Both the position numbers and the translations under genes were made by a program. From the NCBI GenBank assembly GCA_023258975.1, contig JAHFRD010000017.1, positions 1 to 64,000 on the forward strand: a DNA stretch of 64,000 bases. The letters run 5' to 3'. Positions 1-64,000 of the stretch are shown piece by piece; the stretch's first letter is position 1; each line of letters starts with the position of its first letter. Source of the DNA: Hydrogenophilales bacterium. Lineage in GTDB: Bacteria; Pseudomonadota; Gammaproteobacteria; Burkholderiales; Thiobacillaceae. The notes beneath the pieces are model-generated. The model was given only the letters and a program-made list of their open reading frames with translations. It did no database searches and was not told where the DNA came from.

Positions 1-1
1 A

Positions 2-253
2 TCCATTCAAGGCCGTCATGCAGGAGGGCGCGCCACGCAGCGTGGCGTTTCCGTAGAACGACTCGCCCTCGACGAATATGAGCTCGCCGCCCGCTGGGGC
101 TTGAGCGTGCGCACCATCCGTCGGTGGCGGCAGGAACACCTCGGCCCCGTGTTCTGCAAGCTCGGCGCCCGTGTCACCTACCTCATTTCCGAGATCGAAG
201 CCTTCGAGCAGCGTAACGCGCGCCACTCGACTTCGGCTCGGGCCTACGCGTGA
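2..253 (+). CDS. HTH/excisionase-like DNA-binding protein (5' truncated by window edge)
   Basis: Manual translation of frame 2 gives ...LALDEYELAARWGLSVRTIRRWRQEHLGPVFCKLGARVTYLISEIEAFEQ..., a MerR/AlpA-like HTH; stop TGA 251-253; not in ORF track because it is open at the 5' edge. Confidence 0.65.
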   Translation, partial: SIQGRHAGGRATQRGVSVERLALDEYELAARWGLSVRTIRRWRQEHLGPVFCKLGARVTYLISEIEAFEQRNARHSTSARAYA

Positions 254-263
254 GGTGGCGGCC

Positions 264-749
264 ATGAGCGATTTCATCACCATCCCCGCTGACCTGACCG
301 AGATGTCCGTCAGTCAAATGGCATCCCTGACGCAACAACCGCTGTTCGAACTGGGCGAGTTCCTCGACACACTGGAAACCTCTCTCAAGCAGGTTCGGCA
401 GTGCTACCACGCGGCCCTGGAACAGCGCTATGCCGAGCAGGCGCAGCAAGCACGTCTGGCTGCCGGCAAGGACTTCGGTGTCGTCCACCTGGATGACGCC
501 GGCGTCCGGGTCACGGTCGACAGCCCCAAGCGCGTGTCCTGGAATCAGGCACAACTTGCAGAAACCGCGCGCCGCATCACCGCCTCCGGCGAGCGTGTCG
601 AGGACTACCTCGACATCGAGTTTTCCATCCCCGAGTCCCGCTTCAACAACTGGCCGCCCATCCTGCGCGAGCAGTTCGAGGCCGCGCGCACCATCAAGCC
701 GGGCAAGACCAGTTTCCGCCTGGCCCTGATTTCCGATCAAAGAGCCTGA
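264..749 (+). CDS. hypothetical phage protein (likely start at the internal Met, MSDFITIP)
   Basis: ORF 171..749; internal ATG directly follows the upstream stop. Confidence 0.6.
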   Translation: MSDFITIPADLTEMSVSQMASLTQQPLFELGEFLDTLETSLKQVRQCYHAALEQRYAEQAQQARLAAGKDFGVVHLDDAGVRVTVDSPKRVSWNQAQLAETARRITASGERVEDYLDIEFSIPESRFNNWPPILREQFEAARTIKPGKTSFRLALISDQRA

Positions 750-751
750 AC

Positions 752-1513
752 ATGGCCAACATCATCCCCTTCGAGTTCGAAACTCAAGCAGTTCGTGTCA
801 GCCTTGATGACACCGGACAACCCTGGTTCAACGCCAACGATGTGTGTGAAGCATTGGAGATGGGCAATCCATCTCAAGCCATCAAATCGCACGTCGATAC
901 AGATGACCTCCAAAAACTGGAGGTCATCGACAACCTCGGCCGCGCCCAGCGCACCAACCACGTCAACGAATCCGGTCTGTATGCCCTGATCCTGGGCAGC
1001 ACCAAGGAAGCGGCGAAACGCTTCAAACGGTGGGTCACGAGTGACGTACTGCCATCCCTCCGCAAGACGGGCGCCTACGCCGTGCCGGGGTCGGTCGCCG
1101 CGCTGTCGTCCCCTACCCAGGATCGAGTTACCTCACTGCTGCTGATCGGCGAGGCGATTGCCAAGGTGCCAGGTGTAAAACCGGGTATCGCCATGGCGGC
1201 CACGCTGATCTGCATCCAGGAAAACACCGGCCTGGGCATGGAAACACTGCGCCGGGCATTGCCTCCAGCCAACGAACCGCTGGGCAGTCTCAATCCCACC
1301 CAACTCGGCGAGCAGATCGGCCTTCGCGCCCAGGCAGTCAACATGCGCCTGCGCGACATGGGCCTGCAGTTCAAGAACGACCGGGGCGAGTGGGAACTGA
1401 CCGAGCCTGGGCAGGCGCATGGTGAAGCGGTGCCGTACTCCCGACATGGTCATGCCGGCTACCAGATCCTCTGGAAATTCGAGGTGGTGGAACTGCTGAA
1501 GGAGGCTGTGTGA
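752..1513 (+). CDS. Bro-N domain phage antirepressor-like protein
   Basis: N-terminus PWFNANDVCEALEMGNPSQAIKSHVDTDDL...NESGLYALILGSTKEAAKRFKRWVTSDVLPSLRKTGAY is typical Bro-N. Confidence 0.85.
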   Translation: MANIIPFEFETQAVRVSLDDTGQPWFNANDVCEALEMGNPSQAIKSHVDTDDLQKLEVIDNLGRAQRTNHVNESGLYALILGSTKEAAKRFKRWVTSDVLPSLRKTGAYAVPGSVAALSSPTQDRVTSLLLIGEAIAKVPGVKPGIAMAATLICIQENTGLGMETLRRALPPANEPLGSLNPTQLGEQIGLRAQAVNMRLRDMGLQFKNDRGEWELTEPGQAHGEAVPYSRHGHAGYQILWKFEVVELLKEAV

Positions 1514-2325
1514 TGGCTCTCCCCATCATCAGCGCCGAACAGCGCCTGGCTGAGAAGCGCGGCGTCAAGATCACAGTCCTGGGGCGAGCCGGTATCGGCA
1601 AGACCACTCAACTCAAGACCCTGCCGGAAGCCTCCACTCTGTTCGTTGACTGCGAGAGCGGCGACCTCTCGGTGCAGGACTGGCACGGCGACACCCTGCG
1701 GCCCAAGACCTGGCCGGAGTTCCGCGACCTGGTCGTATTCCTGGCCGGTCCCAACCCCGCCCTGGTGAGCGAACAGCCATTCTCCCAGGCCCATTTCGAC
1801 CACGTCTGCGCGCAATACGGCGATCCCAAACAACTGGACCGCTACGACACCTACTTCGTCGACTCCATCACGGTGCTCTCCCGCCTGGCGCTGACTTGGG
1901 CGCGCGTGCAGCCGGCCGCCTTCTCGGAGCGCACCGGCAAGCCGGACAGCCGAGGGGCTTATGGATTGCTGGGGCAGGAAATGATCACCGCGCTCACCCA
2001 CTTACAGCACGCACGGGGCAAGAACGTGGTGTTCGTGGCCATCCTCGACGAGCGCATCGACGACTTCAACCGCAAGGTCTTCGTGCCCCAGATCGAGGGC
2101 AGCAAGACCGCCCTGGAACTGCCGGGCATCGTCGACCAGGTGGTCACGCTCTCCGAGCTCAAGACCGAGGACGGCAGTTCGTACCGCGCCTTCGTCTGCC
2201 AGACCGTCAACCCCTGGGGCTTCCCAGCCAAGGACCGCTCGGGTCGCCTCGACGTGGTCGAGGAGCCCGACCTGCTGAAACTCATCCGCAAGTGCGCCGG
2301 CGCCACCGCCGCCATCCATCAGTAA
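1513..2325 (+). CDS. phage ATP-binding protein (RecA-like/AAA_24)
   Basis: Walker A GRAGIGKTTQLKTL near N-terminus; start overlaps previous stop. Confidence 0.8.
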   Translation: MALPIISAEQRLAEKRGVKITVLGRAGIGKTTQLKTLPEASTLFVDCESGDLSVQDWHGDTLRPKTWPEFRDLVVFLAGPNPALVSEQPFSQAHFDHVCAQYGDPKQLDRYDTYFVDSITVLSRLALTWARVQPAAFSERTGKPDSRGAYGLLGQEMITALTHLQHARGKNVVFVAILDERIDDFNRKVFVPQIEGSKTALELPGIVDQVVTLSELKTEDGSSYRAFVCQTVNPWGFPAKDRSGRLDVVEEPDLLKLIRKCAGATAAIHQ

Positions 2326-2336
2326 AGGACACCATC

Positions 2337-2966
2337 ATGAGCAACTGGAACGATTTCAACGACGCCGAACAGCAGCCTTCCTTCGATTTGATCCCGAAGG
2401 GCACGGTGGTCAAGCTGCGCATGACCATCAAACCAGGTGGCCACGATAACCCCGAGATGGGCTGGACCGGCGGCTATGCCACCGAGAGCTTCGACACCGG
2501 CAGCGTCTATCTCGCCTGCGAGTTCGTAGTGCTGGAAGGCGAATACGCCAAGCGCAAGCTCTGGTCCAATATCGGTCTGCACTCGGCCAAGGGACCGGCC
2601 TGGGGCAACATGGGGCGCAGCTTCATCCGCGCTGTCCTCAACTCCGCTCGCGGCGTCTCTCCCCAGGACAACTCGCCGCAGGCCGCCGCCGCACGCCGAA
2701 TTCGTGACTTCAGCGACCTGGATGGCATCGAGTTCGTCGCGCGGGTGGACGTTGAGAAGGATACCAAGGGCGAGAACAAGAACGTCATCAAGCAGGCCAT
2801 CGAGCCGGATCACCCCGACTACGCCGCCGCGATGGGACGATCCAGTTACCCAGCATCGCACGCACAGTCGTATATGCCGCAACCAGCAGCCCCTGTGTCA
2901 CAGCCGGCTGCCCAGCCGCAGCAGCGCGCGCAGGCTCCCGTCACCAAGCCTGCCTGGGCGCAGTAA
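2337..2966 (+). CDS. conserved phage protein, possibly ssDNA-binding-like
   Basis: MSNWNDFNDAEQQPSFDLIPKGTVVKLRMTIKPGG...; Pro/Gln-rich C-tail; start ATG 2337. Confidence 0.6.
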   Translation: MSNWNDFNDAEQQPSFDLIPKGTVVKLRMTIKPGGHDNPEMGWTGGYATESFDTGSVYLACEFVVLEGEYAKRKLWSNIGLHSAKGPAWGNMGRSFIRAVLNSARGVSPQDNSPQAAAARRIRDFSDLDGIEFVARVDVEKDTKGENKNVIKQAIEPDHPDYAAAMGRSSYPASHAQSYMPQPAAPVSQPAAQPQQRAQAPVTKPAWAQ

Positions 2967-2978
2967 TGGGGAGGGCGA

Positions 2979-3416
2979 ATGCCATGCTGGATATGCAATC
3001 GCCCCGCGCGGGGCTTCGGCCATCTGGATACCCGGTTCAAACCCGGCGATCTCCGGTCCGCGCCGCTCGACTGGGTCTTCTGCTCGCGCCGGTGTCAGGA
3101 CGCCTTCCATGCGCTTTATGGGTTCTGGAAAGACAAGGCGCCTGCGCGGGAGGAGGCATTCATGGTTGACCCGACCGCAATGGAAACCACAGCCATGAAA
3201 GCCTGCCTGCGTCCCTTCGGGGAGGCCGCCGGTGAGATCGGCTTCGACAAACCCCTGGGCCACTACAGCGAGGCCGAGGCCTTGGCGGTGGTCAACGCCA
3301 TTGTCACCACCTACCTGGAAGTGATGACCAAGGCCCAGGCGCGCATCAACGCAAGTGCGCAGGAATCCGGTCCGTTCGCGGACTTGGCGGAAGACCTGCC
3401 GTGGGAGACGAAGTGA
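2979..3416 (+). CDS. phage protein with N-terminal Cys cluster (zinc-finger-like)
   Basis: MPCWICNRPARGFGH...VFCSRRCQDAFH. Confidence 0.55.
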   Translation: MPCWICNRPARGFGHLDTRFKPGDLRSAPLDWVFCSRRCQDAFHALYGFWKDKAPAREEAFMVDPTAMETTAMKACLRPFGEAAGEIGFDKPLGHYSEAEALAVVNAIVTTYLEVMTKAQARINASAQESGPFADLAEDLPWETK

Positions 3417-4150
3417 TGCTGGATTTCAATTCCACTTCCTCCCTATCCGGGCAGATCACCACCCTGGTCAACGCCGGCATGCAGGCGAAGGCCCAGCAGC
3501 AGGAACGCCGCGCCTATCTCGGTGCGTCGCGCTTGGGCGTTGCCTGTGAGCGTGCTCTGCAATACGAGTACGCCGCCGCACCGGCGGACCCGGGCAAGGA
3601 GTTCTCTGGCCGCATCCTGCGCATCTTCGAGCGCGGCCACACCACCGAGTCACTGATGGTGGAGTGGCTGCGGCTCGCGGGATTCGAACTGCGCACCCAT
3701 GGCAAGGATGGTCAGCAGTTCGGCTTCAGCCAGCTCGATGGTCGGCTGCAAGGGCACGTTGACGGCGTCTTCGTCGGCGGCCCCGAGGGCTACGCCTATC
3801 CCTGTCTCTGGGAGATGAAGTGCCTCGGCGGCAAGTCGTGGCGCGAGGTGGAGAAGCGCAAGCTGGCTGTCGGCAAACCTGTCTACGCCGCCCAGGTCGC
3901 GCTCTATCAGGTCTATCTCGGACTGCATGAGCACCCGGCGCTGTTCACCGCGATCAACGCGGACACGATGGATATCTACGCCGAACTCGTGCCCTTCGAT
4001 GCTGCCCTGGCCCAGCGCATGTCGGACCGGGCGGTGAAGGTGATCACCGCCACCGATGCCGGCGACCAACTCCCCCGTATGACCACCGATCCGGCCCATG
4101 TGGAATGCCGCATGTGCGCCTGGTCCGACCGTTGTTGGAGACAACCATGA
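3416..4150 (+). CDS. PD-(D/E)XK (Cas4/RecB-like) nuclease
   Basis: LDGRLQGHVDGVFVGG...CLWEMKCLGGKSW...YAAQVALYQVYLGL; C-terminal Cys residues. Confidence 0.75.
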   Translation: MLDFNSTSSLSGQITTLVNAGMQAKAQQQERRAYLGASRLGVACERALQYEYAAAPADPGKEFSGRILRIFERGHTTESLMVEWLRLAGFELRTHGKDGQQFGFSQLDGRLQGHVDGVFVGGPEGYAYPCLWEMKCLGGKSWREVEKRKLAVGKPVYAAQVALYQVYLGLHEHPALFTAINADTMDIYAELVPFDAALAQRMSDRAVKVITATDAGDQLPRMTTDPAHVECRMCAWSDRCWRQP

Positions 4151-4386
4151 ACGAAAACCTGTCACCACAGGCAATGGAAAACGCCGAGGAACCCATGATC
4201 GACGCACGCCAGGCGAGTTACGCCTTGCGGCTTCCCTACTACTGGTTCGCCAATCCGAAGATGCGTTCGGCGAAGCGGATTCCTCACTATCAACTCTCGC
4301 GGCTGGTGCGTTTCCGGCTTTCCGAACTCGCAGTCTGGCATCGGCAGAACGCCAAGCGGCAAGGCGGGCAGGGAGGGGCTGCATGA
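4147..4386 (+). CDS. small DNA-binding-like protein
   Basis: MNENLSPQAMENAEEPMIDARQASYALRLPYYWFANP...; overlaps both neighbours. Confidence 0.5.
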   Translation: MNENLSPQAMENAEEPMIDARQASYALRLPYYWFANPKMRSAKRIPHYQLSRLVRFRLSELAVWHRQNAKRQGGQGGAA

Positions 4387-6674
4387 TTGATTTCAACGCC
4401 ATCCCGGAACCCGCTGAGCGCAATCTCGATGCCGAGCGCGAGGAGATTCGTGCCGCGCTTCTCGCGAATCTGGAGTCCGTGCTCTTCACTCTGTTCCCCG
4501 CCGGCAAGAAGCGGCGCGGCAAGTTCACCATCGGCGACATCCTGGGCAGTCCGGGCGACAGCCTGGAGATCATGCTGACCGGCGAGAAGGCCGGACTCTG
4601 GACGGACCGCGCCACCGGTGACGGCGGCGATGAATTCGACCTCATCGCACTCCACCACGGCTTCGACGCCCGCACGGATTTCTCCCGGGCGCTGATCATC
4701 ACGCGTGATCTGCTCGGGCGCACGCCGACCCGGTCGGTGCACAAAGCGCGCAAGCAGGCGCCGGTGGACGATCTTGGCCCTGCCACTGCCAAGTGGGACT
4801 ACCACGATGTGAACGGCAAGCTGATCGCGGTCGTCTATCGCTACGACCCGCCTGGAGGCAAGAAAGAGTTCCGCCCCTGGGACGCGAAACGCAAGAAGAT
4901 GGCCCCGCCCGAGCCGCGTCCGCTCTACAACCAGCCGGGCCTCGCAACAGCCGATAGCGTGGTACTGGTGGAAGGCGAGAAATGCGCGAAGGCGCTGATC
5001 GATGTCGGCATCTGCGCCACCACTGCCATGCACGGCGCGAATGCGCCGGTAGACAAAACCGACTGGTCACCACTCGCCGGCAAGGTGGTGCTGATCTGGC
5101 CAGACAAGGACAAGCCGGGTTGGACCTACGCCGAGGTGGCCTCGCAGGCCATCCTGGCGGCAGGGGCGACGTCCTGTCACATCCTGTTTCCTCCGGAAGA
5201 CAAACCGGAAGGATGGGATGCTGCGGACGCACTTGCCGAGGCCTTCGAGGTCTCAGCCTTCCTGGCCATCGGCCCATGCCTGCGCGTCCAGTCCATCGAG
5301 GAGGTCGAACCATCGGGGTCGGATCCCCACCCGGTGGATGAGCAGACAGTGTGGGGCACCGAGGACGCCCTGGCGCTCAATTTCACCCGCCGTTACCAGC
5401 GCGACTGGCGCTACATCGCCGTCTGGGGCAAGTGGCTGATGTGGGATGGCCAGCGCTGGCGGGCCGAGGAAACACTGGCCGCCACCCATCTCATCCGTCA
5501 GGTATGCCGACATGCCTCGGTCCAGGCGGACAATCCCAAGGTCGCGGCCAAACTCGCTGGAGCCAGCACTGTCGGCGGCGTGGAACGCCTGGCCAAATCC
5601 GACCGCAAACATGCCGCTACCAGCGATGAGTGGGATGCCGACCTCTGGCTGCTCAACACCCCCGGTGGCGTGGTGGACCTGCGCACCGGGCGCATGCGTC
5701 CCCATGAGCGCGACGACCGGATGACCAGGATCGCGTCGGCTACACCGCGAGGTGCTTGCCCGCACTGGCTCGCTTTCATCGATCAGGTCACCCAGGGCGA
5801 CAAGGCATTTGCCGACTACCTGCAGCGCTTCGCAGGGTATTGCCTGACTGGCAGCACGCAGGAGCATGCACTGTTCTTTCTCTATGGCACCGGGGCCAAC
5901 GGCAAGTCGGTGTTTGTGAACACGCTGTTCACCCTGCTTGGCGACTACGCGGCCAACGCACCCATGGACACCTTCATGGAATCGCGCGGCGATCGCCATC
6001 CAACCGACCTGGCCGGACTGCGGGGCGCCCGCTTTGTCGGTGCGACCGAAACCGAACAAGGCCGACGCTGGAACGAGTCGAAGATCAAGGAGATCACCGG
6101 CGGCGACCGGGTCTCGGCGCGTTTCATGCGCCAGGACTTTTTCACCTATCTGCCGCAGTTCAAGCTGGTCATCGCCGGCAATCACAAACCTGCGCTGCGC
6201 AACATCGATGAGGCGATGCGTCGGCGTCTGCATCTCATCCCGTTCACCCTGACCGTGCCACCTGAGAAGCGCGACAAATCGCTGTCCGCCAGACTGCTGC
6301 AGGAGCGTGACGGGATCCTTGCCTGGGCATTGCAGGGGTGTCTGGCCTGGCAACGGGATGGATTGAAGCCGCCCAAGTGCGTGGTGGACGCCACTGACGA
6401 GTATTTCGATGAGGAAGACACCATCGGCGAATTTCTCGAAGAGGAGTGCCAACTGCATTCCCAGGTCAGGGTATCCGTCGTGGATATCTTCGAGCGCTGG
6501 AAAAGCCGGGCGGACAAGCGGGGCGAGTACATCGGCACCAGCCGCTGGTTGGTGCAGCAGTTGGTGCGCCGGGGCTTCGAGCGAGGGCGAACGTCGACAG
6601 GCGCGAAGGCGCTCCTCGGCCTGTCGCTCAAGCCAACTGACTACGGTGAGCGTTTGCCCTACCGCGACGACTGA
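4383..6674 (+). CDS. phage primase/helicase (D5/P4 family)
   Basis: Toprim-like VLVEGEKCAKALI...; helicase Walker A FFLYGTGANGKSVFVNTL; D5_N features. Confidence 0.88.
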   Translation: MIDFNAIPEPAERNLDAEREEIRAALLANLESVLFTLFPAGKKRRGKFTIGDILGSPGDSLEIMLTGEKAGLWTDRATGDGGDEFDLIALHHGFDARTDFSRALIITRDLLGRTPTRSVHKARKQAPVDDLGPATAKWDYHDVNGKLIAVVYRYDPPGGKKEFRPWDAKRKKMAPPEPRPLYNQPGLATADSVVLVEGEKCAKALIDVGICATTAMHGANAPVDKTDWSPLAGKVVLIWPDKDKPGWTYAEVASQAILAAGATSCHILFPPEDKPEGWDAADALAEAFEVSAFLAIGPCLRVQSIEEVEPSGSDPHPVDEQTVWGTEDALALNFTRRYQRDWRYIAVWGKWLMWDGQRWRAEETLAATHLIRQVCRHASVQADNPKVAAKLAGASTVGGVERLAKSDRKHAATSDEWDADLWLLNTPGGVVDLRTGRMRPHERDDRMTRIASATPRGACPHWLAFIDQVTQGDKAFADYLQRFAGYCLTGSTQEHALFFLYGTGANGKSVFVNTLFTLLGDYAANAPMDTFMESRGDRHPTDLAGLRGARFVGATETEQGRRWNESKIKEITGGDRVSARFMRQDFFTYLPQFKLVIAGNHKPALRNIDEAMRRRLHLIPFTLTVPPEKRDKSLSARLLQERDGILAWALQGCLAWQRDGLKPPKCVVDATDEYFDEEDTIGEFLEEECQLHSQVRVSVVDIFERWKSRADKRGEYIGTSRWLVQQLVRRGFERGRTSTGAKALLGLSLKPTDYGERLPYRDD

Positions 6675-6722
6675 CCGCTCCGGTCGCTTTTCAAGCCAAC
6701 GCAACTCACTGAATCCAAATGA

Positions 6723-6811
6723 TTTGACCGAACTGTACTGACGCCAGGATTAACGCCTTACACGTACGCGCGCGTGGGAGTTAATCCGTGGAACAGTCAG
6801 GTTCGGTCAAA
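6723..6811. repeat. 89-bp interrupted palindrome (three nested inverted-repeat pairs)
   Basis: TTTGACCGAAC 6723-6733 / GTTCGGTCAAA 6801-6811; ACTG 6737-6740 / CAGT 6794-6797; GGATTAAC 6747-6754 / GTTAATCC 6780-6787; all share centre 6767. Confidence 0.9.
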
Positions 6812-6825
6812 AAGGAGTTTTGACC

Positions 6826-7293
6826 ATGACGACATGCATCCTCGCCCTGGACCTGGGCACACAGACCGGCTGGGCCATCCGTCTGAAAGACGGCCAGATC
6901 ATCAGCGACAGCGCCACCTTCAAGCCGCAACGCTTCGAAGGTGGCGGCATGCGCTACCTGCGTTTTCGCAAGTGGCTCACGGAGATCAAGCAATCCGGCG
7001 AAATCGATGCCATCTACTTCGAGGAGGTGCGTCGCCACATCGGCGTCGATGCCGCCCACGCCTACGGCGGCTTTATGGCCACCTTGACGTCCTGGTGCGA
7101 GCACCACCAGATTCCGTACCAGGGCGTGCCGGTGGGCACGATCAAGAAACACGCCACCGGCAAGGGCAACGCCAGCAAGGCCGAGATGGTCGCGGCAGCC
7201 ACCGCACGTGGACACACGCCGACTGACGACAACGAAGCCGATGCGCTTGCGTTGCTGCACTGGGCCATCGAAACGCAGGAGGTGGGCGCATGA
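6826..7293 (+). CDS. RuvC-like resolvase/nuclease
   Basis: MTTCILALDLGTQTGWAI... catalytic ALDLGTxTGWA, later IYFEEV and DDNEADALALL. Confidence 0.8.
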   Translation: MTTCILALDLGTQTGWAIRLKDGQIISDSATFKPQRFEGGGMRYLRFRKWLTEIKQSGEIDAIYFEEVRRHIGVDAAHAYGGFMATLTSWCEHHQIPYQGVPVGTIKKHATGKGNASKAEMVAAATARGHTPTDDNEADALALLHWAIETQEVGA

Positions 7294-7493
7294 AAATCCC
7301 GGCAAACACCTATCGCTGCCCGCTCGGCCGCCTGCAGCCCCAGATCACCGATCTGGATGCAATGAAGCAATCCGGCTGGCGTGACCAGAAAATCCTGGTG
7401 GTCGCCGAAGCCGATGACCGACTGGACTTCGTCGAACGCGAATTCATCCGTCGCATCGGCGAGCGGCTTTATGGAGGAAAGCGTCATGGCTGA
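7290..7493 (+). CDS. small conserved phage protein
   Basis: MKIPANTYRCPLGRLQPQITDLDAMKQSGWRDQKILVV; overlaps neighbours by a few bases. Confidence 0.55.
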   Translation: MKIPANTYRCPLGRLQPQITDLDAMKQSGWRDQKILVVAEADDRLDFVEREFIRRIGERLYGGKRHG

Positions 7494-7863
7494 ATGGACG
7501 ATGGATGACGTCGCGGCACGGTTCTCCGAGGCGGCCGAGACGGGGCGGCGACTGCCACCCGTCAGGGTGCAGGGCTACTTCAACGTCTGGCCGGCCTTCG
7601 CACGCAAGGAGTGGGAAACTTTCTCGGCAGAGGATTACGAATACCGGCCCTTGCCACCTTCGCCAGAGTCCATCGACCGGATGATGGAGGCCATGCGCTG
7701 GGTGCAATGGCTGGAGGAGGAGCAACGCCACCTCATCTGGATGCGGGCCAAGCAGCGCGAGTGGAAGGACATCTGCCGGCGCATCGGCTGCGACCGCACA
7801 ACGGCATGGCGGCGGTGGCAGCGAGCGTTGGGCGTGGTAGTAGATCAACTCAATGGAGGCTAA
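7486..7863 (+). CDS. phage protein with C-terminal HTH (DUF6362-like)
   Basis: MAEWTMDDVAARFSEAAETGRRLPPVRVQGYFNVWPAF...ICRRIGCDRTTAWRRWQRAL. Confidence 0.7.
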   Translation: MAEWTMDDVAARFSEAAETGRRLPPVRVQGYFNVWPAFARKEWETFSAEDYEYRPLPPSPESIDRMMEAMRWVQWLEEEQRHLIWMRAKQREWKDICRRIGCDRTTAWRRWQRALGVVVDQLNGG

Positions 7864-7970
7864 ATGTAACCAAGGGTCATAAAATTCTGGTCAAGAAATT
7901 CGACCATGGTTTATGATTTACTCACGACTCACCCTTTGACCGTCCGGTTTAGCCGGTATGCTCTTGGGGC

Positions 7971-7997
7971 GACAAGCCGCCTTCGGGCGGCTTTGTC
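7971..7997 (+). terminator. stem-loop terminator/attenuator upstream of NYN gene
   Basis: GACAAgCCGCC-TTCG-GGCGGcTTTGTC followed by ATTT, then CTGGAG-ATG. Confidence 0.5.
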
Positions 7998-8007
7998 ATT
8001 TCTGGAG

Positions 8008-8670
8008 ATGCTGTTGAGAACAATCGTCTACATCGACGGCTACAACCTGTACTACGGTTTGCTGAGGAAATCAGCCTATAAATGGCTCGACCTCTTTTCG
8101 CTGTTCAAGGACCATGTCCTTGATGCGTCAGCTGACCTGACAGAAGTTCGATACTACACAGCACCTGTCCTGGGTCGGATGTCTGATGATCCCGAATCGC
8201 CGCAACGACAACGCTTATATTTGCAGGCACTTCGAAAAATCCACCCTGGACGCATCACCATCATCGAAGGCAAGATTCTCGCCACGACACCCCACCAGCG
8301 ATTGGTAAAACCGATCCCCGAGGCTCCGCACCTCCAGATGGTCCAAGTGTACGACTTCAACGAGAAGAAAACCGATGTCAACCTTGCATCGGACCTCCTG
8401 GCCGGAGCATGGCTTGGCGCCTACGATCAAGCAGTTGTTTGCAGCAATGACTCGGATCTGGAAGGGGCACTTGCTACGGTTCGACGTCACCATCCACATC
8501 TTCGAATAGGCCTGGTCGCACCAATACCAGGCGATGACCATCGCCGTATCTCTCGTGACCTCGCGCAACTTGCAGATTGGGCAAAAATCCTGAGTCCCGT
8601 ACATCTTGCCAATGCTCAACTGCCCGCACGGATTCCTCACACCGCGATAAAGAAGCCGGACACCTGGTAA
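8008..8670 (+). CDS. NYN domain (PIN-like ribonuclease) protein
   Basis: IVYIDGYNLYYGLLR...KKTDVNLASDLLAGAWLGAYDQAVVCSNDSDLEGAL: NYN Asp motifs. Confidence 0.85.
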   Translation: MLLRTIVYIDGYNLYYGLLRKSAYKWLDLFSLFKDHVLDASADLTEVRYYTAPVLGRMSDDPESPQRQRLYLQALRKIHPGRITIIEGKILATTPHQRLVKPIPEAPHLQMVQVYDFNEKKTDVNLASDLLAGAWLGAYDQAVVCSNDSDLEGALATVRRHHPHLRIGLVAPIPGDDHRRISRDLAQLADWAKILSPVHLANAQLPARIPHTAIKKPDTW

Positions 8671-8838
8671 TTTTTCGATGCAGACACGCATGAACTCCTG
8701 AGCCAGAGAGGGTAATGCTTGCCGCGAATGGCCGCTGTTTCAGGCTCTTGGCCGTTTCCAGGCTGATTCGGCCTGCAACATCGTAGCCGGTTTTGACGTA
8801 GGATTTCGCTATCGTCGACCAGACGCACAAGCTCCCTG

Positions 8839-8888
8839 ACCTTCCGCAACGGAAGGTTTTTCTGACCACCTTCGGGTGGTCATTTTTT
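8839..8888 (+). terminator. two tandem rho-independent terminator-like hairpins
   Basis: ACCTTCC-GCAAC-GGAAGGT-TTTT and GACCACC-TTCG-GGTGGTC-ATTTTTT. Confidence 0.7.
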
Positions 8889-8979
8889 GGGTGTCAGATG
8901 GTCGACAGAAATTCGACGGGTCCTTCCTGGCGACCTTCCCATGCGGGAGGCGAGAGCGCGGCCTTTCGATAGTGTCCGA

Positions 8980-9023
8980 CTGCAAACCGAGGTTTGCAGG
9001 GTTTGCGTGGTTTGCAGGTTTGC
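8980..9023. repeat. GGTTTGC iteron-like array with inverted first copy
   Basis: CTGCAAACC-GA-GGTTTGCAG palindrome 8980-8999, then GGTTTGC at 9000-9006, 9009-9015, 9017-9023. Confidence 0.85.
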
Positions 9024-9063
9024 ACCCCGAACTGATTTCCTGAGCCCGCCCACGGTCTGATCG

Positions 9064-10518
9064 TTGGCGGGCTTTGTCGTTTCCAGCGCAGCAGCGCACC
9101 CATTCGGAGTCCTCGATCTGAACACGCTCGCCGTCGAATACCGCAAGGTCGAGACGCTCATCCCCTTTGCCCGCAACCCACGGACCCATTCCGAGGCGCA
9201 GGTCGCCAAGATCGCGGCCAGCATCGTGGAATACGGCTGGACCAATCCGCTCCTGGTGGATGGCGACAACGGACTCATCGCCGGCCACGGACGTCTGGCC
9301 GCTGCCCGCAAGTTGGGGCTGGCCAAAGTGCCGGTGATCGAGTTGGGCCATCTCTCGCCCACCCAAAAGCGTGCCTACGTGATTGGCGACAACCAACTCG
9401 CGTTGCAGGCGGGCTGGGACGAGGAACTGCTGGCCCTGGAACTGGCTGAGTTGCAGGAGGCCGGTTACGACCTGCTGCTCACCGGCTTCGACGATGGCGA
9501 GATCGAACGGCTGCTGGCAGCCGAGGTGACGATCAGCGACGAAACCAACAGCGAGCCGGCTGGTGACGAGCCCGATGCTGCCGACGAAGTACCGGACACT
9601 CCGACCAACCCTGTCTCCCGCTCTGGCGACGTCTGGCAGTTGGGTGCGCATCGCCTGATCTGCGGGGATGCCACCGATTCCGATGTGGTCGCTGCGCTGA
9701 TGGTCGGCGAAACCGCCGATCTGTGCTTCACCTCGCCGCCCTATGGCAACCAAAGGAACTACACCAACGCCATCGTCGATTGGGACGATTTGATGTGTGG
9801 CGTCTTCGCCCGATTACCCATGGCCGCCGATGGCCAGGTGCTGGTCAACCTTGGGTTGATCCACCGCGACAACGAGGTCGTTCCCTACTGGAACGGCTGG
9901 CTCGACTGGATGCGCACCCAAGGCTGGCGGCGTTTTGCCTGGTACGTCTGGGACCAAGGACCGGGGATGCCCGGCGACTGGTCGGGACGCCTGGCACCCA
10001 GCTTCGAATTCGTTTTTCACTTCAACAAGCAGAGCCGCAAACCCAACAAGATCGTGCCCTGCAAGTTCGCCGGCCAGGAAACGCACCTGCGTGCCGATGG
10101 CTCATCGACGGCCATGCGTGGCAAGGATGGCGAGGTAGGCGGCTGGACCGCTGCGGGTCAGCCCACCCAGGACCACCGCATCCCTGACAGCGTGATCCGC
10201 ATCATGCGGCACAAGGGCAAGATCGGTCAGGACATCGACCATCCGGCCGTGTTCCCGGTGGACTTGCCGGCCCACATCATGGTGTCCTTCACCGACGCCG
10301 GCGCGATCGTGTTCGAACCCTTTGGCGGCTCGGGCACCTCGCTTCTTGCCGGTCAACGCACCGGCCGTAAAGTACGGGCGGTGGAAATCGCGCCGGAGTA
10401 TGTCGACGTCGCCATCAAGCGATTTCAGCAGAATCATCCTGGCGTGCCGGTGACCTTGCAGGCCAACGGCCAGACCTTTGATGCCGTCGCTGCCGATCGA
10501 CTGGGAGCAGCGGCATGA
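9064..10518 (+). CDS. ParB-domain DNA methyltransferase, SPPY motif
   Basis: ParB/Srx N-terminus LIPFARNPRTHSEAQVAKIAASI..GHGRLAAARKLG; MTase LCFTSPPYGNQRNY and FEPFGGSGTSLLAGQRTGRKVRAVEI. Start codon uncertain (TTG). Confidence 0.85.
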   Translation: MAGFVVSSAAAHPFGVLDLNTLAVEYRKVETLIPFARNPRTHSEAQVAKIAASIVEYGWTNPLLVDGDNGLIAGHGRLAAARKLGLAKVPVIELGHLSPTQKRAYVIGDNQLALQAGWDEELLALELAELQEAGYDLLLTGFDDGEIERLLAAEVTISDETNSEPAGDEPDAADEVPDTPTNPVSRSGDVWQLGAHRLICGDATDSDVVAALMVGETADLCFTSPPYGNQRNYTNAIVDWDDLMCGVFARLPMAADGQVLVNLGLIHRDNEVVPYWNGWLDWMRTQGWRRFAWYVWDQGPGMPGDWSGRLAPSFEFVFHFNKQSRKPNKIVPCKFAGQETHLRADGSSTAMRGKDGEVGGWTAAGQPTQDHRIPDSVIRIMRHKGKIGQDIDHPAVFPVDLPAHIMVSFTDAGAIVFEPFGGSGTSLLAGQRTGRKVRAVEIAPEYVDVAIKRFQQNHPGVPVTLQANGQTFDAVAADRLGAAA

Positions 10519-11795
10519 GCATCTCCTGGCTGGCCGACAAGATTGAGCAGTGGCCTACGGACAAACTGCTGCCGTATGCGCGAAATGCCCGCACCCACAC
10601 CGACGCCCAGGTCGCGCAGATCGCGGCGTCGATTGCCGAGTTTGGCTTCACCAATCCGATCCTCGCCGGTGGCGACGGCGTGATTGTCGCCGGACATGGT
10701 CGGCTTGCCGCCGCTCAGAAGTTGGGCATCCCGACTGTGCCAGTGGTGGTGCTCGACCACCTCACTCCCACCCAGCGCCGCGCACTGGTGATCGCGGACA
10801 ACCGCATCGCCGAGAACGCCGGCTGGGATGAAGCCATGCTCCAGGTGGAACTGGCAGCACTTCAGGACGACGACTTCGACCTGTCGCTCACCGGCTTCGA
10901 TGCCGATGTGCTGGCCGATCTGCTGGCCGGAGAAGAGTCCACCACCGAGGGGCAGTCCGATGACGATGCCACGCCGGAGGTGCCGGAAACGCCGGTGTCC
11001 CGGCCTGGCGACCTCTGGATCTGTGGCGACCACCGGGTGCTGTGCGGCGACGCCACCGACGCCGATGCTTACGCCACGCTGTTAGGCGACGCCCTTGTCG
11101 ACATGGTCTGGCAAGACCCGCCCTACAACGTCAATTACGCCAACACACCCAAGGACAAGATGCGCGGCACGAATCGTGCAATCTTGAACGACAACCTCGG
11201 CGTGGGTTTCTACGATTTCCTGCTGGCGGCGCTGACGCCGGCCCTGGCGCATTGTCGGGGTGCGGTCTACATCGCGATGTCCTCCAGTGAACTCGACACC
11301 CTGCAGTCCGCGTTCCGCGCGGCAGGTGGCAAGTGGTCGACCTTCATCATCTGGGCCAAGAACACGTTCACCCTGGGCCACGCCGACTACCAGCGCCAAT
11401 TCGAGCCGATCCTGTACGGCTGGCCGGAAGGTAGCAAGCGCCACTGGTGCGGCGACCGCGACCAGGGCGACGTCTGGCAGATCAAGAAACCGCACAAGAA
11501 CGATCTGCACCCGACCATGAAGCCGGTGGAACTGGTGGAGCGGGCGATCCGCAACTCCAGCCGCCCGGGGGACGTGGTACTGGATGCCTTCGGGGGTTCC
11601 GGCACGACGCTGATCGCCGCCGAGAAGTCAGGCCGTCACGCCCGACTGATCGAACTCGATCCGAAGTATGTGGATGTGATTGTGCGCCGCTGGCAGGACT
11701 GGACGGGCCATGAGGCGACACGCACCGAAGACGGCGCGAAATTCAACGCGGTGTCGGCCGAGGCGATTCCACAGCCGGACCCTCTGCCACGATGA
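10515..11795 (+). CDS. ParB-domain DNA methyltransferase, DPPY motif (paralogue)
   Basis: LLPYARNARTHTDAQVAQIAASI; MVWQDPPYNVNYA; LDAFGGSGTTLIAAEKSGRHARLIELD. Confidence 0.88.
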   Translation: MSISWLADKIEQWPTDKLLPYARNARTHTDAQVAQIAASIAEFGFTNPILAGGDGVIVAGHGRLAAAQKLGIPTVPVVVLDHLTPTQRRALVIADNRIAENAGWDEAMLQVELAALQDDDFDLSLTGFDADVLADLLAGEESTTEGQSDDDATPEVPETPVSRPGDLWICGDHRVLCGDATDADAYATLLGDALVDMVWQDPPYNVNYANTPKDKMRGTNRAILNDNLGVGFYDFLLAALTPALAHCRGAVYIAMSSSELDTLQSAFRAAGGKWSTFIIWAKNTFTLGHADYQRQFEPILYGWPEGSKRHWCGDRDQGDVWQIKKPHKNDLHPTMKPVELVERAIRNSSRPGDVVLDAFGGSGTTLIAAEKSGRHARLIELDPKYVDVIVRRWQDWTGHEATRTEDGAKFNAVSAEAIPQPDPLPR

Positions 11796-11940
11796 ATCGT
11801 GCCTCGGGGGAGAACCCCGGAAAGTGATCCGGCGTGCTCGTTGCCGATTCGGTCAACATCTGGAGGGCAGCTTGGGCATCCGGTGCGGCCCAGTCTCCCC
11901 ACCGTGTGCCATCTGCTTCGATGATCGTGAAGATTCGCAT
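11743..11940 (-). CDS. small conserved phage protein
   Basis: MRIFTIIEADGTRWGDWAAPDAQAALQMLTES... Confidence 0.5.
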   Translation of the reverse strand: MRIFTIIEADGTRWGDWAAPDAQAALQMLTESATSTPDHFPGFSPEARFIVAEGPAVESPRPTPR

Positions 11941-11959
11941 GGCAGCCTCCGGGGTTTGC

Positions 11960-12331
11960 TCAGGCGGCCAGGGCTTCGTCGTCCATGATCTCGCAGTGGA
12001 TCACGAAGCCCGTCAGGTAGGGCAGCCCGCGCGGGATTCCGTATTCCTTGCTGGTGATGCGGCCTATCGTCCAGACTATCCACTGTTGGGTGGCGGCGGC
12101 GATGGCGAGATCCAGGTCTTCGCCGTGGTGCATCTGGTTGAGAACGCTGTCCGCAAAATGGCGCCCGTGGCGGCTGTCCATAAAAATCCGCACCGTTTCC
12201 AGCGACTGGCCGGTGGCCTCGGCGACCGCATGCATCGCGATCGGCCAGGCTGCGTCGGCGTATTCGTTCATGGTGCCAAAAAAGCCCCAGGCATCGTTCT
12301 GGGTGGCGGGCATCGGGTGGGTGGTGGTCAT
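11960..12331 (-). CDS. hypothetical phage protein
   Basis: MTTTHPMPATQNDAWGFFGTMNEYADAAWPIAMHAV...; preceded by the 31-bp element. Confidence 0.65.
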   Translation of the reverse strand: MTTTHPMPATQNDAWGFFGTMNEYADAAWPIAMHAVAEATGQSLETVRIFMDSRHGRHFADSVLNQMHHGEDLDLAIAAATQQWIVWTIGRITSKEYGIPRGLPYLTGFVIHCEIMDDEALAA

Positions 12332-12365
12332 CTTGTTTCTCCTTCTGGATCGTTTCGACACCCGT

Positions 12366-12396
12366 ATGAACGCGCTGTGCGATTGAGAAGCCAAGC
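12366..12396 (-). promoter_or_regulatory. 31-bp intergenic element, copy A
   Basis: minus strand GCTTGGCTTCTCAATCGCACAGCGCGTTCAT. Confidence 0.7.
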
Positions 12397-12423
12397 GCAT
12401 TCACCATCTTTTTGGAATTCAAA

Positions 12424-12681
12424 TTATCCGGCTCCCAGCACCTTGACGCCCTCGTGAGCGAGGGTCAGTGCGGCATTGGCAAAGGCGGCGTGCGACACCC
12501 CGGGCGCGTTTTCCGCGTCCGACAGGAGTTGGTCGACGGCTTCCTTGACCTTGGCGCGCATCGCCGCACACGCGGCCTCCTGTTGCGCCGGGCTGGCCGT
12601 CTCGATCTCCGGGCACAGTCGCACCAGGGTGGTCAGGGCGGCGGTGCCGAGTTTTTCCCCGAGGAGGTCGATGCTGTTCAT
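12424..12681 (-). CDS. hypothetical phage protein
   Basis: MNSIDLLGEKLGTAALTTLVRLCPEIETASPAQQEAACAAM..., 85 aa. Confidence 0.55.
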   Translation of the reverse strand: MNSIDLLGEKLGTAALTTLVRLCPEIETASPAQQEAACAAMRAKVKEAVDQLLSDAENAPGVSHAAFANAALTLAHEGVKVLGAG

Positions 12682-12827
12682 TGCGCATCCCCCAGGTCGT
12701 GGCAGTCGATGACCTCGACCGCGTCGCTGGCAAAGACCCTGGCCTCCACCAGGCTGCGGTGGTGGAAGAAGTACACCGTGCCGTCGGCACGGATGGCTTT
12801 GTAGAGGTGGAAACTCAAGGGGTCCAT
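12678..12827 (-). CDS. small hypothetical protein (49 aa)
   Basis: Manual translation MDPLSFHLYKAIRADGTVYFFHHRSLVEARVFASDAVEVIDCHDLGDAQ*; overlaps next start; below ORF-track cutoff. Confidence 0.5.
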   Translation of the reverse strand: MDPLSFHLYKAIRADGTVYFFHHRSLVEARVFASDAVEVIDCHDLGDAQ

Positions 12828-12854
12828 GTGGTGCTCCGTGTTGGTGACATCCCC

Positions 12855-12885
12855 ATGAACGCGCTGTGATGGATTGAAGCCAAGC
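12855..12885 (-). promoter_or_regulatory. 31-bp intergenic element, copy B
   Basis: minus strand GCTTGGCTTCAATCCATCACAGCGCGTTCAT. Confidence 0.7.
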
Positions 12886-12930
12886 TGAATCTGCTGCTGT
12901 ATTCAGGCCGGGAAACCCCGGCCCGGTGCA

Positions 12931-13239
12931 TCAAACCGCCACGCCGACGTACCGCCCGTAGGCGCTGCCCGAGGGATCGACGTAAAGCGTCGTGCGGTCG
13001 GGTGCGGTGACCATGACGGAGTTGCGCTCGTCCTTGTTCAACCAGCCGCCGAGCCCCTTGAGCCAGTCTCGGTCGACCAGCAGGTTCTCGGCGAATTCAT
13101 CGTATTCGGCCGTGGACAGTGCGACGAGCTTCTCGACCATGACCTGGCTGGCAGTGGGATCGGGATCGCCGTTGAGCAGGACTTCGTCCAGGCTGCAGGG
13201 CTTGCGGGTGAATCGGACGCGGATGGTTTCGATTTGCAT
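12931..13239 (-). CDS. hypothetical phage protein
   Basis: MQIETIRVRFTRKPCSLDEVLLNGDPDPTASQVMVEKLVALSTAEYDEF...; preceded by copy C. Confidence 0.6.
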   Translation of the reverse strand: MQIETIRVRFTRKPCSLDEVLLNGDPDPTASQVMVEKLVALSTAEYDEFAENLLVDRDWLKGLGGWLNKDERNSVMVTAPDRTTLYVDPSGSAYGRYVGVAV

Positions 13240-13281
13240 GCGGGCTCTCCTGTTGAGTTGGGGATGTCAATCGACGCCCCC

Positions 13282-13312
13282 ATGAACGCGCTGTGTGATT
13301 GAGAAGCCAAGC
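13282..13312 (-). promoter_or_regulatory. 31-bp intergenic element, copy C
   Basis: minus strand GCTTGGCTTCTCAATCACACAGCGCGTTCAT. Confidence 0.7.
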
Positions 13313-13320
13313 TATTCTGA

Positions 13321-13842
13321 TCAACCGATTCGGTAGACCCGCTCACCGCCCTGGACCTTCTCCGAAATCAGGTTCAGGCCCAGCTTCTTCTTGAAGGCGC
13401 CGGCAAAGGTGCCGCGCACCGTGTGTGCTTGCCAGCCCGTGGCGGCCATGACCTGTGGGATCGTCGCCCCCTCGGCGCGCTTCAGCATCGCGACCACTCG
13501 GGCCTGCTTGCTGTTCTCGCGGGTGCGGGGTGGCTTTGCCTCATTGGCCGTACCCTGCCAGGTCGCTTCGGCGGCGGCGACATCGGCCTCCAGGGCGGCA
13601 CTCTCGGTCGGTTCCGGATCATGGGCCGGGCGGCAGCGACCAATGGCGGCGTAGCCGTCGTCGGTGAGTACATGCTTGTCGTCCTGCTCGACGATCAGTC
13701 CGCGCGCAGTAAGTCCGCCGATTACCTTCGCCCGCGCGCCGCCCCGCAGGGTGGGCGGCAAGGGTTCGATGTCGCCATCAGGACGATAGGCGGCCTGGGT
13801 CAGGATGGTGGTTTGGGATTCAGTCAGTTTGATGGGGGTCAT
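13321..13842 (-). CDS. DUF3489 domain protein
   Basis: C-terminus KQARVVAMLKRAEGATIPQVMAATGWQAHTVRGTFAGAFKKKLGLNLISEKVQGGERVYRI. Confidence 0.85.
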   Translation of the reverse strand: MTPIKLTESQTTILTQAAYRPDGDIEPLPPTLRGGARAKVIGGLTARGLIVEQDDKHVLTDDGYAAIGRCRPAHDPEPTESAALEADVAAAEATWQGTANEAKPPRTRENSKQARVVAMLKRAEGATIPQVMAATGWQAHTVRGTFAGAFKKKLGLNLISEKVQGGERVYRIG

Positions 13843-13873
13843 GTCGTACTCCTTGCTGGTTGATGGTGATGTG

Positions 13874-13904
13874 ATGAACGCGCTGTTCCGAGGTGAAGCC
13901 AAGC
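13874..13904 (-). promoter_or_regulatory. 31-bp intergenic element, copy D
   Basis: minus strand GCTTGGCTTCACCTCGGAACAGCGCGTTCAT. Confidence 0.7.
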
Positions 13905-13929
13905 GTTTCGCCGGGCTTCCGCATCTCGA

Positions 13930-14196
13930 TCAGTCCGCGTCGTCCTCGGTGGCCGCTTCGATTTCCGCGATGGTGTCTTCCATCGAGACCATCGAGCCGC
14001 CCAGGTAAGCGTGGTCGTTGGTCAGGGCCATCTTGGCGTGGGCCAGCCAGTAGGACTCGGCCCGTTGCAGGGTCATCTCCTGGCCGCTTTGCTTGATCAG
14101 GGTCTTGGCTTGCTCCAGGCACTCGAGCATCTGGACCTGGATCTCGCGCAGTTCGTCGACAAGTTCCTGGCGTTGTTCGGGGGTTTGCGTGGTCAT
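13930..14196 (-). CDS. hypothetical phage protein
   Basis: MTTQTPEQRQELVDELREIQVQMLECLEQAKTLIKQSGQEM...; preceded by copy E. Confidence 0.6.
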   Translation of the reverse strand: MTTQTPEQRQELVDELREIQVQMLECLEQAKTLIKQSGQEMTLQRAESYWLAHAKMALTNDHAYLGGSMVSMEDTIAEIEAATEDDAD

Positions 14197-14230
14197 GTTC
14201 GTCTCCGTGGGCGTGGTTGATGGTGTAGTC

Positions 14231-14261
14231 ATGAACGCGCTGTGCCAGAGACAAGCCAAGC
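14231..14261 (-). promoter_or_regulatory. 31-bp intergenic element, copy E
   Basis: minus strand GCTTGGCTTGTCTCTGGCACAGCGCGTTCAT. Confidence 0.7.
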
Positions 14262-14311
14262 TGAGTTTTGAAAAAACCATCGAACAAACCATCAACTTTT
14301 AGCTGGATTTA

Positions 14312-14848
14312 ATGGGCATCTCGATTCGCGCCTACGCCCGCCATCGGGGGGTGTCCGACACCGCCGTTCACAAAGCGATCCGCGCTGGCCGCATCACGCC
14401 CGAGGCGGATGGCACCCTGGATCCGGACAAGGTCGATCGGGAGTGGAACAAGAACACCGAGGCCCCGGCCCAAGGCACCCAGCGCCGGGCCGAGACCATC
14501 ACCGTCAAGGAAGCGCCGGCACCCGCCGAGTCGCAAACCCCCTCCCTGGGCACCGGCGGCACTTCGCTGCTGCAGGCGCGCACGGTCAACGAGGTGGTCA
14601 AGGCGCAGACCAACAAGGTGCGCCTGGCCCGACTCAAGGGCGACCTGGTCGATCGTTCTCAGGCTATCGCCCATGTTTTTCAGTTGGCGCGCAATGAACG
14701 CGACGCTTGGCTCAACTGGCCGGCGCGGGTGTCGGCGCAGATGGCGGCCACGCTTGGCATGGACGCCCACGCTCTGCACATCGCTCTGGACGCGGCGGTG
14801 CGCACACACCTGATGGAACTGGGCGAACTGCGCCCGAAGGTGGATTGA
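14312..14848 (+). CDS. terminase small subunit-like / DNA packaging protein
   Basis: N-terminal HTH MGISIRAYARHRGVSDTAVHKAIRAGRI; immediately upstream of large terminase. Confidence 0.7.
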   Translation: MGISIRAYARHRGVSDTAVHKAIRAGRITPEADGTLDPDKVDREWNKNTEAPAQGTQRRAETITVKEAPAPAESQTPSLGTGGTSLLQARTVNEVVKAQTNKVRLARLKGDLVDRSQAIAHVFQLARNERDAWLNWPARVSAQMAATLGMDAHALHIALDAAVRTHLMELGELRPKVD

Positions 14849-16821
14849 TGGATTACGAAGGCGGCATCGAGATCGAACGCGCCTGGCGCGAGGGGCTGAC
14901 CCCGGATCCGATGCTGACCTTGTCTGAATGGGCCGACCGGCACCGGGTGCTGTCCAGCAAATCTTCCTCGGAACCGGGGCGCTGGCGCACCAGCCGCACG
15001 CCGTATCTCAAGGAGATCATGGACTGCCTGTCGCCGACCTCGCCCATCGAACGCATCGTGTTCATGGCGGGCGGCCAGCTGGGCAAAACGGAATGCGGCA
15101 ACAACTGGATCGGCTACGTGATCCACCATGCGCCCGGCCCGATGATGGCGGTGTCGCCCACGGTGGAGATGGCCAAGCGCAACTCCAAGCAGCGCATCGA
15201 CCCGCTGATCGAGGAGTCGCCCACACTCAAGGAACTGATCTCGCCGGCGCGAAGCCGCGATTCGGGCAACACCATCCTGGCCAAGGAGTTCCGGGGTGGC
15301 GTACTGGTGATGACGGGTGCGAACAGTGCCGTCGGACTGCGTTCGATGCCGGTGCGTTATCTGTTTCTGGATGAGGTGGATGGTTATCCCCTGGACGTCG
15401 ATGGTGAGGGCGATGCGATTTCGCTGGCCGAAGCCCGCACCCGGACCTTCGCGCGGCGCAAGATTTTTATTGTCTCGACGCCGACCATCGCCGGGGTCTC
15501 GGCCATCGAGCGCGAATACGAGGCATCGGACCAGCGCCGCTACTTCGTGCCCTGTCCGCACTGTGGGCATCGTCAGTGGCTGCGCTTCGAGCAACTGCGC
15601 TGGGACAAGCACCAGCCCGAAACGGCAGCCTACCTCTGCGAAACCTGCGACACCGCCATTGCCGAGCATCACAAGACTGCGATGCTGGCGGCGGGCGAGT
15701 GGCGCGCGCTGGGAACCCGCAACGGCAAAACCGCAGGTTTCCACCTGTCATCGCTCTATAGCCCGATCGGCTGGCGCTCCTGGCGCGACATCGCCGCTGC
15801 CTGGGAGTCCTCCGTGAACAAGGAATCCGGATCGGCCAGCGCCATCAAGACCTTCAAGAACACGGAACTGGGCGAGACCTGGATCGAGGAAGGCGAGGCG
15901 CCGGACTGGCAGCGCTTGCTGGAACGGCGCGAGGACTATCGCATCGGCAGCATCCCTGCCGGCGGCCTGCTGCTGGTGGGCGGGGCCGACGTGCAGAAGG
16001 ATCGCATCGAGGCCTCGATCTGGGCCTTTGGGCGTGGCAAGGAAGCCTGGCTCGTCGAGCACCGGGTGCTGATGGGCGATACGGCGCGGGATGGCGTATG
16101 GCGTCAGCTGGCCCAGATACTGACTGAAACCTGGACCCACGCCTCAGGTGCTCGGCTGCCGCTGGCCCGCTTCGCCCTGGATACCGGTTTCGCCACGCAA
16201 GAGGCCTACGCCTTTGTGCGCGCGGCGAAGGATCACCGGCTGATGGCCGTGAAGGGCGTGCCGCGTGGCGCAGCCCTGATTGGTACGCCAACGGCGGTCG
16301 ATGTGACCCAGGCCGGCAAGAAGCTGCGCCGAGGCATCAAGGTTTATTCGGTGGCGGTGGGCATCGCCAAGCTGGAGTTCTACAACGCCCTGCGCAAAGC
16401 CGCCGAGGTGGACGAGGACGGCGTCACGGTTCGCTATCCCATGGGTTTCGTGCATCTGCCGAAGGTGGACGCCGAGTTCATCCAGCAGCTCTGCGCCGAA
16501 CAATTGATCACCCGCCGCAACCGTAACGGCTTCCCGGTGCGGGAGTGGCAGAAGACCCGCGAGAGGAATGAGGCCCTGGACTGCTACGTCTATGCCCGCG
16601 CCGCAGCTGCTGCCGCTGGACTGGACCGTTTCGAGGAACGCCATTGGCGCGAACTGGAGCGACAAATGGGGCTGTCACCGGGGTTGTCCCCTCCAACTGG
16701 CGAGCCACCGATAGAAGCACCAACCGACCAATTCACTGAGGCCACCCATCGCGGTGGCCTTAGTGCTTCTGGAACCCCGAAACCCGCGCGCCGCGTGATT
16801 CGTAGCCGCTGGTTCGGGTGA
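14848..16821 (+). CDS. phage terminase large subunit (GpA family)
   Basis: VFMAGGQLGKTECGNNWIGYVI, MAVSPTVEMAKRNSKQRI, FLDEVDGYP. Confidence 0.92.
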   Translation: MDYEGGIEIERAWREGLTPDPMLTLSEWADRHRVLSSKSSSEPGRWRTSRTPYLKEIMDCLSPTSPIERIVFMAGGQLGKTECGNNWIGYVIHHAPGPMMAVSPTVEMAKRNSKQRIDPLIEESPTLKELISPARSRDSGNTILAKEFRGGVLVMTGANSAVGLRSMPVRYLFLDEVDGYPLDVDGEGDAISLAEARTRTFARRKIFIVSTPTIAGVSAIEREYEASDQRRYFVPCPHCGHRQWLRFEQLRWDKHQPETAAYLCETCDTAIAEHHKTAMLAAGEWRALGTRNGKTAGFHLSSLYSPIGWRSWRDIAAAWESSVNKESGSASAIKTFKNTELGETWIEEGEAPDWQRLLERREDYRIGSIPAGGLLLVGGADVQKDRIEASIWAFGRGKEAWLVEHRVLMGDTARDGVWRQLAQILTETWTHASGARLPLARFALDTGFATQEAYAFVRAAKDHRLMAVKGVPRGAALIGTPTAVDVTQAGKKLRRGIKVYSVAVGIAKLEFYNALRKAAEVDEDGVTVRYPMGFVHLPKVDAEFIQQLCAEQLITRRNRNGFPVREWQKTRERNEALDCYVYARAAAAAAGLDRFEERHWRELERQMGLSPGLSPPTGEPPIEAPTDQFTEATHRGGLSASGTPKPARRVIRSRWFG

Positions 16822-16881
16822 TGTGGGCCGAGGTTATCAACCAAGGCCCAAAACCCTCAATCTTCATTAAGGAAACGCACC

Positions 16882-17373
16882 ATGAGTTTGCAAACCCAAA
16901 TCCAGAGCTTCGTCCTGCGCGCAGCCCAGGAATTCAACGCGGTCTACACCAAGATCGGCTCGCTGGCCTCGCTGTCCACCACCGACAAGACCAGCCTGGT
17001 ATCGGCGATCAACGAACTGAAGAACGCGGTCAATGCGTCCACCAGCATCGATGACGCGCAGATCACCACCAGCACCACCTACTCGTCTTCCAAGATCGTC
17101 GGCCTGCTCGACGCATTGAAGGCTGACATCCTGGGTGGCGCCGATGCCGCGTTCGACACCTTGCTGGAAATCCAGCAGGCCATCCAGACCGGTGAGTCCG
17201 CCGCCACCGCGCTACTCGATACCGTCAACAAGCGGGTGCGTTATGACGCGGCCCAGGCGCTGACCGCACCCGAACAGGCCCAGGCCCGCAGCAACATCGG
17301 TGCCGTGGCTTCTGCCGATGTGGGCGACACCGCCTTCGACTTCGTCGCCGCCTTCGAGGCCGCCCTGATCTAA
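16882..17373 (+). CDS. phage structural/tail-fibre-like protein
   Basis: MSLQTQIQSFVLRAAQEFNAVYTKIGSLASLSTTDKTSLVSAINELKNAV..., repeat style of tail-fibre/baseplate wedge proteins. Confidence 0.5.
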   Translation: MSLQTQIQSFVLRAAQEFNAVYTKIGSLASLSTTDKTSLVSAINELKNAVNASTSIDDAQITTSTTYSSSKIVGLLDALKADILGGADAAFDTLLEIQQAIQTGESAATALLDTVNKRVRYDAAQALTAPEQAQARSNIGAVASADVGDTAFDFVAAFEAALI

Positions 17374-17437
17374 ACCCTCCCTCCCGGTTTCCCGCCTGCG
17401 GGCAGGGCCGGGCTCCCAACTCTGATCGAGGCACCTC

Positions 17438-18214
17438 ATGAGCACACTCGACACCGGCCTGGGCACGGTTCGCGACTGGATCACCCAACTGCGTCTGGGC
17501 AATGCCAGCAATCCAGCCCCCAGCGTCCTGCCCGCCAACCGGCAGATCCTGGATATCGGCCCCGGCGAAACCCTGGAGATCGTTCACGCCAACGATTCCG
17601 ATTACCGGCGCCTGGTCTCGCTCGCCGAACAGGTCTTCGATCCGGGGGCCAACCTGATGCCGGTGATGACGGGGCCCACTTCCCCTCTGTGCACCATCAC
17701 GTCCTCATCGTCTTATGCCCCGGCGGATGGTCCCTGGCGGGCCGCCGATGGCACCCCGACCACACACTGGTCGGTGGGCCCCTCACTCACGCAGGGCTGG
17801 TGGCGCTGTTGTTTCCCCGCACCCATGACCGCCGTGGGCTACGCCATCACCGCGCGCAACCCCTACGGTGACAGCGGCCCGAAGGACTGGACCCTGCGCG
17901 GCTCGAACGACGGCGTGAACTGGACCGTGCTCGATACCCAGTCTGGGGTGATCTGGAGCAACTCGCAGCGCCGCCAGTTCAGCTTGGCTCAGCCCGCCAG
18001 CTTCGCCTGCTGGGAGATCAACATCACGGCCAGTGCGCGCCCGGACTACGCCGCCCCGCTGGCCCTGGCCGAAGTGCAGCTATATGCGCCAGCGACGGAA
18101 CGCATCCTGGTGCCCTCGCAGCTGGACTACCAGATCGAGTACCGGGCTGACCGAACCCGGATCAAGCGCCTGGCTGCCGAGCGTCGGCTGCTGACCGCCA
18201 CGGTTCGCCTGTGA
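17438..18214 (+). CDS. F5/8 type C (discoidin)-like domain phage protein
   Basis: AADGTPTTHWSVGPSLTQGWWRCCFPAPMTAVGYAITARNPYGDSGPKDWTLRGSNDGVNWTVLDTQSG. Confidence 0.65.
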   Translation: MSTLDTGLGTVRDWITQLRLGNASNPAPSVLPANRQILDIGPGETLEIVHANDSDYRRLVSLAEQVFDPGANLMPVMTGPTSPLCTITSSSSYAPADGPWRAADGTPTTHWSVGPSLTQGWWRCCFPAPMTAVGYAITARNPYGDSGPKDWTLRGSNDGVNWTVLDTQSGVIWSNSQRRQFSLAQPASFACWEINITASARPDYAAPLALAEVQLYAPATERILVPSQLDYQIEYRADRTRIKRLAAERRLLTATVRL

Positions 18215-18612
18215 TGATGACCCTGGCGCAGCACATCGCCGCCCTGGCCACGCGCATCGGCCAGGAACTGAAAGCTCGGGTGACGCCTGAGCATCCAGGC
18301 CTCGCCCGCGCCTGGGTGAGTTTCGGCTGGCAGCCACAAAACGGCGGCCACATCGTGATCCACGCCGGGCACAACGTGAAGAAGGTGTTGCGCCTCGCCC
18401 CCGGCAAGTACCGGGTGATCTTCGATGAACCCATGCTCGATGCCCATTACTGCTGGCTCGCCTTCGCGCGCAACGGTGACAAGGCCATGAAGATGGCCGC
18501 CGCCCGTGTGAGTTGTGATGACAAGACCGAGGACGACGTGGAACTGGTCTGTGCCACGCCATCCGGCACGCTGGCCGACTCCAGCGAGATCAACGTCGTG
18601 GTCTACCGCTGA
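18211..18612 (+). CDS. hypothetical phage protein
   Basis: MMMTLAQHIAALATRIGQELKARVTPEHPGLARAWVSFGW...; overlaps upstream stop. Confidence 0.55.
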   Translation: MMMTLAQHIAALATRIGQELKARVTPEHPGLARAWVSFGWQPQNGGHIVIHAGHNVKKVLRLAPGKYRVIFDEPMLDAHYCWLAFARNGDKAMKMAAARVSCDDKTEDDVELVCATPSGTLADSSEINVVVYR

Positions 18613-18833
18613 TGGCCTACACGCAAGAACAACTCGACACCCTGCAGGCTGCCCTGGCCAAGGGCGAGAAGCGCGTCACCTTCGCCGACAAGACCGTGGA
18701 ATACCGCACGGTCGATGAACTGAAGGCCGCGATCCGCGAGGTGCAAGCCGACTTGCATCGCCAGGCAGTGGACACCGGCCTGTGGCCGCAAGCGCCCCGG
18801 CAGATCCGGGTCACCACGAGCAAGGGGTTCTGA
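18612..18833 (+). CDS. gpW-like head-tail connector
   Basis: MAYTQEQLDTLQAALAKGEKRVTFADKTVEYRTVDELKAAI..., directly before portal. Confidence 0.8.
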   Translation: MAYTQEQLDTLQAALAKGEKRVTFADKTVEYRTVDELKAAIREVQADLHRQAVDTGLWPQAPRQIRVTTSKGF

Positions 18834-20398
18834 TGGCCAGAAGAAACACAAGATCGTCAGCAGGCTGGTTTGGCAAGATCGGCGCCTTGTTTGGCCGCAC
18901 GCCTACCCATGAAGCGGCCGGGTCCGGACGCCGTGCCTGGGCCTGGATGCCGGGCAATCCGGGGGCGGTGGCGGCCATGCTGGCCACGCAGTCCGAGTTA
19001 CGCACCAAAAGCCGCGACCTGGTGCGCCGCAATGCCTGGGCCAATGCCGCGCTGGAGGGCTTCGTGGCCAATGCCATCGGCACCGGCATCAAGCCCCAGT
19101 CCATGCTGGCGGATCCCGCGCAACGCGAACGCATCCAGTCGCTGTGGCGGGACTGGTGTGAGGAGGCGGACGCTACCAGCCTGACCGACTTCTACGGCCT
19201 GCAGGCGATGGCCACCCGCGCCATGCTGGAAGGCGGCGAATGTCTGGTGCGGCTGCGCCCCCGCCGCGAAGAAGATGGGCTGGCGGTGCCGCTGCAGATC
19301 CAGTTGCTGGAGCCCGAGCACCTGCCGGTGTCGATGAACACCGATCTGCCCGCTACCGGAGGGGCAGGAGTTCCAGGCAATGTCGTGCGCGCCGGCATCG
19401 AGTTCGACAAGTTGGGTCGGCGTGTCGCCTATCACCTGTACCGCAGCCATCCCGAGGACGGGGCGCTGGCACCGATGTCCAGTCAGGGCGGAATCGACAC
19501 CGTGCGGGTGGATGCGGCCGAGATCATTCACCTGTTCCGTCCGCTGCGACCCGGCCAGATCCGGGGGGAGCCCTGGCTGTCCCGCGCCCTGGTGAAACTG
19601 AACGAGCTCGACCAGTACGACGACGCCGAACTGGTGCGCAAGAAAACCGCCGCCATGTTCGCCGGCTTCATCACCCGTCTCTCCCCCGAGGACAACCTGA
19701 TGGGTGAAGGTAACTCTGACCAGAACGGCGTTGCCCTGGCGGGCCTGGAACCCGGCACGCTGCAAATCCTGGAGCCAGGCGAGGACGTCAAATTCTCGCA
19801 GCCGGCCGACGTCGGCGCGTCCTATGGCGAGTTCCTGCGCATGCAGTTCCGCGCGGTGGCCGCCGCCATGGGTGTGACCTACGAGCAGCTGACCGGCGAC
19901 CTGACCCAGGTGAACTACTCCTCGATCCGCGCCGGGCTGCTGGAATTCCGCCGCCGCTGCGAAGCGATCCAGCATGGCGTGATCGTGCACCAGTTGTGCC
20001 GTCCGATCTGGTCGGCCTGGATGGAACAGGCGGTGCTGTCGGGCGCGCTCAAGCTTCCCGGCTACGTCAAACGTCGGCGTGAATACCTGGCCTGCAAGTG
20101 GGTTCCCCAGGGTTGGCAGTGGGTCGATCCGCAGAAGGAATTCAACGCCATGGTCACTGCCATCCGCGCCGGGCTGTTGTCGCGCTCGGAGGCCATTTCT
20201 TCCTTCGGCTACGACGCCGAGGACATCGATCGCGAGATCGCGGCGGACAACGCCCGGGCGGATGCCCTGGGTCTGGTGTTCGAGTCCGACCCCCGGCACG
20301 ACCAGCCCCCAGCGGCAGCACATCCCCCGAAATCGGCTGCAGAGGCTGCCGATCCCGCATCTGATCCCCTCACGGCCGATCCAGCGCTCCTGATCTGA
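18833..20398 (+). CDS. phage portal protein (lambda family)
   Basis: RDLVRRNAWANAALEGFVANAIGTGIKPQS...LEGGECLVRLRPR...SSIRAGLLEFRRRCEAIQH. Confidence 0.92.
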   Translation: MARRNTRSSAGWFGKIGALFGRTPTHEAAGSGRRAWAWMPGNPGAVAAMLATQSELRTKSRDLVRRNAWANAALEGFVANAIGTGIKPQSMLADPAQRERIQSLWRDWCEEADATSLTDFYGLQAMATRAMLEGGECLVRLRPRREEDGLAVPLQIQLLEPEHLPVSMNTDLPATGGAGVPGNVVRAGIEFDKLGRRVAYHLYRSHPEDGALAPMSSQGGIDTVRVDAAEIIHLFRPLRPGQIRGEPWLSRALVKLNELDQYDDAELVRKKTAAMFAGFITRLSPEDNLMGEGNSDQNGVALAGLEPGTLQILEPGEDVKFSQPADVGASYGEFLRMQFRAVAAAMGVTYEQLTGDLTQVNYSSIRAGLLEFRRRCEAIQHGVIVHQLCRPIWSAWMEQAVLSGALKLPGYVKRRREYLACKWVPQGWQWVDPQKEFNAMVTAIRAGLLSRSEAISSFGYDAEDIDREIAADNARADALGLVFESDPRHDQPPAAAHPPKSAAEAADPASDPLTADPALLI

Positions 20399-20410
20399 AA
20401 GGGTTTCCCC

Positions 20411-21661
20411 ATGCTCTATCCGCATCTGGCGGGACGCCTGTTCGGCGTGCCGCTGCTGATCCATCGTCCCAAGCTGGACGTGATTCTCTCGGTCCTGGCA
20501 CCCCGGCTCGGACTTGACGGCACGCTGCCGCAAGCGGCGCTGCCCTCACCTCGTCCAGTCGCCTCACCCACACCCGGAATTGCCATCCTGCCCATCCACG
20601 GTTCCCTGGTACGCCGCACCCTCGGGATGGAAGCGGAATCCGGGCTCCTGAGTTATCAGGCGATCCAGGTTGGGCTCACGGCGGCGCTGGCCGATCCGTC
20701 CGTTGCCGGCATCCTGCTCGATGTGGATTCGCCGGGTGGCGAGGCCGGCGGCGTGTTCGACCTGGCCGACCGCATTGCAGCGGCGGCCAAAATAAAGCCG
20801 GTCTGGGCCATCGCCAACGAATCCGCTTTCTCGGCGGCCTATGCCCTGGCCAGCGCGGCTTCTCGGCTGGTGGTCACGCGCACGTCGGGAATTGGCTCGG
20901 TGGGCGTGATTGCCATGCATATCGACCAGTCCGGCCTGGATGCGAAGGCGGGTCTGCAGTACACGCCGATCGTCGCTGGCGCGCACAAGAACGACCTCTC
21001 GCCGCATACCGCCATCACCGATGAGGCCCGTGCCATGTTGCAGGCCGAGGTGGACCGGCTCTACGGCCTGTTCATCGACACGGTGGCGAGCCATGGACGC
21101 CTCAATGCGGATGCCCTGCGCGCTACCGAGGCGGGCCTTTACTTTGGCGACGCCGCTGTGGCGGCGGGTTTGGCCGATGCGGTGGCCACCTTCGACGACA
21201 CCCTGGCCGAGATGGCCGACTTCCTCACTCCTCGAACCGTGCAGCGCCTTGCAAGCGCGCGGGCCGGGGCATTCGCTTCACCCACGCCATCCACCGACAA
21301 GGAGATACACATGAATGGCCCCGTTTCTGACACCACTTCTGATTCCGGAATCCCTGCCAGCACTGTTGCTGACAGGACTCCTTCTGCAACAGTGGCTGAA
21401 CCGACCGCCGCCGCCCTGAGCTACGCCGACGCCATCGAGGTGGCAGAACTCTGCCAACTGGCCGGCGTGCCCGAGCGCACCGCGAGCTACCTCTCGGCCC
21501 AGACCCCGGTGGCCAACGTGCGCCGCACGTTGCTGGCGCTGCGTGCCAACGGTCCCGAGATTGCCTCACACCTGACCCCTGAAGCCATGGCCGCGAAGCC
21601 GGAAGCCCTCAAGGACAACCCCCTCATTGCCCAGGCACGCGCCCGTGCTGGAAAGGACTGA
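20411..21661 (+). CDS. S49 family capsid maturation protease / scaffold
   Basis: ILLDVDSPGGEAGGVFDLADRI...ANESAFSAAYALASAASRLVVTRTSGIGSVGVI. Confidence 0.9.
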   Translation: MLYPHLAGRLFGVPLLIHRPKLDVILSVLAPRLGLDGTLPQAALPSPRPVASPTPGIAILPIHGSLVRRTLGMEAESGLLSYQAIQVGLTAALADPSVAGILLDVDSPGGEAGGVFDLADRIAAAAKIKPVWAIANESAFSAAYALASAASRLVVTRTSGIGSVGVIAMHIDQSGLDAKAGLQYTPIVAGAHKNDLSPHTAITDEARAMLQAEVDRLYGLFIDTVASHGRLNADALRATEAGLYFGDAAVAAGLADAVATFDDTLAEMADFLTPRTVQRLASARAGAFASPTPSTDKEIHMNGPVSDTTSDSGIPASTVADRTPSATVAEPTAAALSYADAIEVAELCQLAGVPERTASYLSAQTPVANVRRTLLALRANGPEIASHLTPEAMAAKPEALKDNPLIAQARARAGKD

Positions 21662-21664
21662 CCC

Positions 21665-22051
21665 ATGCCGACCAAACCTGTATTCACCGAAGGCCTCAAC
21701 CTGGGGGATCTCCTCAAATACGAGGCGCCCAATCTCTATTCCCGCGACCAGGTCACCGTCGCCACCGGCCAGGTCCTGGCCCTGGGCGCGGTCGTCGGAG
21801 TGATCACCGCCAGTTCCAAGGTCAAGGTCGTCGATCCGTCCGCCACCGATGGTTCCGAGGTCGCTGCCGGCGTCCTGATCCAGGCGGTGGACGCCAACCT
21901 GGCCGACCGGGATGACGGGCTCATCGTCGCCCGCCACGCCATCGTTGCCGACCACGCCCTGGTTTGGCCCACGGGCATCACCGTGGCTGAGAAAAAATCC
22001 GCCATCGCCCAGTTGAAAGCCCTGGGCATCCTCGTCCGGAAAGGAGTCTGA
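21665..22051 (+). CDS. head decoration protein
   Basis: Small protein between protease and capsid; FTEGLNLGDLLKYEAPNLYSRDQVTVATGQVLALGAVVG. Confidence 0.82.
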   Translation: MPTKPVFTEGLNLGDLLKYEAPNLYSRDQVTVATGQVLALGAVVGVITASSKVKVVDPSATDGSEVAAGVLIQAVDANLADRDDGLIVARHAIVADHALVWPTGITVAEKKSAIAQLKALGILVRKGV

Positions 22052-22053
22052 CC

Positions 22054-23061
22054 ATGCCCATGAACAATCCCTTCGACAATCCCGCGTTCTCCATGTCGGC
22101 GCTGTCCACCGCCATCAACATCCTGCCCAACAACTACGGGCTGATGGACCAGATGAACCTGTTCCCCGCCAAGCCGGTGCGTTTCCGCCAGATCGCCATC
22201 GAGGAGAAGAACGGCGTCCTGAGCCTGTTGCCGACCTTGCCGGTGGGCTCGCCGGGTACCGTGGGCGTGCGCGGCAAGCGCAAGCTGCGTTCCTTTGCCA
22301 TCCCACACATCCCGCACGAGGACGTGGTGCTGCCGGAGGAAGTACAGGGTATTCGCGCCTTCGGCATGGAATCCGAATTGCAGTCCATCTCCAACGTCAT
22401 GGTCGAGCATCTGCAGACCATGCGGAACAAGCACGCCATCACCCTGGAACACTTGCGCATGGGTGCCTTGAAGGGTGTGATCCTGGATGCGGACGGTTCG
22501 ATGCTCTACGACCTCTATGACGAATTCCAGATCACGCCCAAGGTGGTGGACTTCAAGTTCAGCAACGCCGACCTGGATGTGAAGAAGGTCTGCCTGGGGA
22601 TCAAGCGTTATGTCTCCAAGAACCTGCAGGGCGAGTTCATGACCGGCATCCACTGCCTGGTTTCGCCCGGCTTCTTCGATGCTTTGACCGGACATGCCAA
22701 TGTGAAGGAAGCCTACAAGGACTGGCAGACCGGCCTGGCGCTGCGTTCCGACCTACGCACCGGTTTCACCTTCGCCGGCATGACCTTCGAGGAATACTTC
22801 GGCGAGGCCTCGGATGGCACCACCACGCGCAGCTTCATCGGTGAGGACGAGGGCCACGCCTTCCCCCTGGGTACGGTGGACACCTTCGCCACCTACTTCG
22901 CGCCGGCGGACTTCAACGAGACGGTGAACACCCTGGGCCAGCCGCTCTATGCCAAGCAGGAACCGCGCAAGTTCGACCGGGGCACCGATCTGCACACCCA
23001 GAGCAACCCGCTGCCGATGTGCCACCGCCCCGGGCTGCTGGTGAAGGTCACGATGTCTTGA
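22054..23061 (+). CDS. major capsid protein (gpE family)
   Basis: MPMNNPFDNPAFSMSALSTAINILPNNYGLMDQMNLFPAKPVRFRQIAIEEKNGVLSLLPT. Confidence 0.92.
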   Translation: MPMNNPFDNPAFSMSALSTAINILPNNYGLMDQMNLFPAKPVRFRQIAIEEKNGVLSLLPTLPVGSPGTVGVRGKRKLRSFAIPHIPHEDVVLPEEVQGIRAFGMESELQSISNVMVEHLQTMRNKHAITLEHLRMGALKGVILDADGSMLYDLYDEFQITPKVVDFKFSNADLDVKKVCLGIKRYVSKNLQGEFMTGIHCLVSPGFFDALTGHANVKEAYKDWQTGLALRSDLRTGFTFAGMTFEEYFGEASDGTTTRSFIGEDEGHAFPLGTVDTFATYFAPADFNETVNTLGQPLYAKQEPRKFDRGTDLHTQSNPLPMCHRPGLLVKVTMS

Positions 23062-23350
23062 GCGCGGCTGCCTGGAGCGCCTTCTGGCGTTCCTTGGTGT
23101 AGCGGTACCAGGGCTGCGGCGGGTCGCCGGCCATGAAGCGGGTGGCGGCGATGAAGGTATCGAGCAGACACGGGTCGTAGTTGACCCCGTTCTGCCCGCA
23201 CAACTGCTGAAACAGCACGTAGGGATCCTGCCCCACGAGATCCATCGGCTGGTGGATGCCGACCTCGCGCAGATACCCGGCAACCGCCGGGCCGATGTTG
23301 GGGATGGCCTCCAAGGCCGATGCGTCCGCCGCCGTCTTCGCTTTCTTCAT
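23048..23350 (-). CDS. Cdd1-like helix-hairpin-helix ('pathogenicity locus' family) protein
   Basis: MKKAKTAADASALEAIPNIGPAVAGYLREVGIHQPMDLVGQDPYVLFQQLCGQNGVNYDPCLLDTFIAATRFMAGDPPQPWYRYT. Confidence 0.75.
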   Translation of the reverse strand: MKKAKTAADASALEAIPNIGPAVAGYLREVGIHQPMDLVGQDPYVLFQQLCGQNGVNYDPCLLDTFIAATRFMAGDPPQPWYRYTKERQKALQAAALKTS

Positions 23351-23388
23351 GTCTCTGATCCATCCCGAAACTTTCAAAACTGAGCACC

Positions 23389-23688
23389 ATGATAGCCATC
23401 GAATCCCTGTATGACGCGGCGGCCCGGTCAGGCCTGCTTCAGGAAGCCATCTGGATCCCCAATCTGGGGCCAGTGGTGGCCACCTGGGTGGAGTTTCGTG
23501 CGCCCGACGCGTCCATCCTCGATGGAATCGGGATGTCCACCGACTACGCCATGCGCTTCCCGGCGAGTTGCCTTACCGGCATCAAGCAGGGCGACGCGGT
23601 GGAGATCGGCGGCGTGGCCTACCGGGTGCGCGAGGTACGTGCGGTGGGCGATGGATCAGAAAACCGCGCCACGCTGAGCAAGCTGTAG
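23389..23688 (+). CDS. head-tail joining protein (gpFII-like)
   Basis: Position and size; MIAIESLYDAAARSGLLQEAIWIPNLGPVVATWVEFRAPDA. Confidence 0.65.
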   Translation: MIAIESLYDAAARSGLLQEAIWIPNLGPVVATWVEFRAPDASILDGIGMSTDYAMRFPASCLTGIKQGDAVEIGGVAYRVREVRAVGDGSENRATLSKL

Positions 23689-23697
23689 GAGGTTTCC

Positions 23698-24138
23698 ATG
23701 AATTCCATCCGTGAACGCTGCCTGCAGGCGGTGGCGGGCCTGCTATTGCCCGTCGCCCAGTCTCTGAGCGCAACCTTTCACCGCTCGCCGACCACCGGCA
23801 TCACACGTGAACAGTCCCCGGCGCTGCTGGTGTTTCCCGAGTCGGACAGCATCGTGGAGCGGTCCAACGACCGGGTCGTCCGGCAGCTGGTGGTGCGCAT
23901 CGACGCACTGGCTCGGGAGCAGGTCGACGCGGCCCCCGAGGACATCGCCGACCGGCTGCTGGTGGCGGCCCACGTGGCGCTGCTCGCTGACGCCAATCTG
24001 GGTGGTCTCGCCCTCGGCATCAAGGAACTGGACTGTGAGTGGGACGTGGAGGACGCCGATGCCACGGCGGCCCTGATCCCCGCCCGCTACCAGATCACCT
24101 ATCGCACCTTGGCCGCCGACCTTGCCAGTCAGGGATGA
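23698..24138 (+). CDS. minor tail protein
   Basis: MNSIRERCLQAVAGLLLPVAQSL...NDRVVRQLVVRIDALAREQ. Confidence 0.6.
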   Translation: MNSIRERCLQAVAGLLLPVAQSLSATFHRSPTTGITREQSPALLVFPESDSIVERSNDRVVRQLVVRIDALAREQVDAAPEDIADRLLVAAHVALLADANLGGLALGIKELDCEWDVEDADATAALIPARYQITYRTLAADLASQG

Positions 24139-24141
24139 GTC

Positions 24142-24375
24142 ATGCCCGTCGTTGAACTTCTGAAACCCCACACCCACGCCGGCCGCGAGTACCAGCCGCG
24201 TGAGCGCATCGAACTCGACACGGCACTGGCCCGCTGGCTGGTCGAGGCCGGCGTCGCGCGTCCGTACCTGGTCAGCGATCCGGACAGACCACCGCATGCC
24301 CGGCGACGGACGTCCTCCATCCGCACGCCACCCCTTATTTCCCCAACCAATCCATCCGAGGAGACCGCTTCATGA
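24142..24375 (+). CDS. small phage protein
   Basis: MPVVELLKPHTHAGREYQPRERIELDTALARWLVEAGVARP. Confidence 0.55.
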   Translation: MPVVELLKPHTHAGREYQPRERIELDTALARWLVEAGVARPYLVSDPDRPPHARRRTSSIRTPPLISPTNPSEETAS

Positions 24376-24548
24376 GTACCTATGCATCCTTCCAGGGCCG
24401 CGTCTATCTGGGCAAGCGCGATACGGCCGGCAATCCGGTCGAAGTCCGTTCGCCTGGCAACGTGGCGGAACTGAAACTTGCCCTCAAGACCGATGTGCTG
24501 GAGCACTACCTTTGTGCCCGAGCCGGTGGTCGTCGAGATTGCCGGTGA
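24372..24548 (+). pseudogene. truncated tail tube protein (N-terminal ~46 codons only)
   Basis: Manual translation MSTYASFQGRVYLGKRDTAGNPVEVRSPGNVAELKLALKTDVLEHY then runs out of family sequence (LCARAGGRRDCR*) into the next gene. Confidence 0.6.
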
Positions 24549-24915
24549 GACCCTGGCAATCGCCCCCTTGAAGGTGGGTGAGTTGCCGACCTTCATTCGT
24601 GCCATCCGCCCCTTCGCCCAGCACCTGACCGGCGATGTGGACTGGCTCGTACTGTTCGGTGAACGCGGCGAGGATCTGGTTTCCGCGCTGGCGGTGGCCA
24701 TCCGCAAGCCGCGCGAGTGGGTGGCGGCGCGAGAACTGGACGAGGCGATTCGTTTGAGTGAGGCGGTGTTCGAGGTGAACGCGGATTTTTTTATCCAGCG
24801 CCTGGCCCCGGTGTTGGCCCGGGTGGCGACACGGGTGGAAACCGTGGTGGCAACAGCTGGGGCGCGCTTCTCCAGCGCCTCGTCGAGCACGGCCACCGCT
24901 ACCCCGACGTCCTGA
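24493..24915 (+). CDS. tail assembly chaperone (G-like, upstream frame)
   Basis: TFVPEPVVVEIAGETLAIAPLKVGELPTFIRAIRPFAQHLTGDVDWLVLFGERGEDL; original start apparently lost. Confidence 0.6.
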   Translation: MCWSTTFVPEPVVVEIAGETLAIAPLKVGELPTFIRAIRPFAQHLTGDVDWLVLFGERGEDLVSALAVAIRKPREWVAARELDEAIRLSEAVFEVNADFFIQRLAPVLARVATRVETVVATAGARFSSASSSTATATPTS

Positions 24916-25064
24916 ATTACACGGTGGGCCAGGTGCGCGCGTTCATCGAAGTCATTGAACGCGGCGAGCGCCTGGAACTCGCCGCCCAGTTCGCGCTGCT
25001 GGTGACCGCGCAGCGCGGCGGGCCCGCCGAAATCAAATCCCTCCTGCGTGAATTGAAGCCATGA
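24786..25064 (+). CDS. tail assembly chaperone T-like extension in -1 frame (putative programmed frameshift)
   Basis: T TTT TTT at 24786-24792; -1 frame reads ...WGALLQRLVEHGHRYPDVLNYTVGQVRAFIEVIERGERLELAAQFALLVTAQRGGPAEIKSLLRELKP* with no start codon of its own. Confidence 0.55.
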   Translation, partial: FFYPAPGPGVGPGGDTGGNRGGNSWGALLQRLVEHGHRYPDVLNYTVGQVRAFIEVIERGERLELAAQFALLVTAQRGGPAEIKSLLRELKP

Positions 25065-25723
25065 AGCTGTTGCTGACCACCTCCGGCCTGCTCGATCCGA
25101 AGCGTCTGGATAGCTGGGTGCCGGAGAAGCGCCGGGCCATCCGCAAAGCCGTCGAAGCCGCCATGAAAACCACCGGCCGCGAGATGGCCGACGCCGCGCG
25201 CAACCGGATGCAGTCAGCCTTCAAGGTGCGCAAGGCCGGCTTCCTGAAATCGATGCGCTCGAAGGTCTATGCCGGCAGCCCCGAGCGGTTCCCGGCGCTG
25301 CTCATCGGCTCGAAGATTGCCTGGTTGGGTCTGCACATGAAGGGCGGCACGATCACTGGCAGGCGCGGCAAGCTGCTGATCCCGTTGCTGCCCGAGCACC
25401 AGCGCATCGGCCGTCGCGCCTTCAAACGCGTGGTCGACGGGCTGATGCGCGCCGGCAATGCCTTCTTCATCGAGCGGCACGGCAAGGTCATCCTGATGGC
25501 CGAGAACATCAAGGACAACACATCCGAGTTGCGCCGCTTCAAGCGCGCCGAACGGGGCCGCACCGGAGCCAAATCCATCAAGCGCGGCCAAGAAATCCCC
25601 ATTGCCGTGCTGGTACCGAGCGTGACCCTGCGCGGTCGCTTCGATCTGTCCGGCATCGTGCGTGCGCAACTGCCCAAATTGGCAACCAACATCCTGCAGC
25701 ACCTTCACACACAAGGTTTGTAA
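25061..25723 (+). CDS. DUF6441-like phage tail protein
   Basis: AARNRMQSAFKVRKAGFLKSMRSKVYAGSPERFPALLIGSKIAWLGLHMKGGTI. Confidence 0.65.
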   Translation: MKLLLTTSGLLDPKRLDSWVPEKRRAIRKAVEAAMKTTGREMADAARNRMQSAFKVRKAGFLKSMRSKVYAGSPERFPALLIGSKIAWLGLHMKGGTITGRRGKLLIPLLPEHQRIGRRAFKRVVDGLMRAGNAFFIERHGKVILMAENIKDNTSELRRFKRAERGRTGAKSIKRGQEIPIAVLVPSVTLRGRFDLSGIVRAQLPKLATNILQHLHTQGL

Positions 25724-25726
25724 CCC

Positions 25727-28192
25727 GTGTCCTCTGAACGCGCGCAGATCCTGATTGCCGCCATCGACCAGACCAAGCAGGCGTTCGCCTCGGTGAAGAG
25801 CGGACTGGAGGGGATCACCACCGCCGCAAAATCGGTCAACGGTGTACTGGCCGGGTTGGGCGCAGCGCTGTCCGTCGCCGGACTGATGGCCGCCGGCAAG
25901 GCCGCACTGGATACCGCCGACGATCTGTCCAAGCTGTACCAGAAGACCGGCATCTCGGTCGAGTCGCTCTCCCTCTTGAAACCCATCGCCGAGCAATCCG
26001 GCATTTCGCTGGAAGGTCTGGCCAAGGGCATGCAGATGCTGGCCACATCGATGGTCGAGGCGGCAGGCGGCTCCAAGGAGCAGGTCGAGGTCTTCAGTCG
26101 TCTCGGCGTTTCGGTGAAGGATGCTGCCGGACAGATTCGCCCGACTGAGGCAGTCCTGCTCGATCTGGCCGATGCATTCTCTGCCATGCCCGATGGGGCT
26201 GAGAAATCCGCCTTGGCGGTGAAGCTGTTCGGCAAGGCCGGCGTCGAGCTGATCCCGTTCCTGAACCAGGGCCGCACCGGCATCGAGGAACTCAAGCAGA
26301 AGTTCAAGGCACTGGGCCTGGAGATCAGCGGCGACACCGCCCGCGCCGCCGAGAAGTTCAACGACACGCTCGACACAGTCAAGCAGGCGCTTTCCGGCAT
26401 CGCTATGCGGATAGCTGAAGCGGCGCTCCCTGCATTGCAGCGCTTGGCCGACGCGCTGGTGGGACTGGCCAGCCATGGCGACGAAATCCTGGCCGTGATT
26501 CGCGCACTGGGCGAAGTCCTGGTGGCGGTGCTGGCAATCAAGGGGGTCGCGGCCGTGGCCAAGCTGCTGGAATCAGTCAATGTGTTGAAGGCGGCCTTTA
26601 CCCGCTTCCTGCCGGTGCTGGCTGCGGTTGCCGTCTGGGAGATGGGCAAGGGGCTCGTCAAAACCGTGCAGGACATCCGCGAGACGAATCGCGCCATCGA
26701 CGAACTGGCCCGGCAGCGAGCACAGATCGATCAACTCGATACCGCGCTGCAGGAACTGGCAGCCACCGGCACCGTGAGTGTCAAAACCCAGATGGCGATG
26801 GCCGCCCTGGCCGCCGAACGCTTGAAAGCAGCGCTGCCTGGCACGGCGGACGCACTGCGCGCCATCCAGGGCGCAGCAACCCAAGCCGGCGAAGCCATCC
26901 GGCAGGCACTGGACGCGGAAACCAAGAAGGCCGCCGAGACGGTCAAGCAACTGGCCACCAGTTACAAGCAGGTCGCCGCCGACATCAAGGCAATCTGGGA
27001 TGCCCGCGTGGCCGAGGTCGAGAGCAACTACAAACGCCAGGAGGCGGCAGCCCAATCAGCAGCGCGCTCGGAATCGACCGCCATCCAGAATTCCGCCCAG
27101 AGCCTGCTGGCTGCCGAGCGCGAGAAACTTGCGGCGGTCGAGGCCGGTGCGCACCAGATGGAAGCCGCGTGGCAGGCGACCTACGGCCAGGCCGTCGCCC
27201 TGGCACGGGCCGCTGGCCAGGACGTCGCCGCCATCGAGCGCCAGGCCGTGGAGGCGCGCGTCTCCCTCTATGGCCAACTGGAATCGGCCTATCGCGCCAC
27301 GGTCGACCGGCTGATCGCCGAAGAACAGCGGCATCTCAATGCCGCCAAGGCCGCCGAGGAAGCGCGGCTCAACCTCAAGCTCTCGGTTGAGGATCGCATC
27401 CGCGAACTCGGGCGTAAGGGCATGGACGATTACGCCGCCTATCAGGATCGGCTGCGCCAGATCGACGAAAAGCAGGCGCAGGCGAAGGCCGCGCTCGATG
27501 CCGGCAATTACGAACAGGCCCGGAAACTCGCCGAGGAATCCATCGCCCTGGCCGAGCGCTCAGCCTCCGCCGTGACCCGGCAGGTCGAGCAGAACGGCAA
27601 GTCCGTCACGCAGACGATGGTGTCCGAGGGTCAGGCCGCCGCCAGCGCGATTGGCCAGATCAAGGAGTCCGCCGGCATTGCCGATGCGGCGCTGAAGGGG
27701 CTGGGCGATGCGCACAAACAGGCAGCCACGGCGGCAGGGGCCGGTGCGGATGAGGCCAAGCGCGCGCTGGCTTCCGTCTCCGATGAACTCGGCAAACTGC
27801 GCCAGCAACTGCTCTCCCAGGACAAACTGAAACTCGAAATCGACCTCTCGGGCGCGCGGGCCGACATCGAGAAATTGCAGGCGCTGATGGCGGCCCAGCA
27901 GTTGATCGCCAAAATCCAGGCCGATACCCAGTCAGCCGAGGCCAGTCTGGAGAAACTTAAAACTGACACCGGCAATCTCGCCCTGGTCGCCAAGGTCGAG
28001 GCCGACACCACGAAGGTGATGGCCGACATCGACACGTTGAAGGGCACGCTCTCGGCGGCCAAGGTGGAGATCCCGGCGCTGGTGTCGTTCGACCAGGAGC
28101 CACCCGCCTTCGAGGCGAAGCCCTTGTTCAACCTGGCCAACCCCCAGCCCGGCGATTTTTATCTTGCCACCTTGAAACTCATGACTGTGTAG
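25727..28192 (+). CDS. tail tape measure protein
   Basis: 821 aa, long coiled-coil/Ala-rich; position after tail chaperones. Confidence 0.85.
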   Translation: MSSERAQILIAAIDQTKQAFASVKSGLEGITTAAKSVNGVLAGLGAALSVAGLMAAGKAALDTADDLSKLYQKTGISVESLSLLKPIAEQSGISLEGLAKGMQMLATSMVEAAGGSKEQVEVFSRLGVSVKDAAGQIRPTEAVLLDLADAFSAMPDGAEKSALAVKLFGKAGVELIPFLNQGRTGIEELKQKFKALGLEISGDTARAAEKFNDTLDTVKQALSGIAMRIAEAALPALQRLADALVGLASHGDEILAVIRALGEVLVAVLAIKGVAAVAKLLESVNVLKAAFTRFLPVLAAVAVWEMGKGLVKTVQDIRETNRAIDELARQRAQIDQLDTALQELAATGTVSVKTQMAMAALAAERLKAALPGTADALRAIQGAATQAGEAIRQALDAETKKAAETVKQLATSYKQVAADIKAIWDARVAEVESNYKRQEAAAQSAARSESTAIQNSAQSLLAAEREKLAAVEAGAHQMEAAWQATYGQAVALARAAGQDVAAIERQAVEARVSLYGQLESAYRATVDRLIAEEQRHLNAAKAAEEARLNLKLSVEDRIRELGRKGMDDYAAYQDRLRQIDEKQAQAKAALDAGNYEQARKLAEESIALAERSASAVTRQVEQNGKSVTQTMVSEGQAAASAIGQIKESAGIADAALKGLGDAHKQAATAAGAGADEAKRALASVSDELGKLRQQLLSQDKLKLEIDLSGARADIEKLQALMAAQQLIAKIQADTQSAEASLEKLKTDTGNLALVAKVEADTTKVMADIDTLKGTLSAAKVEIPALVSFDQEPPAFEAKPLFNLANPQPGDFYLATLKLMTV

Positions 28193-28200
28193 GAATCCCC

Positions 28201-29211
28201 ATGCCCATCCACGACAACGAAATCCTCTGGCGGCCCGCCACCCTGATGTCGGACGCCACACCCGCGCAGAACGGCGGCCGCATGGCGTTCGCCCAACTGG
28301 TCTCCGGCGTGAAGAACAATCTCTTCCCGGACGTCTCCCAATCCGAACGCGGCGCGGGATCAGTGAAGTGGCGCAAGGCCTTCATCCACATCAACAGTGC
28401 GCAGGATGCGGCGTTGCTGAACGTGCGGCTGTTTCTCGATGCCTTGACGCCCGCAGGCGACTTCGTGCTGTTCCAACCCGGCAGTGCGACCGACACGGAG
28501 AATCAGATCGCAGGGCGCCCCTTCGGCATCGGCACCCTGTTTGCACCGGTCGTCGGCGGGGCGGGCCAGATCCAGGTGGCGTGCGAGCACAACGCGGAAT
28601 ACGCCAGCCTGCAGCCGTTCCGTGTCGGCGACCTCGTGCGGGTGTCCGACCGCCCCAGCACGGGTGGGCCGGGCAACGAGGAATGGGTGAGCGTGACCGG
28701 CATCGTCTACGGGCCGGACTTTGCCACGGTGGACATCGCCCCCGCGCTGGCGAACGGCTACGCCACGGCGAACACCCTGGTTTCCAGCGCCTACGAGATA
28801 CCCAGTGTGGCGGCCGGCTTCTCGGGGGTAAGCGGGACCAGCACCGGCGGGACATACGATGCCACCACGGTCGGCAACCTCGTCGCCCACAACAAGGGTG
28901 CGGTGGAGGAGACCTGGAAGCTCACCTTCACCGGTGCGACGACCTTCACGGTATCCGGCACCACGGTCGGCGTCCTGCCGGACATCGGCTCGACCAGTGC
29001 CGACTTCGCGCCGCTCAACCCTGCCACCGGCACGCCGTACTTCACGGTCAAGAGCGCCGGCTGGGGCGGCGTCTTCCAGGTGAACGACATGCTGGCCTTC
29101 TCGACGCACCCGGCCGCGATTCCGGTCTGGTACCGCCGCCAGGTCCCGGCCGGCACCTTCAGCCTGGCCAACGACTTCGCGTCCCTGGCGATTCATGGGG
29201 AGAGCGCGTGA
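28201..29211 (+). CDS. phage tail protein
   Basis: MPIHDNEILWRPATLMSDATPAQNGGRMAFAQLVSGVKNNLFPDVSQSERGAGSVKWRKAFIH. Confidence 0.65.
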   Translation: MPIHDNEILWRPATLMSDATPAQNGGRMAFAQLVSGVKNNLFPDVSQSERGAGSVKWRKAFIHINSAQDAALLNVRLFLDALTPAGDFVLFQPGSATDTENQIAGRPFGIGTLFAPVVGGAGQIQVACEHNAEYASLQPFRVGDLVRVSDRPSTGGPGNEEWVSVTGIVYGPDFATVDIAPALANGYATANTLVSSAYEIPSVAAGFSGVSGTSTGGTYDATTVGNLVAHNKGAVEETWKLTFTGATTFTVSGTTVGVLPDIGSTSADFAPLNPATGTPYFTVKSAGWGGVFQVNDMLAFSTHPAAIPVWYRRQVPAGTFSLANDFASLAIHGESA

Positions 29212-30059
29212 TGGCACGGGTCGGCTTCAAGAAGATATATCCCGCCGGTAGTCTCGACAAAACCGCTGTGCAGGCCCTGTTCAGCCATCTCAAGACCCAT
29301 GTGGCGAGCGCCGGCTTCAACGTGCTGCTGGACAACCCGGATGCCATCGACTTCATCCGCATGGGTGCGGCCACTGGCACCGCCGATGACGACACGCCCC
29401 ACTGGGCCTTCGAATACGTCGATTGGGGCGCGGATGCCGAGATTCGCGCCTACCCGGTCTACGGCACCCATTTCGTGGACGGGGCTGCCTATGCGCACAG
29501 CTACACCCTCGTCCATTCCGGCTGGCTTGGGAATCCTTCGCCGGAGTTCACGCTCTGGTTCGCCGCCGACGGCGCGGCCGGGTGGTGGTGGCTGCATGGC
29601 GTGGAGGCGGATGCCGGCAGCGCCACGGGGGTGTCAATGCGCCCGGCCTGTGTTGGAGCGACCTCGCGGCGCTACCCCTCCGACACCCACCAGGGGCTGT
29701 GCGCCCGCTATGGCATCTGGGACGCCTGGGGTGACTGGGAGCCGGCCTATGCCAGGGACGAGGATGGTCTGATCGACACGACGCCCTGGACCGGTACATG
29801 GTCCCCCTTCGGCGAGGGCTGGTCGTTCAATGCCAAACGCCACCCGGGTTCGCCCTTGCCGAAGATGGCGGTGCCGCAGTTCCCGAACCGCGACGGCGGC
29901 ATCTCGGCCTGCATCCTCGGTGAGTTCAACGAAATCCTGATCCTCACCGACGGCTACGCCTCGGAAGAGACGGTGGTGCCCGGCTGGATCGCCATGATCG
30001 GCAATGAGTGGGATCAGCCCTACGCCGTGCCGGCACCCGCGAGCTTCACCTTGTTATGA
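29211..30059 (+). CDS. phage tail protein
   Basis: MARVGFKKIYPAGSLDKTAVQALFSHLKTHV...; ATG 29211 overlaps upstream gene end. Confidence 0.65.
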   Translation: MARVGFKKIYPAGSLDKTAVQALFSHLKTHVASAGFNVLLDNPDAIDFIRMGAATGTADDDTPHWAFEYVDWGADAEIRAYPVYGTHFVDGAAYAHSYTLVHSGWLGNPSPEFTLWFAADGAAGWWWLHGVEADAGSATGVSMRPACVGATSRRYPSDTHQGLCARYGIWDAWGDWEPAYARDEDGLIDTTPWTGTWSPFGEGWSFNAKRHPGSPLPKMAVPQFPNRDGGISACILGEFNEILILTDGYASEETVVPGWIAMIGNEWDQPYAVPAPASFTLL

Positions 30060-31591
30060 GCCTGGGCCTTTCCCTCGCCCTCACCCTGGGGGCAGGGCTC
30101 CATGCCAATGCCGGGCCGAGCGTTCTCAAGCGACAGTTCGTGGCCGCCTGGGGCAAGACCGAGGTCTTCGTGGCGAATACCACCGCCTGGGATCTCACGC
30201 GGGTTCGGGCGTGGCGACATACGGATGTCTGGTCGCTCCAGTTCGCGCATAGTTTCCAGGCCGCGTATCGGCTGCGCCTGGAAGGGTCGAGCCGACACCC
30301 CTACGGCGACATGCGACAGCATCGGGCCAGGCACGTCCTGGCCTACGGCGATCTGCCCCAGTCCCGGATGCGCCATCTGGCCCTGTACACCGACCTCGGC
30401 GCCTGCCGGAAGTCGACGCGTTTCCCGTACTGGCTCACGCAGCAGGCCTCGGCCCGGCACGTGGTCGGCTACGACGTCAGCGAGGTCGATCCCGTCGCCA
30501 AACGCCTCACCGCCTCCTGGTCGATGCTCGACGATGCGCGTCTGCAGGCGGTGATGAATACGCCGGAGCTCACCTGGAACGGTCGCACGATTCGCATCGT
30601 CACGGCCACGCTCTCCTGCGACGAGGACAGCCCGGTCTGGATCGCCCAGGTGGAGATCGCGAGTCTTTCCGACTTCGCCGGCATTGGCATCGGCGATGCG
30701 ATCACACTGACCCTGGGGCTGGAAACCTTCCCGCTGGTGGTGGACGGCAAGACGCTCTCGCGCGAGTCGGTGGCCGAGCAACGCTGCGAGCTCACGGCGG
30801 TGTCGCCCGTGGCGCTGCTGGACGCCCCGTTTGCCGGGACGATCCGTTACTACGAGCCTGGTGCGGTGTTGTCCAGGGCCGTGGTCGAGTCGCTGATCGG
30901 CCCAATCGCCTGGGATCTGCCGAACTGGATCATTCCGGCCGGACGCCTGATGCTGGAGAACGTCACCCCCCTGGCCGCCGCCCGCAACATCGTGGCGGCC
31001 ATCGGCGGCATCGTCGAGAGCAACCCGGACGGGTCGGTGGTGTGTCGCCGCAGGCACCCGGTGAGCATCCCCGAGTATGGCAACGCCGCCGTCGCCCACG
31101 GCTTGTTCGACGCCGATGTGATCTCGGCCAGCGCACAGATCGCCCCGTCGCGGGGCTACAACCGGCTGACCCTCGCCAACGAGGAGGTGGCCTCGGTGTC
31201 ATCCGCCGACCGCATCGAGTATCTGGCCACTGAAGACGATGCCTACCAGGGCACGGTGCGCACCTGGCTTGCCACAACGCGGTCGGTGTTGCTGGCCCAC
31301 ACCGGGCATCCGGCGACGGTCGTCGCCAGCCTGGGTGAGGTCACCCGCACGGAAACCGAGACGGTCGAGTTCGTCGAGGGGCGGGGGAGCACCCGCTACC
31401 CCGTTGCCGGGATCGTTTCCGCCGTCTGGCAGCACACCGACCTCGGGACCGTGACCGCCGAGGGCATGGAACTCGTCGCGGTCACGCCGGGCTACAGCCT
31501 GCTGCGGATCGCCTACACCACCACGTCGCTCGACTGGCGCGTGGCGCTTCCCGTCGATGAGGAAGTCCAGTTCGTGCTGGTCGATGCCTGA
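30056..31591 (+). CDS. phage tail/baseplate protein
   Basis: MSLGLSLALTLGAGLHANAGPSVLKRQFVAAWGKTEVFVANTTAWD... Confidence 0.6.
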   Translation: MSLGLSLALTLGAGLHANAGPSVLKRQFVAAWGKTEVFVANTTAWDLTRVRAWRHTDVWSLQFAHSFQAAYRLRLEGSSRHPYGDMRQHRARHVLAYGDLPQSRMRHLALYTDLGACRKSTRFPYWLTQQASARHVVGYDVSEVDPVAKRLTASWSMLDDARLQAVMNTPELTWNGRTIRIVTATLSCDEDSPVWIAQVEIASLSDFAGIGIGDAITLTLGLETFPLVVDGKTLSRESVAEQRCELTAVSPVALLDAPFAGTIRYYEPGAVLSRAVVESLIGPIAWDLPNWIIPAGRLMLENVTPLAAARNIVAAIGGIVESNPDGSVVCRRRHPVSIPEYGNAAVAHGLFDADVISASAQIAPSRGYNRLTLANEEVASVSSADRIEYLATEDDAYQGTVRTWLATTRSVLLAHTGHPATVVASLGEVTRTETETVEFVEGRGSTRYPVAGIVSAVWQHTDLGTVTAEGMELVAVTPGYSLLRIAYTTTSLDWRVALPVDEEVQFVLVDA

Positions 31592-31612
31592 GGTAATGCA
31601 CAAGGAAAACCC

Positions 31613-32119
31613 ATGGCCAATGCCACCCTACGCGTTCAATTCGGCAACCCGGACGGCTCTGAAGCGTCTGGCCACCTGTCCGCCGAGGTCGACTCCCGGC
31701 CAGGCGGGCTGAACGGCGGCAAGACCGCCTTCCAACCCGGCGAGACCGTCTACATCCTCGTCTACAAGTCCGACAACGTCGGCATCACCGACACCACCTG
31801 CTCGGCGGGATCACTCTCGGCCCAGGGCACGGCAACGATCACGGTGTCCGAGGAACTGATGTTCGAGGATTCCGACACCGCCAGCCTGGCCAAGCCGGCC
31901 CGGTCTAGCCTGTCGCAGTCGGTCTGGTACGGCCGCAGCCTCGGCAACCTCGCGCTGCAATCGGACAAGGTCACGGTGAAGGCCTCGACCAAGGGGGTCG
32001 GCGTGGCCAAGGTCACCTATGACGCACTGGCCCTGGTCTACGCCCTGTCCTCACCGGCGACGCTCAACGGCGAGGCGGATTTCAGCATCCTGGCGTTGAT
32101 CAAGGGGTCGGCATCATGA
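31613..32119 (+). CDS. phage structural protein
   Basis: MANATLRVQFGNPDGSEASGHLSAEVDSRPGGLNGGKTAFQPGETVYILVYKSDNV. Confidence 0.55.
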   Translation: MANATLRVQFGNPDGSEASGHLSAEVDSRPGGLNGGKTAFQPGETVYILVYKSDNVGITDTTCSAGSLSAQGTATITVSEELMFEDSDTASLAKPARSSLSQSVWYGRSLGNLALQSDKVTVKASTKGVGVAKVTYDALALVYALSSPATLNGEADFSILALIKGSAS

Positions 32120-32123
32120 GGAA

Positions 32124-32426
32124 ATGCGCGTGATCATCGAGGTCTACCGGGGTGACGGCCTGCGCGAGGGGACGCCCATCGTCGAGCCGCTGCTTGCCGA
32201 CGATGCGCTGATCCACCGGGGTGTGGCCGAGATGGATGCCCATGCCCACGCGTACAACCAGATCGAGATGGCCGTGGTCTTCCGGCCCGGCTTCCGTCTC
32301 GGCCAGATCGTCGAGGCCACCGATCCGTCCACCGCTAGTCCCTACCGCGCCAAGGTGACCGGCATCCAGATCACGGTGACCGAGGCGGCGATCGACATGC
32401 GCCTCAACCTGGAGCAACCACGATGA
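32124..32426 (+). CDS. small phage protein
   Basis: MRVIIEVYRGDGLREGTPIVEPLLADDALIHRGVAEMDAHAHAYNQ. Confidence 0.55.
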   Translation: MRVIIEVYRGDGLREGTPIVEPLLADDALIHRGVAEMDAHAHAYNQIEMAVVFRPGFRLGQIVEATDPSTASPYRAKVTGIQITVTEAAIDMRLNLEQPR

Positions 32427-32641
32427 CGTTCCCGCTGCAGGAGTTATCCAGGTTGCTCACCCGTGATCAGGCGGCCATGGGTTCGGTGGTCGGCGTCGAA
32501 GGGGCATTGATCCGTGTGGCCACGGAACGCGGCGCGGTCGTGGCGAGAACATTGGACGTCCTCGCCGTGGGCGACCGGGTCTTGATCCGGAACGGCATGG
32601 CGACCAAGGCGCCGGTGGCCAGTCACATCTATCCCGTCTGA
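32423..32641 (+). CDS. small phage protein
   Basis: MTFPLQELSRLLTRDQAAMGSVVGVEGALIRVATERGAVVAR. Confidence 0.5.
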   Translation: MTFPLQELSRLLTRDQAAMGSVVGVEGALIRVATERGAVVARTLDVLAVGDRVLIRNGMATKAPVASHIYPV

Positions 32642-32651
32642 AGGAGAAAAC

Positions 32652-32903
32652 ATGAGCACATTCAAGGAACGCATGCAGCCGATCATCGATGGTCTGCCGG
32701 CAGGTGAGGACAAGGACATCCTGGTGGCGCTGATCGACACCCACGACAGCATGGAGCAGGCCGGCTTCAACCCGGGCCGTAGTGCCCGTGCGATGCGCCA
32801 GTACCTGCGGCAAAACAACTGCAAGACGGCTGGAGGCCATGCCCGGCGTCCTCCTGGCACCTTCCCTGGCAAACCATCCGGCCCCCGCCAGAAACCCCAG
32901 TAA
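32652..32903 (+). CDS. small phage protein
   Basis: MSTFKERMQPIIDGLPAGEDKDILVALIDTHDSMEQAGFNPGRS. Confidence 0.5.
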   Translation: MSTFKERMQPIIDGLPAGEDKDILVALIDTHDSMEQAGFNPGRSARAMRQYLRQNNCKTAGGHARRPPGTFPGKPSGPRQKPQ

Positions 32904-32982
32904 TTCCCACCCCGATTTCACCCCTATCCCATCCCTGGAACCCGCCTTCGTGGCGGGTTTCGCATTTATGGAGGACCGCAAC

Positions 32983-33276
32983 ATGACTGAACCCCTGATC
33001 GAACGCCGCAAGGCGGTGACGCTGCCCCAGGATGAACTGGAGAAATTGCTCGAGTGCGCCGCCGCACGAGGCGCGAAATCCGCCCTGCACAGCGTGGGCC
33101 TGGACGGCGAGGACGCCGCCCACGACATCCGCGAACTGCGCAATCTGCTCGATGCCTTCAACGAGGCCAAGAAAACTGCCGGCCTTACCGTCATCAAGAT
33201 GCTGGTCACCGGTCTGGTGCTGGCGGTCGTCGCCGGCACCGTCCTGAAACTGAAGGTCTTCGGGAGCGCGCCATGA
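32983..33276 (+). CDS. DUF6127-like membrane-anchored phage protein
   Basis: MTEPLIERRKAVTLPQDELEKLLECAAARGAKSALHSVGLDGEDAAHDIRELRNLLDAF + C-terminal TM. Confidence 0.65.
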   Translation: MTEPLIERRKAVTLPQDELEKLLECAAARGAKSALHSVGLDGEDAAHDIRELRNLLDAFNEAKKTAGLTVIKMLVTGLVLAVVAGTVLKLKVFGSAP

Positions 33277-33749
33277 TCGAGACCTTGCTGGGTGGATTGC
33301 TGGGCGGGGCATTTCGACTCGCCCCCGAGGTGCTGAAGTGGCTGGATCGCAAGGGCGAACGCGGTCACGAACTGGCAATGCAGGACAAGGCGCTGGAGTT
33401 CGAGAAGATTCGGGGCGCGCAGCGCATGGCCGAGATCGGTGCGAGTGCCGAGGCGGCCTGGAGCACCGGAGCGATCGAGGCATTGCGCGATGCTGTGCGC
33501 ACACAGGGTGAGAAAACCGGCGTGGCCTGGGCGGATGCGTTGTCGTCGAGTGTGCGGCCTGTCGTCACTTACTGGTTCATGGCATTGTACTGTGCGGCCA
33601 AGACGGCGGCGTTCGTGGCTGCTATCAACGGCGGGGCACTGTGGAGCGTGGCGGTCGTTTATGCCTGGACGGATGCCGACCAGGCGCTGTGGGCAGGAGT
33701 GCTGAATTTCTGGTTCCTCGGCCGTGTGTTTGATCGGGTGCGGTCGTGA
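33273..33749 (+). CDS. holin family protein
   Basis: TM segments, MIETLLGGLLGGAFRLAPEVLKWLDRKGERGHELAMQDKALEFEKIRG; directly before endolysin. Confidence 0.75.
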   Translation: MIETLLGGLLGGAFRLAPEVLKWLDRKGERGHELAMQDKALEFEKIRGAQRMAEIGASAEAAWSTGAIEALRDAVRTQGEKTGVAWADALSSSVRPVVTYWFMALYCAAKTAAFVAAINGGALWSVAVVYAWTDADQALWAGVLNFWFLGRVFDRVRS

Positions 33750-34204
33750 TGGTGCCGCAGTCTGCAATCGAACTGGCCAAGCGGTTCGAGGGGTTTCATC
33801 GGGTGCCGAAGTCGGATCCGCTGCGTCGGGCGCACCCGTACATCTGTCCTGCAGGCTTCTGGACGATTGGTTACGGCCACCTCTGCGATCCGCAGCATCT
33901 GCCGATCACTGAACACGAAGCCGAGGTCTATCTGGCGTCAGATCTCCGGACTGCCCTCGCCGCCACGCTGCGTTACTGCCCGGTGTTGGCCACCGAATCG
34001 GAGGGGCGTCTCGCCGCCATCGTGGATTTCACCTTAAACCTCGGGGCCGGGCGGCTGCAGACCTCGACGCTGCGGCGGCGGGTCAATCAGCGGGACTGGG
34101 GCGCAGCCGGTAAGGAACTGCGCCGCTGGGTCTATGGCGGCGGTCAGGTACTGCCCGGATTGTTGGCGCGGCGAGAGGCAGAAGTGACGCAGATGCTGGG
34201 CTGA
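33749..34204 (+). CDS. GH24 lysozyme/endolysin
   Basis: IELAKRFEGFHRVPKSDPLRRAHPYICPAGFWTIGYGH. Confidence 0.9.
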   Translation: MVPQSAIELAKRFEGFHRVPKSDPLRRAHPYICPAGFWTIGYGHLCDPQHLPITEHEAEVYLASDLRTALAATLRYCPVLATESEGRLAAIVDFTLNLGAGRLQTSTLRRRVNQRDWGAAGKELRRWVYGGGQVLPGLLARREAEVTQMLG

Positions 34205-34209
34205 CGCCG

Positions 34210-35607
34210 TTACTCACGAACCATAGCAGCCAGATCGATCTTGGCAGCGACAGGAGCAAGGCTGACTCCCATCCGCATGCCTCCGTTAATATGCCGCTTC
34301 ATTTCCAAGAGATCGGCAGCACGCCGTCTTGTATCTCCAGGTAGTTTGTCGTTTTCCACATCCGCTCGCAGCTGATCATCCTGCTCTTTTGCTCGGTCGT
34401 GGTCGCTGTCCGCAGCTAGGAGATAAGCGTGTATGACAATGCCTGGGCGACCTGACTGGAATTCTTTACCTCCAGGCAGGGATGCCAAGAACTTCATCAC
34501 TGTGTCAGCTGATGCTTCGCCACTGATTACGCTTTTGAAGAGAGCCGCATTATTGGAACGCAAGACGATCAGCAACGCCACCAAAATGGGATCAAGGTAG
34601 TGAGTGGAAGGCGTCTGATCCATAACGACTCGCAGCCGGGTGATACATCGCTCTCGGGCTCGAAGCGATAGTCCCATCGCATTGGCGAGCAGTGTAAAAA
34701 ACTCAACAAAATTCTTTCTGTCGTATGCGATTTCTGATGCTGTTCGTTCTGCGAAGATCGGATCCATGTCGAAACGCTTCATCAGGTTTTCCGTGTAGCG
34801 TTTGGAGTTCGCAGCAGGGATTCCATATTCCAAATCAATGAATCGACGAAGGTATTCTGCTGCGTTTATCGCCGCCCCATAGACCGCTGCGGTGCTGGCT
34901 TCGAGTTGCTGCTTGTCGATGGAAAGCACAAAAACAATATTCGGGATATCGAAGAGGTGTTTGATCCGCTCCAAGAGCTCAATGGCAAAGCTCGGACGGC
35001 ATCGGTCCAGTTCGTCAATGAAGACGACGAGGTTAGTCTCTTTGCCAGCCACGGGTAGTTGGGCCACAGCGGCAGTCAACTCGGCCCGGAACTTCTCCAG
35101 TAACTCACTTTCGCGGTTGAAGGCATTGACGATGTCACCAACCGTGTCGCCCGCCAACTCTGATGCTACCGACTCGATCTCTTCCTCAACGTCGAGCGCC
35201 CCCAGGGTCAATGCCTTCGCTCCGGCAATCACAGCCCGCTTGGCCACCAAGTTGGTGACCTTCTTGACGGTTTTCAGACGCTCACGGAAGGTACTGTTGG
35301 CCTCCTCGGCACCGAGGTCAACACGATCAATCGACGACACCATTGCAACCAGCGGATCGGTGACGTAGTCCACCTTCCACGCGTTGAAATACGTGCACTG
35401 AAAATTTTTTCCCTTGAGGTCTTCCATCAGCATACGGACCAGGGTTGTTTTTCCTGAGCCCCAGGCAGAGTCGAGCGCCATCACGAACGGCCCGTTCAGA
35501 CGCTTGATCAGTCCGGAGAGGAATTCGACCAGAGGCCGTCGCTCAAGTGAGTCGTACCGGAAGGGGTCGCCTGGTGGCACCTCAAGATCATCGATTCGGT
35601 AAGTCAT
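34210..35607 (-). CDS. KAP family P-loop NTPase
   Basis: FVMALDSAWGSGKTTLVRMLMEDL...NLVVFIDELDRCRPSFAIELLERIKHLFDIPNIVFVLSID. Confidence 0.85.
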   Translation of the reverse strand: MTYRIDDLEVPPGDPFRYDSLERRPLVEFLSGLIKRLNGPFVMALDSAWGSGKTTLVRMLMEDLKGKNFQCTYFNAWKVDYVTDPLVAMVSSIDRVDLGAEEANSTFRERLKTVKKVTNLVAKRAVIAGAKALTLGALDVEEEIESVASELAGDTVGDIVNAFNRESELLEKFRAELTAAVAQLPVAGKETNLVVFIDELDRCRPSFAIELLERIKHLFDIPNIVFVLSIDKQQLEASTAAVYGAAINAAEYLRRFIDLEYGIPAANSKRYTENLMKRFDMDPIFAERTASEIAYDRKNFVEFFTLLANAMGLSLRARERCITRLRVVMDQTPSTHYLDPILVALLIVLRSNNAALFKSVISGEASADTVMKFLASLPGGKEFQSGRPGIVIHAYLLAADSDHDRAKEQDDQLRADVENDKLPGDTRRRAADLLEMKRHINGGMRMGVSLAPVAAKIDLAAMVRE

Positions 35608-35625
35608 TTTTGCCGTCGCCCCCCA

Positions 35626-38454
35626 TCACTCACCACCCTCAAACTCAGCGTTCTTGAACCGCAGCACATTGCAGTTCTCCTTCACCGCGCGCTGCAATCC
35701 ATCATCGAAGCCCGTGGTCGATTCAGCCTGAATCTCGATGGCGATCTTGACCTTTACCCCGGGCCGCGCAGTGAACTGCAGAATCACTTCATCGACCAAG
35801 TCGGCGAATTGTTTCTTGGCCTGAATCGCATCGAGTTCGATGCTCCCGTAGAACTGCTTCTTGACCGCTTGCGGGGCACTGTCACCGTCGGTCTTATAAG
35901 TCGGTCTGGCTGGATCCTCTGCGCGGGGTGTGTTCCCACCGGTGGACGTGGTTCCAGGGTCGGCAGGCTTCGGCCGGGCTGCTTCTTCGGCGGCCCGTTG
36001 CGACTCAGCGTATCCAGCAGCGGTGACTGGCTCGATCAGCAGCAGCGATGAGTCGAGAAACAGCGACGTGCATTTGCCGAAACTGAAGCCAACATAGCGG
36101 CCATCCTCTTTACCCTGTGCGACGCCGAAAAAGTCCCGGCTCTCCGCGCCAACAGCCAGTGTGTGCTGGAAGACTGTGTCGTCTTTCAGGCGAGGTAGGT
36201 AGAGCTGCTGGCAACTCTGCTGCCAAACATTGAGTGCGCTGGTTTCCTTGGTTTCCTCTTTCCAGAACCAATTTTTGAGCACGTTGGTCAAGTGGATCGG
36301 GGCCCACTCGGTGATCAAGAGTTCGTTCTCCTTCAGCACACGCTCGATCTCCTGCGACAAGTTCTGTGCGCTTGGGTTGACCTGAAAGTGCTCCCACTGA
36401 ATTTCTGAAAGTCCCTTGCCAGGACGTACTTCCTGCATCGGCGCGACCATCCACTTGTAGGTCTCGCGGATCATCCGGCGCAGGGCTTCATTGGCATCCT
36501 CAAGACTCTTGCCGGCTTGCCGAGCCTGAAACTGATCAAGGTTGAGCTTCATGTCCTTGATGTCGCTCACGATGGATTGCCACGCCAGGGTCGAGCGCAC
36601 CTGATCCTTCAGACGGCTCACGCTGTCGTAATCGGCGGCCAGGAAGATCAGCCGATTCTGCTTGAAGCGCGGTTGATCACCACGGTGCTTCAGAATTTCA
36701 GTCGCACGATCAATGGCGAGGCTCTGGCCGCTGCGGGTAAAGGCTGCATCGGGTGGTAGGACGACGAGGCGCAATTGCCAGTCGTCGGGGATATCGCCAC
36801 TGGCCGTGAAGACGTGGGTGCCGCCGAATACGCCAGAAGCGAAGCTGCGTTGTACGCGGTCGCGGATGGCGGGGAACACGTCTTCCTTGTCCTGGAAGCG
36901 GCGCTTGCGCTCCTCCATCTCCCGGCGCAGGTTTGGGCGCGTGTCGAACCAAAACCGATTGTTCGCGCTATTCAGGTAGTGCAAGCGGTCGCCAAGACGA
37001 CGCAACGCATCCTTGTAAATGCCCACTTGCTGACCTGGCTGCGCAACACCCAAGGTAACGCGCTCCAATTCAATGCCCCGCACCATCTGGCTCGCCGTAC
37101 TTGGCGCGCTCCCCAGGAAGATCGTTCGTGCCGAGCGGCGGCAGGCTTGCACACTGCCAAGGCGGGTATCGCGGTTCTCGATCTCGGTGGTTTCTGCACG
37201 ATCACCATCCACATCACGCTCGACAACCGGATCCCAACCCTGCGGCAGGTAGTAGATCACCTCGTTGCGGGTGTCCGCATCCTGCAGCGGGAAGTTGCCC
37301 GGCATGATCAGCGGGTCTTTATCGTTGTCCTGCCACAATCGATGAATCACCTTGGCCATCAGCTTCAGAACACCCCGGGTGCGCTGGAAGTTGTCCAGTG
37401 ATGACCAGTCTTCATACAGTCGGTCGAACACCTCCGGGTGGATCGGATAGGCGTGCAGCAGACGATCAAAATAGCGGCTTTCTTGCGTCTCACGGGGGAA
37501 GTCGTCGCTGTTCGCGATGTAGTAATCCGCGAATGACCGGCACACCGATTCCGCCGCCAGCTTGTCGTTGATGCTGGTAAACAATCGACGACGAACAATC
37601 TCGAACGCTTCCTCGGTCCCTACCGGTTTCCAGAGCGCTTGAATGCGACCGAAGTAATGCGACAGCGAAGCCAATGCCTTCACCCCGCGTTGGCTGCCTG
37701 CTTCCTTGTCGGACTCAGGCAACGAAGCCAACAGCACCGCAGTCGGCACCGCCTTGAGCGCCTCGGTCAGCGCCTGGATGAAGCTCAGGTTGGAATCGAA
37801 ACTGCCGCCGGTCAGCGACTTGCCTTCCTCGAACTGGCGCACGTAGGCGACCAGCTCGTCCACCAAAATCACGCACGGCGCATAGCGACTGAGCAGCGTC
37901 TCCAGCACGGCCTTACCGGGTGAGGTGCCCGAGGCATCCGCATCCGCCACCAGTGCATAACCCTCGGCTTTGCCCAACTGCCATGCCAGATCGCCCCAAA
38001 GGGTATGAATAGCTTGGCCATCACGCACAGTCGGTTGATTGGGGGCGGACTTGTTTCCATCCAGCACGGCAATCCGCGCACGCGGCAGTTCGGTGACACC
38101 CGCCGCATCCAGAATGGCGGGCACACCAGGCAGGTCGCTTGCCTGGGCCTCGCCACTGGCCAAGTGATAGACCGCCAACATCGTGTGGGTCTTGCCGCCA
38201 CCGAAGGCCGTTTGCAACTGGATAACCGGATCGCCGCTCTTGCCGGATAAGCGCTTCACCACAGAGTCGAGCAGCAACCGCATGCCCTCGGTGATGAAGG
38301 TACGCTGGAAGAACAACGTTGGGTTCTGATACTCAGCGGTCGCCGTGCCGTCATGCACACGCGACAAATCCGCCGCGAATTCGGCTTGCTGGAAGGTGCC
38401 CTTGAGCACGTCCTCATGCGGAACAGCGATTTCACGCCAGGGTTTTAATGTCAT
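35626..38454 (-). CDS. DUF499 domain ATPase (defence-associated)
   Basis: [30 protein letters not shown]...[22 protein letters not shown]...[13 protein letters not shown]. Confidence 0.85.
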
Positions 38455-38990
38455 GGAGCCACCTGCGCAATCTTCCACGGCATGATTGTGCCGAGTTGTT
38501 GGTGATTACCTAGTTCGGCACGGGGATCGGCAACTTTCAAGCGTTGTCTGAGCTTGTCGCGCATGTCGGCCCGACTCATGTTCTCTTTAGACCAAAGACG
38601 ATGCGGTTTTAGTGGGTGTTCCCAATGCACCACACAGCGAATGGCCGTTTTTTTCAATGCACTACGCGCGAAACTGCGTATCTCATCTTTGTCCGTATTG
38701 CGGGCACAAACCAGCCCCGCCAGCGTTGCTTTGAATTTCTCAGCTATTTCGTCACACAGTGGAATGATCTTGCTTCGGCCACTAGGCCTGTAGTCCTTGC
38801 ACTCGATTAACCACAGCTCGGCTTCACTTTCATTGAACGCCACAAATTCCGCCGCCTTTGACGAACCGCCAAAGGACTGGAAGAGCCGTTGATGAAACTC
38901 AGAGTCATCCCATTTAATTGCCTGCCAACCGGCTGGAAACTCATAATCGAACGTTCCTTCGGATAGCGTCGTCATATTTCGCTCCTTCAA
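38451..38990 (-). CDS. hypothetical, predicted PD-(D/E)XK-like nuclease
   Basis: [34 protein letters not shown] (E...ExK); start/stop overlaps with both neighbours. Confidence 0.55.
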
Positions 38991-40135
38991 GGCAAAGCCA
39001 GATAGCGATCAGACTGGTGCAGATTTTCATCCAGCATCACCAGCGGATCAATGTCAGAAATATCGTCGCCCTGGCTCACGACAACCTGAGTACGTTTCAA
39101 ATCCAGACCGAAGTAGCGTGGTATGGTTTGCTCTGAAGGCGGCGTTTTCATGCGCAATATCTCGAATTCCCGCAGTAAAAACAGACTGTGCGTAGCCAGA
39201 ATGACCTGCACACCCAAACCAGTCAGCACAAACAACGCCTCGGCAAGCAGTTTGATAGCTGCGGGATTCAGATTGGCCTCTGGTTCATCCCAAAACAGTG
39301 TGCCGCCACGCTCGATCACACCGTAGCGCAGTAGATAAATGAGCATCGCCAACTTGCGATGCCCTTCGGCCAAAAGTTGCGATTCCAGTTGGGAGCCATC
39401 CGAACGCTCGAACACCAAATCACCGTTGTCGAGTTTCAAATCGCCACCCAACAACTTTTGGATGCGTTGCATCACCTCGGGCAGGAGGGTCGATACCTCG
39501 CGCGGTTCCAGCGTGGACATCGCCACAGCAAGGTCGCGGTAGGTTTCATCCAGGGGAAATTCCCGGTATTTCTCGAACAGACCGATCAGGCCCTTGAACA
39601 AGGACACCATTTCCTTGCTCGGTACGAACACTTGCTGGGGCAAAAAGGCATTGGTGGCCGCAGCATCCGGCACTACGTCTGGCACAACCTTTGCCTTAAG
39701 CGTGCCGGACGTATCCTTGGTGCGTTGAATCTGAATATCCCAGGGCATGTCCTCCGGCAATCCCGGCGACGTGAACGGCGGTTCATCAGGCATGCGAATT
39801 TGAACCGTGGGGATATGTCCGCCCACCTCCGCTGTCAGTTTTGCGCCGCTCTTGCTTCCTTGGCGCACTAGCATGGCCAGGTCAGAGACCCGAAACAGTC
39901 CAGCCAACCGTTCGTCCAGATAAGACTCGGCCCGCTGCACATTCACCCGCGAGCGTTTGGCCGTCAGGTCCGGCCAGGCACGGCAAAACAAATACCCGAG
40001 TTTGAGGACATGGGTCTTACCCGTACCGTTATCACCCACGATGACATTTAGTCCTGGCGAAAACTCGAAGCGAGCGTCCTGAAATACCGTGAATTGCTTG
40101 ATGTGCAGTGATTTCAGCATGAACAGACTCCTCAA
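38987..40135 (-). CDS. AAA family (SMC/OLD-like) ATPase
   Basis: [60 protein letters not shown]. Confidence 0.85.
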
Positions 40136-42072
40136 ATGTCCAGTTTCGACTGCGAGCCGACAATGCCCGCGTCAGCCGAGGCTTGTTCGATGCTCGACCA
40201 TGCACCGACCAGCTCGTTGTAGGCGCGTGCTTCTTCGGCCCAGCCTTTGCGTTCGCATAGTGTGTACAAGCGATAGGACAGCGCACGCATCGGCTCAGCC
40301 CGGGCTGGCATACGCGCGAGCAACGCGCCGGCAGCCGATTCGCCGTCCTGGTTGAGGGCACGAATCAGGTGGTGCAGGGCTTCCCAGATCGGCGTGCGCG
40401 TGTCGGTCTCGGGCGACCAGTCCGTGGGCAGTTCCGCCCAACGCAGTAACCGCAACTTGCCCGAGCCGCTCTCAACGACGCCGGAATCTTGCAAACCGCC
40501 GACGCTGGTGCCCTTTGCACGTGCCAGCACATCGGCATCACCGAACTTACCCTCTGCCCAGCCCTGGCCCTCGAACCAGTGCAGGCAGAACTGGGTGTCG
40601 TGGTCGAAGTCGTCCTCGGCCAGGAAGCGGTTGATGAGTTGCAGCGCGGTGCGCACGCTCATCGGTTTGCCATCGGCTTCGAGGACGGCGGTGTACTGGC
40701 TGAAGATGGCCATGCCGGGGCCGATGATGGCTTGCGACAAGTCCACCGGGGCGACCGGCGAATTGACCCCGCCCCGGGTCATGTCAAGGGTGGTCAGAGC
40801 AACTAGCTGACGTGACGTGAAGAGGTCACCATAGTCATCAAGGCCATAGTTGCTGACATTGACGCGGCACTTGCCGTGCATCTTGACCTCCGGCCTCCAC
40901 TCTGGAATCGCTTCGGCAGCGATAGCCTGGTGGTCGGCAGTCGGCGACAAATAGACGCGGCCTTTAGTGCCCTCCGCGACAATCGCCATGAGTCGGGTCC
41001 CCATGCGCCCTGCTGAACCTTCTACTCGGATGTGCTTGTAATCAATTGGCGAGTCAGAGAGCAGGCAGTAGAAGCCGCCGCGCTTACCCGCTGCCGTGCC
41101 GGCTGCGGCACCTTCCGGGGGCGTTCCGAACCGGACCTCAAATCGGTAGCTGTCGCCCTCGATCACCGGGTCGACATAGGCCTCCTTTCCTGCCTTGGTT
41201 GAAAGAACGAAGCTCGACGCAAGAGGAACTTCGACGTGCGAGAACGCTGGGTTGGGGCTTTTGACGGTGCGCGCCCATAGCCATGCGACAACAGGCAGTT
41301 TCTGACCCAGCAAAGGCTTCAGATCGGGACGCTCGGCCACCATGGTGGCCGTGACCTCTACCGGCGGGTACAGATGACCGATCCGTTTGTCGGCTTCGTC
41401 TCGCATCCAAGCGCCATAGCGACGCACGTCCTCGGCAAGACCCTTGACGCCTAGCCAGTCCTCGACGAGCTTCCGCTGCTTGTCAGTCTTCAGCATCGGT
41501 CCCACCGGCGCGCGATCGGCGAAACGTGGTGGGATGTCAATCATTGCCTTATTAATCGTCACTGCGACCGGGTTCAGGTCGCTGGCAAAGCTTTCGAACC
41601 CCAACCGCTGTGCTTCCAGTGGGATGGCTCCGCTGCCCGCAAATGGGTCGTGGAAGGCGGGCGGGTGATCCGGATTGAATAGCTCGGCCGCCTGGGGATG
41701 TGACCTGTTTAGCCGACAGGTTTCGACCCAACTGGCCCGGATAGCTGCTCGCGCGCGGTCAAGTACACCTTGGTTGTTGGTGTTCTCCCACTTCACGAGG
41801 TCTTTGATGATCTCGAACAGTTCCTCCCGCTTGGCTGCGGCCTGTGCCTTAGTCATTCCGGCGAAGTAACCACGCTCTCCACCCGGATCGTTCACTGTCT
41901 GAGCAAAGACCACCGCGCGCGCTGCAGCTACTGGTCTCTGCGCCCACCACTTATGGAGAGTCGTGGGATAGCCACCGGGGGCCTTCCTTTTTCTGAGGGC
42001 CGCCTCATCATTGATAGCGTCGAGCGGCAGGGCAACTTCGATGAGTTTTTTTGGGGTTTTGATGGGGATCAT
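40132..42072 (-). CDS. DUF1156 domain adenine-specific DNA methylase-like protein (apparently lacking motif IV)
   Basis: [50 protein letters not shown]; motif [20 protein letters not shown]; no (D/N/S)PPY found in translation. Confidence 0.8.
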
Positions 42073-42077
42073 GGGTG

Positions 42078-42710
42078 CTAGCTTTGACGTGTCAGCACAT
42101 GCTTGATGGCTGTGGCAAATGGCAGGTGTGCCGTGGCTGCGAGTTCTTGCTGCAGCAGTGGCAACCAGTCGGCCTCGGGGAATTCGTTAGCCATCTCGGC
42201 GAATTCCTCTGCTGTCTGTACATAACCCGCAACTTCACGAAATCGAATCTGCCTCAATGCGCCATCGAGATTGAAGATGCGGATGGTCTCGCCGGCACGA
42301 TAATGGTCAACTGATGAGAGGTTCTCTCTGGGGTGAACAGAACCGTTCGGGGCAAAAACCAAGTAGTGCTCCGGGTCGTCCACATCAGGCTTGATCAGGA
42401 CTGCTGGTGAATAAACACTGCACCGATTGTCTTTGTGTTTGCCGCAACTATCTTCGCGGTTGCATGAACCGAACAAGTTGGGCCAGAGAAAAGTGACCGT
42501 AGGGTCGCGCCCCTTTTGGCGGAAATGTTCGATATGCCTTTTCCCGTTGCTGATATCTGCCTCGCAGTAGGCACAGCGTTGCCCTTGCATTGCCTCCAGT
42601 TCAGTCCAGATGGCTGCCTTATCTGCCGAACCGATGTTGCCCCAGTTGTGCAGGCCATGCTGATAATTTGCCAGACAGGTGGGCGCCATGCCCCTTTGCA
42701 GTTTGTGCAT
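42078..42710 (-). CDS. HNH endonuclease, TIGR02646/PtuB-like
   Basis: [52 protein letters not shown]. Confidence 0.82.
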
Positions 42711-44219
42711 TCAATCACTCCCTTTGGAAATGGGCAGCTTCTGCTTGAACGCCTGCAAGCGGATCATTCGGTCGCACTCACGCATAACGGGGTGGCCAAT
42801 GCCAAAGTGGGCTTCGAGTTGCTTTCTCAGTGCATTGCCATCTGTGTCTTCGTGCAGATTTTGCTGAATCAAGGCGTGGTATTCGGAAAGCATCCTTGCT
42901 TCTGGTACATCGGGAATAGGGTCAACGCCCATGATTTGTGCCAACAAATCAGAGCTGGCCACACCGCGAGTTTGCAGGGCGACGAGTTCTATAACGGTGC
43001 GTTGTTTCCCTGATTCTGGATCGGCTTCCTGACTCAGGAGGCGAATGCACGAGGAGTCAACGCTGGTCAACACCTGCGGGCTGTGTGTGGTGACGATGAA
43101 CTGCAAATTAGGAAAGGCCGCAGCCAAATCGGTCAGCACGGTCTGCTGCCAGCCCGGATGCAAGTGCATATCCACTTCGTCAATGAGCACAATGCCATGT
43201 GTACGGCGTGGTGCGGCTTCCCCTTGATGAGCATTGAGTTTGTAGCAGCGGTAAGCGATGTCGCCAACCAGGGCCAGCATGTTGCGTATGCCGTCGCTGA
43301 GTTGGCTGACTTTGAGCTGGCCGTGGGTATCGTGGTTTAGAACCAGTTCTTCATGCTCAGCGCTGTATTGCAGACCATGCCAGCCGGTGTGCGGGTTGAG
43401 CATGGTATCTACGGCTTGCTGCACGGCCTTGAAGGGCGCGATGAGACCATAAGGAACGTCGGCATCAAATGGCAGCTTTTTTTCAAAATTCCGAATCTGT
43501 GCCTGTAAGTACGACTGATGAATACGGCTGAACCACACAGCAAAGTGCTTGTAGCTGGAGGATGGGTCCAGGCAATCACGATAGGCAAAGGTGCGAGATT
43601 GAGTTTCGCTGTCGGCTTGGCCATGTATGGCTGTCAGTTTCTTCTGCGCCCATAAGCGGCCTGTACCGTAGTAGCCCAGCATGGGCAAATCATCAGGTGA
43701 AGATCGCTCACCTGAAAAAATTCGCTGTTCTAAAGCCTTTGCGGTTTCATTGAGATTCAACGCGCCCACAATTACGGGCTCTTTGGTTTTCGTGCCCTTT
43801 TTGACGCTTTCCCGATAGCGCACACACTGCCAGGGAACATCCTCGTGACAAGCAACTGCAAGATCAAGCGCCGAGCCTTCAGGCTCAGGGAGTGGATTCT
43901 TCAATATGCCTTCAAGAATGAGTTGGCGAACCTGAAGTTGTCCTAAAGCTTTGATTTCTGCAGGCAACCGCCAGTCCATTTCATGCGATTGCACTTGCTC
44001 TCGCCGCACGTCATCAATCTGGATGCTTGTCACATCGTTGGTTGTGCTGCCCAAGTCAAAACCTGCGACATAGGGCCACAGAGCCACTTTGATGGCATCT
44101 AGAACGCTGGTTTTCCCCTGGCCATTTGGCGCAACCAAAACTGTCATTCGTGGGTGGAGATCCACCGAGAGAGAGTCAAAACAGCGGTAGTTTTTCAGGT
44201 AAACATGTTCAATCCGCAT
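42711..44219 (-). CDS. AAA family ATPase, PtuA-like
   Basis: [69 protein letters not shown]; immediately upstream of HNH gene. Confidence 0.85.
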
Positions 44220-47200
44220 GACTATTCGTCCTTTCGGGAGGATTTGCTCGTTTCAATAGCTCTTGCAAATCCATGTTAATGCTGGTCACCGCCCAATCCG
44301 GTTCCTGCGTGAAGGGCTTGATCACGTAGAACGGCCCTTCGTGCTGGTCACCTTCGACCAGGACGATGGCCAGGATGAATTTGTCCTGCTGGTTCAACCC
44401 GTAGAGGATTTCGTTGCGGGTGACCGTGACAGTGGTGTTGCCCTTGGCGCGGCCCTTGACCTCGATGTGACGCGAGGGTGGTATCTTGCCATCCGTGCCT
44501 TTCGGCAGGCTGGTCACGTCCCAGCCGCATTTTTGCGCCGAAACATCGATGACTTCATGGCCGAGGGCGCGCTCGGCGTCCATCACGGCCTTCATCGCCA
44601 CCCACTCGACTCGCTTACGGGCATCGGCGTCTGCAGTCCATCCTGGCTGCGATTTACGCTGCATAAGCAGTCCGGCGGGGATGACCAATGCGCCGCCCGC
44701 CACAACCGGTGTAGCCGAGATGACGTGGCGCATCGCCAACAATTCCTTCTCGCGTGACTCTCGACGTGCGGTCAGGTCATCAATGGTGCGGCGGACGTTT
44801 TCGAGCGTCAGTCGCACGTCTTTACCGGCGGCGATGTCGTCTTGAAACTTGATGTAGCGATCCGACCAGTAGTTGATTTCTTTGACCAGGCGCTCGTGTA
44901 CGGCAGCCAGGGTCTTGTCGACGTTCTTTTCGCGCCGGGTGCGTACTTCGTCAAAGTGCTCGGGCACAAGGTGCGTGGAGGCATGAGAGAGGGCAACTTG
45001 TTCGAGGTTCTGGCCATGCTGGCCACTGAGCCATGACGCGCCCAGCACATCCTCAATCAAGCCCATATCCGCCTTGCTGATCGGTTCCAGGTCGAGGTGG
45101 GGGGCCCAGCCGGCATTGATTGCACCGCCTTGTGGGTCGATCTCGACAAATTGCATACGGCGCGAGATTACGTTCAACGCGACGTGGGCGGGCTCGCCCC
45201 CTTCTCTAACCGAGTGGTCGATGATGAACATGACCTTGGGTGTGATGCCCATGTCGCTCGGATCGACCAGCACAGTTCCCTGCTTGAGTTTGTTGCGATG
45301 CTGTTCCAGCACGAGATCGGTCACGGACTGCATGAGCGGATGGCCTGGATGCATCAGGCTGGCCATCGGTGCGCCGATGCGCTCGGTGAGACGGACGAAC
45401 TGCTTTTCGAAGCAGACACGCTCATAGCGGCGCAGCACCGGGTCGGCATTGCGGCGGTCGCGACCTGTGATCTGCCGATCCCGTTCGCGGATATTGGCCG
45501 GAACATGGGTGATCTCGTAACGGCCTTGCTCGCGGGGGCGCAGTTCGCCGCCAAGTTGCTGGAATGCCTGGTTGAAAAAGGAACGGATGAAATAGGGTTG
45601 CAGCTTGCGGGCCTCGGCCTTTTCCATCTCTTCCTTGACGGCAAACAGGCGTCGCTCGTCCATCACCTCTTCGCACAGGGCGTTGCGCTTGATGATGGTT
45701 TCGAGGTGCTGTGTGTCCAGAGCGCCTTCAACCTTGCGGTGCAGTCGGGCGCGTATCTCAGGGTCATCACCGTAGCGGATGGCTTCGATCAACAGGTCTT
45801 TGAGGCTTTTCTCTTCAAACACCTCGCCGAGGATGTCGAACACGCGGCCGCCCAGTGCTTTGCGCTCGACTTCCAGTTTTTCAAACAGGCGCTGGAATAC
45901 ATCGCCCTCGCGGGTTTCGGCGGCGACCATATTCCACAGGTGACAGACCTCGGTCTGGCCGATGCGGTGGATACGACCGAAGCGCTGCTCCAGTCGGTTT
46001 GGATTCCACGGCAGGTCGTAGTTGACCATCAGGTTGGCGTTTTGCAGGTTGACGCCTTCACCCGCCGCATCTGTGGCCAGCAACACGCGGGTGTCCGGAT
46101 CGTTGCGGAATAGCTCCTGCACCTTGCGGCGATCTTCGCGTTTGACGCCGCCGTGGATCATCACGACAGACTCTTCGTTGCCGATCAGGCCGCGAATCTT
46201 GACCGCGAGATAGTTCAGTGTGTCGCGGTGCTCGGTGAAGATGATGAGCTTACGTTGACGACCGTCTGCGTCGTGCATCTCGGGGGTGTTCTGCAGCAGT
46301 TTGGATAGCTCGTCCCACTTACGATCCTGGCCAGAGTGGACAACCTGGCGGGCCTGCTCCTCCAGATCTTCGAGGATGATGATTTCGGCCTCAAGCTCCT
46401 GGATGGTTTGTGCTGCCGTGGCTTGATCGACGACGGCTTCTTCGAAGTTCTCATAGTCGTCCGGTGAGAGTGCGTCAGCAGATTCCCAAATGTCCTCGGG
46501 GATATTGTTCAGGCTTATCGTCTCTGCCAGTGACTGGCCACGCTGACGAAGTTTTTCATCCTCGACGCGTCGCTTGAGTTTGTTACTACGGCGCTTGAGC
46601 GACTGGTAGATGGCTTCCGGGCTGGAGGCCAGGCGGCGCTGCAGGGAGGTCAGCGCGAAGCCGACCGTGCCCTTGCGTGCGCCATCCTGCAATTGATCCG
46701 CACGGTTCATTTCCTCCTTCACGTAGTCGGTGACGGCAGCGTAAAGCGCGGCCTCTCTATCGGAGAGTTTGTAGTTGGCTGTGCGGGCACGGCGCTCGGG
46801 GAACAGGGGTGAACCGTCAAACTTGAGCAGGTCTTCTTTGACCATTCTGCGCATCAGATCGGTGACATCGACCTTGTGCGCGCCATCGCGAAACTTGCCG
46901 TAGAAGCGGTCAGAGTCTAGCAACGACATAAATAACTGGAAGTCCTCTTCCTTACCGTTGTGAGGCGTGGCGGTCATCAGCAGGAAGTGGCGGGTAATCG
47001 AACCCAGCAATTCGCCGAGTAGAAAGCGTTTGGTCTTGTTGACCTTGTTGCCGAAGTAGCTGGCTGAGAGCTTGTGCGCTTCGTCGACGACGATCAGATC
47101 CCAATGCGAAAGGCGCAGCTTTTCCTGGAGGTCTTCATTGCGAGAGAGTTGGTCTACCCGGGCGACCATCAAGTCGATGTCATCGAAAGGGTTGCCACTT

Positions 47201-47772
47201 CGGGACTGTTCAACCTGCTCGCGGGAAAACAGCAAGAAGGACAGACCGAACTTCTCGAACATTTCGTCTTGCCACTGCTCGACCAGGCTGCCGGGCGCGA
47301 CGATCAGCACACGCTTGGCGTCGGCACGCATCAGCAGCTCACGGATGAACAGGCCTGCCATGATGGTTTTGCCGGCGCCGGGGTCGTCGGCCAAGACATA
47401 ACGCAGCGGCTGGCGTGGCAGCATCGACTCGTACACAGCTGTAATCTGATGCGGCAGCGGCTCCACGTTGGACGTATGGACGGCCATCATCGGATCAAAC
47501 AGATGGGCTAGATTGATCCGGTAAGCCTCGGCCGCGAGTTTGAACTCCTCGCCGGGGGCATCGAAGGCCCAGGGGCGGCCCGCTTCGGCCAACGACAGGT
47601 TGGCCTCGTCGGTGCGAAACAACATCCGCTCCAGAAGTTTGCCGTCCGACGTTTTGTAGTAGACGGTGAGTGCGCTGTCGCCAGCCGGCTCCGTGGTCAC
47701 GACGCGCACGACCTGTCCGGGTTCAATGCCGGAGATGACTGCGTTTTTCTGGATCTGCTCTAGCTTCAGCAT
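44209..47772 (-). CDS. SNF2-type helicase with C-terminal DUF3883-like domain
   Basis: [56 protein letters not shown]-term [26 protein letters not shown]. Confidence 0.9.
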
Positions 47773-47806
47773 GGTGTACCCGTAGTTACGCCGGAATGCC
47801 GCTATC

Positions 47807-48013
47807 TCAGGGTTTGCGACGGTTGTATGGCGACTGGTTGGTCGGCTTGAGCGAGATCTTTTCCTGACTGGCCTTTTGCGCCACGGCTTCGGGCGTGCGC
47901 TGCATCTTCAGGCCGATAACACGGGTCGGCGTATTCTTCTTAGCCAAATCATTGAGCTGAGAAACAGCCTCCGGGGTCCAGTGCTTACCGTGATTGCCAG
48001 GGGTTTTTGCCAT
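47807..48013 (-). CDS. small SANT/HTH-like protein
   Basis: [55 protein letters not shown]. Confidence 0.55.
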
Positions 48014-48024
48014 GATGAGCCTCC

Positions 48025-48405
48025 TTACTTGCCGAGTACGGGAATGGAGCGTGCGGTAAACAAGTCAGCCGCGAGGTGAAGCAAGTACGCGGAGCCGACA
48101 ACCAGAGCGCCTACGCGCAGCAGCTTTTGCCCGTCTGTTTCTGGTTTCCATTGGTAGGCTCGATGAAGGCCGTAGCCGACCATGCCGGCGAACGCAAAGC
48201 TGTGAAAAAACTGACGGTGATGCGGATGGATGGCCGGTTCAATGGCATCGGGTAAGCTCGCCAGCAGTGCTGACGCGGTTCCACCGACAATTGGATGCGC
48301 GATGCCTTGTTGCTGCTCAGGCGGCCGAGAGGTAAGGAAACTCGCTGTCGCCGCGAAGTTGATGATGCGATGGGTTGCTGCACAGGGCATGGACGTCGTC
48401 CTCAA
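48025..48405 (-). CDS. YdjM/DUF457-like membrane metal-dependent hydrolase
   Basis: HPIVGGTASALLASLPDAIEPAIHPHHRQFFHSFAFAGMVGYGLHRAY + hydrophobic C-terminus. Confidence 0.65.
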   Translation of the reverse strand: MRTTSMPCAATHRIINFAATASFLTSRPPEQQQGIAHPIVGGTASALLASLPDAIEPAIHPHHRQFFHSFAFAGMVGYGLHRAYQWKPETDGQKLLRVGALVVGSAYLLHLAADLFTARSIPVLGK

Positions 48406-49343
48406 TTGTCCGTTGATCGTGTCGGCGTTACATATCCTGGCGCGATACTGAGGTTGGCCACATCAACCAGCGATAGGTGATTGCGCAGCCACAGGTGGTA
48501 TTCGGCGCCTTTGAGGCTATGGTTCTCGGTGCAGTCCACGTTCCATCGGCGGAGCAGGTAGCCCGCAACTGCGGCACGGACACGAATGCGAAGAGCCCCG
48601 TCATCCATGCCATAGTCGGCCTCGATTGCGTCGGGGTGCTGGACGTTCGCCGGGTGCGGCACCAGTTCAAGCTCGACGATACGGGTCCACTGGATATCCT
48701 GGTCCGGCATTTCGTGTTCTTCAGTACTGCCGGCTATCAGTCGGGCATCGGCAATACGTGTCAGAACAAAATCCCGAAATTCGCCACTGCGCCGATCATA
48801 GGCACGGACATGCCAGCGCAACCCGTTGTCAGCCAGTGCAAACGGGACGATCTCCCGCGTGGTCAGTCCGCTGGACAACGCTCGATATGAAATCTCGACA
48901 ACACCCTTTCGATGAATGGCGCGCGTCAGCACAGACAGCGTTTCGAGATCCGGCTTATTTAATAACGCTGGCCCTTCGCAAGTAACGAGTGACTTGAACC
49001 GCAGCGGTTCACCATCCCCAAACCCCTGCGACAGCCAAGCGAGCACGCGCTCTACCGGATACTCAAACACCGGGCGAAACCACTCGCCGCGCACGTAAAC
49101 CTTGCCCTTGGGGTCGTAGTCGAGATTGCGCTGAGCAATCTCTTTGTACTGGGCGATATCCCTTGTCGCTGCCGCTGCCTGGATTCCAAACCGTGCCACC
49201 AAATCCTGGCGGCGAATTTCCCCGATGAAGCGTAGACGCAACTCGATAAAGGCGAGTCGGTCGCGCTGGGGCTGAGTCAGTTCTGAAATTTCTTCGTTTG
49301 ACATCCTGCGAGCCAATAATGGCTGGTTGGTACTCTTGCGCAC
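48402..49343 (-). CDS. WYL domain transcriptional regulator
   Basis: N-terminal wHTH RRQDLVARFGIQAAAATRDIAQYKE; WYL-like ISYRALSSGLTTREIVPFALADNGLRWHVRAYDRRSGEFRDFVLTRI. Confidence 0.85.
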   Translation of the reverse strand: MRKSTNQPLLARRMSNEEISELTQPQRDRLAFIELRLRFIGEIRRQDLVARFGIQAAAATRDIAQYKEIAQRNLDYDPKGKVYVRGEWFRPVFEYPVERVLAWLSQGFGDGEPLRFKSLVTCEGPALLNKPDLETLSVLTRAIHRKGVVEISYRALSSGLTTREIVPFALADNGLRWHVRAYDRRSGEFRDFVLTRIADARLIAGSTEEHEMPDQDIQWTRIVELELVPHPANVQHPDAIEADYGMDDGALRIRVRAAVAGYLLRRWNVDCTENHSLKGAEYHLWLRNHLSLVDVANLSIAPGYVTPTRSTDN

Positions 49344-49356
49344 AGTATATGTGTCG

Positions 49357-49407
49357 CGCTAAGATAAGTCTAGCGTGTCGTTATGCGACTAAGTGCTAAT
49401 CGTTATG
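49357..49407. promoter_or_regulatory. putative operator region between divergent defence operons
   Basis: CGCTA-N9-TAGCG 49357-49375; GTCG-N5-CGAC 49377-49389; direct repeat TCGTTATG at 49378 and 49400 (22-bp spacing). Confidence 0.4.
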
Positions 49408-49427
49408 ATTATAATAAGGGATGGTTT

Positions 49428-49613
49428 ATGAGCGATAACCGTTGGGACCAGCAGGGCATCCCCCACAAGGGGTGGAACTGTGTCGATGTCATCGACATCC
49501 GCGCCGACGGTGATGCTCGTGATATGAGGCCTGCTTGGCGATCCGCCAAATGTGCGGGAATCATCAAAATGGCCTGTTGGCAGTTGTTGCCGTGTTCTAT
49601 GTCTTTGGCGTAA
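49428..49613 (+). pseudogene. degenerate fragment of a small Cys-containing conserved protein
   Basis: MSDNRWDQQGIPHKGWNCVDVIDIRADGD matches a family N-terminus from memory; continuation (…IRQMCGN…) is in another frame. Confidence 0.35.
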
Positions 49614-49628
49614 CGAGGCCACATAGCC

Positions 49629-51059
49629 ATGTTTAACACCGGACATCAGCAGTTCTTCAGATCGCTGACCCTCAAAAAACGTCGACTCGTTGCGGCCTGC
49701 ATCCAAGCTTTCTATCAACGCCTATATGGCTCACATGCCGATTACCGGTCTATTCTCGGGCGCGAGGAATTGCGTGATTTGTTCGTACAGTCCATACAGG
49801 CTGCTGGGCCCGGCAATGAATGCGACGACGACGCAATTGATGAGGGATTCACCCCGAGCGATCTGGCCGACGAGCAGAAGATGGCGAGCGCATTTATCCG
49901 CCAACTGGTGACGGACGGTTGGTTGGAGACGGCGGAAGATCGCGTCCGTCTGGTGACAGCCTATCGCTTTACCCGGACTGGCAAGATTTTCGCCCAGGCG
50001 TTGACGCTGGCTGATCGCCCCAGGGAACGAACACGCCAGCGCAACATGCGCTCGTGCAAGAACGCTCTAGCAGCCTTCATTGACCGCCGAGATGTCGAAG
50101 ATCTGCTGGATGCCTACGAATACGCCGACCGGGTGATCACCGATCTCTCCGAGGATATCGAGCTGTTCTATGAACTGGCACGCAAGATACTCATGGACGC
50201 ACATGCTCACGGAAATTGGGATGCCTTCGTCGAGTTCATCGAGCGGCGTTTCCGGGACGAGTTTTCGCCACGCCTGGTGTATGACAACGCGGAACGCCAC
50301 CGCCTCGATATCGCTGCCCAGATGGATCGGCTCCACGATCTGAACGAGAGTGAAGTGGAGGCGATCGACACTGATCTTGCACTGCACGCTCCATGGGCAG
50401 CCCAAGCCGCGCCTGCTGGAGCAGTGATGCGTTGGTTATTAGACCGGATCGAAGAAATGGTAACTGCGGCCTGCCGGACTAAGCAGCCAGAATTATTCCG
50501 TGCGATGGAAAGCTATATCCGCCGGCATGTCGTGTTGCTGTCCCAGAGTCTCTTCATGGATGCAGCGGGAGCTGGCGCAACCTTGTCCAAGCTCATCCGT
50601 AGCCTGGGTGAGATGCCAGAGGCTGACCAGTCACGTTGGTTGGAAGTACAGGGTATGGCTCTTTCGCCCGTGGCAGTGGCCCTATACGACCCCGCGACGA
50701 TCAGGATGAAAACATCTGCGGAGCGAACTCGTGCACAGACAGTCAGCATCGTTCCCGAGATTACGCGGGAGGAACGCCTCCGGCAGTTCCTACGCCAAGC
50801 CGAGGAACGTGCTTTTTCCTTGTCACAAGTTGACATCTTGAACTACCTCTTGGCCCGGATGGATGGCAAGGATGCACTGCGTCTGTCGGAACTGCCTGTC
50901 GATGATGCCATCCAGGCATTGGCCTTACTGCGAGCCGTCGAGGCAGCTCGGGGCAGCGAACGGCTGGAGGTTGATCGCCGAGAAGGCGAGCTCCTAGAAA
51001 ATTTAATCATGTCAGGCACCGACTATGAGATCAGGAGGCGGCATGTCGGCAATGGATGA
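49629..51059 (+). CDS. jetA: Wadjet JetA-like (kleisin) protein
   Basis: MFNTGHQQFFRSLTLKKRRLVAACIQAFYQRLYGSHADYRSILGREELRDLF; first gene of a four-gene jet operon. Confidence 0.8.
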   Translation: MFNTGHQQFFRSLTLKKRRLVAACIQAFYQRLYGSHADYRSILGREELRDLFVQSIQAAGPGNECDDDAIDEGFTPSDLADEQKMASAFIRQLVTDGWLETAEDRVRLVTAYRFTRTGKIFAQALTLADRPRERTRQRNMRSCKNALAAFIDRRDVEDLLDAYEYADRVITDLSEDIELFYELARKILMDAHAHGNWDAFVEFIERRFRDEFSPRLVYDNAERHRLDIAAQMDRLHDLNESEVEAIDTDLALHAPWAAQAAPAGAVMRWLLDRIEEMVTAACRTKQPELFRAMESYIRRHVVLLSQSLFMDAAGAGATLSKLIRSLGEMPEADQSRWLEVQGMALSPVAVALYDPATIRMKTSAERTRAQTVSIVPEITREERLRQFLRQAEERAFSLSQVDILNYLLARMDGKDALRLSELPVDDAIQALALLRAVEAARGSERLEVDRREGELLENLIMSGTDYEIRRRHVGNG

Positions 51060-51747
51060 AACCAGCATCGACCAATTGGTTGGTGCCGAGCTGAAAACGC
51101 GAGGCGTGCGGATCGAGTCCTTCCGGCAGATTGTCGGGCGGCTGCTGGGGCTTTCCATCCTGCACCGGGAGGATAGCGCTACCGAGCGGCAGCTCTATGA
51201 CGATGCTGTGCGCATCGAGGGCTTGCTCAACGATTACTTCGAGGTGGCTGGATTCCGTCTACTGCACGAACGACACCAGACCTACTTCCGTCTTTATCCA
51301 CCTGGTGCACGGGTGCCAGGCTTGCCAGATGAGGATGACGCGATTGTGACGGAAGCCGTTCGAGCACGACCATCCGCCGATTTTGTTGCTTGTTGCCTGG
51401 TCCTGCGCCTGCTTTACAACGAGGGGCTGCGTCAGGGGTCGATCAACGAGCGTAATGAAGCGCTCGTGACCGTCGAACACCTGACCGCCACACTGACCGC
51501 GCATATGCGGCGCTCGCTGCCGGCGAAAACGGCGCGCGAAAAGTTGTTCGCCGACCTGAAGCGAGTTCGGTTGATCGATTATCGCGCCGACCCTCAAATT
51601 GACGATGCCGACGCGCTTATTGCCATCCGGGGAACGGTTCTGCAATTCGTCGCCGATTCTGCCGTTGATGCCCTCTTGGTGGAGATGCAGAAGCCGCCAC
51701 AGCTAGTCCCGACGCAAATACAGGGGGGGGCTGGCGATGAAGCTTGA
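51043..51747 (+). CDS. jetB: Wadjet JetB-like (DUF4194-type KITE) protein
   Basis: VRIESFRQIVGRLLGLSILHREDSATERQLYDDAVRIEGLLNDYFEVAGFRL...; AGGAGG upstream of ATG 51043. Confidence 0.8.
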   Translation: MSAMDETSIDQLVGAELKTRGVRIESFRQIVGRLLGLSILHREDSATERQLYDDAVRIEGLLNDYFEVAGFRLLHERHQTYFRLYPPGARVPGLPDEDDAIVTEAVRARPSADFVACCLVLRLLYNEGLRQGSINERNEALVTVEHLTATLTAHMRRSLPAKTAREKLFADLKRVRLIDYRADPQIDDADALIAIRGTVLQFVADSAVDALLVEMQKPPQLVPTQIQGGAGDEA

Positions 51748-54700
51748 GAAACTAATCCTCATCAACTGGGGTTTCATGGTTTCCAGGGAATACCCGTTTG
51801 GAGACACGAACCTACTGTCGGGCTCTACCGGAGTCGGGAAATCTTCGTTCCAGGACGCTATCCAGCTGGTCATGACGGGCGGCAAGCAGCACATCAATGT
51901 TTTCAACTCGGCTCAGGACGAGGCTGGCGGTGGCGGACGTGCTGGTGGCAAGGTTCGACGCACCTTGGCCTCATATGCAGTTGGGATGCGCGACAACTTG
52001 TGTGTCCGACCAAATGGTTCCCACACTTATGTCGCCGCCGTCTTTGCACCGGAGGCCGATGAGACGGCGCAGGCGTTTACTGCTGTAGTGGCCGTAGAGG
52101 CTGAGGTGTCCGGCACGCGGGAGCAAGGCCGCAGTGTCCAGGCGAGCCGTCGGCAATTTCTTGTTCTGCCCGGAAGCAGGTTATCGGAATCCGATTTTGT
52201 TCCCTCACGCAAAGATGGGGCGATCGAGGCAGTTCCCGTTGACCAGATTTACACCAGTTTGCGCCTGCGCCACGCGAAGGTGTTGTCCTTCGATTCCATT
52301 GAGGACTATCTCTGCAAGCTGTATGCCTCATTCAGAGGCGGGGAAAAAGTAGTCGTCGGCCCTCGCGAGGCTGAGGATGCCGCCCGTGCGTTCGTTCAGT
52401 CCATAGCCCGTAAGACCGTCGGATCGGTGGATGAACTGATCCGCGAACAGGTGCTTGCGGAACCTGATTTCTCGGAGCAGATCGGCCACATCGCTTCCCT
52501 GATGCAGAATGTACAACGACTGCGGAAGATCGCCACGGAATTGCAGGCTTCCCGGCAGCGGCTTGGAGAACTCAAGGAACATGCCGATGGGTTCCTTGGC
52601 GCTTTCGAGGATGCAATGGAGGCGGAACTGGGAGAGGCGCTGCGCCGCCAGCAGGATGTAGAGCGGAAAATCGAGAAACTGCACGAAGAACGGCGACAGG
52701 TTTTAGCCACTGCTGAACGGGAAAAGGCGTCCGCCGACAGGCACGGCAAGGCACTGACCCGTGCCACGAATTTGCAGGCATCCGCTCAGGGACGGCTCAA
52801 CGGTAATCCGGTGGCACAGGAGCGTGAGCGGCTCGACGGAAAGATAAAAACTGCAAAAGAAGAGCGGACTGGCATCGCGATCGGACTCCTTGCGGCACTT
52901 GAGAAATTGCGCACCTGCCTGAGCGAGTTGACGGTTTCAGCACAACGTCCTAACCACGAAGAGACTGCGTACAAGGCGGTCCTCGACCGCCTTGTCCTCG
53001 ATCTGGCCAAGCTCGATGTTGCGGATGCACGGTCGGCGGCCAACCAGCTGGCGGCCCAACTGCGTACTGGAGAAGTCGATCTGGTCGGGTTGCCGCGAGA
53101 TCAATTTTCCGCTTTGGATGCAGCGTTATCGCCGCTGATGGAAAGCATCCACGGTCCGGATGGCCTCTATGCCCTAATAACGCTGGAACAGGCGCGGCAA
53201 CAGACCAAGATAGAGACGCTCCAGGGTGAGATCAACGACCTCAATAAACGTCGACAGGGTCTGGATGAAGGACGGATGGACCTGCCTGGTCATGTCGAGG
53301 ACGCTGTCTCATTCCTGGAAATGAAGTATCCCGGTGCGCGGCCCCAGATTCTCTGCAACCTCGTCAAGCCCAGGGAGGGCTCCCGTTGGCAGAACGCCAT
53401 CGAGGGACTACTGGGAGGAAACCGCTTTGTCATTCTCGTCGAGGCGGATTTTGAAGCCCGTGCCATTCGCGCTGTGCGTCATGAGCTACCAGCGGCAGCG
53501 AAACGCGGAAAACTTCGGGAAGCGGATGCCTCTGTGGTGCAGGGCGAACTTGCCAAGAAACGTGTAGATCATCTCTCCCTGGCTGCTGATTCCATCCTTC
53601 ATGAGCTTGCAATCACCGACGAAACTGCGCGGGCCTACCTTACTGCAAGCTATGGTCGCTATCTCAAGGTGAGGGACGAGGAAGCATTGCGTGGTGCGAA
53701 TTCCGGCCTGACATCGGACGGCATGGCGTCTGGCGGCTTCAAGATGTTCACTGCATGGGCAGAGGACGGGGATCTTGCCTTCGGTGCCGAGGCCCGGCGT
53801 AAGCGGGCAATCAAACTTGCGCGAGAGATTGAGGAAAAATCGCGCGAGATAGCCAGTTTGAAGTCGAGTGTCGCGGAACTAGTTGCTTGGAGTGGCCGCG
53901 TACTGAAGCTGGAATTCGTCTCTTTTGGCCCCAAGCTGGATGCCCTGGCAGAGATTCAACGCCAACTGAACAGCTTCACCGCAGAACGGGCGAGTCTTGA
54001 CGACACCAGTTTGGCGGCACTCGAGCGGCGGGTGGTGCGAGCCAAGCGTCTGAATGAGGGGCACCAGGCGTTAATGAGCCGTGCGGCGGCAGCTGCAGGA
54101 GAGGCGGCAGGTCGCGCCAAGGGGCTGGACGCGAACATCGCCGAGGCCGAAAGCGACCTGGACATGCGGCTGGATGGCGTCAGACGCGTGAAGATGCGCG
54201 TAGTCGAACTCGTGCGTCTCAATCCCCGTTTCGATCCGGGCCGATTAGAACAACGCGCCCAGGAAGCCGTATTGGATCAAACCGCCGAGCAGTTCGACGG
54301 TCGGCGGCGTCAACAGACGGGCCTGTACCGGGAACATCGCGAATCTTTCGAACGGCAGATCGAGGAGCACAACCGACTCGTCTCTTCACTCGACGAGAAG
54401 GTGGATTACCACCCCCGAGATACGTCTATTGCTGAATATGAGTGGCAGGCCTATGGTGGTGTGCCGGAAAGCCGTCGGCAGATCGTTGCCATGCTCGACC
54501 GACTGGAGCAAGTGCGCATTCTAAGTAATACACATGCGTTGGAAGATGCTGAGAAGGGTTTCAATAATACATTCAGCACCCACTTCGCCCTTGCTGTGCG
54601 CACCGCCGTGGAGCAAGGCATCCAGCCACTGAAAAGGCTCAACGATAAACTCAAGCGTCTGGCGTTCGGAGAGGATCGGTTCGAGATCGAATATGGCCAG

Positions 54701-55441
54701 ATGGTCAAAGAGTACAAGCAGTACTACGACCTATTTCAGGATCTGAACCGACTGGCCGAGACCCAGACACCAGTTGATTTGTTCTCTGCTGCTGAGGGCG
54801 TTTTGTCCGAAGAGAGTGCGGTTGCCATGGAAGAGATCAAGCGCTTGCTCCTTGATCCCAACCGGGATTTCTCTCTGCGACGCCTGAAAGACATCGCCGA
54901 CTACCGCAACTACCGCCAGTACGACATCCGAAAATATTCCGAGGATGGACGCCAAGCATCCTTGGCAAAGATGGCGACTTTTTCCGGCGGCGAACTCATG
55001 ACGCCGGCCTATCTGGTGCGTGCCGCCGTACTGGCCCAAGCTTTCCGCCAATTCGAAAAAACATCCAGTCTCAAGCTCATGATGATCGACGAGGCTTTCG
55101 ACAAGATGGATGAAACCCGTACTGCCGCTGTTATGCGTTACCTCAATGAAAATCTCGGCTTGCAACTGATTGTGGCCATGCCAACGCGCTCGTCTGGCCC
55201 CCTGCTTGATCTATTCACCTTCGAGCACCGATTCTCGCTGATGAAAGTGGATGGTTTGGCCGGGGAGTTGGACAAGGTTACGGAAGTGGATAGTTCACTA
55301 CTCAAAACTGACCGGCTGCGTGCGCTTTGGGCAGCACGCCGGGAGGTGGTTAAGGTTCAAGCCGAACAGGAGTTCCTCCTCCAGGAAGCCCGGCAGCAAC
55401 TTGCTATTGATCAACCACTCTTCTCTGGGCTGCAACCATGA
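51737..55441 (+). CDS. jetC: Wadjet JetC SMC/MukB-like ATPase
   Basis: 1234 aa; Walker A LLSGSTGVGKSSFQDAIQLVM; C-terminal LMMIDEAFDKMDETRTAAVMRYL. Confidence 0.92.
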   Translation: MKLEKLILINWGFMVSREYPFGDTNLLSGSTGVGKSSFQDAIQLVMTGGKQHINVFNSAQDEAGGGGRAGGKVRRTLASYAVGMRDNLCVRPNGSHTYVAAVFAPEADETAQAFTAVVAVEAEVSGTREQGRSVQASRRQFLVLPGSRLSESDFVPSRKDGAIEAVPVDQIYTSLRLRHAKVLSFDSIEDYLCKLYASFRGGEKVVVGPREAEDAARAFVQSIARKTVGSVDELIREQVLAEPDFSEQIGHIASLMQNVQRLRKIATELQASRQRLGELKEHADGFLGAFEDAMEAELGEALRRQQDVERKIEKLHEERRQVLATAEREKASADRHGKALTRATNLQASAQGRLNGNPVAQERERLDGKIKTAKEERTGIAIGLLAALEKLRTCLSELTVSAQRPNHEETAYKAVLDRLVLDLAKLDVADARSAANQLAAQLRTGEVDLVGLPRDQFSALDAALSPLMESIHGPDGLYALITLEQARQQTKIETLQGEINDLNKRRQGLDEGRMDLPGHVEDAVSFLEMKYPGARPQILCNLVKPREGSRWQNAIEGLLGGNRFVILVEADFEARAIRAVRHELPAAAKRGKLREADASVVQGELAKKRVDHLSLAADSILHELAITDETARAYLTASYGRYLKVRDEEALRGANSGLTSDGMASGGFKMFTAWAEDGDLAFGAEARRKRAIKLAREIEEKSREIASLKSSVAELVAWSGRVLKLEFVSFGPKLDALAEIQRQLNSFTAERASLDDTSLAALERRVVRAKRLNEGHQALMSRAAAAAGEAAGRAKGLDANIAEAESDLDMRLDGVRRVKMRVVELVRLNPRFDPGRLEQRAQEAVLDQTAEQFDGRRRQQTGLYREHRESFERQIEEHNRLVSSLDEKVDYHPRDTSIAEYEWQAYGGVPESRRQIVAMLDRLEQVRILSNTHALEDAEKGFNNTFSTHFALAVRTAVEQGIQPLKRLNDKLKRLAFGEDRFEIEYGQMVKEYKQYYDLFQDLNRLAETQTPVDLFSAAEGVLSEESAVAMEEIKRLLLDPNRDFSLRRLKDIADYRNYRQYDIRKYSEDGRQASLAKMATFSGGELMTPAYLVRAAVLAQAFRQFEKTSSLKLMMIDEAFDKMDETRTAAVMRYLNENLGLQLIVAMPTRSSGPLLDLFTFEHRFSLMKVDGLAGELDKVTEVDSSLLKTDRLRALWAARREVVKVQAEQEFLLQEARQQLAIDQPLFSGLQP

Positions 55442-56604
55442 TGGTTTCCCTGCAGGAGGACTGGGCTCGAGAACCCGTGCTGGCGGCTTTGCTGCACGCT
55501 TTGGTCAATCGAGTCGACACGCTGCCCTTTGATGCCCGTAGTAGGGATCTGATCTTCCCTCTGAATGCCATGACTTGGCCCGACTTTTTCACCATTGACC
55601 ACCCAGGCGAACGTGCCTTCATCTGGCAGATTCTAGGGAAGCTGGTGCAACAACCCGGATTCACACTGAAGCTGGATGAGCGCCGTAGTGCTCGCGATCT
55701 CGATATCTGGGAAAGGCGCCCCAAAATCGTTATCACTCAGGAAAGCGAGCACTTCCTTCGTGAGGTCACAGGACGTCACCCCTCAGTTGAAGCCATCTGG
55801 CTGAAACAGTGGAAACGTGCCGTGGGGATACGTTTCGGTGAGGGGACCCTGGCGGCTCGGCTGGTTGCTCGTCCGATCACCATCCTCAAGCGCACGCCCG
55901 AAGAAGTGTTGGATCGGTTCGAGACCCTAGCTGCATTGATCGAATCGAATCTGATGCTCCACGAGGTAGCCAGCCGCCAGTTCTGGGGTTTGTCGAAAAT
56001 CCTCAATGGACAGCAAGAAGCCATTGCCCTGCTGCTAGAGCGGGAGGTCTGTCCATTCCCCGACAAGCCCGTACAGCTCATTGTTCAGGCGCTCACCGCA
56101 GACTCTGGCGCACCCATCCTGTTCGTCGAAAATGCTGCCACGTTCGAATCACTGGCATCGGGTCGACTGGACGAGGCGCGTGGATTCGTCCTGGTCTACG
56201 CCTCTGGCTACAAGGCAAGCGCGCGCCGGATTCGCATGTCCGGCGGCAGTTCCATCTATTTCGCACCACGAGTGTTCGAGAGCAATCCGGCCTTGCCGCA
56301 AGCCTTCTTGGTGTGGCTGTACTCAGCTGACACTGCTCGCCCCGTTTATTTCTGGGGTGACCTGGACTACGCCGGATTGGACATTCTCAAGGAACTACGG
56401 GTCGTGTTCCCGGAGGCGCGGGCCTGGCAACCAGGCTACGATAAGTTACTTGAGCTTCTGGTGGCAGGTGAATCCCACGCGCCAGACGAGGCGAGAAAAT
56501 CTGGCCAGATGGATCCCGGCCAAGCTGGCTGTATTTATGCGGACGAGGTACTGCTGCCTGCATTGCGTAGGTATGGGCGCTTCGTGGATCAGGAAAGTCT
56601 CTAG
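55438..56604 (+). CDS. jetD: Wadjet JetD (DUF3322/DUF2220 Toprim-like nuclease)
   Basis: ILFVENAATFESLASG...YFWGDLDYAGLDILKELRVVFP; overlaps jetC stop. Confidence 0.9.
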   Translation: MMVSLQEDWAREPVLAALLHALVNRVDTLPFDARSRDLIFPLNAMTWPDFFTIDHPGERAFIWQILGKLVQQPGFTLKLDERRSARDLDIWERRPKIVITQESEHFLREVTGRHPSVEAIWLKQWKRAVGIRFGEGTLAARLVARPITILKRTPEEVLDRFETLAALIESNLMLHEVASRQFWGLSKILNGQQEAIALLLEREVCPFPDKPVQLIVQALTADSGAPILFVENAATFESLASGRLDEARGFVLVYASGYKASARRIRMSGGSSIYFAPRVFESNPALPQAFLVWLYSADTARPVYFWGDLDYAGLDILKELRVVFPEARAWQPGYDKLLELLVAGESHAPDEARKSGQMDPGQAGCIYADEVLLPALRRYGRFVDQESL

Positions 56605-56772
56605 GTGTCCGTGAGCAGGGAGTGGTCTTGTCCTGACAATGCCTAGCTTCGGGGACGGCTCACCCGGTTCCGAGTAACTTGACCGATGAGTTCACTCAGG
56701 ATGCCCAGAAGGAAAAGCAAAGTGAATTGATCGCAAAATATGGCAAACCATACATAGGCAGGGTGCGAAAAC

Positions 56773-59175
56773 ATGGATGTCGAGCAACTGACAGAACTCC
56801 CTACAGAATCCGATCTCGAGGCGAGGATCCACGGCACGGTTGCGCGCATATTTCCTTGGATCGGTTCTGGTTCGCTGCGCCACCAACTCCGCTTTGCCAT
56901 CAAATTCGGGCGCGCGACTGTCGAAGTCAATGGACGAACGGTGTCCAGAGCCGAAGGGCGCCTAGATATTCTGGTGTCGGATGGGGATATGCCCCTTGCC
57001 GTGTTGGAGCTGAAGCGCGAGGAAGCCGGTCTTTCTGCCGCCGACGAGCAGCAGGGGTTGTCCTATGCGAGGATGCTCCAGCCGAGCCCTCCTTTGGTGA
57101 TTGTGACCAACGGTCGCGAGACGCGCCTGCTTGCATCGCACGACGGTTCACAGTTGGAAGCCGACGATTTCGGTGCCGAGCAGCTGAAAAATATGATTTT
57201 TGCAGCTTCCTCCGTCGCCACTGGGGATTTGAGGAAGGCGGTCGAAACGCTTCTCGGGCAGCGCGAAGGCCTTTGGGTCGATGCCATACGGGCGGCGACG
57301 GCCAATACGATCGCCGACATGTCTGGAACATGGGATGAATACCTGCAGCCCTTCGTCCGTGATTTTCTCATCCCCCGGAAAGCTGCTCGGGAGGCGCTGT
57401 CTCTACTAAACAAGGAAACGGGTCGCCGGGTCGTAATCGTCGAGGGCGCCCCGTTGGCTGGGAAGAGCAGCGTCATCCGGGAGGTGGCGGAACTTGCCGG
57501 CCGGTCCGACGACCTGTGCGTGCTCCTCATTGAGGCGGACTCAACAGGGGAGGGCGTGTTCCAGCGACTGGCAAACCTGTTCTCGGTCGAATTTGGCTGG
57601 CCCGCCACCCCGGACGACATTAGATCCTGGTTGCGTGGAGTCTCTGCCCGAGAAGCCGGACCGAAACTCGTGGTAGCCATCGACTGTGACCGGGCAGCCG
57701 GCGAGCAGGTTCGCAGGGACATTGATGAACTCGTATCAGAGCAGTTCGGTCGCGGACTCCGGATTATTCTTGGCCTGGACAACTCGCTGACCGACTCGGT
57801 CATTCTTAACGAAACCAGAAGGAAGCAAACCCGGATTGGGAGAAATGCTGCCGTCGTCACGGTCGGTCTGCTCGACGATGAAGAGTTCGCTTCGGCATGC
57901 AAGGCCCTGGACGGGGTGAGTATGCGGTTCATGCCTGGTGCAGGAGTTTCAGGCGAGTACCGGACCCCCTGGCTTCTTCGAGCAATTGCCGTAGATGCGC
58001 AAACTACTTCTGGCAGCGGCGAGAAACTAGTTGCAGCCCTTCGTCCGCTCATGGGGCTGGATCTGATTGCCAATGCACGACACCGTTTCTCCGACGATGA
58101 TCTTCGTACCGGATACCGAAAACTGGCCAGATGCATCCTGAAGGATATCAAAGACATATCCAGGCCTGCGCACCTTGTGCTGGAGTCGATGATGGTCTAC
58201 GTCGTCCGCACCAAGACGGCGAAGACCAAGCTCGACCACGATGAGCTTCGGGCGCTTCGGAAAACCGGAGCTGTAAAGCAAACCTTCCATCCGTCCGGCG
58301 AGGATGTGATCGTCGCACGCCTGCCCGAAGCCATGGCGGCGGAATTGGCGAGTGTCCTGGCAAAGGATCTGGCGGAAAGAGTGAAGTCCAGTCCCAGCAA
58401 GGCGGCACAATGGCTTCTGACGATCTCCACAAGGCTGCCGATGGGCGCTGTGGTGGCTGCACAGGCCATCCTTGATGCAGCAGGGATTCTTGAAGGGATA
58501 CCGCTCGCTTTCCTGAACAAGATACTGAAAGATCGCCCCCACAAAGAGGTGGCCAGTCCTGGTTTCCGTGCGTCTATGTACTGGCCGAGCATTGGAACAG
58601 TTGGCCTTCGGTTCAATGAAGACGGCAGCGTTGTTGCATCCGCCCCAGGCAGGACTCCGATGAAGCTGGATCTATCGCCTGAGGAGCGTGATGAAATGAC
58701 CATGCAGGTTGGCGGCCAGGGGTTGCTTGTGCTGTCGTATCTGGCCGGTCTCCAGCTTCTCGCCATCGGTGATGACGGTCGACATCTCGGCAGCGTTACG
58801 CCAGCGCTGTTGCTTGAAATCGGCAGTTGCCCGGTACCGCTGAGGCGGCCGTCAGCACTAGAGGCCGATCGCGGATTATGGACACACGATGTTCCCGGCC
58901 AAGGAGAGGTAGTCTGCCACCGAAACGGTATTGTCGAGCAGATTACACTGGCGCTGCTGGATGCGATTGTCCGGATGAGCGTGGAAGAAGCCGACGAGTG
59001 GGTCGCGGAGGCGCTGCAGCGTGACTCGTTCCCTTTGCTTGCAAGGATTGATATCGCCTTGCGCCAAGTCGCATGCTTTGCCGACAGGGAGAAAGCAGCA
59101 TGGGCACAAAGAACACTGGACAGTACCGTCGGATCGGCCATCTCGCGCGTCTTCGGGCCTGAGCATGCGCATTGA
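56773..59175 (+). CDS. HsdR_N-like PD-(D/E)XK nuclease fused to P-loop NTPase (candidate single-gene defence protein)
   Basis: N-term AEGRLDILVSDGDMPLAVLELKREEAGLS (D-x17-ExK); Walker A VIVEGAPLAGKSSVIREV; about 400-aa uncharacterised C-terminus. Confidence 0.75.
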   Translation: MDVEQLTELPTESDLEARIHGTVARIFPWIGSGSLRHQLRFAIKFGRATVEVNGRTVSRAEGRLDILVSDGDMPLAVLELKREEAGLSAADEQQGLSYARMLQPSPPLVIVTNGRETRLLASHDGSQLEADDFGAEQLKNMIFAASSVATGDLRKAVETLLGQREGLWVDAIRAATANTIADMSGTWDEYLQPFVRDFLIPRKAAREALSLLNKETGRRVVIVEGAPLAGKSSVIREVAELAGRSDDLCVLLIEADSTGEGVFQRLANLFSVEFGWPATPDDIRSWLRGVSAREAGPKLVVAIDCDRAAGEQVRRDIDELVSEQFGRGLRIILGLDNSLTDSVILNETRRKQTRIGRNAAVVTVGLLDDEEFASACKALDGVSMRFMPGAGVSGEYRTPWLLRAIAVDAQTTSGSGEKLVAALRPLMGLDLIANARHRFSDDDLRTGYRKLARCILKDIKDISRPAHLVLESMMVYVVRTKTAKTKLDHDELRALRKTGAVKQTFHPSGEDVIVARLPEAMAAELASVLAKDLAERVKSSPSKAAQWLLTISTRLPMGAVVAAQAILDAAGILEGIPLAFLNKILKDRPHKEVASPGFRASMYWPSIGTVGLRFNEDGSVVASAPGRTPMKLDLSPEERDEMTMQVGGQGLLVLSYLAGLQLLAIGDDGRHLGSVTPALLLEIGSCPVPLRRPSALEADRGLWTHDVPGQGEVVCHRNGIVEQITLALLDAIVRMSVEEADEWVAEALQRDSFPLLARIDIALRQVACFADREKAAWAQRTLDSTVGSAISRVFGPEHAH

Positions 59176-59358
59176 AGCCAGAAGCCAGCGTTGCAGTCTG
59201 CATGGTCGTAGGTTCGGTTGCTAACTTGAGGATCGAACTGGCGTCTACTAGCATTCCGCCTGGTCAGAAGCGGGAACGTACGGACAATCACGTAACCTGT
59301 TACCTTTGGCTTCAGATTTTGTGTGCTCGTGGAGTCGCCTCCTCTCCACCACGACACC

Positions 59359-59385
59359 AAGGCCAGACGTTGCTCTGGCCTTTTT
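59359..59385 (+). terminator. rho-independent terminator
   Basis: AAGGCCAGA-CGTTGC-TCTGGCC-TTTTT. Confidence 0.75.
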
Positions 59386-59506
59386 CGTTTCTGCCCGCGA
59401 GGCCAGTACTGGCGCGGGTTCCGGGTTTTGTGCGAAGGGCGGCATCAGCCCGAAAACCCAGGTTTCGGCGGTTTTCCCACTCTCTGCGCTCTCCGTTCTC
59501 TGTTTC

Positions 59507-59526
59507 TGCGAAGGGCGCCCTTCGCA
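59507..59526. repeat. 20-bp perfect palindrome
   Basis: TGCGAAGGGCGCCCTTCGCA; half-site TGCGAAGGGC also at 59431-59440. Confidence 0.9.
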
Positions 59527-59603
59527 CGACACCCTGGAATTACGCGGGTTCCGGGCCGCGAGTATGAACGGAGACATGCTCGTGCAGAGGCGACAGAGCA
59601 CGA

Positions 59604-60086
59604 TCAGCCCCCGATTTCAGCAACTATCCGCCGCTGAGATTCCCAGTCCAAGGGCAGGCTGTTGCGTACCAGATACTCAAGCGACAAGGTCCGGAGCTGC
59701 CTGCCCTCGAGAATGGCCAGGGTGATTTCAGGAGCCAGGATGACGAGCCTCAAGACCTCCCTGACTCGCGTGATTTCCATTCTCTCCCGTTGCGCGATCT
59801 CGTTCGCGTCAGCAACCACGCCCTGGTCGATCTGCTTGTCCCAGTAGTGCGCCAGGGCGAGCGCCTTGAGAAGCGTTTGATCGTGCACGGGCGAGATTGC
59901 TACCGCCGATGCGTTGATCGTCACCGGCTCGTCCACGCCGACCGGCCCGACCACCACTTTCTTGATGCCCCGCTTCTTGAATTGCAGGGGGACGAATGTG
60001 GTGATCTTCTCACCGCCATCTTCCAACGGATGCCGCCGCTCATGCGGCTGGCCGGTGGGAAGCAGTTTGTTGCCCGTCCGGTTCAT
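59604..60086 (-). CDS. recombinase-associated protein
   Basis: 160 aa; stop overlaps recombinase; LLKALALAHYWDKQIDQGVVADANEIAQRERMEITRVREVLRLVILAPEI (HTH-like). Confidence 0.65.
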   Translation of the reverse strand: MNRTGNKLLPTGQPHERRHPLEDGGEKITTFVPLQFKKRGIKKVVVGPVGVDEPVTINASAVAISPVHDQTLLKALALAHYWDKQIDQGVVADANEIAQRERMEITRVREVLRLVILAPEITLAILEGRQLRTLSLEYLVRNSLPLDWESQRRIVAEIGG

Positions 60087-61447
60087 GCTTCCTCCATTTC
60101 CAGCATCTCGCCGCCGATGGTGTCGGGCGCCAGTTCGCCGGCCAGTTCCTTCCAGCCCACCTCACGCCAGACGATGTCGATGCCGTCCGACAGCAACTGG
60201 ACACGCTCGATCAGCAGATTCACCAGGCGCACCTGCTCCTCGGGGAACAACTGCTTCCAGACTTCCCCCAACCGCCGCATGGCCAGTACCACGGTCGGCT
60301 CCGCGATCTCGGGGTAGAGGCGTCCCACCTGGTTCCAGATACCTTGCACCGCCTCGGGCGCCTGCAGGGCACTGACCACCAGGTTCACCACCACCTCCTC
60401 GATCTGATCGGCGGGGATCAGGCCGGTGGCACTTGTGCGGTGGCCATAGCGCTTGTCCGCCTTGGGCATGTAGTAGCGGTACTTCTTTCCCGAGGGTTTC
60501 GTGGAGAACGTGATGTGGTACTTCTCGCCATTCGACCCATAGAGCAGGCCGCGCAACAGGGCATCGGTTTTGCCGCGCGTCCGGGTGGCGCCCATCCGCG
60601 CATGGGCATCTTCGTCCAGGATGGCCTGGACCCGATCCCACAACTGACGGGTGATGATGGGTTCGTGCTGGCCGGCATGTACCACGCCCTTGTGGCGGAT
60701 CTCGCCGACGTAGATCGGGTTGCGCAGGGCCTTGGACAGAAACTTCTTGTCCATCGGCGTGCCATTGCGCACCTTGCCGTCGGCGGTCTTCCACGCCTTG
60801 GTGGTAACGCCGTCCAGTGCCAGTTCCCGGCAGAGGTCCGTGGCAGAGCGCAGTTCCGCGAATCTCTGGAAGATGCGCCGCACCGTGGCGGCCTCTGCCT
60901 CATTGATGACCAATTGGCGGTCCTTCACGTCATAGCCGAGCGCGGGGTAGCCGCCCATCCACATTCCCTTGCGCTTGGAGGCGGCAATCTTGTCTCGAAT
61001 CCGCTCGCCGGTGACCTCGCGCTCAAACTGGGCGAAGGAGAGCAGGATGTTCAGCATCAACCGGCCCATCGAGGTGGTGGTATTGAATTGCTGGGTGACG
61101 GACACGAACGACACCTTGTGCCGCTCGAAGATTTCGATCAGTCGGGCGAAGTCCGCCAGACTGCGGGTGAGCCGGTCGATCTTGTAGACCACCACGATGT
61201 CGACCTGGTCGGCGGCGATGTCGTTCATCAGCCGCTTCAGCGCCGGCCGCTCCATGTTGCCGCCGGAGTAGCCGCCGTCGTCGTAGTCGTCGCCGACCGG
61301 CAACCATCCCTCGGCGCGTTGGCTGGCGACGTAGGCCTGGCCCGCTTCCCGCTGGGCATCCAGGGAGTTGAACGACTGGTCCAGCCGCTCGTCGGTGGAC
61401 ACGCGCGTGTACACCGCGCAGCGTTTCCTGGTGACGATGGCGTTCAT
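60083..61447 (-). CDS. large serine recombinase/integrase
   Basis: RCAVYTRVSTDERLDQSFNSLDAQREAGQAYV...VVVYKIDRLTRSLADFARLIEIFE...RNPIYVGEIRHKGVVHAGQHEPII. Confidence 0.93.
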   Translation of the reverse strand: MNAIVTRKRCAVYTRVSTDERLDQSFNSLDAQREAGQAYVASQRAEGWLPVGDDYDDGGYSGGNMERPALKRLMNDIAADQVDIVVVYKIDRLTRSLADFARLIEIFERHKVSFVSVTQQFNTTTSMGRLMLNILLSFAQFEREVTGERIRDKIAASKRKGMWMGGYPALGYDVKDRQLVINEAEAATVRRIFQRFAELRSATDLCRELALDGVTTKAWKTADGKVRNGTPMDKKFLSKALRNPIYVGEIRHKGVVHAGQHEPIITRQLWDRVQAILDEDAHARMGATRTRGKTDALLRGLLYGSNGEKYHITFSTKPSGKKYRYYMPKADKRYGHRTSATGLIPADQIEEVVVNLVVSALQAPEAVQGIWNQVGRLYPEIAEPTVVLAMRRLGEVWKQLFPEEQVRLVNLLIERVQLLSDGIDIVWREVGWKELAGELAPDTIGGEMLEMEEA

Positions 61448-61908
61448 TTTGCCCTCCGCTGCGTTTTGGCCAACCCGAAAAACACCGGCCCGGACCACTG
61501 GCTGCCGGTGATGTAGCGTGCGACCGCCGACAGGCTCTTGAAGCGCTGGCCGGCATATTCGAAGGTGCCATCGGCCTGAGCCGTGACGCGGTGCTCGCGA
61601 TCGCCATATTCGCGCACCAGCAGGGTGCCGGGCACGATGTGGAATTCCCTGGGGCTGCGCCGCTTCATCTTCGATTGCGCCTCGCCGATGCGGATGAGTT
61701 GCTGGCGTACCTCGGGCTTGAGCCCGCCGTAGGCCGCCTCCTGGATCTTGTAGGCGACGCGCCCCTCGACGTAGTTGCGGTTATGGTGGGAGGGACGGCG
61801 CGGGAAATAGGTGTCCCACAACGTCCACAATGCCTTCATCGGCAATCGCGGCAGCGACGCCACTTGGGCGGCGACCGTTTGTTCCTGGCTGGGTGCCTTC
61901 ATCGTCAA
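61444..61908 (-). CDS. DUF2924 domain protein
   Basis: LWDTYFPRRPSHHNRNYVEGRVAYKIQEAAYGGLKPEVRQQLIRIGE; stop overlaps recombinase start. Confidence 0.85.
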   Translation of the reverse strand: MTMKAPSQEQTVAAQVASLPRLPMKALWTLWDTYFPRRPSHHNRNYVEGRVAYKIQEAAYGGLKPEVRQQLIRIGEAQSKMKRRSPREFHIVPGTLLVREYGDREHRVTAQADGTFEYAGQRFKSLSAVARYITGSQWSGPVFFGLAKTQRRAK

Positions 61909-62087
61909 ACTCCTGGTTGAGAGGGGTTTGTATGAAGGCGCTCGGGTGCCGAGAAGCCAAGCGGAACCGCGCTGTCTCCAGGCAGGGTCGAGTGAAGCCG
62001 GGCAATGGCGGTTGCGATGAGGGTTGCGGCCTCTCGGGCTCGCTCGCGGCGCGACAGATGTTCGGGGGGCGTTTGTTCGACGGTCAT
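61905..62087 (-). CDS. small hypothetical protein upstream of DUF2924 gene
   Basis: MTVEQTPPEHLSRRERAREAATLIATAIARLHSTLPGDSAVPLGFSAPERLHTNPSQPGV; 3' end covers element copy F. Confidence 0.5.
   Translation of the reverse strand: MTVEQTPPEHLSRRERAREAATLIATAIARLHSTLPGDSAVPLGFSAPERLHTNPSQPGV
61932..61962 (-). promoter_or_regulatory. 31-bp element, copy F
   Basis: minus strand GCTTGGCTTCTCGGCACCCGAGCGCCTTCAT, same length and position relative to gene as copies A-E. Confidence 0.6.
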
Positions 62088-62276
62088 GCCGGTATCCATG
62101 AGGTTGTTCAGACCGTCAGGGATGGTATGACCGATTTTCCAAACAGGATGGCAACGCAGGGTCATGGAGAGCCATCCGGAAACACTGACCAATGATTGTG
62201 CGTTAACAAAATCATTGACGGCGGAGTGTGGGTTCGATAATCTGCTCGTTAACCAATCGCGCAACGCAAACATACC

Positions 62277-62555
62277 ATGTCATTCGGGGCCTTCATCAGA
62301 CAGAAGCGAGACGCAGCGGGCATCGCGCTGAACGACTTCGCTCGCCAGATCGGCATCTCCCCCGCCTACTGGTCACGGATCGAACGCGATCTGGAAAAGC
62401 CCCCCAAGGATGACCTGATCAGCAAGGCAGCACTGCTTCTCAAGCTGGATCTGGATGAAGCCTTTATCCAGGCCAGTCGTCTGCCGCCCGACATGCAGTT
62501 GAATGTCGGCGAAGTCGTTCAAGCCTATCGCAAGCGCCCCACATCCGAGGGCTGA
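62277..62555 (+). CDS. XRE family transcriptional regulator
   Basis: FGAFIRQKRDAAGIALNDFARQIGISPAYWSRIERDLEKPPKDD. Confidence 0.88.
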   Translation: MSFGAFIRQKRDAAGIALNDFARQIGISPAYWSRIERDLEKPPKDDLISKAALLLKLDLDEAFIQASRLPPDMQLNVGEVVQAYRKRPTSEG

Positions 62556-62557
62556 CC

Positions 62558-63418
62558 ATGACGTTGCTCTCGGTCAACTACCGGCACTCCGGTCGTTTCA
62601 AGCCGCACTACCTCAACAACGCCGCCATCGAGGAAACCGCGAAGGCCGTGCGTACGCAGTTGATCTCCGCCGAAACGGACGCTTTGCCGTTATCGGTGCT
62701 GGGCGACATCGATGGCCTCAACGTCAACGGCGTCGGCTTCGATCTCTGGGTCAGCCTCGACAATCCGGTCACCGACCACGAATCCGGGGAAACCGTGTGT
62801 GGCTTGTGCGAGTTTGACCCGGGCGCGGGAGCGGATGCGGTGTCGCTGCTGGTTTCGCCGGTCGGCGAAGGGATGACCGAGGAACTGGTCCTGAGCACCT
62901 TCGGCCATGAGTTGGGCCACGCGGTGTTCGAAGCGCCAGGCTGGATCGCCGGTTCCAAGGTTGGGCCCGGCCTCTTTGACGACGTTTCCAAGCCGCCACT
63001 GAAGGCCTTTCGCATGACAACCCGTGATGCCGCGCATCTGGCCGGTGCTGGTGCCAGCCAGCCTGCCGAGCCGCAGAATCCGCTGGCCGCGATGCATGAA
63101 GCCGAGCATGTCAAAGCGATGCGGATTGCGGAGTACCGCGCCAACGAATTCATGGGCTCGCTGCTGGTTCCCCGAAACCGCCTGTTCCAAGCAGTGATCG
63201 AGATGGCCCCGATGTATTACGTCACGGTCGTAACCGGCCCCAGCCTGCTGGAAGGAGTGTCGGCCACTTCCCTGACGCTGAAAGCGGATGGGTCTCTTGG
63301 TGACTTCGATCTTGAAAGCCTGCAGAAGGCCATCGGAAAGCGCTTCGGCGTGCATGGCCGCTTCATCCGGGTGCGCATGGAACGATACGGATTCTTGCAG
63401 GGCAGCCGCCCACATTGA
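62558..63418 (+). CDS. ImmA/IrrE family metallopeptidase
   Basis: LSTFGHELGHAVFEAPGW (HExxH); EAEHVKAMRIAEYRANEFMGSLLVP; adjacent to XRE. Confidence 0.85.
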   Translation: MTLLSVNYRHSGRFKPHYLNNAAIEETAKAVRTQLISAETDALPLSVLGDIDGLNVNGVGFDLWVSLDNPVTDHESGETVCGLCEFDPGAGADAVSLLVSPVGEGMTEELVLSTFGHELGHAVFEAPGWIAGSKVGPGLFDDVSKPPLKAFRMTTRDAAHLAGAGASQPAEPQNPLAAMHEAEHVKAMRIAEYRANEFMGSLLVPRNRLFQAVIEMAPMYYVTVVTGPSLLEGVSATSLTLKADGSLGDFDLESLQKAIGKRFGVHGRFIRVRMERYGFLQGSRPH

Positions 63419-63425
63419 ATTGGCG

Positions 63426-63446
63426 TTGCCGGCTCGGGCCCGGCAA
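63426..63446 (+). terminator. hairpin downstream of ImmA/IrrE gene
   Basis: TTGCCGG-CTCGGGC-CCGGCAA. Confidence 0.4.
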
Positions 63447-63533
63447 TCACCAGCCGGCCAAGTGCCGGCATTTATTGGCCCGTCATGTTGCGCGTTCGCG
63501 CAACGCGCAATCCATCACAGAGAGGTAATGGTC

Positions 63534-64000
63534 ATGACAGTAGAACAACATCAATCCACGCAGACCGATGACATGGGCGAACAAAACATCGACCCTGTGA
63601 CGCCGGATGCCGATCACCCTGCCGCCGGCATCGCAAAACCGGCAGCGGATCATGGCCCGGAAATCCTGCCGGACATGGAGCATTTCGTCTGGCTGGTGCG
63701 CAAGGTCAGGAATTTGCCGTTGCTCAAGCGACTGCTGAAAGTCGAGGGCATCGTGGTGCCAGAAGACGTTGTCAGGAAGATGGACCGGGCCAAAGGCATC
63801 CTGCCCCCTGCGGTGCGCAAGCTGGTCTTCCCTCTGGTGGCGGCTGCCGGCGTGCTGACGCGGCAACGACTGGAGCGCATCGCCGAACGGATTGCGCTCC
63901 TCGACAACGACTATGGCAAGGAGGCCGTGCTCTCCCTGCTGGATGGCGGCAATCCGCGCGCTGCGGCGGCCCTGTCCTGCCACGGTGACCCGCATGGCCG
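63534..64000 (+). CDS. hypothetical protein, open at window end
   Basis: Manual translation MTVEQHQSTQTDDMGEQNIDPVTPDADHPAAGIAKPAADHGPEILPDMEHFVWLVRKVRNLPLLKRLLKVEGIVVPEDVVRKMDRAKGILPPAVRKLVFP... no stop before 64000. Confidence 0.55.
   Translation, partial: MTVEQHQSTQTDDMGEQNIDPVTPDADHPAAGIAKPAADHGPEILPDMEHFVWLVRKVRNLPLLKRLLKVEGIVVPEDVVRKMDRAKGILPPAVRKLVFPLVAAAGVLTRQRLERIAERIALLDNDYGKEAVLSLLDGGNPRAAAALSCHGDPHG

Follow-up and report, generated by a model that had tools for sequence, protein, structure and literature searches.

The gene and its domains

The window analysed here is a stretch of 64,000 nucleotides from a Hydrogenophilales bacterium. It contains a complete Wadjet I operon, jetABCD, whose four genes match the PADLOC models JetA1, B1, C1 and D1 with E values from 3e-81 to 0. 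Directly downstream is the gene described in this work. The features are as follows.

49629-56604 (+): jetABCD, Wadjet type I (PADLOC JetA1-D1); a neighbour, not part of the system
56773-59175 (+): HSDR_N-STAND family gene, 800 aa, ATG start; the subject of this report
56806-57252 (+): N-terminal PD-(D/E)XK nuclease domain, approximately residues 12-160 (Pfam HSDR_N and residue conservation)
57373-58032 (+): P-loop NTPase module, approximately residues 201-420 (AAA_22, nSTAND_NTPase5, Foldseek and conservation)
58033-58317 (+): helical and putative winged-helix-like segment, approximately residues 421-515 (inferred from AF2 secondary structure)
58318-59172 (+): C-terminal domain, residues 516-800 (AF2 model and conservation)
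59359-59382 (+): weak terminator-like stem-loop with a T run, 3' of the gene (1 found, 2.5 expected in shuffled sequences)

An earlier note, made from the DNA alone, had proposed this reading frame, three motifs within it and a 168 bp gap behind jetD. The 800-residue frame is present, with its ATG, and the gap is exactly 168 bp, the jetD stop codon ending at 56604. The motif GRLDILV occupies residues 62-68, the ExK region (LAVLELKREEAGLS) residues 75-88, and the Walker A sequence (GAPLAGKS) residues 225-232. The protein as a whole is not covered by any PADLOC or NCBIfam model, in line with the suggestion that it was undescribed. The proposed pairing of an HsdR_N-type nuclease and a STAND-like NTPase, in one protein, is also supported. 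Both HSDR_N (best E 2.9e-10) and AAA_22 (best E 1.6e-6) were matched in 21 of 21 relatives in a family-level Pfam scan.

Alone, the window protein scores 24.6 bits against HSDR_N, where the cut-off is 25.1, and 26.8 bits in a six-frame search. Residue conservation was read from an alignment of 25 sequences, 24 of which cover the nuclease residues. In all 24, E12, E16, Q38, R63-x-D65, E79-x-K81 and Q94xxxY98 are invariant. Hence, the family has an intact PD-(D/E)XK core, of the form E...D-(x)n-ExK, and the QxxxY motif. Note that confidence in the AF2 model is lowest over the nuclease domain (pLDDT 42-81).

The NTPase module also matches nSTAND_NTPase5, at E<0.1, in 15 of the 21 relatives (best 2.3e-4). 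The window protein, at 12.3 bits, falls far short of the curated Pfam STAND cut-off of 34. The Walker residues G225, G230 and D304 are present in 25/25 sequences and K231 in 24/25; the exception is a distant member (L032), where GR replaces GK. Other motifs are RxWLR (284-288), the Walker B-like LVVAID (299-304), LxxxEF (367-372) and R397/PWxLR (399-403). Many members have a single acidic residue in Walker B. A full-length AF2 model, built from 21 sequences, has a pLDDT of 81.6 and a pTM of 0.76. The best solved structure found by Foldseek was Avs4 bound to a phage portal (E 2.6e-7), followed by Cdc6/ORC, NLRC4, NOD2, Apaf-1 and an Avs5 filament (E 1e-5 to 1e-7). The TM-scores are low, at 0.2-0.3, because the domains are arranged differently. 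Hence, Foldseek supports the NTPase class, rather than a detailed superposition. Together, structure and profile searches suggest a place among STAND/ORC-Cdc6 proteins, with STAND profile matches that are weak.

The earlier note described a C-terminus of ~400 residues with no recognised family. This stands for the last ~285 residues, which have an unfamiliar fold. It does not stand for residues ~421-515, a predicted winged-helix-like stretch of the NTPase module (H466-472, H489-497, E501-505 and E511-515 in the AF2 secondary structure). Modelled alone, the C-terminal 287 residues gave a compact and confident AF2 structure (pLDDT 87.9, pTM 0.82), an alpha/beta fold of ~285 residues in which a helical bundle carries a beta insert. 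The best match in the PDB had an E value of 0.38, so we count none, and no repeat fold was matched either. A repeat sensor, which the earlier note had raised, is thus not what the C-terminal model contains, and we rejected a sensor of the TPR type. What we see instead is a compact domain with invariant residues: P518, P589, G684, H705, C715, E722 and R758. The last four, invariant in 24/24 sequences, suggest a pocket or active site, judging from conservation. We propose, tentatively and as something short of an even prospect, that the family is a separate kind of single-gene STAND-nuclease receptor, whose C-terminus has a new fold in which a His-Cys-Glu site (H705, C715, E722) is invariant. 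If so, sensing may be enzymatic or ligand-binding, as opposed to shape recognition through repeats.

Distribution, selection and genomic context

The earlier note had called the protein an orphan, which it is not. We found ~24 distinct relatives, full-length or nearly so, with ~24-77% identity. These are from proteobacteria, Nitrospira and one planctomycete. Scans with patterns from the single protein, in genome and viral collections, returned nothing; alignment-derived patterns were needed. In 85,488 genomes, an alignment-based search located 21 loci, and genome sampling added two further full-length members (a third match was the L016 locus once more). The nearest relatives, 73 and 77% identical, are from Azospira and another member of the Rhodocyclaceae. 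The farthest come from a planctomycete, from a Xanthobacteraceae bin and from a Clostridium, the last with the nuclease-NTPase part only. With tblastn, octopine Ti plasmids, a Rhizobium plasmid and a Sinorhizobium plasmid gave full-length relatives (32-34% identity), and a P. aeruginosa plasmid gave a split one. In E. coli, where the gene was traced via one broken copy, 236 of 5,426 complete genomes have it, mostly intact and on the chromosome; the E. coli protein has the accession WP_000839828.1. Within the window's own taxonomic family the gene is in 1 of 118 genomes, and within the order in 5 of 400, two of these being partial matches. None of the 50,697 phage records searched contains a family member. 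Three IMG/VR matches are an E. coli island with its integrase and without an obvious phage gene.

Split or frameshifted copies occur in P. aeruginosa (L003:13983-16372), one E. coli (L006:14001-16318) and an Enterobacteriaceae genome (L027:9947-12322). The gene decays, then, in some hosts.

The dN/dS is ~0.15, with values of 0.15-0.20 in seven pairs. Compared with the two nearest relatives, each domain gave an omega between 0.10 and 0.25, indicative of purifying selection throughout. Hence, selection acts on the entire protein. At the DNA level, the window is homologous to the same two relatives over 56772-59198 and no further. We conclude that the gene alone is the moving unit, which agrees with the single-gene behaviour proposed earlier.

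The earlier note had also suggested examining the surroundings of homologues for an enrichment in defence genes. Recognised defence genes lie within ~10 kb in ~13 of ~23 distinct contexts, an observation rather than a statistic, with mainly the larger neighbours scanned. These include Wadjet I (the window), Shango (E. coli, L010 and L011), MzaBCDE (L031, L033), Tmn (L004, L019), Dsr1 (L017), Avs4 with LmuB of Lamassu (L028), Ppl with an MvaI-type endonuclease (L023), IetS (L032) and a NERD-helicase (L034). A Ppl-like neighbour is found at L018 and a broken one at L016. AbiE is nearby at L005 and L008, the latter a Ti plasmid, and an AbiEii-like gene with Abi_C at L025. Among the genes scanned, the other ~10 contexts have no recognised defence gene, and three of the loci (L026, L027, L029) have only housekeeping neighbours. 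Even closely related members on the tree differ in their defence neighbours, a behaviour that fits a defence gene acting by itself.

Several family loci have integrases, a tRNA integration site, ICE genes or transposition-like genes. In one genome (G1462; L050:31-4150 and 8596-10983) the member adjoins co-oriented genes for an integrase-core protein, an AAA protein and a third protein. By eye this is a transposition-like set, and a Tn7-like or Tn5053-like element may carry the member as cargo. In E. coli, a gene for a 338-residue membrane-protein-like product of no known family lies upstream of the member (L009:10402-11418). It is in 243 E. coli genomes, compared with 236 for the member, and is absent beside other relatives.

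Relation to Avs proteins and proposed function

Avs1-5 have an N-terminal nuclease, a STAND NTPase and a C-terminal sensor region in one gene, and the predicted layout of the family is the same. Avs4, the best structural match, is weakly similar in the NTPase by hhalign (E 1e-4, probability 58%). However, the family protein is half the length of an Avs, and its C-terminus is a compact alpha/beta domain where Avs proteins have a TPR-type repeat. Avs models in PADLOC did not match the window protein or five relatives at E 0.01. Hence, an Avs assignment, which the earlier note had left to be checked, does not apply to the window protein by sequence. Comparing sequences and models, we consider the family Avs-like in its predicted working, yet not Avs by sequence or sensor.

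Two longer HSDR_N-NACHT proteins are homologous to the family over the nuclease and most of the NTPase.

L039:5291-8437 (-): longer HSDR_N-NACHT protein, 1048 aa
L035:373-3603 (+): longer HSDR_N-NACHT protein, 1076 aa

In hhalign comparisons, residues 6-410 are common to the family and one of these (E 4e-21), and residues ~34-377 to the family and the other (2e-17). In the L039 protein, Walker B is of the canonical NACHT form (LIDALDE). The C-termini of both are longer and unrelated. Sensor swapping on a common nuclease/NTPase part is a pattern known from Avs proteins; since the nuclease and NTPase are held in common here, and the C-termini are not, the same pattern is indicated. The two longer proteins are probably further undescribed sensor variants.

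The analysis shows which domains the family contains, that its active-site residues are intact, that selection on it is purifying, that it moves as a single gene and that it is associated with defence loci. We infer a role in defence. The protein is probably an immune protein that spreads horizontally, needs no other component and operates in the manner of an Avs, with a C-terminal sensor, a STAND switch and a DNA-cutting nuclease. Briefly, the C-terminal domain of ~285 residues would recognise an invader product, or a state that the invader induces. The STAND-type P-loop NTPase and winged-helix-like segment would then be released to bind NTP and self-assemble. Assembly would bring the N-terminal PD-(D/E)XK domains together, and so permit cutting, presumably of DNA. 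The DNA cut might be the invader's or the cell's own, the latter being abortive infection. If this is correct, bacterial immunity of the Avs/NLR style gains a short, single-gene member whose sensor domain resembles no solved structure. It would also provide a candidate function for a gene that ~4% of complete E. coli genomes carry as an accessory, and for those annotated 'type I restriction endonuclease' on octopine Ti plasmids, of which the helper plasmid pGV2260 is one. We found no paper that names the family. The DefensePredictor study, whose main text is without sequences, describes 42 validated systems, 13 of them of the PD-(D/E)XK kind (PMC13092281).

Partner genes, targets and neighbouring systems

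Some loci raise the possibility of a two-component system, in which the nuclease-STAND protein acts with an adjoining HEPN/AbiC-type partner that has been lost from, or is dispensable at, single-gene loci. We think this unlikely. The case is clearest on Ti plasmids and on Rhizobium pMK-3, where the genes form a tightly packed operon.

L008:11332-17107 (octopine Ti plasmid pGV2260): AbiEi, AbiEii, unknown gene of ~280 aa, family member, TIGR02391
L005:11332-17107: the same five-gene operon

The TIGR02391 protein, encoded directly behind the member, matches PADLOC PD-Lambda-3_B at 3e-85, and also Aga_HEPN. Hence, it is homologous to the HEPN-like B component of PD-Lambda-3, a system described by Vassallo et al. 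2022 (PMC9519451) and listed elsewhere with a PD(D/E)XK nuclease (PMC10952713). No family member tested, however, matches the PD-Lambda-3_A model. The ~280 aa gene recurs, in convergent orientation, beside the G642 member. Directly upstream of other members are Abi_C (L025) and a gene for 246 residues with an RNRDQH motif (L018). Against this, no partner is common across the tree, and none of these genes occurs at the loci of the window, Azospira, E. coli, Rhizobium/Tmn or Nitrospira. No relationship could be detected among Abi_C, TIGR02391, the ~280 aa gene and the 246 aa gene, and a HEPN-type partner common to all loci was rejected. A partner gene, AbiC- or HEPN-type, may be used in some lineages. 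On the Ti plasmid, an ABC system of three components and a TIR gene come after the five genes. Older literature has reported that Ti plasmids exclude phage; our search for these reports returned none.

The same architecture could target plasmids or conjugative elements rather than phage, in anti-plasmid defence or in competition between elements on ICEs and plasmids. Conjugative Ti plasmids and ICE-like loci (with DUF5623 and conjugation genes) do carry the family, and the window gene sits behind Wadjet, which is an anti-plasmid system. Even so, phage is the known target of most of the recognised neighbours (Shango, Dsr1, Tmn, Avs4), and adjacency to Wadjet is confined to the window. We rate a plasmid target as slightly less probable again than a dedicated partner.

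Public annotation has the gene as a 'type I restriction endonuclease', that is, a type I R subunit or orphan HsdR. This is very improbable. The HSDR_N domain is present, QxxxY and the PD-(D/E)XK N-terminus are common to both groups, and six members weakly match an EcoAI-type HsdR model (best 2e-5). However, Pfam scans find no SF2 helicase motor domains in the family, the ATPase module instead resembles STAND/Cdc6, and the window gene adjoins jetABCD and a recombinase rather than hsdM or hsdS. A restriction subunit was therefore rejected on domain content.

Least credible of all is that the Wadjet operon has this gene as a fifth, accessory member: although the gene is co-oriented with jetD, and no promoter-like site was found in the gap between them, the relatives at 73-77% identity have no jet genes and nothing in common with the window but this gene, and tblastn with JetA-D finds nothing at any other family locus searched, so that the linkage is unique to the window and a Wadjet subunit was rejected.

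Other genes in the window are also of interest. Upstream, and facing away from the Wadjet operon, 40132-47772 (-) contains a methyltransferase-like gene (DUF1156), a gene for 210 residues, and genes for a PtuA-like ATPase (PADLOC 3e-172) and an HmaA helicase (E 0). This looks like an Hma-type defence system. Between these genes and jetA, and divergent from jetA, is a WYL-domain regulator (48402-49343, -), possibly common to both systems. Just downstream of the family gene, a large serine recombinase (60083-61498, -), with small co-oriented genes on both sides, is the probable edge of an island.
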